From Euonymus europaeus (taxonomy: Eukaryota; Streptophyta; Magnoliopsida; Celastrales; Celastraceae): a stretch of DNA of 64,000 bases. The notes beneath the pieces were generated by a model that saw only the letters and a list, made by a program, of their open reading frames with translations, did not search any database and was not told the DNA's origin. The stretch is from positions 13,042,501 to 13,106,500 of the forward strand of contig OY756967.1 in the NCBI GenBank assembly GCA_963580455.1. The letters run 5' to 3'. The translations under genes and the position numbers were made by a program. This document shows, one piece after another, positions 1 through 64,000 of this stretch. The first letter of the stretch is position 1, and every line of letters begins with the position of its first letter.

Positions 1-1735
1 TGTCCATTTGTCATAGATAGTTAATGTTTTGGCATCGAAATAATCCTAGAAGCTTATACTCGTAAAATTTGACTTAGTAGAACAATATAAAGTGTACACC
101 GAGCAACTTTGATTGTCCGAAGTTGCTCAACTCTCTCTATAGAAGTGCTGTTAACGGTTTTGTCCATTTGTCATAGAAAGTTGGTGTTTTGGCATCGACA
201 TAATCCTGGAAGCTCATTTTCTTAAAATTTAATATAGAAGAACAAAAAAAAGTGTACACCGAGCAACTTTGATAGTCCGAAGTTGCTCAACTCTCTCTAT
301 GGAGGAGCTTTTTACGGTTTTCTTCTTTTGTCATAGAAAGTTAATGTTTTGGCATCGAAATAATCCTGGAAGCTTATACTCGTAAAATTTGACTTAGTAG
401 AACAATATAAAGTGTACACCGAGTAACTTTGATTGTCCGAATTTGCTCAACTCTAACTATAGAGGAGCTTTTACGGTTTTGTCCAATTGTCATAGAAAAT
501 TGGTGTTTTAGCATCGAAATAATCCTTAAAGCTCATTTTAGTAAAATTTAACATAGAAGAACAATAAAAAGTGTACATCGAGCAACTTTGATAGTCCGAA
601 GTTGTTCAACTCTCTCTATGGAGGAGCTTTTAACGGTTTTGTCCATTTTTCATAGAAAGTTGGTGTTTTGGCATCGAAATAATCCTGGAAGCTCATTTTC
701 GTAAAATTTAACATAGAAGAACAATAAAAAGTTTACACCGAGAAGCTTTGATAGTCAGAAGTTGCTCAACTCTCTCTATGGAGGAGCTTTTAACGGTTTT
801 GTTCATTTGTCATAGAAAGTTAATGTTTTGGCATCGAAATAATCCAGGAAGCTTATACTCGTAAAATTTGACTTAGTAGAACAATATAAAGTGTACACCG
901 AGCAACTTTGATTGTTCGAAGTTGCTCAACTCTCTCTATAGAAGAGCTTTTAGTGGTTTTGTCCATTTGTCATAGAAAGTTGGTGTTTTGGCATCGAAAT
1001 AATCCTGGAAGCTCATTTTCTTAAAATTTAATGTAGAAGAACAAAAAAAAGTGTACACCGAGCAACTTTGATTGTCCGAAGTTGCTCAACTCTCTCTATG
1101 GAGGAGCTTTTAACGGTTTTGTTCATTTGTCATAGAAAGTTAATGTTTTGGCGTAGAAATAATCCTGCAAGCTTATACTCGTAAAATTTGACTTAGTAGA
1201 ACAATATAAAGTGTACACCGAGTAACTTTGATTGTCCGAATTTGCTCAACTCTCTCTATAGAGGAGCTTTTACGGTTTTGTCCAATTGTCATAGAAAATT
1301 GGTGTTTTAGCATCGAAATAATCCTGAAAGCTCATTTTCATAAAATTTAACATAGAAGAACAATTAAAAGTGTACATCGAGCAACTTTGATAGTCCGAAG
1401 TTGTTCAACTCTCTCTATGGAGGTGCTTTTAACGGTTTTGTCCATTTTTCATAGAAAGTTGGTGTTTTGGCATCGAAATAATCCAGGAAGCTCATTTTCG
1501 TAAAATTTAACATAGAAGAACAATAAAAAGTTGACACCGAGAAACTTTGATAGTCCGAGGTTGCTCAACTCTCTCTATGGAGGAGCTTTTAACGGTTTTG
1601 CTCATTTGTCATAGAAAGTTAATGTTTTGGCATCGAAATAATCCAGGAAGCTTATACTCGTAAAATTTGACTTAGTAGAACAATATAAAGTGTACACCGA
1701 GCTACTTTGATTGTCCGAAGTTGCTCAACTCTCTC
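1..1735 (+). repeat. HOR domain: 5-mer of 799 bp, about two copies
   Basis: The GAGTAACTTTG monomer with its 159-bp length recurs at 421 and 1220, a spacing of 799 bp (5 x 160 - 1). Other matching pairs share this spacing, for example the CTTAAAATTTAAT monomers with an eight-A run before GTGTACACC near 230 and 1030. The copies differ at several sites, such as CTCTAACTATAG against CTCTCTCTATAG. A partial third copy starts near 1599, and the pattern is lost near 1735. Confidence 0.8.
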
Positions 1736-1979
1736 TATGGAGGAGCTTTTAACGGTTTTGTCCATTTTTCATAGAAAGTTGGTGTTTTGGCATCGAAATA
1801 ATCCTGGAAGCTCATTTTCGTAAAATTTAACTTAGAAGAACAATAAAAAGTGTACACCAAGCAACTTTGATAGTCCGAAGTTTCTCAACTCTCTCCATGG
1901 AGGATCTTTTAACGGTTTTGTCCATTTGTCATAGAAAGCTGGTGTTTTGGCATCGAAATAATCCGGGAAGCTCATTTTC

Positions 1980-3030
1980 GTAAAATTTAACATAAAAGAA
2001 CAATAAAAAGTGTACACCGAGCAACTTTGATTGTCCGAAGTTTCTCAACTCTTTCTATGGAGGAGCTTTTAACGGTTTTGTCCATTTGTCATAGAAAGTT
2101 AATGTTTTGGCATCAAAATAATCTTGGAAGCTTATACTCGTAAAATTTGACTTAGTAGAACAATATAAAGTGTACACCGCGCAACTTTGATTGTCCGAAG
2201 TTTCTGAACTCTCTCTATGGAGGAGCTTTTAACGGTTTTGTCCATTTTTTATAGAAAGTTAATGTCTTGGCATCGAAATAATCTTCGAAGCTTATACTCG
2301 TTAAATTTGACTTAGTAGAACAATATAAAGTGTACACCGAGCAACTTTGATTGTCCGAAGTTGCTCAACTCTCTCTATGGAGGAGCCTTTAACGGTTTTA
2401 TCCATTTGTCATAGAAAGTTGGTGTTTTGGCATCGAAATTATTCTCGAAGCTCATTTTCGTAAAATTTAACTTAGAAAAACAATAAAAAGTCTACACCGA
2501 GCAACTTTGATAGTCCGAAGTTTCTCAACTCTCTCTATGGAGGAGCTTCTAACGGTTTTGTCCATTTGTCATAGAAAGTTGGTGTTTTGGCATCGAAATT
2601 ATGCTGGAAGATCATTTTCGTAAAATTTAACTTAGAAGAACAATAAAAAGGGTACACCGAGCAACTTTGATTGTCAAAGTTTCTCAACTCTTTCTATGGA
2701 GGAGCTTTTAACGGTTTTGTCCATTTCTCATAGAAAGTTAATGTTTTGGCATCAGAATAATCTTGGAAGCTTATACTCGTAAAATTTGACTTAGTAGAAC
2801 AATATAAAGTGTACACCGAGCAACTTTGATTGTCCGAAGTTTCTCAACTCTCTCTATGGAGGAGCTTTTAACAGTTTTGTCCATTTTTTATAGAAAGTTA
2901 ATGTCTTGGCATCAGAATAATCTTCGAAACTTATACTCGTTAAATTTGACTTAGTAGAACAATATAAAGTGTACACCGAGCAACTTTGATTGTCCGAAGT
3001 TGCTCAACTCTCTCTATGGAGGAGCTTTTA
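1980..3030 (+). repeat. Local 4-mer doublet, 639-bp spacing
   Basis: The TTTCTCAACTCTTTCTATGG monomer at 2041 returns at 2680. It is followed in both copies by a CATCA-AATAATCTTGG type-A monomer and then by a type-D monomer (CTTGG, TTCGAA). The spacing is 639 bp (4 x 160 - 1), with a one-base loss near 2676 (GTCAAAG against GTCCGAAG). This block resembles the right-hand domain (24-38 kb) more than the adjoining DNA. Between 1735 and 1980 only unordered B and A monomers are seen. Confidence 0.7.
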
Positions 3031-3197
3031 ACGGTTTTCTCCATTTGTCATAGAAAGTTGGTGTTTTGGCATCAAAATAATCCTGGAAGCTCATTTACGT
3101 AAAATCTAACATAGTAGAACAATAAAAAGTGTACACCGAGCAACTTTGATAGTCCGAAGTTGATCAGCTCTCTCTATGGAGGAGCTTTTAACGGTTT

Positions 3198-3357
3198 TGT
3201 CCATTTGTCATAGAAAGTTGGTGTTTTGGCATCGAAATAATCCTGGAAGCTCATTTACGTAAAATCTAACATAGAAGAACAATAAAAAGTCTACACCGAG
3301 CAACTTTGATAGTCCGAAGTTGCTCAACTCTCTCTATGGAGGAGCTTTTAACGGTTT
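3198..3357 (+). repeat. Reference monomer, subtype C (160 bp)
   Basis: This B-like variant has CTCATTTACGTAAAATCTAAC instead of the usual CTCATTTTCG-TAAAATTTAAC block. The change creates a perfect 10-bp palindrome, TTTACGTAAA. Type C is common between about 3.0 and 22.2 kb, often two in a row, and reappears around 24.4-24.5, 39.1, 45.5 and 56.3 kb. It is rare in the 26-38 kb domain. Confidence 0.88.
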
Positions 3358-3517
3358 TGTCCATTTGTCATAGAAAGTTAATGTTTTGGCATCGAAATAA
3401 TCCTGGAAGCTTATACTCGTAAAATTTGACTTAGTAGAACAATATAAAGTGTATACCGAGCAACTTTGATTGTTCGAAGTTGCTCAACTCTCTCTATAGA
3501 AGAGCTTTTAACGGTTT
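3358..3517 (+). repeat. Reference monomer, subtype A (160 bp)
   Basis: This copy is exactly 160 bp counted from TGTCC to CGGTTT. Subtype A is marked by AAAGTTAATG, by GGAAGCTTATACTCG (containing a HindIII-type AAGCTT), by TTTGACTTAGTAGAACAATATAAAG, and by GATTGTCC or GATTGTTC between the dyad arms. Within this numbering GTGTACAC lies at monomer positions 92-99 and the dyad arms at 101-109 and 120-128. This copy has a GTATACC variant at the palindrome. GC is about 36%. Confidence 0.93.
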
Positions 3518-3677
3518 TGTCCATTTGTCATAGAAAGTTGGTGTTTTGGCATCGAAATAATCCCGGAAGCTCATTTTCTTAAAATTTTATGTAGAAGAAC
3601 CAAAAAAAGTGTACACCGAGCAACTTTGATAGTCCGAAGTTGCTCAACTCTCTCTATGGAGGAGCTTTTAACGGTTT

Positions 3678-3836
3678 TGTTCATTTGTCATAGAAAGTTA
3701 ATGTTTTGGCATCGAAATAATCCTGGAAGCTTATACTCGTAAAATTTGACTTAGTAGAACAATATAAAGTGTACACCGAGTAACTTTGATTGTCCGAAGT
3801 TGCTCAACTCTCTCTATGGAGGAGCTTTTACGGTTT
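3678..3836 (+). repeat. Length-variant monomer of 159 bp (single-A deletion)
   Basis: The end of this monomer reads GAGCTTTTACGG instead of GAGCTTTTAACGG, so it is 159 bp. It also carries GAGTAACTTTG. The same A deletion recurs near 470, 1269, 5109, 7349, 8629, 12307, 13588, 15345, 17257, 18536, 19815, 21094, 22373 and 25256. Related GAGCTTCTACGG or GACCTTCTACGG forms occur near 30534, 34052, 39491, 40476, 45915, 50102, 53482, 57021, 60382 and 63420. These copies account for HOR periods that are one base short of a multiple of 160. Confidence 0.9.
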
Positions 3837-5276
3837 TGTCCAATTGTCACAGAAAATTGGTGTTTTAGCATCGAAATAATCCTGAAAGCTCATTTTCGTA
3901 AAATTTAACATAGAAGAACAATAAAAAAGTTTACACCGAGCAACTTTGATAGTCCGAAGTTGCTCAACTCTCTCTATGCAGGAGCTTTTAACGGTTTTGT
4001 CCATTTGTCAAAGAAAGTTGGTGCTTTGAAATCGAAATAATCATGCGAGCTCATTTTCGTAAAATTTAACATAAAGGAACAATAAAAAGTGTACACCGAG
4101 CAACTTTGATTGTCCAAAGTTTCTCAACTCTTTCTATGGAGGAGCTTTTAACGGTTTTGTCCATTTGTCATAGAAATTTAATGTTTTGGTATCGAAATAA
4201 TCTTGGAAGCCTATACTCGTAAAATTTGACTTAGTAGAACAATATAAATTGTACACCGAGCAACTTTGATTGTCCGAAGTTGCTCAACTCTCTCTATGGA
4301 GGTGGTTTTAACGGTTTTATCCATTTGTCATACAAAGTTGGTGTTTTGGCATCGAAATAATCCTGGAAGCTCATTTTCGTAAAATTTAACATAAAAGAAT
4401 AATAAAAAGTGTACCCTGAGCAACTTTGATTGTCCAAAGATGCCCAACTCTTTCTATGGAGGTGCTTTTAACGGTTTTGTCCATTTGTCATAGAAAGTTA
4501 ATGTTTTGTCATCGAGATAATCCTGGAAGCTTATACTCGTAAAATTTGACTTAGTAGAACTATATAAAGTGTACACCAAGCAACTTTGATTGTCCGAAGT
4601 TGCTCAACTCTCTCTATGGTGGAGCTTTTAACGGTTTTTTCCATTTGTCATAGAAAGTTAATGTTTTGGCATCGAAATAATCTAGGGAACTTATACTCGT
4701 AAAATTTGACTTAGTAGAACAATATAAAGTGTACACCGAGCAACTTTGATTGTCCGAAGTTGCTCAATTCTCTCTATGGAGGAGCTTTTAACGGTTTTGT
4801 CCATTTGTCATAGAAAGTTGGTGTTTTGGCATCGAAATAATCCTGGAAGCTCATTTACGTAAAATCTAACATAGAAGAACAATAAAAAGTCTACACCGAG
4901 CAACTTTGATAGTCCGAAGTTGCTCAACTCTCTCTATGGAGGAGCTTTTAACGGTTTTGTTCATTTGTCATAGAAAGTTAATGTTTTGGCATCGAAATAA
5001 TCCTGGAAGCTTATACTCGTAAAATTTGACTTAGTAGAACAATATAAAGTGTACACCGAGTAACTTTGATTGTCCGAAGTTGCTCAACTCTCTCTATGGA
5101 GGAGCTTTTACGGTTTTGTCCAATTGTCATAGAAAATTGGTGTTTTAGCATCGAAATAATCCTGAAAGCTCATTTTCGTAAAATTTAACATAGAAGAACA
5201 ATAAAAAGTGTACATCGAGCAACTTTGATAGTCCGAAGTTTTTCAACTCTCTCTATGGAGGAGCTTTTAACGGTTT

Positions 5277-5436
5277 TGTCCATTTTTCATAGAAAGTTGG
5301 TGTTTTGGCATCGAAATAATCCTGGAAGCTCATTTTCGTAAAATTTAACATAGAAGAACAATAAAAAGTTTACACCGAGCAACTTTGATAGTCCGAAGTT
5401 GCTCAACTCTCTCTATGGAGGAGCTTTTAACGATTT
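5277..5436 (+). repeat. Reference monomer, subtype B (160 bp)
   Basis: Subtype B differs from A in linked blocks: AAAGTTGGTG in place of AAAGTTAATG, GGAAGCTCATTTTCG in place of GGAAGCTTATACTCG, TTTAACATAGAAGAACAATAAAAAG in place of the TTTGACTTAG stretch, and GATAGTCC between the dyad arms. Many such differences move together, so A and B are old, separately homogenised variants rather than random mutants. Confidence 0.92.
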
Positions 5437-6549
5437 TGTCCATTTGTCAAAGAAAGTTGGTGCTTTGAAATCGAAATAATCATGCGAGCTCATTTTCGTA
5501 AAATTTAACATAAAGGAACAATAAAAAGTGTACACCGAGCAACTTTGATTGTCCAAAGTTTCTCAACTCTTTCTATGGAGGAGCTTTTAACGGTTTTGTC
5601 CATTTGTCATAGAAATTTAATGTTTTGGCATCGAAATAATCTTGGAAGCCTATACTCGTAAAATTTGACTTAGTAGAACAATATAAATTGTACACCGAGC
5701 AACTTTGATTGTCCGAAGTTGCTCAACTCTCTCTATGGAGGTGGTTTTAGCGGTTTTATCCATTTGTCATAGAAAGTTGGTGTTTTGGCATCGAAATAAT
5801 CCTGGAAGCTCATTTTCCTAAAATTTAACATAAAAGAATAATAAAAAGTGTACACTGAGCAACTTTGATTGTCACAAGATGCCCAACTCTTTCTATGGAG
5901 TTGCTTTTAACGGTTTTGTCCATTTGTCATAGAAAGTTAATGTTTTGTCATCGAGATAATCCTGGAAGCTTATACTCGTAAAATTTGACTTAGCAGAACT
6001 ATATAAAGTGTACACCGAGCAACTTTGATTGTACGAAGTTGATCAACTCTCTCTATGATGGAGCTTTTAACGGTTTTTTCCATTTTTCATAGAAAGTTAA
6101 TGTTTTGGCATCGAAATAATCTAGGAAAATTATACTCGTAAAATTTGACTTAGTAGAACAATATAAAGTGTACACCGAGCAACTTTGATTGTCCGAAGTT
6201 GCTCAACTCTCTCTACGGAGGAGCTTTTAACGGTTTTGTCCATTTGTCATAGAAAGTTGGTGTTTTGGCATCAAAATAATCCTAGAAGCTCATTTACGTA
6301 AAATCTAATATAGTAGAACAATAAAAAGTGTACACCGAGCAACTTTGATAGTCCGAAGTTGCTCAGCTCTCTCTATGGAGGAGCTTTTAACGGTTTTGTC
6401 CATTTGTCATAGAAAGTTGGTGTTTTGGCATCGAAATAATCCTGGAAGCTCATTTACGTAAAATCTAACATAGAAGAACAATAAAAAGTCTACACCGAGC
6501 AACTTTGATAGTCCGAAGTTGCTCAACTCTCTCTATGGAGGAGCTTTTA

Positions 6550-9500
6550 ACGGTTTTCTCCATTTGTCATAGAAAGTTGGTGTTTTGGCATCGAAATAAT
6601 CCTGGAAGCTCATTTACGTAAAATCTAACATAGTAGAACAATAAAAAGTGTACACCGAGCAACTTTGATAGTCCGAAGTTGATCAGCTCTCTCTATGGAG
6701 GAGCTTTTAACGGTTTTGTCCATTTTGTCATAGAAAGTTGGTGTTTTGGCATCGAAATAATCCTGGAAGCTCATTTACGTAAAATCTAACATAGAAGAAC
6801 AATAAAAAGTCTACACCGAGCAACTTTGATAGTCCGAAGTTGCTCAACTCTCTCTATGGAGGAGCTTTTAACGGTTTTGTCCATTTGTCATAGAAAGTTA
6901 ATGTTTTGGCATCGAAATAATCCTGGAAGCTTATACTCGTAAAATTTGACTTAGTAGAACAATATAAAGTGTATACCGAGCAACTTTGATTGTTCGAAGT
7001 TGCTCAACTCTCTCTATAGAAGAGCTTTTAACGGTTTTGTCCATTTTTCATAGAAAGTTGGTGTTTTGGCATCGAAATAATCCCGGAAGCTCATTTTCTT
7101 AAAATTTTATGTAGAAGAACCAAAAAAAGTGTACACCGAGCAACTTTGATAGTCCGAAGTTGCTCAACTCTCTCTATGGAGGAGCTTTTAACGGTTTTGT
7201 TCATTTGTCATAGAAAGTTAATGTTTTGGCATCGAAATAATCCTGGAAGCTTATACTCGTAAAATTTGACTTAGTAGAACAATATAAAGTGTACACCGAG
7301 TAACTTTGATTGTCCGAAGTTGCTCAACTCTCTCTATGGAGGAGCTTTTACGGTTTTGTCCAATTGTCATAGAAAATTGGTGTTTTAGCATCGAAATAAT
7401 CCTGAAAGCTCATTTTCGTAAAATTTAACATAGAAGAACAATAAAAAGTTTACACCGAGCAACTTTGATAGTCCGAAGTTGCTCAACTCTCTCTATGCAG
7501 GAGCTTTTAACGGTTTTGTCCATTTGTCAAAGAAAGTTGGTGCTTTGAAATCGAAATAATCATGCGAGCTCATTTTCGTAAAATTTAATATAAAGGAACA
7601 ATAAAAAGTGTACACCGAGCAACTTTGATTGTCCAAAGTTTCTCAACTCTTTCTATGGAGGAGCTTTTAACGGTTTTGTCCATTTGTCATAGAAATTTAA
7701 TGTTTTGGTATCGAAATAATCTTGGAAGCCTATACTCGTAAAATTTGACTTAGTAGAACAATATAAATTGTACACCGAGCAACTTTGATTGTCCGAAGTT
7801 GCTCAACTCTCTCTATGGAGGTGGTTTTAACGGTTTTATCCATTTGTCATACAAAGTTGGTGTTTTGGCATCGAAATAATCCTGGAAGCTCATTTTCGTA
7901 AAATTTAACATAAAAGAATAATAAAAAGTGTACCCTGAGCAACTTTGATTGTCCAAAGATGCCCAACTCTTTCTATGGAGGTGCCTTTAACGGTTTTGTC
8001 CATTTGTCATAGAAAGTTAATGTTTTGTCATCGAGATAATCCTGGAAGCTTATACTCGTAAAATTTGACTTAGTAGAACTATATAAAGTGTACACCAAGC
8101 AACTTTGATTGTCCGAAGTTGCTCAACTCTCTCTATGGTGGAGCTTTTAACGGTTTTTTCCATTTGTCATAGAAAGTTAATGTTTTGGCATCGAAATAAT
8201 CTAGGAAACTTATACTCGTAAAATTTGACTTAGTAGAACAATATAAAGTGTACACCGAGCAACTTTGATTGTCCGAAGTTGCTCAATTCTCTCTATGGAG
8301 GAGCTTTTAACGGTTTTGTCCATTTGTCATAGAAAGTTGGTGTTTTGGCATCGAAATAATCCTGGAAGCTCATTTACGTAAAATCTAACATAGAAGAACA
8401 ATAAAAAGTCTACACCGAGCAACTTTGATAGTCCGAAGTTGCTCAACTCTCTCTATGGAGGAGCTTTTAACGGTTTTGTTCATTTGTCATAGAAAGTTAA
8501 TGTTTTGGCATCGAAATAATCCTGAAAGCTTATACTCGTAAAATTTGACTTAGTAGAACAATATAAAGTGTACACCGAGTAACTTTGATTGTCCGAAGTT
8601 GCTCAACTCTCTCTATGGAGGAGCTTTTACGGTTTTGTCCAATTGTCATAGAAAATTGGTGTTTTAGCATCGAAATAATCCTGAAAGCTCATTTTCGTAA
8701 AATTTAACATAGAAGAACAATAAAAAGTGTACATCGAGCAACTTTGATAGTCCGAAGTTTTTCAACTCTCTCTATGGAGGAGCTTTTAACGGTTTTGTCC
8801 ATTTTTCATAGAAAGTTGGTGTTTTGGCATCGAAATAATCCTGGAAGCTCATTTTCGTAAAATTTAACATAGAAGAACAATAAAAAGTTTACACCGAGCA
8901 ACTTTGATAGTCCGAAGTTGCTCAACTCTCTCTATGGAGGAGCTTTTAACGATTTTGTCCATTTGTCAAAGAAAGTTGGTGCTTTGAAATCGAAATAATC
9001 ATGTGAGCTCATTTTCGTAAAATTTAACATAAAGGAACAATAAAAAGTGTACACCGAGCAACTTTGATTGTCCAAAGTTTCTCAACTCTTTCTATGGAGG
9101 AGCTTTTAACGGTTTTGTCCATTTGTCATAGAAATTTAATGTTTTGGCATCGAAATAATCTTGGAAGCCTATACTCGTAAAATTTGACTTAGTAGAACAA
9201 TATAAATTGTACACCGAGCAACTTTGATTGTCCGAAGTTGCTCAACTCTCTCTATGGAGGTGGTTTTAGCGGTTTTATCCATTTGTCATAGAAAGTTGGT
9301 GTTTTGGCATCGAAATAATCCTGGAAGCTCATTTTCGTAAAATTTAACATAAAAGAATATTAAAAAGTGTAAACTGAGCAACTTTGATTGTCACAAGATG
9401 CCCAACTCTTTCTCTGGAGGTGCTTTTAACGGTTTTGTCCATTTGTCATAGAAAGTTAATGTTTTGTCATCGAGATAATCATGGAAGCTTATACTCGTAA

Positions 9501-11508
9501 AATTTGACTTAGCAGAACTATATAAAGTGTACACCGAGCAACTTTGATTGTCCGAAGTTGCTCAACTCTCTCTATGGTGGAGCTTTTAACGGTTTTTTCC
9601 ATTTGTCATAGAAAGTTAATGTTTTGGCATCGAAATAATCTAGGAAAATTATACTCGTAAAATTTGACTTAGTAGAACAATATAAAGTGTACACCGAGCA
9701 ACTTTGATTGTCCGAAGTTGCTCAACTCTCTCTACGGAGGAGCTTTTAACGGTTTTGTCCATTTGTCATAGAAAGTTGGTGTTTTGGCATCAAAATAATC
9801 CTAGAAGCTCATTTACGTAAAATCTAACATAGTAGAACAATAAAAAGTGTACACCGAGCAACTTTGATAGTCCGAAGTTGCTCAGCTCTCTCTATGGAGG
9901 AGCTTTTAACGGTTTTGTCCATTTGTCATAGAAAGTTGGTGTTTTGGCATCGAAATAATCCGGGAAGCTCATTTACGTAAAATCTAACATAGAAGAACAA
10001 TAAAAAGTCTACACCGAGCAACTTTGATAGTCCGAAGTTGCTCAACTCTCTCTATGGAGGAGCTTTTAACGGTTTTGTCCATTTGTCATAGAAAGTTGGT
10101 GTTTTGGCATCGAAATAATCCTGGAAGCTCATTTACGTAAAATCTAACATAGAAGAACAATAAAAAGTCTATACCGAGCAACTTTGATAGTCCGAAGTTG
10201 CTCAACTCTCTCTATGGAGGAGCTTTTAACGGTTTTGTCCATTTGTCATAGAAAGTTGGTGTTTTGGCATCGAAATAATCCTGGAAGCTCATTTTCGTAA
10301 AATCTAACATAGAAGAACAATAAAAAGTCTACACCGAGCAACTTTGATAGTCCGAAGTTGCTCAACTCTCTCTATGGAGGAGCTTTTAACGATTTTGTCC
10401 ATTTGTCAAAGAAAGTTGGTGCTTTGAAATCGAAATAATCATGCGAGCTCATTTTCGTAAAATTTAACATAAAGGAACAATAAAAAGTGTACACCGAGCA
10501 ACTTTGATTGTCCAAAGTTTCTCAACTCTTTCTATGGAGGAGCTTTTAACGGTTTTGTCCATTTGTCATAGAAATTTAATGTTTTGGCATCGAAATAATC
10601 TTGGAAGCCTATACTCGTAAAATTTGACTTAGTAGAACAATATAAATTGTACACCGAGCAACTTTGATTGTCCGAAGTTGCTCAACTCTCTCTATGGAGG
10701 TGGTTTTAGCGGTTTTATCCATTTGTCATAGAAAGTTGGTGTTTTGGCATCGAAATAATCCTGGAAGCTCATTTTCGTAAAATTTAACATAAAAGAATAA
10801 TAAAAAGTGTACACTGAGCAACTTTGATTGTCACAAGATGCCCAACTCTTTCTATGGAGTTGCTTTTAACGGTTTTGTCCATTTGTCATAGAAAGTTAAT
10901 GTTTTGTCATCGAGATAATCCTGGAAGCTTATACTCGTAAAATTTGACTTAGCAGAACTATATAAAGTGTACACCGAGCAACTTTGATTGTCCGAAGTTG
11001 CTCAACTCTCTCTATGGTGGAGCTTTTAACGGTTTTTTCCATTTTTCATAGAAAGTTAATGTTTTGGCATCGAAATAATCTAGGAAAATTATACTCGTAA
11101 AATTTGACTTAGTAGAACAATATAAAGTGTACACCGAGCAACTTTGATTGTCCGAAGTTGCTCAACTCTCTCTACGGAGGAGCTTTTAACGGTTTTGTCC
11201 ATTTGTCATAGAAAGTTGGTGTTTTGGCATCAAAATAATCCTAGAAGCTCATTTACGTAAAATCTAATATAGTAGAACAATAAAAAGTGTACACCGAGCA
11301 ACTTTGATAGTCCGAAGTTGCTCAGCTCTCTCTATGAAGGAGCTTTTAACGGTTTTGTCTATTTGTCATAGAAAGTTAGTGTTTTGGCATCGAAATAATC
11401 CTGGAAGCTCATTTACGTAAAATCTAACATAGAAGAACAATAAAAAGTCTACACCGAGCAACTTTGATAGTCCGAAGTTGCTCAACTCTCTCTATGGAGG
11501 AGCTTTTA
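6550..11508 (+). repeat. Left HOR, copy 2, expanded to 31 monomers (4959 bp)
   Basis: This copy is bounded by ACGGTTTTCTCC at 6550 and 11509. It matches copy 1 but has three module starts (7541, 8980, 10420) instead of two. The extra 1440 bp is a second copy of the nine-monomer module whose first monomer has AACGATTTTG. The join is probably near 10300, where one monomer is half B (CATTTTCG) and half C (AATCTAAC). Confidence 0.82.
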
Positions 11509-14500
11509 ACGGTTTTCTCCATTTGTCATAGAAAGTTGGTGTTTTGGCATCGAAATAATCCTGGAAGCTCATTTACGTAAAATCTAACATAGTAGAACAA
11601 TAAAAAGTGTACACCGAGCAACTTTGATAGTCCGAAGTTGATCAGCTCTCTCTATGGAGGAGCTTTTAACGGTTTTGTCCATTTGTCATAGAAAGTTGGT
11701 GTTTTGGCATCGAAATAATCCTGGAAGCTCATTTACGTAAAATCTAACATAGAAGAACAATAAAAAGTCTACACCGAGCAACTTTGATAGTCCGAAGTTG
11801 CTCAACTCTCTCTACGGAGGAGCTTTTAACGGTTTTGTCCATTTGTCATAGAAAGTTAATGTTTTGGCATCGAAATAATCCTGGAAGCTTATACTCGTAA
11901 AATTTGACTTAGTAGAACAATATAAAGTGTATACCGAGCAACTTTGATTGTTCGAAGTTGCTCAACTCTCTCTATAGAAGAGCTTTTAACGGTTTTGTCC
12001 ATTTTTCATAGAAAGTTGGTGTTTTGGCATCGAAATAATCCCGGAAGCTCATTTTCTTAAAATTTTATGTAGAAGAACCAAAAAAAGTGTACACCGAGCA
12101 ACTTTGATAGTCCGAAGTTGCTCAACTCTCTCTATGGAGGAGCTTTTAACGGTTTTGTTCATTTGTCATAGAAAGTTAATGTTTTGGCATCGAAATAATC
12201 CTGGAAGCTTATACTCGTAAAATTTGACTTAGTAGAACAATATAAAGTGTACACCGAGTAACTTTGATTGTCCGAAGTTGCTCAACTCTCTCTATGGAGG
12301 AGCTTTTACGGTTTTGTCCAATTGTCATAGAAAATTGGTGTTTTAGCATCGAAATAATCCTGAAAGCTCATTTTCGTAAAATTTAACATAGAAGAACAAT
12401 AAAAAGTTTACACCGAGCAACTTTGATAGTCCGAAGTTGCTCAACTCTCTCTATGCAGGAGCTTTTAACGGTTTTGTCCATTTGTCAAAGAAAGTTGGTG
12501 CTTTGAAATCGAAATAATCATGCGAGCTCATTTTCGTAAAATTTAATATAAAGGAACAATAAAAAGTGTACACCGAGCAACTTTGATTGTCCAAAGTTTC
12601 TCAACTCTTTCTATGGAGGAGCTTTTAACGGTTTTGTCCATTTGTCATAGAAATTTAATGTTTTGGTATCGAAATAATCTTGGAAGCCTATACTCGTAAA
12701 ATTTGACTTAGTAGAACAATATAAATTGTACACCGAGCAACTTTGATTGTCCGAAGTTGCTCAACTCTCTCTATGGAGGTGGTTTTAACGGTTTTATCCA
12801 TTTGTCATACAAAGTTGGTGTTTTGGCATCGAAATAATCCTGGAAGCTCATTTTCGTAAAATTTAACATAAAAGAATAATAAAAAGTGTACCCTGAGCAA
12901 CTTTGATTGTCCAAAGATGCCCAACTCTTTCTATGGAGGTGCTTTTAACGGTTTTGTCCATTTGTCATAGAAAGTTAATGTTTTGTCATCGAGATAATCC
13001 TGGAAGCTTATACTCGTAAAATTTGACTTAGTAGAACTATATAAAGTGTACACCAAGCAACTTTGATTGTCCGAAGTTGCTCAACTCTCTCTATGGTGGA
13101 GCTTTTAACGGTTTTTTCCATTTGTCATAGAAAGTTAATGTTTTGGCATCGAAATAATCTAGGAAACTTATACTCGTAAAATTTGACTTAGTAGAACAAT
13201 ATAAAGTGTACACCGAGCAACTTTGATTGTCCGAAGTTGCTCAATTCTCTCTATGGAGGAGCTTTTAACGGTTTTGTCCATTTGTCATAGAAAGTTGGTG
13301 TTTTGGCATCGAAATAATCCTGGAAGCTCATTTACGTAAAATCTAACATAGAAGAACAATAAAAAGTCTACACCGAGCAACTTTGATAGTCCGAAGTTGC
13401 TCAACTCTCTCTATGGAGGAGCTTTTAACGGTTTTGTTCATTTGTCATAGAAAGTTAATGTTTTGGCATCGAAATAATCCTGAAAGCTTATACTCGTAAA
13501 ATTTGACTTAGTAGAACAATATAAAGTGTACACCGAGTAACTTTGATTGTCCGAAGTTGCTCAACTCTCTCAATGGAGGAGCTTTTACGGTTTTGTCCAA
13601 TTGTCATAGAAAATTGGTGTTTTAGCATCGAAATAATCCTGAAAGCTCATTTTCGTAAAATTTAACATAGAAGAACAATAAAAAGTGTACATCGAGCAAC
13701 TTTGATAGTCCGAAGTTTTTCAACTCTCTCTATGGAGGAGCTTCTAACGGTTTTGTCCATTTTTCATAGAAAGTTGGTGTTTTGGCATCGAAATAATCCT
13801 GGAAGCTCATTTTCGTAAAATTTAACATAGAAGAACAATAAAAAGTTTACACCGAGCAACTTTGATAGTCCGAAGTTGCTCAACTCTCTCTATGGAGGAG
13901 CTTTTAACGATTTTGTCCATTTGTCAAAGAAAGTTGGTGCTTTGAAATCGAAATAATCATGTGAGCTCATTTTCGTAAAATTTAACATAAAGGAACAATA
14001 AAAAGTGTACACCGAGCAACTTTGATTGTCCGAAGTTGCTCAACTCTCTCTATGGAGGTGGTTTTAGCGGTTTTATCCATTTGTCATAGAAAGTTGGTGT
14101 TTTGGCATCGAAATAATCCTGGAAGCTCATTTTCGTAAAATTTAACATAAAAGAATATTAAAAAGTGTAAACTGAGCAACTTTGATTGTCACAAGATGCC
14201 CAACTCTTTCTATGGAGGTGCTTTTAACGGTTTTGTCCATTTGTCATAGAAAGTTAATGTTTTGTCATCGAGATAATCATGGAAGCTTATACTCGTAAAA
14301 TTTGACTTAGCAGAACTATATAAAGTGTACACCGAGCAACTTTGATTGTCCGAAGTTGCTCAACTCTCTCTATGGTGGAGCTTTTAACGGTTTTTTCCAT
14401 TTGTCATAGAAAGTTAATGTTTTGGCATCGAAATAATCTAGGAAAATTATACTCGTAAAATTTGACTTAGTAGAACAATATAAAGTGTACACCGAGCAAC

Positions 14501-14860
14501 TTTGATTGTCCGAAGTTGCTCAACTCTCTCTACGGAGGAGCTTTTAACGGTTTTGTCCATTTGTCATAGAAAGTTGGTGTTTTGGCATCAAAATAATCCT
14601 AGAAGCTCATTTACGTAAAATCTAACATAGTAGAACAATAAAAAGTGTACACCGAGCAACTTTGATAGTCCGAAGTTGCTCAGCTCTCTCTATGGAGGAG
14701 CTTTTAACGGTTTTGTCCATTTGTCATAGAAAGTTGGTGTTTTGGCATCGAAATAATCCTGGAAGCTCATTTACGTAAAATCTAACATAGAAGAACAATA
14801 AAAAGTCTACACCGAGCAACTTTGATAGTCCGAAGTTGCTCAACTCTCTCAATGGAGGAG
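11509..14860 (+). repeat. Left HOR, copy 3, shortened
   Basis: This copy follows copies 1 and 2, with module starts at 12499 and 13938. One monomer is missing just after the second start: the distance to GTGGTTTTAG is 120 bp here and 280 bp in copy 1. The next copy's first two type-C monomers are also missing, so the landmark AGAGCTTTTA returns after 3038 bp (11979 to 15017) rather than 3519. Both losses are whole monomers, as expected from unequal exchange in register. Confidence 0.78.
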
Positions 14861-14973
14861 CTTTTAACGGTTTTGTCCATTTGTCATAGAAAGTTAATGT
14901 TTTGGCATCGAAATAATCCTGGAAGCTTATACTCGTAAAATTTGACTTAGTAGTACAATATAAAGTGTACACC

Positions 14974-15001
14974 GAGCAACTTCGATTGTTCGAAGTTGCT
15001 C
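14974..15001. other. Perfect 12-bp inverted repeat with 4-base loop
   Basis: The common dyad (GAGCAACTT, 10 bp, AAGTTGCTC) is extended here to arms GAGCAACTTCGA and TCGAAGTTGCTC around TTGT. Two substitutions relative to the usual monomer, T to C in the left arm and C to T in the right half, lengthen the pairing. A second copy is at 16893-16920. Confidence 0.9.
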
Positions 15002-16892
15002 AACTCTCTCTATAGAAGAGCTTTTAACGGTTTTGTCCATTTGTCATAGAAAGTTGGTGTTTTGGCATCGAAATAATCCCGGAAGCTCATTTTCTTAAAA
15101 TTTAATGTAGAAGAACAAAAAAAAGTGTACACCGAGCAACTTTGATAGTCCGAAGTTGCTCAACTCTCTCTATGGAGGTGCTTTTAACGGTTTTGTTCAC
15201 TTGTCATAGAAAGTTAATGTTTTGGCATCGAAATAATCCTGGAAGCTTATACTCGAAAAATTTGACTTAGTAGAACAATATAAAGTGTACACCGAGTAAC
15301 TTTGATTGTCCGAAGTTGCTCAACTCTCTCCATGGAGGAGCTTTTACGGTTTTGTCCAATTGTCATAGAAAATTGGTGTTTTAGCATCGAAATAATCCTG
15401 AAAGCTCATTTTCGAAAAATTTAACATAGAAGAACAATAAAAAGTGTACATCGAGCAACTTTGATAGTCCGAAGTTTTTCAACTCTCTCTGTGGAGGAGC
15501 TTTTAACGGTTTTGTCCATTTTTCATAGAAAGTTGGTGTTTTGGCATCGAAAAAATCCTGGAAGCTCATTTTCGTAAAATTTAACATAGAAGAACAATAA
15601 AAAGTTTACACCGAGCAACTTTGATAGTCCGAAGTTGCTCAACTCTCTCTATGGAGGAGCTTTTAACGGTTTTGTCCATTTGTCAAAGAAAGTTGGTGCT
15701 TTGAAATCGAAATAATCATGCGAGCTCATTTTCGTAAAATTTAACATAAAGGAACAATAAAAAGTGTACACCGAGCAACTTTGATTGTCCAAAGTTGCTC
15801 AACTCTTTCTATGGAGGAGCTTTTAACGGTTTTGTCCATTTGTCATAGAAATTTAATGTTTTGGCATCGAAATAATCTTGGAAGCTTATACTCCTAAAAT
15901 TTGACTTAGTAGAACAATATAAATTGTACACCGAGCAACTTTGATTGTCCGAAGTTGCTCAACTCTCTCTATGGAGGTGGTTTTAACGGTTTTATCCATT
16001 TGTCATAGAAAGTTGGTGTTTTGGCATCGAAATAATCTTGGAAGCTCATTTTCGAAAAATTTAACATAAAAGAATAATAAAAAGTGTACACTGAGCAACT
16101 TTGATTGTCCAAAGATGCCCAATTCTTTCTATGGAGGTACTTTTAACGGTTTTGTCCATTTGTCATAGAAAGTTAATGTTTTGTCATCGAGATAAACCTG
16201 GAAGCTTATACTCGTAAAATTTGACTTAGTAGAACTATATAAAGTGTACACCGAGCAAATTTGATTGTCCGAAGTTGCTCAACTCTCTCTATGGTGGAGC
16301 TTTTAACGGTTTTTTCCATTTGTCATAGAAAGTTAATGTTTTGGCATCAAAAAAATCTAGGAAACTTATACTCGTAAAATTTGACTTAGTAGAACAATAT
16401 AAAGTGTACACCGATCAACTTTGATTGTCCGAAGTTGCTCAACTCTCTCTATGGAGGTGCTTTTAACGGTTTTGTCCATTTGTCATAGAAAGTTGGTGTT
16501 TTGGCATCAAAATAATCCTGGAAGCTCATTTAGGTAAAATCTAACATAGTAGAACAATAAAAAGTGTACACCGAGCAACTTTGATAGTCCGAAGTTGCTC
16601 AGCTCTCTCTATGGAGGTGCTTTTAACGGTTTTGTCCATTTGTCATAGAAAGTTGGTGTTTTGGCATCGAAATAATCCTGGAAGCTCATTTACGTAAAAT
16701 CTAACATAGAAGAACAATAAAAAGTCCACACCGAGCAACTTTGATAGTCCGAAGTTGCTCACATCTCTCTATGGAGGAGCTTTTAACGGTTTTGTCCATT
16801 TGTCATAGAAAGTTAATGTTTTGGCATCGAAATAATCCTGGAAGCTTATACTCGTAAAATTTGACTTAGTAGTACAATGTAAAGTGTACACC

Positions 16893-16920
16893 GAGCAACT
16901 TCGATTGTTCGAAGTTGCTC
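16893..16920. other. Perfect 12-bp inverted repeat with 4-base loop, second copy
   Basis: This is identical in arms and loop to 14974-15001, at a spacing of 1919 bp, the 12-mer period of this zone. It was therefore probably copied with the unit rather than arising twice. Confidence 0.9.
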
Positions 16921-17567
16921 AACTCTCTCTATAGAAGAGCTTTTAACGGTTTTGTCCATTTGTCATAGAAAGTTGGTGTTTTGGCATCGAAATAATCCCG
17001 GAAGCTCATTTTCTTAAAATTTAATGTAGAAGAACAAAAAAAAGTGTACACCGAGCAACTTTGGTAGTCCGAAGTTGCTCAACTCTCTCTTTGGAGGAGC
17101 TTTTAACGATTTTGTTCATTTGTCATAGAAAGTTAAAGTTTTGGCATCGAAATATTCCTGGAAGCTTATACTCGTAAAATTTGACTTAGTAGAACAATAT
17201 AAAGTGTACACCGAGTAACTTTGATTGTCCGAAGTTGCTCAACTCTCTCTATGGAGGAGCTTTTACGGTTTTGTCCAATTATCATAGAAAATTGGTGTTT
17301 TAGCATCGAAATAATCCTGAAAGCTCATTTTCGTAAAATTTATCATAGAAGAACAATAATAAGTGTACATCGAGCAACTTTGATAGTCCGAAGTTTTTCA
17401 ACTCTCTCTGTGGAGGAGCTTTTAACGGTTTTGTCCATTTTTCATAGAAAGTTGGTGTTTTGGCATCGAAATAATCCTGGAAGCTCATTTTCGTAAAATT
17501 TAACATAGAAGAACAATAAAAAGTGTACACCGAGCAACTTTGATTGTCCAAAGTTGCTCAACTCTTT

Positions 17568-18846
17568 CTATGGAGGAGCTTTTAACGGTTTTGTCCATTT
17601 GTCATAGAAATTTAATGTTTTTTCATCGAAATAATCTTGGAGGCTTATACTCGTAAAATTTGACTTAGTAGAACAATATAAATTGTACACCGAGCAACTT
17701 TGATTGTCCGAAGTTGCTCAACTCTCTCTATGGAGGTGGTTTTAACGGTTTTATCCATTTGTCGTATAAAGTTGGTGTTTTGGCATCGAAATAATCCTGG
17801 AAGCTCATTTTCGTAAAATTTAACATAAAAGAATAATAAAAAGTTTACACCGAGCAACTTTGATTGTCCAAAGATGCCCAACTCTTTCTATGGAGGTGCT
17901 TTTAACGGTTTTGTCCATTTGTCATAGAAAGTTAATGTTTTGTCATCGAGATAATCCTGGAAGCTTATACTCGTAAAATTTGACTTAGTAGAACTATATA
18001 AAGTGTACACCGAGCAACTTTGATTGTCCGAAGTTGCTCAACTCTCTCTATGGTGGAGCTTTTAACGGTTTTTTCCATTTTTCATAGAAAGTTAATGTTT
18101 TGGCATCGAAATAATCTAGGAAACTTATACTCGTAAAATTTGACTTAGTAGAACAATATAAAGTGTACACCGAGCAACTTTGATTGTCCGAAGTTGCTCA
18201 ACTCTCTCTATGGAGGAGCTTTTAACGGTTTTGTCAATTTGTCATAGAAAGTTGGTGTTTTGGCATCAAAATAATCCTGGAAGCTCATTTACGTAAAATC
18301 TAACATAGTAGAACAATAAAAAGTGTACACCGAGCAACTTTGATAGTCCGAAGTTGCTCAACTCTCTCTATGGAGGAGCTTTTAACGGTTTTGTTCATTT
18401 GTCATAGAAAGTTAATGTTTTGGCATCGAAATAATCCTGGAAGCTTATACTCGTAAAATTTGACTTAGTAGAACAATATAAAGTGTACACCGAGTAACTT
18501 TGATTGTCCGAAGTTGCTCAACTCTCTCTATGGAGGAGCTTTTACGGTTTTGTCCAATTGTCATAGAAAATTGGTGTTTTAGCATCGAAATAATCCTGAA
18601 AGCTCATTTTCGTAAAATTTAACATAGAAGAACAATAAAAAGTTTACATCGAGCAACTTTGATAGTCCGAAGTTTTTCAACTCTCTCTATGGAGGAGCTT
18701 TTAACGGTTTTGTCCATTTTTCATAGAAAGTTGGTGTTTTGGCATCGAAATAATCCTGGAAGCTCATTTTCGTAAAATTTAACATAGAAGAACAATAAAA
18801 AGTTTACACCGAGCAACTTTGATAGTCCGAAGTTTCTCAACTCTCT
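17568..18846 (+). repeat. 8-mer HOR, copy 1 of 4 (1279 bp)
   Basis: This unit has eight monomers, one of 159 bp (18536), so its length is 8 x 160 - 1. It starts with a TTTAATGTTTTTTCATCG monomer, continues with GGTGGTTTTA, AGATGCCCAAC and GTCATCGAGATAATC monomers, and ends with B monomers. Identity to the following copies begins near 17568; just before it the sequence differs (CTCTTTCTATGG against CTCTCTCTATGG). Confidence 0.92.
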
Positions 18847-20125
18847 CTATGGAGGAGCTTTTAACGGTTTTGTCCATTTGTCATAGAAATTTAATGTTTT
18901 TTCATCGAAATAATCTTGGAGGCTTATACTCGTAAAATTTGACTTAGTAGAACAATATAAATTGTACACCGAGCAACTTTGATCGTCCGAAGTTGCTCAA
19001 CTCTCTCTATGGAGGTGGTTTTAACGGTTTTATCCATTTGTCGTATAAAGTTGGTGTTTTGGCATCGAAATAATCCTGGAAGCTCATTTTCGTAAAATTT
19101 AACATAAAAGAATAATAAAAAGTTTACACCGAGCAACTTTGATTGTCCAAAGATGCCCAACTCTTTCTATGGAGGTGCTTTTAACGGTTTTGTCCATTTG
19201 TCATAGAAAGTTAATGTTTTGTCATCGAGATAATCCTGGAAGCTTATACTCGTAAAATTTGACTTAGTAGAACTATATAAAGTGTACACCGAGCAACTTT
19301 GATTGTCCGAAGTTGCTCAACTCTCTCTATGGTGGAGCTTTTAACGGTTTTTTCCATTTTTCATAGAAAGTTAATGTTTTGGCATCGAAATAATCTAGGA
19401 AACTTATACTCGTAAAATTTGACTTAGTAGAACAATATAAAGTGTACACCGAGCAACTTTGATTGTCCGAAGTTGCTCAACTCTCTCTATGGAGGAGCTT
19501 TTAACGGTTTTGTCAATTTGTCATAGAAAGTTGGTGTTTTGGCATCAAAATAATCCTGGAAGCTCATTTACGTAAAATCTAACATAGTAGAACAATAAAA
19601 AGTGTACACCGAGCAACTTTGATAGTCCGAAGTTGCTCAACTCTCTCTATGGAGGAGCTTTTAACGGTTTTGTTCATTTGTCATAGAAAGTTAATGTTTT
19701 GGCATCGAAATAATCCTGGAAGCTTATACTCGTAAAATTTGACTTAGTAGAACAATATAAAGTGTACACCGAGTAACTTTGATTGTCCGAAGTTGCTCAA
19801 CTCTCTCTATGGAGGAGCTTTTACGGTTTTGTCCAATTGTCATAGAAAATTGGTGTTTTAGCATCGAAATAATCCTGAAAGCTCATTTTCGTAAAATTTA
19901 ACATAGAAGAACAATAAAAAGTTTACATCGAGCAACTTTGATAGTCCGAAGTTTTTCAACTCTCTCTATGGAGGAGCTTTTAACGGTTTTGTCCATTTTT
20001 CATAGAAAGTTGGTGTTTTGGCATCGAAATAATCCTGGAAGCTCATTTTCGTAAAATTTAACATAGAAGAACAATAAAAAGTTTACACCGAGCAACTTTG
20101 ATAGTCCGAAGTTTCTCAACTCTCT
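18847..20125 (+). repeat. 8-mer HOR, copy 2 of 4 (1279 bp)
   Basis: This copy is almost the same as copy 1. The one difference I noticed is C at 18984 (GATCGTCC) where the other copies have T (17705 in copy 1). The 159-bp monomer is marked at 19815. Confidence 0.92.
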
Positions 20126-21404
20126 CTATGGAGGAGCTTTTAACGGTTTTGTCCATTTGTCATAGAAATTTAATGTTTTTTCATCGAAATAATCTTGGAG
20201 GCTTATACTCGTAAAATTTGACTTAGTAGAACAATATAAATTGTACACCGAGCAACTTTGATTGTCCGAAGTTGCTCAACTCTCTCTATGGAGGTGGTTT
20301 TAACGGTTTTATCCATTTGTCGTATAAAGTTGGTGTTTTGGCATCGAAATAATCCTGGAAGCTCATTTTCGTAAAATTTAACATAAAAGAATAATAAAAA
20401 GTTTACACCGAGCAACTTTGATTGTCCAAAGATGCCCAACTCTTTCTATGGAGGTGCTTTTAACGGTTTTGTCCATTTGTCATAGAAAGTTAATGTTTTG
20501 TCATCGAGATAATCCTGGAAGCTTATACTCGTAAAATTTGACTTAGTAGAACTATATAAAGTGTACACCGAGCAACTTTGATTGTCCGAAGTTGCTCAAC
20601 TCTCTCTATGGTGGAGCTTTTAACGGTTTTTTCCATTTTTCATAGAAAGTTAATGTTTTGGCATCGAAATAATCTAGGAAACTTATACTCGTAAAATTTG
20701 ACTTAGTAGAACAATATAAAGTGTACACCGAGCAACTTTGATTGTCCGAAGTTGCTCAACTCTCTCTATGGAGGAGCTTTTAACGGTTTTGTCAATTTGT
20801 CATAGAAAGTTGGTGTTTTGGCATCAAAATAATCCTGGAAGCTCATTTACGTAAAATCTAACATAGTAGAACAATAAAAAGTGTACACCGAGCAACTTTG
20901 ATAGTCCGAAGTTGCTCAACTCTCTCTATGGAGGAGCTTTTAACGGTTTTGTTCATTTGTCATAGAAAGTTAATGTTTTGGCATCGAAATAATCCTGGAA
21001 GCTTATACTCGTAAAATTTGACTTAGTAGAACAATATAAAGTGTACACCGAGTAACTTTGATTGTCCGAAGTTGCTCAACTCTCTCTATGGAGGAGCTTT
21101 TACGGTTTTGTCCAATTGTCATAGAAAATTGGTGTTTTAGCATCGAAATAATCCTGAAAGCTCATTTTCGTAAAATTTAACATAGAAGAACAATAAAAAG
21201 TTTACATCGAGCAACTTTGATAGTCCGAAGTTTTTCAACTCTCTCTATGGAGGAGCTTTTAACGGTTTTGTCCATTTTTCATAGAAAGTTGGTGTTTTGG
21301 CATCGAAATAATCCTGGAAGCTCATTTTCGTAAAATTTAACATAGAAGAACAATAAAAAGTTTACACCGAGCAACTTTGATAGTCCGAAGTTTCTCAACT
21401 CTCT
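20126..21404 (+). repeat. 8-mer HOR, copy 3 of 4 (1279 bp)
   Basis: This copy has the same order and length as copies 1 and 2, with the 159-bp monomer marked at 21094. I saw no difference from copy 4 by eye. Confidence 0.92.
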
Positions 21405-22683
21405 CTATGGAGGAGCTTTTAACGGTTTTGTCCATTTGTCATAGAAATTTAATGTTTTTTCATCGAAATAATCTTGGAGGCTTATACTCGTAAAATTTGA
21501 CTTAGTAGAACAATATAAATTGTACACCGAGCAACTTTGATTGTCCGAAGTTGCTCAACTCTCTCTATGGAGGTGGTTTTAACGGTTTTATCCATTTGTC
21601 GTATAAAGTTGGTGTTTTGGCATCGAAATAATCCTGGAAGCTCATTTTCGTAAAATTTAACATAAAAGAATAATAAAAAGTTTACACCGAGCAACTTTGA
21701 TTGTCCAAAGATGCCCAACTCTTTCTATGGAGGTGCTTTTAACGGTTTTGTCCATTTGTCATAGAAAGTTAATGTTTTGTCATCGAGATAATCCTGGAAG
21801 CTTATACTCGTAAAATTTGACTTAGTAGAACTATATAAAGTGTACACCGAGCAACTTTGATTGTCCGAAGTTGCTCAACTCTCTCTATGGTGGAGCTTTT
21901 AACGGTTTTTTCCATTTTTCATAGAAAGTTAATGTTTTGGCATCGAAATAATCTAGGAAACTTATACTCGTAAAATTTGACTTAGTAGAACAATATAAAG
22001 TGTACACCGAGCAACTTTGATTGTCCGAAGTTGCTCAACTCTCTCTATGGAGGAGCTTTTAACGGTTTTGTCAATTTGTCATAGAAAGTTGGTGTTTTGG
22101 CATCAAAATAATCCTGGAAGCTCATTTACGTAAAATCTAACATAGTAGAACAATAAAAAGTGTACACCGAGCAACTTTGATAGTCCGAAGTTGCTCAACT
22201 CTCTCTATGGAGGAGCTTTTAACGGTTTTGTTCATTTGTCATAGAAAGTTAATGTTTTGGCATCGAAATAATCCTGGAAGCTTATACTCGTAAAATTTGA
22301 CTTAGTAGAACAATATAAAGTGTACACCGAGTAACTTTGATTGTCCGAAGTTGCTCAACTCTCTCTATGGAGGAGCTTTTACGGTTTTGTCCAATTGTCA
22401 TAGAAAATTGGTGTTTTAGCATCGAAATAATCCTGAAAGCTCATTTTCGTAAAATTTAACATAGAAGAACAATAAAAAGTTTACATCGAGCAACTTTGAT
22501 AGTCCGAAGTTTTTCAACTCTCTCTATGGAGGAGCTTTTAACGGTTTTGTCCATTTTTCATAGAAAGTTGGTGTTTTGGCATCGAAATAATCCTGGAAGC
22601 TCATTTTCGTAAAATTTAACATAGAAGAACAATAAAAAGTTTACACCGAGCAACTTTGATAGTCCGAAGTTTCTCAACTCTCT
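21405..22683 (+). repeat. 8-mer HOR, copy 4 of 4 (1279 bp)
   Basis: The match to the repeat continues to about 22688, where CTATGCAGG replaces CTATGGAGG and a TTGTTGTTTTGGAATCG monomer follows instead of the expected TTTTTTCATCG monomer. The 159-bp monomer is marked at 22373. Confidence 0.92.
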
Positions 22684-22689
22684 CTATGC

Positions 22690-25570
22690 AGGAGCTTTTA
22701 ACGGTTTTGTCCATTTGTCATAGAAAGTTGTTGTTTTGGAATCGAAATAATCATGCGAGCTCATTTTCATAAAATTTAACATAAAGGAACAATAAAAAGT
22801 GTACACCGAGCAACTTTGATTGTCCAAAGTTGCTCAACTCTTTCTATGGAGGAGCTTTTAACGGTTTTGTCCATTTGTCATAGAAATTTAATGTTTTGGC
22901 ATCGAAATAATCTTGGAAGCTTATACTCGTAAAATTTGACTTAGTAGAACAATGTAAATTGTACAACGAGCAACTTTGATTGTCCGAAGTTGCTCAACTC
23001 TCTCTATGGAGGTGGTTTTAACGGTTTTATCCATTTGTCATAGAAAGCTGGTGTTTTGGCATCGAAATAATCCTGGAAGCTCATTTTCGTAAAATTTAAC
23101 ATAAAGGAATAATAAAAAGTGTAAACTGAGCAACTTTGATTGTCCAAAGATGCCCAACTCTTACTATGGAGGTGCTTTTAACGGTTTTGTCCATTTGTCA
23201 TAGAAAGTTAATGTTTTGTCATCGAGATAATCCTGGAAGCTTATACTCGTAAAATTTGACTTAGTAGAACTATATAAAGTGTACACCGAGCAACTTTGAT
23301 TGTCCGAAGTTGCTCAACTCTATCTATGGTGGAGCTTTTAATGGTTTTTTTCATTTGTCATAGAAAGTTAATGTTTTGGCATCGAAATAATCTAGGAAAC
23401 TTATACTCGTAAAATTTAACTTAGTAGAACAATATAAAGTGTACGCCGAGCAACTTTGATTGTCCGAAGTTGCTCAACTCTCTCTATGGAGGAGCTTTTT
23501 ACGGTTTTGTCCATTTGTCATAGAAAGTTGGTGTTTTGGCATCGAAATAATCCTGGAAGCTCATTTTCGTAATATTTAACTTAGAATAACAATAAATAGT
23601 GTACACCGAGCAACTTTGATAGTATGAAGTTTCTCAACTCTCTCCACGGAAAAGCTTTTAACGGTTTTGTCCATTTGTCATAGAAAGCTGGTGTTTTGGC
23701 ATCGAAATAATCCGGGAAGCTCATTTTCGTAAAATTTAACATAAAAGAACAATAAAAAGGGTACACCGAGCAACTTTGATTGTCCGAAGTTTCTCAACTC
23801 TTTCTATGGAGGAGCTTTTAACGGTTTTGTCCATTTGTCATAGAAAGTTAATGTTTTGGCATCAAAATAATCTTGGAAGCTTATACTCGTAAAATTTGAC
23901 TTAGTAGAACAAAATAAAGTGTACACCGAGCAACTTTGATTGTCCGAAGTTTCTCAACTCTCTCTATGGAGGAGCTTTTAACGGTTTTGTCCATTCTTTA
24001 TAGAAAGTTAATGTCTTGGCATCGAAATAATCTTCGAAGCTTATACTCGTTAAATTTGACTTAGTAGAACAATATAAAGTGTACACCGAGCAACTTTGAT
24101 TATCCGAAGTTGCTCAACTCTCTCTATGGAGGAGCTTTTAACGGTTTTGTCCATTTGTCATAGAAAGTTGGTGTTTTGGCATCGAAATTATTCTGGAAGC
24201 TCATTTTCGTAAAATTTAAATTAAAAGAACAATAAAAAGTCTACACCGAGCAACTTTGATAGTCCGAAGTTGCTCAACTCTCTCTATGGAGGAGCTTTTA
24301 ACGGTTTTGTCCATTTGTCATAGAAAGTTGGTGTTTTGGCATCGAAATAATCCTGGAAGCTCATTTACGTAAAATCTAACATAGTAGAACAATAAAAAGT
24401 GTACACCGAGCAACTTTGATAGTCCGAAGTTGCTCAACTCTCTCTATGGAGGAGCTTTTAACGGTTTTATCCATTTGTCATAGAAAGTTGGTGTTTTGGC
24501 ATCGAAATAATCCTGGAAGCTCATTTACGTAAAATCTAACATAGAAGAACAATAAAAAGTCTACACCGAGCAACTTTGATAGTCCGAAGTTGCTCAACTC
24601 TCTCTATGGAGGAGCTTTTAACGGTTTTGTCCATTTGTCATAGAAAGTTAATGTTTTGGCATCAAAATAATCTTGGAAGCTTATACTCGTAAAATTTGAC
24701 TTAGTAGACCAATATAAAGTATACACCGAGCAACTTTGATTGTTCGAAGTTGCTCAACTCTCTCTATAGAAGAGCTTTTAACGGTTTTGTCCATTTGTCA
24801 TAGAAAGTTGGTGTTTTGGCATCGAAATAATCCCGGAAGCTCGTTTTCTTAAAATTTAATGTAGAAGAACAATAAAAAGTCTACACCGAGCAACTTTGAT
24901 AGTCCGAAGTTGCTCAACTCTCTCTATGGAGGAGCTTTTAACGGTTTTGTCCATTTGTCATAGAAAGTTAATGTTTTGGCATCAAAATAATCTTGGAAGC
25001 TTATACTCGTTAAATTTGACTTAGTAGAACAATATAAAGTGTACACCGAGCAACTTTGATTATCCGAAGTTGCTCAACTCTCTCTATGGAGGAGCTTTTA
25101 ACGGTTTTGTTCATTTGTCATAGAAAGTTAATGTTTTGGCAGCGAAATAATCCTTTTCAAGCTTATACTCGTAAAATTTGACTTAGTAGAACAATATAAA
25201 GTGTACACCGAGTAACTTTGATTGTCCGAAGTTGCTCAACTCTCTCTATGGAGGAGCTTTTACGGTTTTGTCCAATTGTCATAGAAAATTGGTGTTTTAG
25301 CATCGAAATAATCCTGAAAGCTCATTTTCGTAAAATTTAACATAGAAGAACAATAAAAAGTGTACATCGAGCAACTTTGATAGTCCGAAGTTTTTCAACT
25401 CTCTCTATGGAGGAGCTTTTAACGGTTTTGTCCATTTTTCATAGAAAGTTGGTGTTTTGGCATCGAAATAATCCTGGAAGCTCATTTTCGTAAAATTTAA
25501 CATAGAAGAACAATAAAAAGTTTACACCGAGAAACTTTGATAGTCCGAAGTTGCTCAACTCTCTCTATGG
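22690..25570 (+). repeat. 18-mer unit, copy 1 (2881-bp spacing)
   Basis: The monomer with GGAATCGAAATAATCATGCG returns after 2881 bp (22751 to 25632). The offset of +1 from 18 x 160 is explained by a two-base gain near 25153 (AATCCTTTTCAAGC against AATCCTGGAAGC) and a one-base loss near 25256. This unit joins left-domain modules (GGTGGTTTTA, AGATGCCCAAC, GAGATAATC) to right-domain monomers of types D, E and F. Confidence 0.72.
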
Positions 25571-27110
25571 AGGAGCTTTTAACGGTTTTGTCCATTTTTC
25601 ATAGAAAGTTGGTGTTTTGGAATCGAAATAATCATGCGAGCTCATTTTCGTAAAATTTAACATAAAGGAACAATAAAAAGTGTACGCCGAGCAACTTTGA
25701 TTGTCCAAAGTTGCTCAACTCTTTCTATGGAGGAGCTTTTAACAATTTTGTCCATTTGTCATAGAAATTTAATGTTTTGGCATCGAAATAATCTTGGAAG
25801 CTTATACTCGTAAAATTTGACTTAGTAGAACAATATAAATTGTACACCGACCAACTTTGATTGTCCGAAGTTGCTCAACTCTCTCTATGGAGGTGGTTTT
25901 AACGGTTTTATCCATTTGTCATAGAAAGTTGTTGTTTTGGAATCGAAATAATCCTGGAAGCTCATTTTCGTAAAATTTAACATAAAAGAATAATAAAAAG
26001 TGTATACTGAGCAACTTTGATTGTCCAAAGATGCCCATCTCTTTCTATGGAGGTGCTTTTAACGGTTTTGTCCATTTGTCATAGAAAGTTAATGTTTTGT
26101 CATCGAGATAATCCTGGAAGCTTATACTCGTAAAATTTGACTTAGTAGAACTATATAAAGTGTACACCGAGCAACTTTGATTGTCCGAAGATGCTCAACT
26201 CTCTCTATGGTGGAGCTTTTAACGGTCTTTTCCATTTGTCATAGAAAGTTAATGTTTTGGCATCGAAATAATCTTGGAAACTTATACTCGTAAAATTTGA
26301 CTTAGTAGAACAATATAAAGTGTACACCGAGCAACTTTGATTGTCCGAAGTTGCTCAACTCTCTCTATGGAGGAGCTTTTAACGGTTTTGTCTATTTGTC
26401 ATAGAAAGTTGGTGTTTTGGCATCGAAATAATCCTGGAAGCTCATTTTCGTAAAATTTAACTTAGAAGAACAATAAAAAGTGTACACCGAGCAACTTTTA
26501 TAGTCCGAAGTTTCTCAACTCTCTCCATGGAGGAGCTTTTAACGGTTTTGTCTATTTGTCATAGAAAGCTGGTGTTTTGGCATCGAAATAATCCGGGAAG
26601 CTCATTTTCGTAAAATTTAACATAAAAGAACAATAAAAAGGGTACACCGAGAAACTTTGATTGTCAGAAGTTTCTCAACTCTTTCTATGGAGGAGCTTTT
26701 AACGGTTTTGTCCATTTGTCATAGAAAGTTAATGTTTTGGCATCAAAATAATCTTGGAAGCTTATACTCGTAAAATTTGACTTAGTAGAACAATATAAAG
26801 TGTACACCGAGCAACTTTGATTGTCCGAAGTTTCTCAACTCTCTCTATGGAGGAGCTTTTAACGGTTTTGTCCATTTTTTATAGAAAGTTAATGTCTTGG
26901 CATCGAAATAATCTTCGAAGCTTATACTCGTTAAATTTGACTTAGTAGAACAATATAAAGTGTACACCGAGAAATTTTGATTTTCCGAAGTTACTCAACT
27001 CTCTCTATGGAGGAGCTTTTAACGGTTTTGTCCATTTGTCATAGAAAGTTGGTGTTTTGGCATCGAAATTATTCTGGAAGCTCATTTTCGTAAACTTTAA
27101 CTTAGAAGAA
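25571..27110 (+). repeat. 18-mer unit, copy 2, partial and diverged
   Basis: This stretch follows copy 1 in order from the CATGCGAG monomer through the F, A, D and E monomers up to about 27110. It then departs: GCGTACACCGCTC here, GTCTACACCGAGC in copy 1. The two copies differ at many positions and so are clearly older than the 8-mer array. The part after about 26380 also forms the start of the right 22-mer. Confidence 0.65.
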
Positions 27111-29420
27111 CAATAAAAAGCGTACACCGCTCAACTTTCATAGTCCGAAGTTTCTCAACTCTCTATATGGAGGAGCTTTTAACGGTTTTGTCCATTTGTC
27201 ATAGAAAGCTGGTGTTTTGGCATCGAAATTATTCTGGAAGCTCATTTTTGTAAAATTTAACTCAGAAGAACAATAAAAAGCGTACACCGCGCAACTTTGA
27301 TAGTCCGAAGTTTCTCAACTCTCTCTATGGAGGAGCTTTTAACGGTATTGTCCATTTGTAATAGAAAGCTGGTGTTTTGGCATCGAAATAATCCTGGAAG
27401 CTCATTTTCGTAAAATTTAACATAAAAGAACAATATAAAGTGTACACCGAGTAACTTTGATTGTCCGAAGTTGCTCAACTCTCTCTATGGTGGAGCTTTT
27501 AACGATTTTTTCCATTTGTCATAGAAAGTTATTGTTTTGGCATCGAAATAATCTTGGAAACTTATACTCGTAAAATTTGACTTAGTAGAACAATATAAAG
27601 AGTACACCGAGCAACTTTGATTGTCCGAAATTGCTCAACTCTCTCTACGGAGGAGCTTTTAACGGTTTTGTCCATTTGTCATAGAAAGTTGGTGTTTTGG
27701 CATCGAAATAATCCTGGAAGCTCATTTTCGTAAAATTTAACTTAGAAGAACAATAAAAAGTGTACACCGAGCAACTTTGATAGTACGAAGTTTCTCAACT
27801 CTCTCCATGGAGGAGCTTTTAACGGTTTTGTCCATTTGTCATAGAAAGCTGGTGTTTTGGCTTCGAAATAATCCGGGAAGCTCATTTTCGTAAAATTTAA
27901 CATAAAAGAACAATAAAAAGGGTACACTGAGCAACTTTGATTGTCCGAAGTTTCTCAACTCTTTCTATGGAGGAGCTTTTAACGGTTTTGTCCATTTGTC
28001 ATAAAAAGTTAATGTTTTGGCATCAAAATAATCTTGGAAGCTTATACTCGTAAAATTTGACTTAGTAGAACAATATAAAGTGTACACCGAGCAACTTTGA
28101 TTGTCCGAAGTTTCTCAACTCTCTCTATGGAGGAGCTTTTAACGGTTTTGTCCATTTTTTATAGAAAGTTAATGTCTTGGCATCGAAATAATCTTGGAAG
28201 CTTATACTCGTTAAATTTGACTTGGTAGAACAATATAAAGTGTACACCGAGCAATTTTGATTGTCCGAAGTTGCTCAACTCTCTCAATGGAGGAGCTTTT
28301 AACGGTTTTGTCCATTTGTCATAGAAAGTTGGTATTTTGGCATCGAAATTATTCTGGAGGCTCATTTTCGTAAACTTTAACTTAGAAGAACAATAAAAAG
28401 CGTACACCGCGCAACTTTGATAGTCCGAAGTTTCTCAACTCTCTATATGGAGGAGCTTTTAACGGTTTTGTCCATTTGTCATAGAAAGCTGGTGTTTTGG
28501 CATCGAAATAATCCGGGAAGCTCATTTTCGTAAAATTTAACATAAAAGAACAATAAAAAGGGTACACTGAGCAACTTTGATTGTCCGAAGTTTCTCAACT
28601 CTTTCTATGGAGGAGCTTTTAACGGTTTTGTCCATTTGTCATAGAAAGTTAATGTCTTGGCATCGAAATAATCTTGGAAGCTTATACTCGTTAAATTTGA
28701 CTTAGTAGAACAATATAAAGTGTACACCGAGCAATTTTGATTGTCCGAAGTTGCTCAACTCTCTCTATGGAGGAGCTTTTAACGGTTTTGTCCATTTGTC
28801 ATAGAAAGTTGGTGTTTTGGCATCGAAATTATTCTGGAAGCTCATTTTCGTAAACTTTAACTTAGAAGAACAATAAAAAGCGTACACCGCGCAATTTTCA
28901 TAGTCCGAAGTTTCTCAACTCTCTATATGGAGGAGCTTTTAACGGTTTTGTCCATTTGTCATAGAAAGCTGGTGTTTTGGCATCGAAATTATTCTGGAAG
29001 CTCATTTTCGTAATCTTTAACTTAGAAGAACAATAAAAAGTGTACACCGAGCAACTTTGATAGTACGAAGTTTCTCAACTCTCTCCATGGAGGAGCTTTT
29101 AACGGTTTTGTCCATTTGTCATAGAAAGCTGGTGTTTTGGCATCGAAATAATCCGGGAAGCTCATTTTCGTAAAATTTAACATAAAAGAACAATAAAAAG
29201 GGTACACTGAGCAACTTTGATTGTCCGAAGTTTCTCAACTCTTTCTATGGAGGAGCTTTTAACGGTTTTGTCCATTTGTCATAAAAAGTTGGTGTTTTGG
29301 CATCGAAATTATTCTGGAAGCTCATTTTCGTAAAATTTAACTTAGAAGAACAATAAAAAGTGTACACCAAGCAACTTTGATAGTACGAAGTTTCTCAACT
29401 CTCTCCATGGAGGAGCTTTT
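26380..29420 (+). repeat. Right 22-mer HOR, copy 1, short (19 monomers, ~3040 bp)
   Basis: The stretch from about 26380 to 27440 matches 29420 to 30480 at a spacing of 3040 bp. From 27440 onward the match is at 3519 bp. The difference of 479 bp means that three monomers, including the 159-bp copy seen at 30534, are absent here. Minus-strand open frames at 27742, 28382 and 29022 sit 640 bp apart and mark a 4-mer sub-period. Confidence 0.8.
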
Positions 29421-29688
29421 AACGGTTTTGTCTATTTGTCATAGAAAGTTGGTGTTTTGGCATCGAAATAATCCTGGAAGCTCATTTTCGTAAAATTTAA
29501 CTTAGAAGAACAATAAAAAGTGTACACTGAGCAACTTTGATAGTCCGAAGTTTCTCAACTCTCTCCATGGAGGAGCTTTTAACGGTTTTGTCTATTTGTC
29601 ATAGAAAGCTGGTGTTTTGGCATCGAAATAATCCGGGAAGCTCATTTTCGTAAAATTTAACATAAAAGAACAATAAAAAGGGTACACC

Positions 29689-29716
29689 GAGAAACTTTGA
29701 TTGTCCGAAGTTTCTC
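29689..29716. other. Dyad with matched changes in both arms
   Basis: Here the left arm is GAGAAACTT and the right arm AAGTTTCTC, so a change in each arm (C to A, G to T) keeps the 9-bp pairing. The same form occurs at 26649-26676 and 33208-33235, which are copies of the same HOR position. Elsewhere single-arm changes occur without a partner change, for example GAGAAACTT with AAGTTGCTC near 25529. Confidence 0.85.
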
Positions 29717-29908
29717 AACTCTTTCTATGGAGGAGCTTTTAACGGTTTTGTCCATTTGTCATAGAAAGTTAATGTTTTGGCATCAAAATAATCTTGGAAG
29801 CTTATACTCGTAAAATTTGACTTAGTAGAACAATATAAAGTGTACACCGAGCAACTTTGATTGTCCGAAGTTTCTCAACTCTCTCTATGGAGGAGCTTTT
29901 AACGGTTT

Positions 29909-30068
29909 TGTCCATTTTTTATAGAAAGTTAATGTCTTGGCATCGAAATAATCTTCGAAGCTTATACTCGTTAAATTTGACTTAGTAGAACAATATAAAG
30001 TGTACACCGAGCAATTTTGATTTTCCGAAGTTACTCAACTCTCTCTATGGAGGAGCTTTTAACGGTTT
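29909..30068 (+). repeat. Reference monomer, subtype D (160 bp)
   Basis: This A-like variant carries CCATTTTTTATAGAAAG, TTAATGTCTTGG and TATACTCGTTAAATTTGAC. It is confined to about 2.2-3.0 kb and to the region right of about 24.0 kb, where it is one member of the 4-mer and 22-mer units. The dyad is degenerate in this copy (GAGCAATTT against AAGTTACTC). Confidence 0.87.
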
Positions 30069-31827
30069 TGTCCATTTGTCATAGAAAGTTGGTGTTTTGG
30101 CATCGAAATTATTCTGGAAGCTCATTTTCGTAAACTTTAACTTAGAAGAACAATAAAAAGCGTACACCGCTCAACTTTCATAGTCCGAAGTTTCTCAACT
30201 CTCTATATGGAGGAGCTTTTAACGGTTTTGTCCATTTGTCATAGAAAGCTGGTGTTTTGGCATCGAAATTATTCTGGAAGCTCATTTTTGTAAAATTTAA
30301 CTCAGAAGAACAATAAAAAGCGTACACCGCGCAACTTTGATAGTCCGAAGTTTCTCAACTCTCTCTATGGAGGAGCTTTTAACGGTATTGTCCATTTGTC
30401 ATAGAAAGCTGGTGTTTTGGCATCGAAATAATCCTGGAAGCTCATTTTCGTAAAATTTAACATAAAAGAACAATATAAAGTGTACACCGAGCAACTTTTA
30501 TTGTCCGAAGTTGCTCAACTCTCTCTATGGAGGAGCTTCTACGGTTTTGTCCATTTGTCATAGAAAGTTGGTGTTTTCGCATCGAAATAATCCTGAAAGC
30601 TCATTTTCGTAAAATTTAACTTAGAAGAACAATAAAAAGTGTACAACGAGCAACTTTTATAGTCCGAAGTTGCTCAACTCTCTCTATGGAGGAGCTTTTA
30701 ACGGTTTTTTCCATTTTTCATAGAAAGTTGGTGTTTTGGCATCGAAATAATCCTGGAAGCTCATTTTCTTAAAATTTAACATTGAAGAACAATAAAAAGT
30801 GTACACCGAGCAACTTTGATAGTCCAAAGTTGCTCAACTCTCTCTATGGAGGAGCTGTTAACGGTTTTGTCCATTTTTCAAAGAAAGTTGGTGCTTTGAA
30901 ATCGAAATAATCGTGCAAGCTCATTTTCATAAAATTTAACATAAAAGAACAATAAAAAGTGTACACCGAGTAACTTTGATTGTCCGAAGTTGCTCAACTC
31001 TCTCTATGGTGGAGCTTTTAACGATTTTTTCCATTTGTCATAGAAAGTTATTGTTTTGGCATCGAAATAATCTTGGAAACTTATACTCGTAAAATTTGAC
31101 TTAGTAGAACAATATAAAGAGTACACCGAGCAACTTTGATTGTCCGAAATTGCTCAACTCTCTCTACGGAGGAGCTTTTAACGGTTTTGTCCATTTGTCA
31201 TAGAAAGTTGGTGTTTTGGCATCGAAATAATCCTGGAAGCTCATTTTCGTAAAATTTAACTTAGAAGAACAATAAAAAGTGTACACCGAGCAACTTTGAT
31301 AGTACGAAGTTTCTCAACTCTCTCCATGGAGGAGCTTTTAACGGTTTTGTCCATTTGTCATAGAAAGCTGGTGTTTTGGCATCGAAATAATCCGGGAAGC
31401 TCATTTTCGTAAAATTTAACATAAAAGAACAATAAAAAGGGTACACTGAGCAACTTTGATTGTCCGAAGTTTCTCAACTCTTTCTATGGAGGAGCTTTTA
31501 ACGGTTTTGTCCATTTGTCATAAAAAGTTAATGTTTTGGCATCAAAATAATCTTGGAAGCTTATACTCGTAAAATTTGACTTAGTAGAACAATATAAAGT
31601 GTACACCGAGCAACTTTGATTGTCCGAAGTTTCTCAACTATCTCTATGGAGGAGCTTTTAACGGTTTTGTCCATTTTTTATAGAAAGTTAATGTCTTGGC
31701 ATCGAAATAATCTTGGAAGCTTATACTCGTTAAATTTGACTTGGTAGAACAATATAAAGTGTACACCGAGCAATTTTGATTGTCCGAAGTTGCTCAACTC
31801 TCTCAATGGAGGAGCTTTTAACGGTTT

Positions 31828-31987
31828 TGTCCATTTGTCATAGAAAGTTGGTATTTTGGCATCGAAATTATTCTGGAGGCTCATTTTCGTAAACTTTAAC
31901 TTAGAAGAACAATAAAAAGCGTACACCGCGCAACTTTGATAGTCCGAAGTTTCTCAACTCTCTATATGGAGGAGCTTTTAACGGTTT
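31828..31987 (+). repeat. Reference monomer, subtype E (160 bp)
   Basis: This B-like variant has AAATTATTCTGG, GTAAACTTTAACTTAG, AAAAAGCGTACACCGCGC and a TTTCTC right dyad arm, so both the GTGTACAC palindrome and the dyad are damaged. Type E belongs to the right-hand domain (27-63 kb) and recurs as the partner of subtypes D, A and F in the ~640-bp 4-mer. Confidence 0.87.
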
Positions 31988-32939
31988 TGTCCATTTGTCA
32001 TAGAAAGCTGGTGTTTTGGCATCGAAATAATCCGGGAAGCTCATTTTCGTAAAATTTAACATAAAAGAACAATAAAAAGGGTACACTGAGCAACTTTGAT
32101 TGTCCGAAGTTTCTCAACTCTTTCTATGGAGGAGCTTTTAACGGTTTTGTCCATTTGTCATAGAAAGTTAATGTCTTGGCATCGAAATAATCTTGGAAGC
32201 TTATACTCGTTAAATTTGACTTAGTAGAACAATATAAAGTGTACACCGAGCAATTTTGATTGTCCGAAGTTGCTCAACTCTCTCTATGGAGGAGCTTTTA
32301 ACGGTTTTGTCCATTTGTCATAGAAAGTTGGTGTTTTGGCATCGAAATTATTCTGGAAGCTCATTTTCGTAAACTTTAACTTAGAAGAACAATAAAAAGC
32401 GTACACCGCGCAATTTTCATAGTCCGAAGTTTCTCAACTCTCTATATGGAGGAGCTTTTAACGGTTTTGTCCATTTGTCATAGAAAGCTGGTGTTTTGGC
32501 ATCGAAATTATTCTGGAAGCTCATTTTCGTAATCTTTAACTTAGAAGAACAATAAAAAGTGTACACCGAGCAACTTTGATAGTACGAAGTTTCTCAACTC
32601 TCTCCATGGAGGAGCTTTTAACGGTTTTGTCCATTTGTCATAGAAAGCTGGTGTTTTGGCATCGAAATAATCCGGGAAGCTCATTTTCGTAAAATTTAAC
32701 ATAAAAGAACAATAAAAAGGGTACACTGAGCAACTTTGATTGTCCGAAGTGTCTCAACTCTTTCTATGGAGGAGCTTTTAACGGTTTTGTCCATTTGTCA
32801 TAAAAAGTTGGTGTTTTGGCATCGAAATTATTCTGGAAGCTCATTTTCGTAAAATTTAACTTAGAAGAACAATAAAAAGTGTACACCGAGCAACTTTGAT
32901 AGTACGAAGTTTCTCAACTCTCTCCATGGAGGAGCTTTT

Positions 32940-35900
32940 AACGGTTTTGTCTATTTGTCATAGAAAGTTGGTGTTTTGGCATCGAAATAATCCTGGAAGC
33001 TCATTTTCGTAAAATTTAACTTAGAAGAACAATAAAAAGTGTACACCGAGCAACTTTGATAGTCCGAAGTTTCTCAACTCTCTCCATGGAGGAGCTTTTA
33101 ACGGTTTTGTCTATTTGTCATAGAAAGCTGGTGTTTTGGCATCGAAATAATCCGGGAAGCTCATTTTCGTAAAATTTAACATAAAAGAACAATAAAAAGG
33201 GTACACCGAGAAACTTTGATTGTCCGAAGTTTCTCAACTCTTTCTATGGAGGAGCTTTTAACGGTTTTGTCCATTTGTCATAGAAAGTTAATGTTTTGGC
33301 ATCAAAATAATCTTGGAAGCTTATACTCGTAAAATTTGACTTAGTAGAACAATATAAAGTGTACACCGAGCAACTTTGATTGTCCGAAGTTTCTCAACTC
33401 TCTCTATGGAGGAGCTTTTAACGGTTTTGTCCATTTTTTATAGAAAGTTAATGTCTTGGCATCGAAATAATCTTCGAAGCTTATACTCGTTAAATTTGAC
33501 TTAGTAGAACAATATAAAGTGTACACCGAGCAATTTTGATTTTCCGAAGTTACTCAACTCTCTCTATGGAGGAGCTTTTAACGGTTTTGTCCATTTGTCA
33601 TAGAAAGTTGGTGTTTTGGCATCGAAATTATTCTGGAAGCTCATTTTCGTAAACTTTAACTTAGAAGAACAATAAAAAGCGTACACCGCTCAACTTTCAT
33701 AGTCCGAAGTTTCTCAACTCTCTATATGGAGGAGCTTTTAACGGTTTTGTCCATTTGTCATAGAAAGCTGGTGTTTTGGCATCGAAATTATTCTGGAAGC
33801 TCATTTTTGTAAAATTTAACTCAGAAGAACAATAAAAAGCGTACACCGCGCAACTTTGATAGTCCGAAGTTTCTCAACTCTCTCTATGGAGGAGCTTTTA
33901 ACGGTATTGTCCATTTGTCATAGAAAGCTGGTGTTTTGGCATCGAAATAATCCTGGAAGCTCATTTTCGTAAAATTTAACATAAAAGAACAATATAAAGT
34001 GTACACCGAGCAACTTTTATTGTCCGAAGTTGCTCAACTCTCTCTATGGAGGAGCTTCTACGGTTTTGTCCATTTGTCATAGAAAGTTGGTGTTTTCGCA
34101 TCGAAATAATCCTGAAAGCTCATTTTCGTAAAATTTAACTTAGAAGAACAATAAAAAGTGTACACCGAGCAACTTTTATAGTCCGAAGTTGCTCAACTCT
34201 CTCTATGGAGGAGCTTTTAACGGTTTTTTCCATTTTTCATAGAAAGTTGGTGTTTTGGCATCGAAATAATCCTGGAAGCTCATTTTCTTAAAATTTAACA
34301 TTGAAGAACAATAAAAAGTGTACACCGAGCAACTTTGATAGTCCAAAGTTGCTCAACTCTCTCTATGGAGGAGCTGTTAACGGTTTTGTCCATTTGTCAA
34401 AGAAAGTTGGTGCTTTGAAATCGAAATAATCGTGCAAGCTCATTTTCATAAAATTTAACATAAAAGAACAATAAAAAGTGTACACCGAGTAACTTTGATT
34501 GTCCGAAGTTGCTCAACTCTCTCTATGGTGGAGCTTTTAACGATTTTTTCCATTTGTCATAGAAAGTTATTGTTTTGGCATCGAAATAATCTTGGAAACT
34601 TATACTCGTAAAATTTGACTTAGTAGAACAATATAAAGAGTACACCGAGCAACTTTGATTGTCCGAAATTGCTCAACTCTCTCTACGGAGGAGCTTTTAA
34701 CGGTTTTGTCCATTTGTCATAGAAAGTTGGTGTTTTGGCATCGAAATAATCCTGGAAGCTCATTTTCGTAAAATTTAACTTAGAAGAACAATAAAAAGTG
34801 TACACCGAGCAACTTTGATAGTACGAAGTTTCTCAACTCTCTCCATGGAGGAGCTTTTAACGGTTTTGTCCATTTGTCATAGAAAGCTGGTGTTTTGGCA
34901 TCGAAATAATCCGGGAAGCTCATTTTCGTAAAATTTAACATAAAAGAACAATAAAAAGGGTACACTGAGCAACTTTGATTGTCCGAAGTTTCTCAACTCT
35001 TTCTATGGAGGAGCTTTTAACGGTTTTGTCCATTTGTCATAAAAAGTTAATGTTTTGGCATCAAAATAATCTTGGAAGCTTATACTCGTAAAATTTGACT
35101 TAGTAGAACAATATAAAGTGTACACCGAGCAACTTTGATTGTCCGAAGTTTCTCAACTCTCTCTATGGAGGAGCTTTTAACGGTTTTGTCCATTTTTTAT
35201 AGAAAGTTAATGTCTTGGCATCGAAATAATCTTGGAAGCTTATACTCGTTAAATTTGACTTGGTAGAACAATATAAAGTGTACACCGAGCAATTTTGATT
35301 GTCCGAAGTTGCTCAACTCTCTCAATGGAGGAGCTTTTAACGGTTTTGTCCATTTGTCATAGAAAGTTGGTATTTTGGCATCGAAATTATTCTGGAGGCT
35401 CATTTTCGTAAACTTTAACTTAGAAGAACAATAAAAAGCGTACACCGCGCAACTTTGATAGTCCGAAGTTTCTCAACTCTCTATATGGAGGAGCTTTTAA
35501 CGGTTTTGTCCATTTGTCATAGAAAGCTGGTGTTTTGGCATCGAAATAATCCGGGAAGCTCATTTTCGTAAAATTTAACATAAAAGAACAATAAAAAGGG
35601 TACACTGAGGAACTTTGATTGTCCGAAGTTTCTCAACTCTTTCTATGGAGGAGCTTTTAACGGTTTTGTCCATTTGTCATAGAAAGTTAATGTCTTGGCA
35701 TCGAAATAATCTTGGAAGTTTATACTCGTTAAATTTGACTTAGTAGAACAATATAAAGTGTACACCGAGCAATTTTGATTGTCCGAAGTTGCTCAACTCT
35801 CTCTATGGAGGAGCTTTTAACGGTTTTGTCCATTTGTCATAGAAAGTTGGTGTTTTGGCATCGAAATTATTCTGGAAGCTCATTTTCGTAAACTTTAACT

Positions 35901-36325
35901 TAGAAGAACAATAAAAAGCGTACACCGCGCAATTTTCATAGTCCGAAGTTTCTCAACTCTCTATATGGAGGAGCTTTTAACGGTTTTGTCCATTTGTCAT
36001 AGAAAGCTGGTGTTTTGGCATCGAAATTATTCTGGAAGCTCATTTTCGTAAAATTTAACTTAGAAGAACAATAAAAAGTGTACACCGAGCAACTTTGATA
36101 GTACGAAGTTTCTCAACTCTCTCCATGGAGGAGCTTTTAACGGTTTTGTCCATTTGTCATAGAAAGCTGGTGTTTTGGCATCGAAATAATCCGGGAAGCT
36201 CATTTTCGTAAAATTTAACATAAAAGAACAATAAAAAGGGTACACTGAGCAACTTTGATTGTCCGAAGTTTCTCAACTCTTTCTATGGAGGAGCTTTTAA
36301 CGGTTTTGTCCATTTGTCATAAAAA
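32940..36325 (+). repeat. Right 22-mer HOR, copy 3, diverging at its end
   Basis: This copy matches copy 2 until about 36325. After CATAAAAAGTT, copy 2 (32805) continues into a GGTG monomer while this copy continues into an AATG monomer and enters extra 4-mer units. Most of this copy also lies inside the first 6424-bp unit. Confidence 0.82.
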
Positions 36326-39300
36326 GTTAATGTTTTGGCATCAAAATAATCTTGGAAGCTTATACTCGTAAAATTTGACTTAGTAGAACAATATAAAGTG
36401 TACACCGAGCAACTTTGATTGTCCGAAGTTTCTCAACTCTCTCTATGGAGGAGCTTTTAACGGTTTTGTCCATTTTTTATAGAAAGTTAATGTCTTGGCA
36501 TCGAAATAATCTTGGAAGCTTATACTCGTTAAATTTGACTTCGTAGAACAATATAAAGTGTACACCGAGCAATTTTGATTGTCCGAAGTTGCTCAACTCT
36601 CTCTATGGAGGAGCTTTTAACGGTTTTGTCCATTTGTCATAGAAAGTTGGTGTTTTGGCATCGAAATTATTCTGGAGGCTCATTTTCGTAAACTTTAACT
36701 TAGAAGAACAATAAAAAGCGTACACCGCGCAACTTTGATAGTCCGAAGTTTCTCAACTCTCTATATGGAGGAGCTTTTAACGGTTTTGTCCATTTGTCAT
36801 AGAAAGCTGGTGTTTTGGCATCGAAATAATCCGGGAAGCTCATTTTCGTAAAATTTAACATAAAAGAACAATAAAAAGGGTACACTGAGCAACTTTGATT
36901 GTCCGAAGTTTCTCAACTCTTTCTATGGAGGAGCTTTTAACGGTTTTGTCCATTTGTCATAGAAAGTTAATGTTTTGGCATCAAAATAATCTTGGAAGCT
37001 TATACTCGTAAAATTTGACTTAGTAGAACAATATAAAGTGTACACCGAGCAACTTTGATTGTCCGAACTTTCTCAACTCTCTCTATGGAGGAGCTTTTAA
37101 CGATTTTGTCCATTTTTTTATAGAAAGTTAATGTCTTGGCATCGAAATAATCTTGGAAGCTTATACTCGTTAAATTTGACTTAGTAGAACAATATAAAGT
37201 GTACACCGAGCAATTTTGATTGTCCGAAGTTGCTCAACTCTCTCTATGGAGGAGCTTTTAACGGTTTTGTCCATTTGTCATAGAAAGTTGGTGTTTTGGC
37301 ATCGAAATTATTCTGGAAGCTCATTTTCGTAAACTTTAACTTAGAAGAACAATAAAAAGCGTACACCGCGCAACTTTGATAGTCCGAAGTTTCTCAACTC
37401 TCTATATGGAGGAGCTTTTAACGGTTTTGTCCATTTGTCATAGAAAGCTGGTGTTTTGGCATCGAAATAATCCGGGAAGCTCATTTTCGTAAAATTTAAC
37501 ATAAAAGAACAATAAAAAGGGTACACTGAGCAACTTTGATTGTCCGAAGTTTCTCAACTCTTTCTATGGAGGAGCTTTTAACGGTTTTGTCCATTTGTCA
37601 TAGAAAGTTAATGTTTTGGCATCAAAATAATCTTGGAAGCTTATACTCGTAAAATTTGACTTAGTAGAACAATATAAAGTGTACACCGAGCAACTTTGAT
37701 TGTCCGAACTTTCTCAACTCTCTCTATGGAGGAGCTTTTAACGATTTTGTCCATTTTTTTATAGAAATTTAATGTCTTGGCATCGAAATAATCTTGGAAG
37801 CTTATACTCGTTAAATTTGACTTAGTAGAACAATATAAAGTGTACACCGAGCAATTTTGATTGTCCGAAGTTGCTCAACTCTCTCTATGGAGGAGCTTTT
37901 AACGGTTTTGTCCATTTGTCATAGAAAGTTGGTGTTTTGGCATCGAAATTATTCTGGAAGCTCATTTTCGTAAACTTTAACTTAGAAGAACAATAAAAAG
38001 CGTACACCGCGCAATTTTCATAGTCCGAAGTTTCTCAACTCTCTATATGGAGGAGCTTTTAACGGTTTTGTCCATTTGTCATAGAAAGCTGGTGTTTTGG
38101 CATCGAAAATATTCTGGAAGCTCATTTTCGTAAAATTTAACTTAGAAGAACAATAAAAAGCGTACACCTCGCAACTTTGATAGTCCGAAGTTTCTCAACT
38201 CTCTCTATGGAGGAGCTTTTAACGGTATTGTCCATTTGTCATAGAAAGCTGGTGTTTTGGCATCAAATTATCCTGGAAGCTCATTTTCGTAAAATTTAAC
38301 ATAAAAGAACAATAAAAAGGGTACACCGAGCAACTTTGATAGTCCGAAGTTGCTCAACTCTCTCTATGGAGGAGCTTTTAACGGTTTTGTCCATTTGTCA
38401 TAGAAAGTTGGTGTTTTGGCATCGAAATTATTCTGGAACCTCATTTGCGTAAACTTTAACTTAGAAGAACAATAAAAAGCGTACACCGCGCAACTTTGAT
38501 AGTCCGAAGTTTCTCAACTCTCTATATGGAGGAGCTTTTAACGGTTTTGTCCATTTGTCATAGAAAGCTGGTGTTTTGGCATCAAAATTATTCTGGAAGC
38601 TCATTTTCGTAAAATTTAACTTAGAAGAACAATAAAAAGCGTACACCGCGCAACTTTGATAGTCCGAAGTTTCTCAACTCTCTCTATGGAGGAGCTTTTA
38701 ACGGTATTGTCCATTTGTCATAGAAAGCTGGTGTTTTGGCATCGAAATAATCCTGGAAGCTCATTTTCGTAAAATTTAACATAAAAGAACAATAAAAAGG
38801 GTACACCGAGCAACTTTGATAGTCCGAAGTTGCTCAACTCTCTCTATGGAGGAGCTTTTAACGGTTTTGTCCATTTATCGTAGAAAGTTGGTCTTTTGGC
38901 ATCAAAATAATTCTTGAAGCTCATTTTCTTAAAATTTAACGTAGAAGAACAATAAAAAGTGTACACCGAGCAACTTTGATAGTCCGAAGTTGCTCAACTC
39001 TCTCTATGGAGGAGCTTTTAACGGTTTTGTCCATTTGTCATAGAAAGTTGGTGTTTTGGCATCGAAATAATCCTGGAAGCTCATTTACGTAAAATCTAAC
39101 ATAGAAGAAAAATAAAAAGTGTACACCGAGCAACTTTGATAGTCCGAAGTTGCTCAACTCTCTCTATGGAGGAGCTTTTAACGGTTTTGTCCATTTGTCA
39201 TGGAAAATTGGTGTTTTGGCATCGAAATAATCCTGGAAGCTCATTTTCGTAAAATTTAACATAGAAGAACAATAAAAAGTGTACACCGAGCAACTTTGAT

Positions 39301-39781
39301 AATCCGAAATTGCTCAACTTTCTCTATCGATGAGCTTTTAACGGTTTTGTCCATTTGTCATATAAAGTTAATGTTTTAGCATCAAAATAATCCTAGAAGC
39401 TCATTTTCGTAAAATTTGACTTAGTATAACAATATAAATTGTACACCGAGCAACTTTGATTGTCCGAAGTTGCTCAACTCTCTCTATAGAGGACCTTCTA
39501 CGGTTTTGTTCATTTGTCATAGAAAGTTGTTGTTTTCGCATCGAAAAAATCCTGAAAGCTCATTTTCGTAAAATTTAACATAGAAGAACAATAAAAAGTG
39601 TACACCGAGCAACTTTGATAGTCCGAAGTTGCTCAACTCTCTCTATGGAGGAGCTTTTAACGGTTTTTTCCATTTTTCATAGAAAGTTGGTGTTTTGGCA
39701 TCGAAATAATCCTGGAAGCTCATTTTCGAAATAATCATGCGAGCTCATTTTCGTAAAATTTAACATAAAGGAACAATAAAA
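33358..39781 (+). repeat. 40-mer super-repeat, copy 1 (6424 bp)
   Basis: The sequence from about 33358 recurs at +6424. Landmarks include 34780/41204, 36700/43124 and 38461/44885. The length equals 40 monomers plus 24 bases: one +25 insertion (39729), two +1 T-run monomers (37110, 37751) and three -1 monomers (34052, 38266, 39491). It contains the end of the right 22-mer, the 4-mer sub-array and a mixed B/E segment. Confidence 0.88.
36000..37920 (+). repeat. 4-mer sub-array (640-641 bp), three copies
   Basis: Monomers run in the order E, F, A, D three times. Landmarks at 36060, 36700 and 37341 are 640 and 641 bp apart. The 641-bp spacing comes from a seven-T run (CCATTTTTTTATAG) near 37110 that adds one base, and the next copy has the same seven-T run near 37751. 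The corresponding stretch in the next 6424-bp unit is 42424-44344. Confidence 0.83.
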
Positions 39782-39851
39782 AGTGTACACCGAGCAACTT
39801 TGATTGTCCGAAGTTTCTCAACTCTCTCTATGGAGGAGCTTTTAACGGTTT
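39667..39851 (+). repeat. 185-bp monomer with 25-bp register-shift insertion, first occurrence
   Basis: After CTCATTTTCG the sequence does not go on to TAAAATTT. It restarts at AAATAATCATGCGAG and passes CTCATTTTCG a second time, so bases 39729-39753 are extra. The added bases match the middle of the CATGCGAG module monomer. This looks like two monomers joined 25 bp out of register at a shared TCG. Confidence 0.9.
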
Positions 39852-42800
39852 TGTCCATTTTTTATAGAAAGTTAATGTCTTGGCATCGAAATAATCTTCG
39901 AAGCTTATACTCGTTAAATTTGACTTAGTAGAACAATATAAAGTGTACACCGAGCAATTTTGATTTTCCGAAGTTACTCAACTCTCTCTATGGAGGAGCT
40001 TTTAACGGTTTTGTCCATTTGTCATAGAAAGTTGGTGTTTTGGCATCGAAATTATTCTGGAAGCTCATTTTCGTAAACTTTAACTTAGAAGAACAATAAA
40101 AAGCGTACACCGCTCAACTTTCATAGTCCGAAGTTTCTCAACTCTCTATATGGAGGAGCTTTTAACGGTTTTGTCCATTTGTCATAGAAAGCTGGTGTTT
40201 TGGCATCGAAATTATTCTGGAAGCTCATTTTTGTAAAATTTAACTCAGAAGAACAATAAAAAGCGTACACCGCGCAACTTTGATAGTCCGAAGTTTCTCA
40301 ACTCTCTCTATTGAGGAGCTTTTAACGGTATTGTCCATTTGTCATAGAAAGCTGGTGTTTTGGCATCGAAATAATCCTGGAAGCTCATTTTCGTAAAATT
40401 TAACATAAAAGAACAATATAAAGTGTACACCGAGCAACTTTTATTGTCCGAAGTTGCTCAACTCTCTCTATGGAGGAGCTTCTACGGTTTTGTCCATTTG
40501 TCATAGAAAGTTGGTGTTTTCGCATCGAAATAATCCTGAAAGCTCATTTTCGTAAAATTTAACTTAGAAGAACAATAAAAAGTGTACACCGAGCAACTTT
40601 TATAGTCCGAAGTTGCTCAACTCTCTCTATGGAGGAGCTTTTAACGGTTTTTTCCATTTTTCATAGAAAGTTGGTGTTTTGGCATCGAAATAATCCTGGA
40701 AGCTCATTTTCTAAAAATTTAACATTGAAGAACAATAAAAAGTGTACACCGAGCAACTTTGATAGTCCAAAGTTGCTCAACTCTCTCTATGGAGGAGCTG
40801 TTAACGGTTTTGTCCATTTGTCAAAGAAAGTTGGTGCTTTGAAATCGAAATAATCGTGCAAGCTCATTTTCATAAAATTTAACATAAAAGAACAATAAAA
40901 AGTGTACACCGAGTAACTTTGATTGTCCGAAGTTGCTCAACTCTCTCTAGGGTGGAGCTTTTAACGATTTTTTCCATTTGTCATAGAAAGTTATTGTTTT
41001 GGCATCGAAATAATCTTGGAAACTTATACTCGTAAAATTTGACTTAGTAGAACAATATAAAGAGTACACCGAGCAACTTTGATTGTCCGAAGTTGCTCAA
41101 CTCTCTCTACGGAGGAGCTTTTAACGGTTTTGTCCATTTGTCATAGAAAGTTGGTGTTTTGGCATCGAAATAATCCTGGAAGCTCATTTTCGTAAAATTT
41201 AACTTAGAAGAACAATAAAAAGTGTACACCGAGCAACTTTGATAGTACGAAGTTTCTCAACTCTCTCCATGGAGGAGCTTTTAACGGTTTTGTCCATTTG
41301 TCATAGAAAGCTGGTGTTTTGGCATCGAAATAATCCGGGAAGCTCATTTTCGTAAAATTTAACATAAAAGAACAATAAAAAGGGTACACTGAGCAACTTT
41401 GATTGTCCGAAGTTTCTCAACTCTTTCTATGGAGGAGCTTTTAACGGTTTTGTCCATTTGTCATAAAAAGTTAATGTTTTGGCATCAAAATAATCTTGGA
41501 AGCTTATACTCGTAAAATTTGACTTAGTAGAACAATATAAAGTGTACACCGAGCAACTTTGATTGTCCGAAGTTTCTCAACTCTCTCAATGGAGGAGCTT
41601 TTAACGGTTTTGTCCATTTTTTATAGAAAGTTAATGTCTTGGCATCGAAATAATCTTGGAAGCTTATACTCGTTAAATTTGACTTGGTAGAACAATATAA
41701 AGTGTACACCGAGCAATTTTGATTGTCCGAAGTTGCTCAACTCTCTCAATGGAGGAGCTTTTAACGGTTTTGTCCATTTGTCATAGAAAGTTGGTATTTT
41801 GGCATCGAAATTATTCTGGAGGCTCATTTTCGTAAACTTTAACTTAGAAGAACAATAAAAAGCGTACACCGCGCAACTTTGATAGTCCGAAGTTTCTCAA
41901 CTCTCTATATGGAGGAGCTTTTAACGGTTTTGTCCATTTGTCATAGAAAGCTGGTGTTTTGGCATCGAAATAATCCGGGAAGCTCATTTTCGTAAAATTT
42001 AACATAAAAGAACAATAAAAAGGGTACACTGAGCAACTTTGATTGTCCGAAGTTTCTCAACTCTTTCTATGGAGGAGCTTTTAACGGTTTTGTCCATTTG
42101 TCATAGAAAGTTAATGTCTTGGCATCGAAATAATCTTGGAAGCTTATACTCGTTAAATTTGACTTAGTAGAACAATATAAAGTGTACACCGAGCAATTTT
42201 GATTGTCCGAAGTTGCTCAACTCTCTCTATGGAGGAGCTTTTAACGGTTTTGTCCATTTGTCATAGAAAGTTGGTGTTTTGGCATCGAAATTATTCTGGA
42301 AGCTCATTTTCGTAAACTTTAACTTAGAAGAACAATAAAAAGCGTACACCGCGCAATTTTCATAGTCCGAAGTTTCTCAACTCTCTATATGGAGGAGCTT
42401 TTAACGGTTTTGTCCATTTGTCATAGAAAGCTGGTGTTTTGGCATCGAAATTATTCTGGAAGCTCATTTTCGTAAAATTTAACTTAGAAGAACAATAAAA
42501 AGTGTACACCGAGCAACTTTGATAGTACGAAGTTTCTCAACTCTCTCCATGGAGGAGCTTTTAACGGTTTTGTCCATTTGTCATAGAAAGCTGGTGTTTT
42601 GGCATCGAAATAATCCGGGAAGCTCATTTTCGTAAAATTTAACATAAAAGAACAATAAAAAGGGTACACTGAGCAACTTTGATTGTCCGAAGTTTCTCAA
42701 CTCTTTCTATGGAGGAGCTTTTAACGGTTTTGTCCATTTGTCATAAAAAGTTAATGTTTTGGCATCAAAATAATCTTGGAAGCTTATACTCGTAAAATTT

Positions 42801-45800
42801 GACTTAGTAGAACAATATAAAGTGTACACCGAGCAACTTTGATTGTCCGAAGTTTCTCAACTCTCTCTATGGAGGAGCTTTTAACGGTTTTGTCCATTTT
42901 TTATAGAAAGTTAATGTCTTGGCATCGAAATAATCTTGGAAGCTTATACTCGTTAAATTTGACTTGGTAGAACAATATAAAGTGTACACCGAGCAATTTT
43001 GATTGTCCGAAGTTGCTCAACTCTCTCTATGGAGGAGCTTTTAACGGTTTTGTCCATTTGTCATAGAAAGTTGGTGTTTTGGCATTGAAATTATTCTGGA
43101 GGCTCATTTTCGTAAACTTTAACTTAGAAGAACAATAAAAAGCGTACACCGCGCAACTTTGATAGTCCGAAGTTTCTCAACTCTCTATATGGAGGAGCTT
43201 TTAACGGTTTTGTCCATTTGTCATAGAAAGCTGGTGTTTTGGCATCGAAATAATCCGGGAAGCTCATTTTCGTAAAATTTAACATAAAAGAACAATAAAA
43301 AGGGTACACTGAGCAACTTTGATTGTCCGAAGTTTCTCAACTATTTCTATGGAGGAGCTTTTAACGGTTTTGTCCATTTGTCATAGAAAGTTAATGTTTT
43401 GGCATCAAAATAATCTTGGAAGCTTATACTCGTAAAATTTGACTTAGTAGAACAATATAAAGTGTACACCGAGCAACTTTGATTGTCCGAACTTTCTCAA
43501 CTCTCTCTATGGAGGAGCTTTTAACGATTTTGTCCATTTTTTTATAGAAAGTTAATGTCTTGGCATCGAAATAATCTTGGAAGCTTATACTCGTTAAATT
43601 TGACTTAGTAGAACAATATAAAGTGTACACCGAGCAATTTTGATTGTCCGAAGTTGCTCAACTCTCTCTATGGAGGAGCTTTTAACGGTTTTGTCCATTT
43701 GTCATAGAAAGTTGGTGTTTTGGCATCGAAATTATTCTGGAAGCTCATTTTCGTAAACTTTAACTTAGAAGAACAATAAAAAGCGTACACCGCGCAACTT
43801 TGATAGTCCGAAGTTTCTCAACTCTCTATATGGAGGAGCTTTTAACGGTTTTGTCCATTTGTCATAGAAAGCTGGTGTTTTGGCATCGAAATAATCCGGG
43901 AAGCTCATTTTCGTAAAATTTAACATAAAAGAACAATAAAAAGGGTACACTGGGCAACTTTGATTGTCCGAAGTTTCTCAACTCTTTCTATGGAGGAGCT
44001 TTTAACGGTTTTGTCCATTTGTCATAGAAAGTTAATGTTTTGGCATCAAAATAATATTGGAAGCTTATACTCGTAAAATTTGACTTAGTAGAACAATATA
44101 AAGTGTACACCGAGCAACTTTGATTGTCCGAACTTTCTCAACTCTCTCTATGGAGGAGCTTTTAACGATTTTGTCCATTTTTTTATAGAAAGTTAATGTC
44201 TTGGCATCGAAATAATCTTGGAAGCTTATACTCGTAAAATTTGACTTAGTAGAACAATATAAAGTGTACACCGAGCAATTTTGATTGTCCGAAGTTGCTC
44301 AACTCTCTCTATGGAGGAGCTTTTAACGGTTTTGTCCATTTGTCATAGAAAGTTGGTGTTTTGGCATCGAAATTATTCTGGAAGCTCATTTTCGTAAACT
44401 TTAACTTAGAAGAACAATAAAAAGCGTACACCGCGCAATTTTCATAGTCCGAAGTTTCTCAACTCTCTATATGGAGGAGCTTTTAACGGTTTTGTCCATT
44501 TGTCATAGAAAGCTGGTGTTTTGGCATCGAAAATATTCTGGAAGCTCATTTTTGTAAAATTTAACTTAGAAGAACAATAAAAAGCGTACACCTCGCAACT
44601 TTGATAGTCCGAAGTTTCTCAACTCTCTCTATGGAGGAGCTTTTAACGGTATTGTCCATTTGTCATAGAAAGCTGGTGTTTTGGCATCAAATTATCCTGG
44701 AAGCTCATTTTCGTAAAATTTAACATAAAAGAACAATAAAAAGGGTACACCGAGCAACTTTGATAGTCCGAAGTTGCTCAACTCTCTCTATGGAGGAGCT
44801 TTTAACGGTTTTGTCCATTTGTCATAGAAAGTTGGTGTTTTGGCATCGAAATTATTCTGGAACCTCATTTGCGTAAACTTTAACTTAGAAGAACAATAAA
44901 AAGCGTACACCGCGCAACTTTGATAGTCCGAAGTTTCTCAACTCTCTATATGGAGGAGCTTTTAACGGTTTTGTCCATTTGTCATAGAAAGCTGGTGTTT
45001 TGGCATCAAAATTATTCTGGAAGCTCATTTTCGTAAAATTTAACTTAGAAGAACAATAAAAAGCGTACACCGCGCAACTTTGATAGTCCGAAGTTTCTCA
45101 ACTCTCTCTATGGAGGAGCTTTTAACGGTATTGTCCATTTGTCATAGAAAGCTGGTGTTTTGGCATCGAAATAATCCTGGAAGCTCATTTTCGTAAAATT
45201 TAACATAAAAGAACAATAAAAAGGGTACACCGAGCAACTTTGATAGTCCGAAGTTGCTCAACTCTCTCTATGGAGGAGCTTTTAACGGTTTTGTCCATTT
45301 ATCGTAGAAAGTTGGTCTTTTGGCATCAAAATAATTCTTGAAGCTCATTTTCTTAAAATTTAACGTAGAAGAACAATAAAAAGTGTACACCGAGCAACTT
45401 TGATAGTCCGAAGTTGCTCAACTCTCTCTATGGAGGAGCTTTTAACGGTTTTGTCCATTTGTCATAGAAAGTTGGTGTTTTGGCATCGAAATAATCCTGG
45501 AAGCTCATTTACGTAAAATCTAACATAGAAGAAAAATAAAAAGTGTACACCGAGCAACTTTGATAGTCCGAAGTTGCTCAACTCTCTCTATGGAGGAGCT
45601 TTTAACGGTTTTGTCCATTTGTCATGGAAAATTGGTGTTTTGGCATCGAAATAATCCTGGAAGCTCATTTTCGTAAAATTTAACATAGAAGAACAATAAA
45701 AAGTGTACACCGAGCAACTTTGATAATCCGAAATTGCTCAACTTTCTCTATCGATGAGCTTTTAACGGTTTTGTCCATTTGTCATATAAAGTTAATGTTT

Positions 45801-46205
45801 TAGCATCAAAATAATCCTGGAAGCTCATTTTCGTAAAATTTGACTTAGTATAACAATATAAATTGTACACCGAGCAACTTTGATTGTCCGAAGTTGCTCA
45901 ACTCTCTCTATAGAGGACCTTCTACGGTTTTGTTCATTTGTCATAGAAAGTTGTTGTTTTCGCATCGAAATAATCCTGAAAGCTCATTTTCGTAAAATTT
46001 AACATAGAAGAACAATAAAAAGTGTACACCGAGCAACTTTGATAGTCCGAAGTTGCTCAACTCTCTCTATGGAGGAGCTTTTAAAGGTTTTTTCCATTTT
46101 TCATAGAAAGTTGGTGTTTTGGCATCGAAATAATCCTGGAAGCTCATTTTCGAAATAATCATGCGAGCTCATTTTCGTAAAATTTAACATAAAGGAACAA
46201 TAAAA
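39782..46205 (+). repeat. 40-mer super-repeat, copy 2 (6424 bp)
   Basis: This copy is a near-identical tandem repeat of the preceding unit. Differences seen by eye include T34289/A40713, T34526/G40950, G35610/C42034 and C36542/G42966. The junction lies in a shared stretch around AAGTGTACACCGAGC. Left of it is the CATGCGAG monomer of the unit's end, and right of it the TTTCTC and type-D monomers of its start. At the end of copy 2 the sequence instead continues with CCAAAGTTGCTC. Confidence 0.88.
46153..46177 (+). repeat. 25-bp register-shift insertion, second occurrence
   Basis: This is the same extra 25 bases as at 39729-39753, displaced by 6424 bp, which shows it was copied with the super-repeat. 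It marks the end of super-repeat copy 2. Confidence 0.9.
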
Positions 46206-49200
46206 AGTGTACACCGAGCAACTTTGATTTTCCAAAGTTGCTCAACTCTTTCTATGGAGGAGCTTTTAACGGTTTTGTCCATTTGTCATAGAAATTTAAT
46301 GTTTTGGCATCGAAATAATCTTGGAAGCTTATACTCGTAAAATTTGACTTAGTAGAACAATATAAATTGTACACCGAGCAACTTTGATTGTCCGAAGTTG
46401 CTCAACTCTCTCTATGGAGGTGGTTTTAACGGTTTTATCCATTTGTCATAGAAAGTTGGTGTTTTGGCATCGAAATAATCCTGGAAGGTCATTTTCGTAA
46501 AATTTAACATAAAAAAATAATAAAAAGTGTACACTGAGCAACTTTGATTGTCCAAAGATGCCCAACTCTTTCTATGGAGGTGCTTTTAACGGTTTTGTCC
46601 ATTTGTCATAGAAAGTTAATGTTTTGTCATCGAGATAATCCTGGAAGCTTATACTCGTAAAATTTGACTTAGTAGAACTATATAAAGTGTACACCGAGCA
46701 ACTTTGATTGTCCGAAGTTGCTCAACTCTCTCTATGTTGGAGCTTTTAACGGTTTTTTCCATTTGTCATAGAAAGTTAATGTTTTGGCATCGAAATAATC
46801 TTGGAAACTTATACTCGTAAAATTTGACTTAGTAGAACAATATAAAGTGTACACCGAGCAACTTTGATTGTCCGAAGTTGCTCAACTTTCTCTATGGAGG
46901 AGCTTTTAACGGTTTTGTCCATTTGTCATAGAAAGTTGGTGTTTTGGCATCGAAATAATCCTGGAAGCTCATTTTCGTAAAATTTAACTTAGAAGAACAA
47001 TAAAAAGTGTACACCGAGCAACTTTGATAGTCCGAAGTTTCTCAACTCTCTCCATGGAGGAGCTTTTAACGGTTTTGTCCATTTGTCATAGAAAGCTGGT
47101 GTTTTGGCATCGAAATAATCCGGGAAGCTCATTTTCGTAAAATTTAACATAAAAGAACAATAAAAAGGGTACTCCGAGCAACTTTGATTGTCCGAAGTTT
47201 CTCAACTCTTTCTATGGAGGAGCTTTTAACGGTTTTGTCCATTTGTCATAGAAAGTTAATGTTTTGACATCAAAATAATCTTGGAAGCTTATACTCGTAA
47301 AATTTGACTTAGTAGAACAATATAAAGTGTACACCGAGCAACTTTGATTGTCCGAAGTTTCTCAACTCTCTCTATGGAGGAGCTTTTAACCGTTTTGTCC
47401 ATTTTGTATAGAAAGTTAATGTCTTAGCATCGAAATAATCTTGGAAGCTTATACTCGTTAAATTTGACTTAGTAGAACAATATAAAGTGTACACCGAGCA
47501 ATTTTGATTGTCCGAAGTTGCTCAACTCTCCCTATGGAGGAGCTTTTAACGGTTTTGTCCATTTGTCATAGAAAGTTGATGTTTTGGCATCGAAATTATT
47601 CTGGAAGCTCATTTTCGTAAACTTTAACTTAGAAGAACAATAAAAAGCGTACACCGCGCAACTTTGATAGTCCGAAGTTTCTCAACTCTCTATATGGAGG
47701 AGCTTTTAACGGTTTTGTCCATTTGTCGTAGAAAGCTGGTGTTTTGGCATCGAAATTATTCTGGAAGCTCATTTTCGTAAAATTTAACTTAGAAGAACAA
47801 TAAAAAGCGTACACCGCGCAACTTTGATAGTCCGAAGTTTCTCAACTCCCTCTATGGAGGAGCTTTTAACGGTATTGTCCATTTGTCATAGAAAGCTGGT
47901 GTTTTGGCATCGAAATAATCCTGGAAGCTCATTTTCGTAAAATTTAACATAAAAGAACAATAAAAAGGGTACACCGAGCAACTTTGATAGTCCGAAGTTG
48001 CTCAACTCTCTCTATGGAGGAGCTTTTAACGGTTTTGTCCATTTGTCGTAGAAAGTTGGTGTTTTGGCATCGAAATTATTCTGGAAGCTCATTTTCGTAA
48101 ACTTTAACTTAGAAGAACAATAAAAAGCGTACACCGCGCAACTTTGATAGTCCGAAGTTTCTCAACTCTCTATATGGAGGAGCTTTTAACGGTTTTGTCC
48201 ATTTGTCATAGAAAGCTGGTGTTTTGGCATCAAAATTATTCTGGAAGCTCATTTTCGTAAAATTAAACTTAGAAGAACAATAAAAAGCGTACACCACGCA
48301 ACTTTGATAGTCCGAAGTTTCTCAACTCTCTCTATGGAGGAGCTTTTAACGATATTGTCCATTTGTCATAGAAAGCTGGTGTTTTGGCATCGAAATAATC
48401 CTGGAAGCTCATTTTCGTAAAATTTAACATAAAAGAACAATAAAAAGGGTACACCGAGCAACTTTTATAGTCCGAAGTTGCTCAACTCTCTCTATGGAGG
48501 AGCTTTTAACGGTTTTGTCCATTTGTCATAGAAATTTGGTGTTTTGGCATCGAAATAATTCTTGAAGCTCATTTTCTTAAAATTTAACGTAGAAGAACAA
48601 TAAAAAGTGTACACCGAGCAACTTTGATTGTCCGAAGTTGCTCAACTCTCTCTATGGAGGAGCTTTTAACGGTTTTGTCCATTTGTCATAGAACGCTGGT
48701 GTTTTGGCATCGAAATAATCCTGGAAGCTCATTTTCGTAAAATTTAAGATAAAAGAACAATAAAAAGGGTACACCGAGCAACTTTGATAGTCCGAAGTTG
48801 CTCAACTCTCTCTATGGAGGAGCTTTTAACGGTTTTGTCCATTTGTCATAGAAAGTTGGTGTTTTGGCAACGAAATTATTTTAGAAGCTCATTTTCGTAA
48901 ACTTTAACTTAGAAGAACAATAAAAAGCGTACACCGCGCAACTTTGATAGTCCGAAGTTTCTCAACTCTCTATATGTAGGAGCTTTTAACGGTTTTGTCC
49001 ATTTGTCATAGAAAGCTGGTGTTTTGGCATCGAAATTATTCTGGAAGCTCATTTTCGTAAAATTTAACTTAGAAGAACAATAAAAAGCGTACACCGGGCA
49101 ACTTTGATAGTCCGAAGTTTCTCAACTCTCTCTATGGAGGAGCTTTTAACGGTATTGTCCATTTGTCATAGAAAGCTGGTGTTTTGGCATCGAAATAATC

Positions 49201-49378
49201 CTGGAAGCTCATTTTCGTAAAATTTAACATAAAAGAACAATAAAAAGGGTACACCGAGCAACTTTTATAGTCCGAAGTTGCTCAACTCTCTCTATGGAGG
49301 AGCTTTTAACGGTTTTGTCCATTTGTCATAGAAAGTTGGTGTTTTGGCATCGAAATAATTCTTGAAGCTCATTTTCGT
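46206..49378 (+). repeat. Mixed satellite zone between two duplications
   Basis: It opens with the left-type module (GGTGGTTTTA near 46418, AGATGCCCAAC near 46555, GAGATAATC near 46632), then F, A, D and E monomers as in the right domain. Type-E landmarks at 47629, 48109 and 48909 are 480 and 800 bp apart, so three- and five-monomer steps occur without a stable HOR. The order resembles 50.4-52.7 kb, with extra monomers. Confidence 0.72.
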
Positions 49379-52300
49379 AAAATTTAACATAAAAGAACAA
49401 TAAAAAGGGTACACCGAGCAACTTTTATAGTCCGAATTTGCTCAAGTCTCTCTATGGAGGAGCTTTTAACGGTTTTGTCCATTTGTCATAGAAAGTTGGT
49501 GTTTTGGCATCGAAATAATCTTCGAAGCTCATTTTCGTAAAATTTAACATAGAAGAACAATAAAAAGTGTACACCGAGCAACTTTGATAATCCGAAGTTG
49601 CTCAACTTTCTCTATCGATGAGCTTTTAACGGTTTTGTCCATTTCTCATAGAAAGTTGGTGTTTCGGTATCGAAATAATCCTGGAAGCTCATTTTCGTAA
49701 AATTTAACATAGAAGAACAACAAAAAGTGTACACCGAGCAACTTTGATAGTCCAAAGGTTCTCAACTCTCTCTATGGAGGAACTTTTAACGGTTTTGTCC
49801 ATTTTTCATAGAAAGTTGGTGTTTTGGTATCGAAATAATCCTGGAAACTCATTTTCGTAAAATTTAACAAAAAAGAACAATAAAAAGGGTACACCGAGCA
49901 ACTTTGATTGTCCGAAGTTGCTCAATTCTTTCTAAGGACGAGCTTTTAACGGTTTTGTCTAATTGTCATATAAAGTTAATATTTTGGCATCAAAATAATC
50001 TTGGAAGCTTATACTCGTAAAATTTGACTTAGTATAACAATATAAAGTGTACACCGAGCAACTTTGATTGTCCGAAGTTGCTCAACTCTCTCTATGGAGG
50101 ACCTTCTACGGTTTTGTCCATTTGTCACAGAAAGTTGGTGTTTTCGCATCGAAATAATCCTGAAAGCTCATTTTCGTAAAATTTAACATAGAAGAACAAT
50201 AAAAAATGTACACCGAGCAACTTTGATAGTCCGAAGTTGCTCAACTCTCTCTATGGAGGAGCTTTTAACGTTTTTTTCCATTTTCATAGAAAGTTGGTGT
50301 TTTGGCATCGAAATAATCCTGGAAGCTCATTTTCGAAATAAACATGCGAGCTCATTTTCGTAAAATTTAACATAAATGAACAATAAAAAGTGTACACCGA
50401 GCAACTTTGATTGTCCAAAGTTGCTCAACTCTTTCTGTGGAGGAGCTTTTAACGGTTTTGTCCATTTGTCATAGAAATTTAATGTTTTGGAATCGAAATA
50501 ATCTTGGAAGCTTATACTCGTAAAATTTGACTTAGTAGAACAATATAAATTGTACACCGAGCAACTTTGATTGTCCGAAGTTGCTCAACTCTCTCTATGG
50601 AGGTGATTTTAACGGTTTTATCCATTTGTCATAGAAGGTTGGTGTTTTCGCATCGAAATAATCCTGGAAGCTCATTTTCGTAAAATTTATCATAAAAGAA
50701 TAATAAAAAGTGTACACTGAGCAACTTTGATTGTCCAAAGATGCCCAACTCTTTCTATGGAGGTGCTTTTAACGGTTTTGTCCATTTGTCATAGAAAGTT
50801 AATGTTTTGTCATCGAGATAATCCTGGAAGCTTATACTCGTAAAATTTGACTTAGTAGAACTATATAAAGTGTACACCGAGCAACTTTGATTGTCCGAAG
50901 TTGCTCAACTCTCTCTATGGTGGAGCTTTTAACGGTTTTTTCCATTTGTCATAGAAAGTTAATGTTTTGGCATCGAAATAATCTTGGAAACTTATACTCT
51001 TAAAATTTGACTTAGTAGAACAATATAAAGTGTACACCGAGCAACTTTGATTGTCCGAAGTTGCTCAACTCTCTCTATGGAGGAGCTTTTAACGGTTTTG
51101 TCCATTTGTCATAGAAAGTTGGTGTTTTGGCATCGAAATAATCCTGGAAGCTCATTTTGGTAAAATTTAACTTAGAAGAACAATAAAATTGTACACCGAG
51201 CAACTTTGATAGTCCGAAGTTTCTCAACTCTCTCCATGGAGGAGCTTTTAACGGTTTTGTCCATTTGTCATAGAAAGCTGGTGTTTTGGCATCGAAATAA
51301 TCCGGGAAGCTCATTTTCGTAAAATTTAACATAAAAGAACAATAAAAAGGGTACTCCGAGCAACTTTGATTGTCCGAAGATTCTCAACTCTTTCTATGGA
51401 GGAGCTTTTAACGGTTTTGTCCATTTGTCATAGAAAGTTAATGTTTTGGCATCAAAATAATCTTGGAAGCTTATACTCATAAAATTTGACTTAGAAGAAC
51501 AATATAAGGTGTACACCGAGCAACTTTGATTGTCCGAAGTTTCTCAACTCTCTCTATGGAGGAGCTTTTAACGGTTTTGTCCATTTTTTATAGAAAGTTA
51601 ATGTCTTGGCATCGAAATAATCTTGGAAGCTTATACTCGTTAAATTTGACTTAGTAGAACAATATAAAGTGTACACCGAGCAATTTTGATTGTCCGAAGT
51701 TGCTCAACTCTCTCTATGGAGGAGCTTTTAACGGTTTTGTCCATTTGTCATAGAAAGTTGATGTTTTGGCATCGAAATTATTCTGGAAGCTCATTTTCGT
51801 AAACTTTAACTTAGAAGAACAATAAAAAGCGTACACCGCGCAACTTTGATAGTCCGAAGTTTCTCAACTCTCTATATGGAGGAGCTTTTAACGGTTTTGT
51901 CCATTTATCATAGAAAGCTGGTGTTTTGGCATCGAAATTATTCTGGAAGCTCATTTTCGTAAAACTTAACTTAGAAGAACAATAAAAAGCGTACACCGCG
52001 CAACTTTGATAGTCCGAAGTTTCTCAACTCCCTCTATGGAGGAGCTTTTACGGTATTGTCCATTTGTCATATAAAGCTGGTGTTTTGGCATCGAAATAAT
52101 CCTGGAAGCTCATTTTCGTAAAATTTAACATAAAAGAACAATAAAAAGGGTACACCGAGCAACTTTGATAGTCCGAAGTTGCTCAACTCTCTCTATGGAG
52201 GAGGTTTTAACGGTTTTGTCCATTTGTCATAGAAAGTTGGTGTTTTGGCATCGATATTATTCTGGAAGCTCATTTTCGTAAACTTTAACTTAGAAGAACA

Positions 52301-52758
52301 ATAAAAAGCGTACACCGCGCAACTTTGATAGTCCGAAGTTTCCAACTCTCTATATGGAGGAGCTTTTAACGGTTTTGTCCATTTGTCATAGAAGGCTGGT
52401 GTTTTGGCATCGAAATTATTCTGGAAGCTCATTTTCGTAAAATTTAACTTAGAAGAACAATAAAAAGCGTACACCGCGCAACTTTGATAGTCCGAAGTTT
52501 CTCAACTCTCTCTATGGAGGAGCTTTTAACGTTATTGTCCATTTGTCTTAGAAAGCTGGTGTTTTGGCATCGAAATAATCCTGGAAGCTCATTTTCGTAA
52601 AATTTAACATAAAAGAACAATAAAAAGGGTACACCGAGCAACTTTTATAGTCCGAAGTTGCTCAACTCCCTCTATGGAGGAGCTTTTAACGGTTTTGTCC
52701 TTTTGTCATAGAAAGTTGGTGTTTTGGCATCGAAATAATTCTTGAAGCTCATTTTCGT
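49379..52758 (+). repeat. 21-mer super-repeat, copy 1 (3380 bp)
   Basis: Landmarks 50327/53707, 51075/54455 and 51811/55191 are 3380 bp apart. The length is 21 x 160 + 20: one +25 insertion and five one-base losses, near 50102, 50281, 51186, 52048 and 52341. The loss near 52341 (GTTTCCAACTC) is private to this copy; the other copy has GTTTCTCAACTC near 55720. Confidence 0.85.
50336..50360 (+). repeat. 25-bp register-shift insertion, third occurrence
   Basis: This is the same junction with one change (AAATAAACATGCG instead of AAATAATCATGCG). The monomer before it has CCATTTTCATAG, one base short. Confidence 0.9.
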
Positions 52759-55700
52759 AAAATTTAACATAAAAGAACAATAAAAAGGGTACACCGAGCA
52801 ACTTTTATAGTCCGAATTTGCTCAAGTCTCTCTATGGAGGAGCTTTTAACGGTTTTGTCCATTTGTCATAGAAAGTTGGTGTTTTGGCATCGAAATAATC
52901 TTCGAAGCTCATTTTCGTAAAATTTAACATAGAAGAACAATAAAAAGTGTACACCGAGCAACTTTGATAATCCGAAGTTGCTCAACTTTCTCTATCGATG
53001 AGCTTTTAACGGTTTTGTCCATTTCTCATAGAAAGTTGGTGTTTCGGTATCGAAATAATCCTGGAAGCTCATTTTCGTAAAATTTAACATAGAAGAACAA
53101 CAAAAAGTGTACACCGAGCAACTTTGATAGTCCAAAGGTTCTCAACTCTCTCTATGGAGGAACTTTTAACGGTTTTGTCCATTTTTCATAGAAAGTTGGT
53201 GTTTTGGTATCGAAATAATCCTGGAAACTCATTTTCGTAAAATTTAACAAAAAAGAACAATAAAAAGGGTACACCGAGCAACTTTGATTGTCCGAAGTTG
53301 CTCAACTCTTTCTAAGGACGAGCTTTTAACGGTTTTGTCTAATTGTCATATAAAGTTAATATTTTGGCATCAAAATAATCTTGGAAGATTATACTCGTAA
53401 AATTTGACTTAGTATAACAATATAAAGTGTACACCGAGCAACTTTGATTGTCCGAAGTTGCTCAACTCTCTCTATGGAGGACCTTCTACGGTTTTGTCCA
53501 TTTGTCACAGAAAGTTGGTGTTTTCGCATCGAAATAATCCTGAAAGCTCATTTTCGTAAAATTTAACATAGAAGAACAATAAAAAATGTACACCGAGCAA
53601 CTTTGATAGTCCGAAGTTGCTCAACTCTCTTTATGGAGGAGCTTTTAACGTTTTTTTCCATTTTCATAGAAAGTTGGTGTTTTGGCATCGAAATAATCCT
53701 GGAAGCTCATTTTCGAAATAAACATGCGAGCTCATTTTCATAAAATTTAACATAAATGAACAATAAAAAGTGTACACCGAGCAACTTTGATTGTCCAAAG
53801 TTGCTCAACTCTTTCTGTGGAGGAGCTTTTAACGGTTTTGTCCATTTGTCATAGAAATTTAATGTTTTGGAATCGAAATAATCTTGGAAGCTTATACTCG
53901 TAAAATTTGACTTAGTAGAACAATATAAATTGTACACCGAGCAACTTTGATTGTCCGAAGTTGCTCAACTCTCTCTATGGAGGTGATTTTAACGGTTTTA
54001 TCCATTTGTCATAGAAGGTTGGTGTTTTGGCATCGAAATAATCCTGGAAGCTCATTTTCGTAAAATTTATCATAAAAGAATAATAAAAAGTGTACACTGA
54101 GCAACTTTGATTGTCCAAAGATGCCCAACTCTTTCTATGGAGGTGCTTTTAACGGTTTTGTCCATTTGTCATAGAAAGTTAATGTTTTGTCATCGAGATA
54201 ATCCTGGAAGCTTATACTCGTAAAATTTGACTTAGTAGAACTATATAAAGTGTACACCGAGCAACTTTGATTGTCCGAAGTTGCTCAACTCTCTCTATGG
54301 TGGAGCTTTTAACGGTTTTTTCCATTTGTCATAGAAAGCTAATGTTTTGGCATCGAAATAATCTTGGAAACTTATACTCTTAAAATTTGACTTAGTAGAA
54401 CAATATAAAGTGTACACCGAGCAACTTTGATTGTCCGAAGTTGCTCAACTCTCTCTATGGAGGAGCTTTTAACGGTTTTGTCCATTTGTCATAGAAAGTT
54501 GGTGTTTTGGCATCGAAATAATCCTGGAAGCTCATTTTGGTAAAATTTAACTTAGAAGAACAATAAAATTGTACACCGAGCAACTTTGATAGTCCGAAGT
54601 TTCTCAACTCTCTCCATGGAGGAGCTTTTAACGGTTTTGTCCATTTGTCATAGAAAGCTGGTGTTTTGGCATCGAAATAATCCGGGAAGCTCATTTTCGT
54701 AAAATTTAACATAAAAGAACAATAAAAAGGGTACTCCGAGCAACTTTGATTGTCCGAAGATTCTCAACTCTTTCTATGGAGGAGCTTTTAACGGTTTTGT
54801 CCATTTGTCATAGAAAGTTAATGTTTTGGCATCAAAATAATCTTGGAAGCTTATACTCATAAAATTTGACTTAGAAGAACAATATAAGGTGTACACCGAG
54901 CAACTTTGATTGTCCGAAGTTTCTCAACTCTCTCTATGGAGGAGCTTTTAACGGTTTTGTCCATTTTTTATAGAAAGTTAATGTCTTGGCATCGAAATAA
55001 TCTTGGAAGCTTATACTCGTTAAATTTGACTTAGTAGAACAATATAAAGTGTACACCGAGCAATTTTGATTGTCCGAAGTTGCTCAACTCTCTCTATAGA
55101 GGAGCTTTTAACGGTTTTGTCCATTTGTCATAGAAAGTTGATGTTTTGGCATCGAAATTATTCTGGAAGCTCATTTTCGTAAACTTTAACTTAGAAGAAC
55201 AATAAAAAGCGTACACCGCGCAACTTTGATAGTCCGAAGTTTCTCAACTCTCTATATGGAGGAGCTTTTAACGGTTTTGTCCATTTATCATAGAAAGCTG
55301 GTGTTTTGGCATCGAAATTATTCTGGAAGCTCATTTTCGTAAAACTTAACTTAGAAGAACAATAAAAAGCGTACACCGCGCAACTTTGATAGTCCGAAGT
55401 TTCTCAACTCCCTCTATGGAGGAGCTTTTACGGTATTGTCCATTTGTCATATAAAGCTGGTGTTTTGGCATCGAAATAATCCTGGAAGCTCATTTTCGTA
55501 AAATTTAACATAAAAGAACAATAAAAAGGGTACACCGAGCAACTTTGATAGTCCGAAGTTGCTCAACTCTCTCTATGGAGGAGGTTTTAACGGTTTTGTC
55601 CATTTGTCATAGAAAGTTGGTGTTTTGGCATCGATATTATTCTGGAAGCTCATTTTCGTAAACTTTAACTTAGAAGAACAATAAAAAGCGTACACCGCGC

Positions 55701-56138
55701 AACTTTGATAGTCCGAAGTTTCTCAACTCTCTATATGGAGGAGCTTTTAACGGTTTTGTCCATTTGTCATAGAAGGCTGGTGTTTTGGCATCGAAATTAT
55801 TCTGGAAGCTCATTTTCGTAAAATTTAACTTAGAAGAACAATAAAAAGCGTACACCGCGCAACTTTGATAGTCCGAAGTTTCTCAACTCTCTCTATGGAG
55901 GAGCTTTTAACGGTATTGTCCATTTGTCATAGAAAGCTGGTGTTTTGGCATCGAAATAATCCTGGAAGCTCATTTTCGTAAAATTTAACATAAAAGAACA
56001 ATAAAAAGGGTACACCGAGCAACTTTTATAGTCCGAAGTTGCTCAACTCTCTCAATGGAGGAGCTTTTAACGGTTTTGTCCATTTGTCATAGAAAGTTGG
56101 TGTTTTGGCATCGAAATAATTCTTGAAGCTCATTTTCT
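52759..56138 (+). repeat. 21-mer super-repeat, copy 2 (about 3380 bp)
   Basis: This copy follows copy 1 closely and ends near 56138. There CTTAAAATTTAACGTAG replaces the CGTAAAATTTAACATAA that continues from the end of copy 1. The start point could lie some tens to hundreds of bases either way because the flanking monomers are similar. Confidence 0.83.
53716..53740 (+). repeat. 25-bp register-shift insertion, fourth occurrence
   Basis: This copy lies 3380 bp after the third occurrence and shares its AAATAAAC variant, with a further change at its last base (CATTTTCA). No such insertion is seen right of this point. Confidence 0.9.
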
Positions 56139-56830
56139 TAAAATTTAACGTAGAAGAACAATAAAAAGTGTACACCGAGCAACTTTGATAGTCCGAAGTT
56201 GCTCAACTCTCTCTATGGAGGAGCTTTTAACGGTTTTGTCCATTTGTCATAGAAAGTTGGTGTTTTGGCATCGAAATAATCCTGAAAGCTCATTTACGTA
56301 AAATCTAACATAGAAGAACAATAAAAAGTGTACACCGAGCAACTTTGATAGTCCGAAGTTGCTCAACTCTCTCTATGGAGGAGCTTTTAACGGTTTTGTC
56401 CATTTGTCATAGAAAGTTGGTGTTTTGGCAGCGAAAAAATCCTGGAAGCTCATTTTCGTAAAATTTAACATAGAAGAACATTAAAAAGTGTACACCGAGC
56501 AACTTTGAAAATCCGAAGTTGCTCAACTTTCTCTATCGATGAGCTTTTAACGGTTTTGTCCATTTCTCATAGAAAGTTGGTGTTTTGGTATCGAATTAAT
56601 CCTGGAAGCTCATTTTCGAAAAATTTAACATAGAAGAACAATAAAAAGTGTACACCGAGCAACTTTGATAGTCCAAAGTTGCTCAACTCTCTCTATGGAG
56701 GAACTTTTAACGGTTTTGTCCATTTGTCATAGAAAGTTGGTGTTTTGGTATCGAAATAATCCTGGAAACTCATTTTCGTAAAATTTAACATAAAAGAACG
56801 ATAAAAAGGGTACACCGAGCAACTTTGATT
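56139..56830 (+). repeat. Unduplicated B/C-type satellite segment
   Basis: These four to five monomers of types B and C include one with TCTATCGATGAGC (56536). That variant also marks 39328, 45752, 49614, 52994 and 62934. The segment resembles 62.6-63.2 kb at a spacing of about 6398 bp (40 x 160 - 2). Confidence 0.7.
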
Positions 56831-59800
56831 GTCCGAAGTTGCTCAACTATTTCTAAGGACGAGCTTTTAACGATTTTGTCCATTTGTCATATAAAGTTAA
56901 TGTTTTGGCATCAAAATAATCTTGGAAGCTTATACTCGTAAAATTTGACTTAGTATAACAATATAAAGTGTACACCGAGCAACTTTGATTGTCCGAAGTT
57001 GCTCATCTCTCTCTATGGAGGAGCTTCTACGGTTTTGGCCATTTGTCATAGAAAGTTAGTGTTTTCGCATCGAAATAATCCTGAAAGCTCATTTTCCTAA
57101 AATTTAACATAGAAGAACAATAAAAAGTGTACACCGAGCAACTTCGATAGTCCGAAGTTGCTCAACTCTCTCTATGGAGGAGCTTTTAACGGTTTTTTCC
57201 ATTTTTCATAGAAAGTTGGTGTTTTGGCATCGAAATAATCCTGGAAGCTCATTTTCGTAAAATTTAACATGGAAGAACAATAAAAAGTGTACACCGAGCA
57301 ACTTTGATAGTCCGAAGTTGCTCAACTCTCTCTATGGAGGAGCTTTTAACGGTTTTGTCCATTTGTCAAAGAAAGTTGGTGTTTTGAAATCGAAATAATC
57401 ATGCAAGCTCATTTTCATAAAATTTAACATAAAAGAACAATAAAAAGTGTACACCGAGCAACTTTGATTGTCCGAAGTTGCTCAACTCTTTCTATGGAGG
57501 AGCTTTTCACGGTTTTGTCCATTTGTCATAGAAATTTAATGTTTTGGCATCAAAATAATCTTGGAAGCTTATACTTGTAAAATTTGACTTAGTAGAACAA
57601 TATAAATTGTACACCGAGCAACTTTGATTGTCCGAAGTTGCACAACTCTCTCTGTGGAGGTGTTTTTAACGGTTTTGTCCATTTGTCATAGAAAGTTGGT
57701 GTTTTGGCATCGAAATAATCCTGGAAGCTCATTTTCGTAAAATTTGACATAAAAAAATAATTAAAAGTGTACACTGAGCAACTTTGATTGTCCAAAGATG
57801 CCCAACTCTTTCTATGGTGGTGCTTTTAACGGTTTTGTCCATTTGTCATAGAAAGTTAATGTTTTGTCATCGAGATAATCCTGGAAGCTTATACTCGTAA
57901 AATTTGACTTAGTAGAACTATATAAAGTGTACACCGAGCAACTTTGATTGTCCGAAGTTGCTCAACTCTCTCTATGGTGGAGCTTTTAACGGTCTTTTGC
58001 ATTTGTCATAGAAAGTTAATGTTTTGTCATCGAAATAATCTTGGAAACTTATACTCGTAAAATTTGACTTAGTAGAACAATATAAAGTGTACACCGAGCA
58101 ACTTTGATTGTCCGAAGTCGCTCAACTCTCTCTATGGACGAGCTTTTAACGGTTTTGTCCATTTGTCATAGAAAGTTGGTGTTTTGGCATCGAAATAATC
58201 CTGGAAGCTCATTTTCGTAAAATTTAACTTAGAAGAACAATAAAAAGTGTACACCGAGCAACTTTGATAGTCCGAAGTTTCTCAACTCTCTCCATGGAGG
58301 AGCTTTTAACAGTTTTGTCCATTTGTCATAGAAAGCTGGTGTTTTGGCATCGAAATAATTCGGGAAGCTCATTTTCGTAAAATTTAACATAAAAGAACAA
58401 TAAAAAGGGTACACCGAGCAACTTTGATTGTCTGAAGTTTCTCAACTCTTTCTATAGAGGAGCTTTTAACGGTTTTGTCCATTTGTCATAGAAAGTTAAT
58501 GTTTTGGCATCAAAATAATCTTGGAAGCTTATACTCGTAAAATTTGACTTAGTAGAACAATATAAAGTGTACACCGAGCAACTTTGATTGTCCGAAGTTT
58601 CTCAACTCTCTCTATGGAGGAGCTTTTAACGGTTTTGTCCATTTTTTATAGAAAGTTAATGTCTTGGCATCGAAATAATCTTGGAAGCTTATACTCGTTA
58701 AATTTGACTTAGTAGAACAATATAAAGTGTACACCGAGCAATTTTGATTGTCCGAAGTTGCTCAACTCTCTCTATGGAGGAGCTTTTAACGGTTTTGTCC
58801 ATTTGTCATAGAAAGTTGGTGTTTTGGCATCGAAATAATTCTTGAAGCTCATTTTCTTAAAATTTAACGTAGAAGAACAATAAAAAGTGTACACCGAGCA
58901 ACTTTGATAGTCCGAAGTTGCTCATCTCTCTTTATGGAGGAGCTTTTAACGGTTTTGTCCATTTGTCATAGAAAGTTGGTGTTTTGGCATCGAAATAATC
59001 CTGAAAGCTCATTTACGTAAAATTTAACTTAGAAGAACAATAAAAAGTGTACACCGAGCAACTTTGATAGTCCGAAGTTTCTCAACTCTCTCCATGGAGG
59101 AGCTTTTAACGGTTTTTGTCCATTTGTCATAGAAAGCTGGTGTTTTGCCATCGAAATAATTCGGGAAGCTCATTTTCGTAAAATTTAACATAAAAGAAAA
59201 ATAAAAAGGGTACACCGAGCAACTTTGATTGTCTGAAGTTTCTCAACTCTTTCTATGGAGGAGCTTTTAACGGTTTTGTCCATTTGTCATAGAAAGTTAA
59301 TGTTTTGGCATCAAAATAATCTTGGAAGCTTATACTCTTAAAATTTGACTTAGTAGAACAATATAAAGTGTACTCCGAGCAACTTTGATTGTCCGAAGAT
59401 TCTCAACTCTTTCTATGGAGGAGCTTTTAACGGTTTTGTCCATTTGTCATAGAAAGTTAATGTTTTGGCATCAAAATAATCTTGGAAGCTTATACTCATA
59501 AAATTTGACTTAGAAGAACAATATAAGGTGTACACCGAGCAACTTTGATTGTCCGAAGTTTCTCAACTCTCTCTATGGAGGAGCTTTTAACGGTTTTGTC
59601 CATTTTTTATAGAAAGTTAATGTCTTGGCATCGAAATAATCTTGGAAGCTTATACTCGTTAAATTTGACTTAGTAGAACAATATAAAGTGTACACCGAGC
59701 AATTTTGATTGTCCGAAGTTGCTCAACTCTCTCTATGGAGGAGCTTTTAACGGTTTTGTCCATTTGTCATAGAAAGTTGATGTTTTGGCATCGAAATTAT

Positions 59801-60189
59801 TCTGGAAGCTCATTTTCGTAAACTTTAACTTAGAAGAACAATAAAAAGCGTACACCGCGCAACTTTGATAGTCCGAAGTTTCTCAACTCTCTATATGGAG
59901 GAGCTTTTAGCGGTTTTGTCCATTTATCATAGAAAGCTGGTGTTTTGGCATCGAAATTATTCTGGAAGCTCATTTTCGTAAAACTTAACTTAGAAGAACA
60001 ATAAAAAGCGTACACCGCGCAACTTTGATAGTCCGAAGTTTCTCAACTCCCTCTATGGAGGAGCTTTTACGGTATTGTCCATTTGTCATATAAAGCTGGT
60101 GTTTTGGCATCGAAATAATCCTGGAAGCTCATTTTCGTAAAATTTAACATAAAAGAACAATAAAAAGGGTACACCGAGCAACTTTGATA
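56831..60189 (+). repeat. 21-mer unit of 3359 bp, copy 1 (mosaic)
   Basis: The CAACTATTTCTAAGGACGAG monomer near 56845 returns 3359 bp later (21 x 160 - 1). Bases 56831-58815 are closely repeated in copy 2. The rest is patchwork: a five-monomer (801-bp) local duplication links the monomers at 58414 and 59215, and 59360-60180 matches part of the 3380-bp super-repeat (GTACTCCGAGC and GAAGATTCTC, as at 54730). Confidence 0.75.
57136..57163. other. Inverted repeat with 11-bp arms
   Basis: Arms GAGCAACTTCG and CGAAGTTGCTC flank ATAGTC. One T-to-C change relative to the usual B monomer extends the pairing. Copies with the same form lie at 60495-60522 and 63534-63561. Confidence 0.88.
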
Positions 60190-62175
60190 GTCCGAAGTTG
60201 CTCAACTATTTCTAAGGACGAGCTTTTAACGATTTTGTCCATTTGTCATATAAAGTTAATGTTTTGGCATCAAAATAATCTTGGAAGCTTATACTCGTAA
60301 AATTTGACTTAGTATAACAATATAAAGTGTACACCGAGCAACTTTGATTGTCCGAAGTTGCTCATCTCTCTCTATGGAGGAGCTTCTACGGTTTTGGCCA
60401 TTTGTCATAGAAAGTTAGTGTTTTCGCATCGAAATAATCCTGAAAGCTCATTTTCCTAAAATTTAACATAGAAGAACAATAAAAAGTGTACACCGAGCAA
60501 CTTCGATAGTCCGAAGTTGCTCAACTCTCTCTATGGAGGAGCTTTTAACGGTTTTTTCCATTTTTCATAGAAAGTTGGTGTTTTGGCATCGAAATAATCC
60601 TGGAAGCTCATTTTCGTAAAATTTTACATGGAAGAACAATAAAAAGTGTACACCGAGCAACTTTGATAGTTCGAAGTTGCTCAACTCTCTCTATGGAGGA
60701 GCTTTTAACGGTTTTGTCCATTTGTCAAAGAAAGTTGGTGTTTTGAAATCGAAATAATCATGCAAGCTCATTTTCATAAAATTTAACATAAAAGAACAAT
60801 AAAAAGTGTACACCGAGCAACTTTGATTGTCCGAAGTTGCTCAACTCTTTCTATGGAGGAGCTTTTCACGGTTTTGTCCATTTGTCATAGAAATTTAATG
60901 TTTTGGCATCAAAATAATCTTGGAAGCTTATACTTGTAAAATTTGACTTAGTAGAACAATATAAATTGTACACCGAGCAACTTTGATTGTCCGAAGTTGC
61001 ACAACTCTCTCTGTGGAGGTGTTTTTAACGGTTTTGTCCATTTGTCATAGAAAGTTGGTGTTTTGGCATCGAAATAATCCTGGAAGCTCATTTTCGTAAA
61101 ATTTGACATAAAAAAATAATAAAAAGTGTACACTGAGCAACTTTGATTGTCCAAAGATGCCCAACTCTTTCTATGGTGGTGCTTTTAACGGTTTTGTCCA
61201 TTTGTCATAGAAAGTTAATGTTTTGTCATCGAGATAAACCTGGAAGCTTATACTCGTAAAATTTGACTTAGTAGAACTATATAAAGTGTACACCGAGCAA
61301 CTTTGATTGTCCGAAGTTGCTCAACTCTCTCTATGGTGGAGCTTTTAACGGTCTTTTGCATTTGTCATAGAAAGTTAATGTTTTGTCATCGAAATAATCT
61401 TGGAAACTTATACTCGTAAAATTTGACTTAGTAGAACAATATAAAGTGTACACCGAGCAACTTTGATTGTCCGAAGTCGCTCAACTCTCTCTATGGACGA
61501 GCTTTTAACGGTTTTGTCCATTTGTCATAGAAAGTTGGTGTTTTGGCATCGAAATAATCCTGGAAGCTCATTTTCGTAAAATTTAACTTAGAAGAACAAT
61601 AAAAAGTGTACACCGAGCAACTTTGATAGTCCGAAGTTTCTCAACTCTCTCCATGGAGGAGCTTTTAACGGTTTTGTCCATTTGTCATAGAAAGCTGGTG
61701 TTTTGGCATCGAAATAATTCGAGAAGCTCATTTTCGTAAAATTTAACATAAAAGAACAATAAAAAGGGTACACCGAGCAACTTTGATTGTCTGAAGTTTC
61801 TCAACTCTTTCTATGGAGGAGCTTTTAACGGTTTTGTCCATTTGTCATAGAAAGTTAATGTTTTGGCATCAAAATAATCTTGGAAGCTTATACTCGTAAA
61901 ATTTGACTTAGTAGAACAATATAAAGTGTACACCGAGCAACTTTGATTGTCCGAAGTTTCTCAACTCTCTCTATGGAGGAGCTTTTAACGGTTTTGTCCA
62001 TTTTTTATAGAAAGTTAATGTCTTGGCATCGAAATAATCTTGGAAGCTTATACTCGTTAAATTTGACTTAGTAGAACAATATAAAGTGTACACCGAGCAA
62101 TTTTGATTGTCCGAAGTTGCTCAACTCTCTCTATGGAGGAGCTTTTAACGGTTTTGTCCATTTGTCATAGAAAGT
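60190..62175 (+). repeat. 21-mer unit of 3359 bp, copy 2, repeated part
   Basis: Landmarks 57589/60948 and 58229/61588 give the 3359-bp spacing. Few changes are seen, such as T58350/C-free variants near AATTCGGG (here AATTCGAG). After about 62175 a type-E monomer (AAATTATTCTGG) takes the place of the AATAATTCTTG monomer at 58830 in copy 1, so the duplication ends there. Confidence 0.78.
60495..60522. other. Inverted repeat with 11-bp arms, second copy
   Basis: Same arms and spacer as at 57136, displaced by the 3359-bp unit length. Confidence 0.88.
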
Positions 62176-64000
62176 TGGTGTTTTGGCATCGAAATTATTC
62201 TGGAAGCTCATTTTCGTAAACTTTAACTTAGAAGAACAATAAAAAGCGTACACCGCGCAACTTTGATAGTCCAAAGTTTCTCAACTCTCTATATGGAGGA
62301 GCTTTTAACGATTTTGTCCATTTGTCATAGAAAGCTGGTGTTCTGGCATCGAAATTATTCTGGAAGCTCATTTTCGTAAAATTTAACTTAGAAGAACAAT
62401 AAAAAGCGTACACCGCGCAACTTTGATAGTCCGAAGTTTCTCAACTCTCTCTGTGCAGGAGCTTTTAACGGTATTGTCCACTTGTCATAGAAAGCTGGTG
62501 TTTTGGCATCGAAATAATCCTGGAAGCTCATTTTCGTAAAATTTAACATAAAAGAACAATAAAAAGGGTACACCGAGCAACTTTGATAGTCCGAAGTTGC
62601 TCAACTCTCTCTATGGAGGAGCTTTTAACGGTTTTGTCCATTTGTCATAGAAAGTTGGTGTTTTGGCATCGAAATAATTCTTGAAGCTCATTTTCTTAAA
62701 ATTTAACGTAGAAGAACAATAAAAAGTGTACACCGAGCAACTTTGATAGTCCGAAGTTGCTCAACTCTCTCTATGGAGGAGCTTTTAACGGTTTTGTCCA
62801 TTTGTCATAGAAAGTTGGTATTTTGGCATCGAAATAATCCTGGAAGCTCATTTTCGTAAAATTTAACATAGAAGAACAATAAAAAGTGTACACCGAGCAA
62901 CTTTGATAATCCGAAGTTGCTCAACTTTCTCTATCGATGAGCTTTTAACGGTTTTGTCCATATCTCATTGAAAGTTGGTGTTTTGGTATCAAAATAATCC
63001 TGGAAGCTCATTTTCGTAAAATTTAACATAGAAGAACAATAAAAAGTGTACACCGAGCAACTTTGATAGTCCAAAGTTGCTCAACTCTCTCTATGGAGGA
63101 ACTTTTAACGGTTTTGTCCATTTGTCATAGAAAGTTGGTGTTTTGGTATCGAAATAATCCTGGAAACTCATTTTCCTAAAATTTAACATAAAAGAACAAT
63201 AAAAAGGGTACACCGAGCAACTTTGATTGTCCGAAGTTGCTCAACTCTTTCTAAGGACGGGCTTTTAACGGTTTTGTCCATTTGTCATATAAAGTTAATG
63301 TTTTGGCATCAAAATAATCTTGGAAGCTTATACTCGTAAAGTTTGACTTTGTATAACAATATAAAGTGTACACCGAGCAACTTTGATTGTCCGAAGTTGC
63401 TCAACTCTCTCTATGGAGGAGCTTCTACGGTTTTGTCCATTTGTCATAGAAAGTTTGTGTTTTCGCATCGAAATAATCCTGAAAGCTCATTTTCGTAAAA
63501 TTTAACATAGAAGAACAATAAAAAGTGTACACCGAGCAACTTCGATAGTCCGAAGTTGCTCAACTCTCTCTATGGAGGAGCTTTTAACGGTTTTTTCCAT
63601 TTTTCATAGAAAGTTGGTGTTTTGGCATCGAAATAATCCTGGAAGCTCATTTTCGTAAAATTTAACATGGAAGAACAATAAAAAGTGTACACCGAGCAAC
63701 TTTGATAGTCCGAAGTTGCTCAACTCTCTCTATGGAGGAGCTTTTAACGGTTTTGTCCATTTGTCAAAGAAAGTTGGTGTTTTGGAATCGAAATAATCGT
63801 GCAAGCTCATTTTTATAAAATTTAACATAAAAGAACAATAAAAAGTGTACACCGAGCAACTTTGATTGTCCGAAGTTGCTCAACTCTTTCTATGTAGGAG
63901 CTTTTCACGGTTTTGTCCATTTGTCATAGAAATTTAATGTTTTGGCATCAAAATAATCTTGGAAGCTTATACTTGTAAAATTTGACTTAGTAGAACAATA
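62176..64000 (+). repeat. Terminal satellite segment, array continues past window
   Basis: Two type-E monomers are followed by a run like 56.1-57.5 kb, including the TCTATCGATGAGC monomer at 62934 and the TTTCTAAGGACG monomer near 63250. The last bases are inside an A-type monomer (GACTTAGTAGAACAATA), so the array is cut by the window edge. Confidence 0.8.
63534..63561. other. Inverted repeat with 11-bp arms, third copy
   Basis: Same arms and spacer as at 57136, in the matching monomer of the terminal segment. Confidence 0.88.

What the first reader, a model, noticed from the sequence alone, without database searches (positions are those of the whole stretch)
26380..46205. Three-level nested higher-order repeat: 160 bp, ~640 bp, 3519 bp and 6424 bp
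Landmarks at 27742, 31261 and 34780 (3519 bp), at 36060, 36700 and 37341 (640-641 bp), and at 34780/41204 and 38461/44885 (6424 bp) show periods inside periods. The 40-mer super-repeat includes part of the 22-mer, and that in turn includes repeated 4-mers. Nested HORs of this depth show successive rounds of amplification acting on ever larger units. In centromere biology HOR structure is linked to recent homogenisation, but this family is not one I recognise.
Basis: seen in the sequence. Interest (0 to 1): 0.75.

Follow-up and report, generated by a model that had tools for sequence, protein, structure and literature searches.

The report
Plant centromere-type satellite, freshly duplicated blocks
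This is part of a multi-megabase array of a 160-base repeat in the middle of a plant chromosome, and its 'periods within periods' are the traces of recent, overlapping, exactly aligned tandem duplications of 4, 22 and 40 repeats, which is how such arrays are thought to grow rather than a new kind of structure.

Summary
The repeats are real. The whole window is one uninterrupted 160-bp satellite. The 22-monomer (3,519 bp), 40-monomer (6,424 bp) and 4-monomer (640/641 bp) copies are 99.0-99.8% identical over their refined runs, against a 90% background. The window lies at 13.04-13.11 Mb of a 25.96-Mb chromosome of an unnamed plant genome, inside a satellite domain of about 4 Mb.

The 'three-level nested HOR' reading is only partly right. 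The 4-mer array overlaps the 22-mer array by about one monomer. The 40-mer straddles the end of the 22-mer array. The two large duplications have indistinguishable ages; one polarised site favours the 40-mer first. They are three of 30 adjacent blocks of 2-59 monomers found in 264 kb.

All 30 junction monomers have normal length and junctions show no phase preference. This points to homology-directed, out-of-register recombination, not end joining. A colinear inverted segment about 1 Mb away (98.4% identical) lacks the 22- and 40-mer duplications; the window side has 203 unpaired monomers against 27.

Closest known: maize CentC HORs. New member of a known kind. Centromere function and species are unproven.

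The parts
1..64000 (+). Uninterrupted 160-bp satellite array (399 monomers), part of an about 4-Mb satellite domain on C11; no ORF of 100 aa or more, no Rfam match at gathering score
   Evidence: strand by comparison
27420..36217 (+). 22-monomer (3,519 bp) tandem duplication, 2.5 copies: 27420-30938, 30939-34457, 34458-36217 (11 monomers)
   Evidence: 13 differences in 5,374 columns
33339..39762 (+). 40-monomer (6,424 bp) unit, copy 1; length 40x160+24 because it holds one 185-bp monomer at 39578
39763..46186 (+). 40-monomer unit, copy 2; junction with copy 1 lies within columns 17-42 of a normal 160-bp monomer
   Evidence: 18 differences in 6,426 columns
36058..38139 (+). 4-monomer (640/641 bp) array, 3.25 copies, inside 40-mer copy 1, overlapping the 22-mer array by about one monomer
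42482..44563 (+). The same 4-monomer array carried in 40-mer copy 2
17024..22618 (+). 8-monomer (1,279 bp) tandem block, about 4.3 copies, 99.7%
2949..10306 (+). A second 22-monomer (3,519 bp) tandem block at another place, 99.2-99.3%
3908..13984 (+). 31-monomer (4,959 bp) tandem block, overlapping the previous one
48587..56147 (+). 21-monomer (3,381 bp) tandem block, 99.4%
26460..44243 (+). Stretch holding 86 monomers without a partner in the colinear inverted arm at C11:12.003-12.033 Mb (four gaps: 41, 8, 33 and 4 monomers), all 86 in blocks of 98.5% or more: read as the net product of the 22-, 40- and 4-monomer duplications

Best explanation
A probably centromeric plant satellite array that grows and is homogenised locally by homology-directed, out-of-register recombination, most likely between sister chromatids. 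A break or stalled fork in one monomer is repaired from another monomer at the same phase but several to dozens of monomers away, so that a block of whole monomers is duplicated next to itself. The 4-, 22- and 40-monomer periods are three such events that overlap in place. Shown: in-register tandem copies, normal-length junction monomers, no phase preference of junctions, decay of block sharing with distance, absence of the two large events from a colinear inverted segment. Inferred: that the partner was the sister chromatid; whether the event was unequal crossing-over or break-induced replication (net gain slightly favours the latter); centromere function.
For: 30 adjacent blocks of 2-59 monomers in 264 kb; junction monomers are 159-161 bp in 30 of 30, where random end joining should give 158-161 bp about 4 times in 160 by my estimate. 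The 30 are not independent: two 21-mer blocks are copies carried by the 59-mer, two 4-mer blocks by the 40-mer, and others overlap. In the whole 264 kb only 21 of 1,651 monomers, two of them cut by the ends, fall outside 158-161 bp. Several runs are almost exactly one unit long (40-mer 1.00, 59-mer 1.02, one 31-mer 1.02, 25-mer 1.01), the mark of a single duplication; the others range from 0.65 to 6.13. Junction columns spread over the monomer, Rayleigh p about 0.34 (left) and 0.50 (right). Monomer pairs in shared blocks, per 10,000: 112 at lags 1-9, 320 at 10-19, 0.48 at 400-799, 0 at 800 or more. Same family at the midpoint of 9 of 15 other chromosomes; 11 C11 samples from 11.0-14.2 Mb match this stretch at 93.5-99.1%, other chromosomes at 76-91%. 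Inverted arm: 203 unpaired monomers on the window side, 154 of them in blocks of 98.5% or more, against 27 on the other.
Against: No CENH3 data and no reads. Substitutions between recent copies are alleles already common in the array more often than random new mutation would give (132 of 246 seen more than 20 times, null 31%), so gene conversion also acts and ages are rough; blocks overlap, so these 246 are not independent. The net gain could be partly deletion in the inverted arm; 49 of the 203 window-side monomers lie in no recent block. Non-adjacent shared blocks also exist. One block (59 monomers, 1 difference in 9,418 bp) could be an assembly duplication.
Confidence: 0.82

Rival explanations
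1. Assembly artefact: the second copies (above all the 6,424-bp one) are collapsed or expanded graph paths, or the two haplotypes laid end to end; likewise the inverted arm is the other haplotype placed backwards.
For: Repeats of this length are hard to assemble; the 59-monomer pair differs at 1 of 9,418 bases. The inverted arm is colinear at 98.4%, as an allele might be.
Against: 18 substitutions spread along the 40-mer, and different private sites in each 22-mer copy; no N in the 264 kb (200 kb fetched, checked; window base counts) nor in the 200-bp samples across the strand switch, though gaps between samples could be missed; identity between arms (98.4%) is well below that between the large tandem copies (99.7%).
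Confidence: 0.12
2. Block duplication by microhomology-mediated end joining, the reading that PMC8997354 reports for adjacent duplications and inversions in maize CEN10.
For: Adjacent duplications with orientation changes nearby are seen in both.
Against: 30 of 30 junctions keep the monomer length and phase; end joining with a few bases of homology would rarely do so.
Confidence: 0.05
3. A regular hierarchical HOR as in human alpha satellite: a fixed large unit amplified many times.
For: Lag peaks at 22 and 40 monomers.
Against: The 40-mer has 2 copies, the 22-mer 2.5, and neighbouring stretches have other unit sizes; no period runs through the 264 kb.
Confidence: 0.05
4. Mainly gene conversion of existing monomers rather than duplication, so that similar blocks are overwritten in place.
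For: Alleles shared between copies and the rest of the array; dispersed, non-adjacent blocks exist.
Against: The 30 blocks are adjacent copies, and the window arm is longer than the inverted arm, with 154 of its 203 unpaired monomers in recent blocks.
Confidence: 0.08

Closest known systems
CentC higher-order repeats of maize CEN10 (Wolfgruber et al. 2016, PMC4806543; abstract and passages seen)
   Same: Plant centromeric satellite; HORs found as segmental duplications, the youngest dated one an adjacent duplication of 10 monomers; adjoining inverted arrays; dates of 98-498 thousand years.
   Different: Different satellite; here blocks reach 59 monomers, the 264 kb examined is not broken by retroelements, and junctions keep the monomer phase. 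In maize a 22.7-kb duplication was put down to a 5-nt match; the loss of one CentC monomer was put down to homology-mediated recombination.
Irregular local HORs of the Arabidopsis 178-bp centromere satellite (recalled; the 2023 paper was not held)
   Same: Many small, locally shared monomer blocks without one dominant period (recalled).
   Different: Monomer of 160 bp; no sequence link was tested.
Human alpha-satellite HORs, including 'cascading' HORs (PMC11050224 and others; search listing only)
   Same: Monomers differ among themselves and sets of them are duplicated together.
   Different: No single unit repeated many times in the 264 kb examined; no regular cascade.
CANR4 satellite of Rosa (PMC7262465; passages seen)
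   Same: 159-160 bp monomer, pericentromeric in a plant.
   Different: Neither CANR4 primer occurs in the window at up to 3 mismatches; the genome here has 16 chromosome-sized contigs, while dogroses have 2n = 5x = 35 (abstract), a base number of 7.

Membership tests
Plant centromeric satellite | Tandem array of nucleosome-scale monomers, megabases long, one main site per chromosome | tested here: met
   160-bp monomers; on C11 satellite in every spot sample from 10.25 to 14.45 Mb except the retroelement samples at 12.794-12.801 Mb; none at 10.0, 14.6, 15.0 and 15.6 Mb. The rest of the arms was not sampled.
Plant centromeric satellite | Same family on most chromosomes | tested here: met
   Present in the single 340-bp midpoint sample of 9 of 15 other chromosomes, one of them (C9) only 75% alike and one (C1) over 177 columns. 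The other 6 were sampled at one point each, so absence there is not shown.
Plant centromeric satellite | Bound by CENH3 | not testable with these tools
   No chromatin data
Regular HOR array (alpha-satellite type) | One multi-monomer unit repeated many times in tandem at 97-100% | tested here: not met
   40-mer 2.0 copies, 22-mer 2.5 copies; 30 blocks of many sizes in 264 kb; the rest of the 4-Mb domain was not read
Nested or cascading HOR | Smaller HOR units wholly contained and repeated within larger ones at each level | tested here: not met
   4-mer array overlaps the 22-mer array by about one monomer; the 40-mer straddles the end of the 22-mer array; the 4-mer array does sit inside the 40-mer
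Local irregular HORs (CentC type) | Adjacent duplications of varied size, sharing that decays with distance | tested here: met
CANR4 (Rosa) | Sequence match | tested here: not met
   0 matches to either primer at up to 3 mismatches in the window

The most novel reading that the evidence does not exclude
The window and the inverted segment at 12.003-12.033 Mb are two halves of one ancestral stretch caught before and after expansion: the window half is nearly twice as long (362 against 186 monomers over the aligned span) mostly by recent duplication, so the recombination in this centromere is strongly biased to gain, as break-induced replication predicts and neutral unequal exchange does not.
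Probability: 0.25. Interest if true: 0.6.

Novelty: new member of a known kind. Interest (0 to 1): 0.36.

Why it matters
It is a clean natural record of how a centromere-type satellite grows: single duplications can be ranked by age, their junctions placed within tens of bases, and gain weighed against loss with an inverted paralogous arm as outgroup. In-phase junctions speak for homologous recombination over end joining, a point that the review PMC8997354 (passages seen) treats as open.

Tried and rejected
Species: genome size (443.4 Mb), 16 chromosome-sized contigs (22.6-32.8 Mb) and TTTAGGG telomeres say a plant; paper searches for such a genome gave no fit. Family in print: six 17-18-mers of the consensus (three places, both strands) were found in 0 papers of the open library; subscription papers and supplements were not searched.

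CANR4 not met. No ORF of 100 aa or more and no Rfam match in the window.

A 9-bp dyad (GAGCAACTT...AAGTTGCTC) is in the consensus; 24 of 2,000 shuffled consensuses had one as good. It shows no covariation between arms and only 766 of 1,651 monomers keep all nine pairs; whole-monomer folding is no better than shuffles (z -0.60). Not used as evidence.

Hot spot for junctions within the monomer: not found. Ordering the 22- and 40-mer events: too few sites. Pfam on three pieces of the retroelement: 1 of 3 matched.

Full report
WHAT THE WINDOW IS. Tandem Repeats Finder reads all 64,000 bases as one array of period 160. There is no ORF of 100 aa or more and no Rfam match at gathering score. The window is C11:13,042,501-13,106,500 of a 443.4-Mb genome in 30 contigs. 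I saw the length of 21 of the 30; 16 are chromosome-sized, 22.6-32.8 Mb, and make up about 440 Mb (C11, the others). The end of C11 and the starts of C2, C4, C5, C6 and C12 carry the TTTAGGG telomere, so it is a plant. The species stays unknown.

SETTING. Spot samples show the same satellite on C11 from 10.25 to 14.45 Mb and none at 10.0, 14.6, 15.0 or 15.6 Mb. Orientation changes at least three times: plus at 10.25-10.8, minus at 11.0-12.792, plus at 12.802-13.325, minus at 13.34-14.45. The change near 12.79-12.80 Mb coincides with a non-satellite stretch of less than 10 kb; one of three ORF pieces tested from it matches a retrotransposon-type aspartic protease on the minus strand (RVP_2, E 6e-10). 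Its edges could not be read. The midpoint of 9 of 15 other chromosomes also falls in this family. I compared 13 of the 18 satellite spot samples of C11 with the 264-kb stretch: 11 from 11.0 to 14.2 Mb match best at 93.5-99.1%, two at the left edge (10.25, 10.5 Mb) at 89.2% and 96.8%; the 9 samples of other chromosomes reach 76-91%.

THE OBSERVATION. I cut 264 kb (C11:12,912,501-13,176,500) into 1,651 monomers; 1,630 are 158-161 bp long. Any two monomers are on average 89.8% identical. In the finding interval the lag profile, among lags up to 59, peaks at 40 and 22 monomers, with 44, 52, 8, 4 and 48 also above the largest of 500 order shuffles. The 40-mer copies (33339-39762, 39763-46186) differ at 23 bases, 5 of them just outside the junction at the left edge, leaving 18 in 6,426 columns. 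The 22-mer copies differ at 13 in 5,374 columns. The 4-mer copies differ at 8 in 1,342 columns in the first 40-mer copy and 13 in 1,342 in the second.

NESTING. The 22-mer array ends at about 36217; the 4-mer array begins in the monomer at 36058, so they overlap by about one monomer. The 40-mer unit starts inside the second 22-mer copy. So the 4-mer array is inside the 40-mer, the 22-mer array is cut by it, and the 4-mer is not part of the 22-mer, apart from weaker lag-4 similarity there (up to 97.5% in single monomers). Over the 11 monomers present four times, ten sites vary. With the inverted arm as outgroup, one site is shared derived in the three 22-mer copies, two adjacent ones in the first two copies, and none in the two 40-mer copies alone; one more (column 16 of the first monomer) sets the first copy apart but lies just outside its junction. 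That leans to the 40-mer being first, but rests on one site, which conversion could also explain.

HOW IT FORMED. In 264 kb, 30 adjacent blocks of 2-59 monomers pass my filter (monomer run at least 0.85 unit, mean identity at least 97.5%, score above 0.3). They are not 30 independent events: at least two are copies carried by larger blocks, and some overlap. They cover 858 of 1,651 monomers, and 287 of 399 in the window. The junction monomer is of normal length, 159-161 bp, in 30 of 30. Junction columns show no preference. Sharing of blocks falls steeply with distance and is nil beyond 800 monomers within the 264 kb. These features fit out-of-register homologous repair, by unequal exchange or break-induced replication, and do not fit end joining. 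The review PMC8997354 (passages) describes both models. At a recalled plant rate of 7e-9 per site per generation the 40-mer would be about 200,000 generations old; conversion makes this rough.

THE INVERTED ARM. C11:12,003,001-12,033,000, reverse-complemented, aligns in order with window positions 15.6-73.6 kb (the last 9.6 kb beyond the window): 159 of 188 monomers pair at a mean of 98.4%; the best ungapped segment scores 118 against 10.4-12.0 in 5 order shuffles. Since same-strand sharing vanishes beyond about 128 kb, this is a large inverted duplication (or misplaced haplotype), not ordinary local sharing. The arm has neither the 22- nor the 40-mer, only traces of the 4-mer; its own blocks are a 9-monomer one (99.8%) and a weaker 19-monomer one (96.8%). 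Unpaired monomers number 203 on the window side and 27 on the other; 154 of the 203 lie in blocks of 98.5% or more. So the window side most likely grew after the arms separated; some loss in the other arm is not excluded.

AGAINST. No reads and no CENH3 data were available. Substitutions between recent copies are often alleles found elsewhere (132 of 246 seen more than 20 times; null 31%; transitions 103, transversions 143), so conversion contributes; overlapping blocks make these counts dependent. The 59-monomer pair (1 difference in 9,418 bp) may be an artefact. A genome-wide census of the family failed because the genome search answered only once (a capped list).

VERDICT. Real, well above chance, and of a known kind: local higher-order duplications in a plant satellite, closest to the adjacent CentC duplications of maize CEN10 (PMC4806543, abstract and passages). 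Fragments of the consensus matched no paper in the open library.

Noticed in passing
C11:12,987,448-13,006,283 (left of the window; loci L016-L018): A 59-monomer (9,418 bp) tandem duplication whose copies differ at one base: the youngest large event in the 264 kb, or an assembly duplication.
   Followed up: partly
C11:12,794,001-12,801,000 (L118, L119, L042, L111): A non-satellite stretch with a minus-strand retrotransposon-type protease sits where the satellite changes strand. Its edges and LTRs could not be read.
   Followed up: partly
C11:13,172-13,180 kb (L028, L101): Similarity of monomers to the consensus drops from about 0.94 to 0.88-0.90 and is back at 0.95 in the sample at 13.25 Mb: perhaps an edge of a homogenised domain.
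   Followed up: no
window 39578, 46002, 50186/50363, 53566: Monomers of 167-185 bp with an internal duplication of about 25 bp, which explains why the 40-mer is 6,424 and not 6,400 bp.
   Followed up: yes
starts of contigs C7, C8, C13, C14 (L058, L059, L063, L064): By eye these contig starts share a non-telomeric sequence (around CTCTACAATCCTGG, on either strand): perhaps a subtelomeric repeat.
   Followed up: no
G000:C9:13,579,000 (L080): The satellite there is only about 75% like the C11 consensus, so C9 may carry a diverged subfamily.
   Followed up: no
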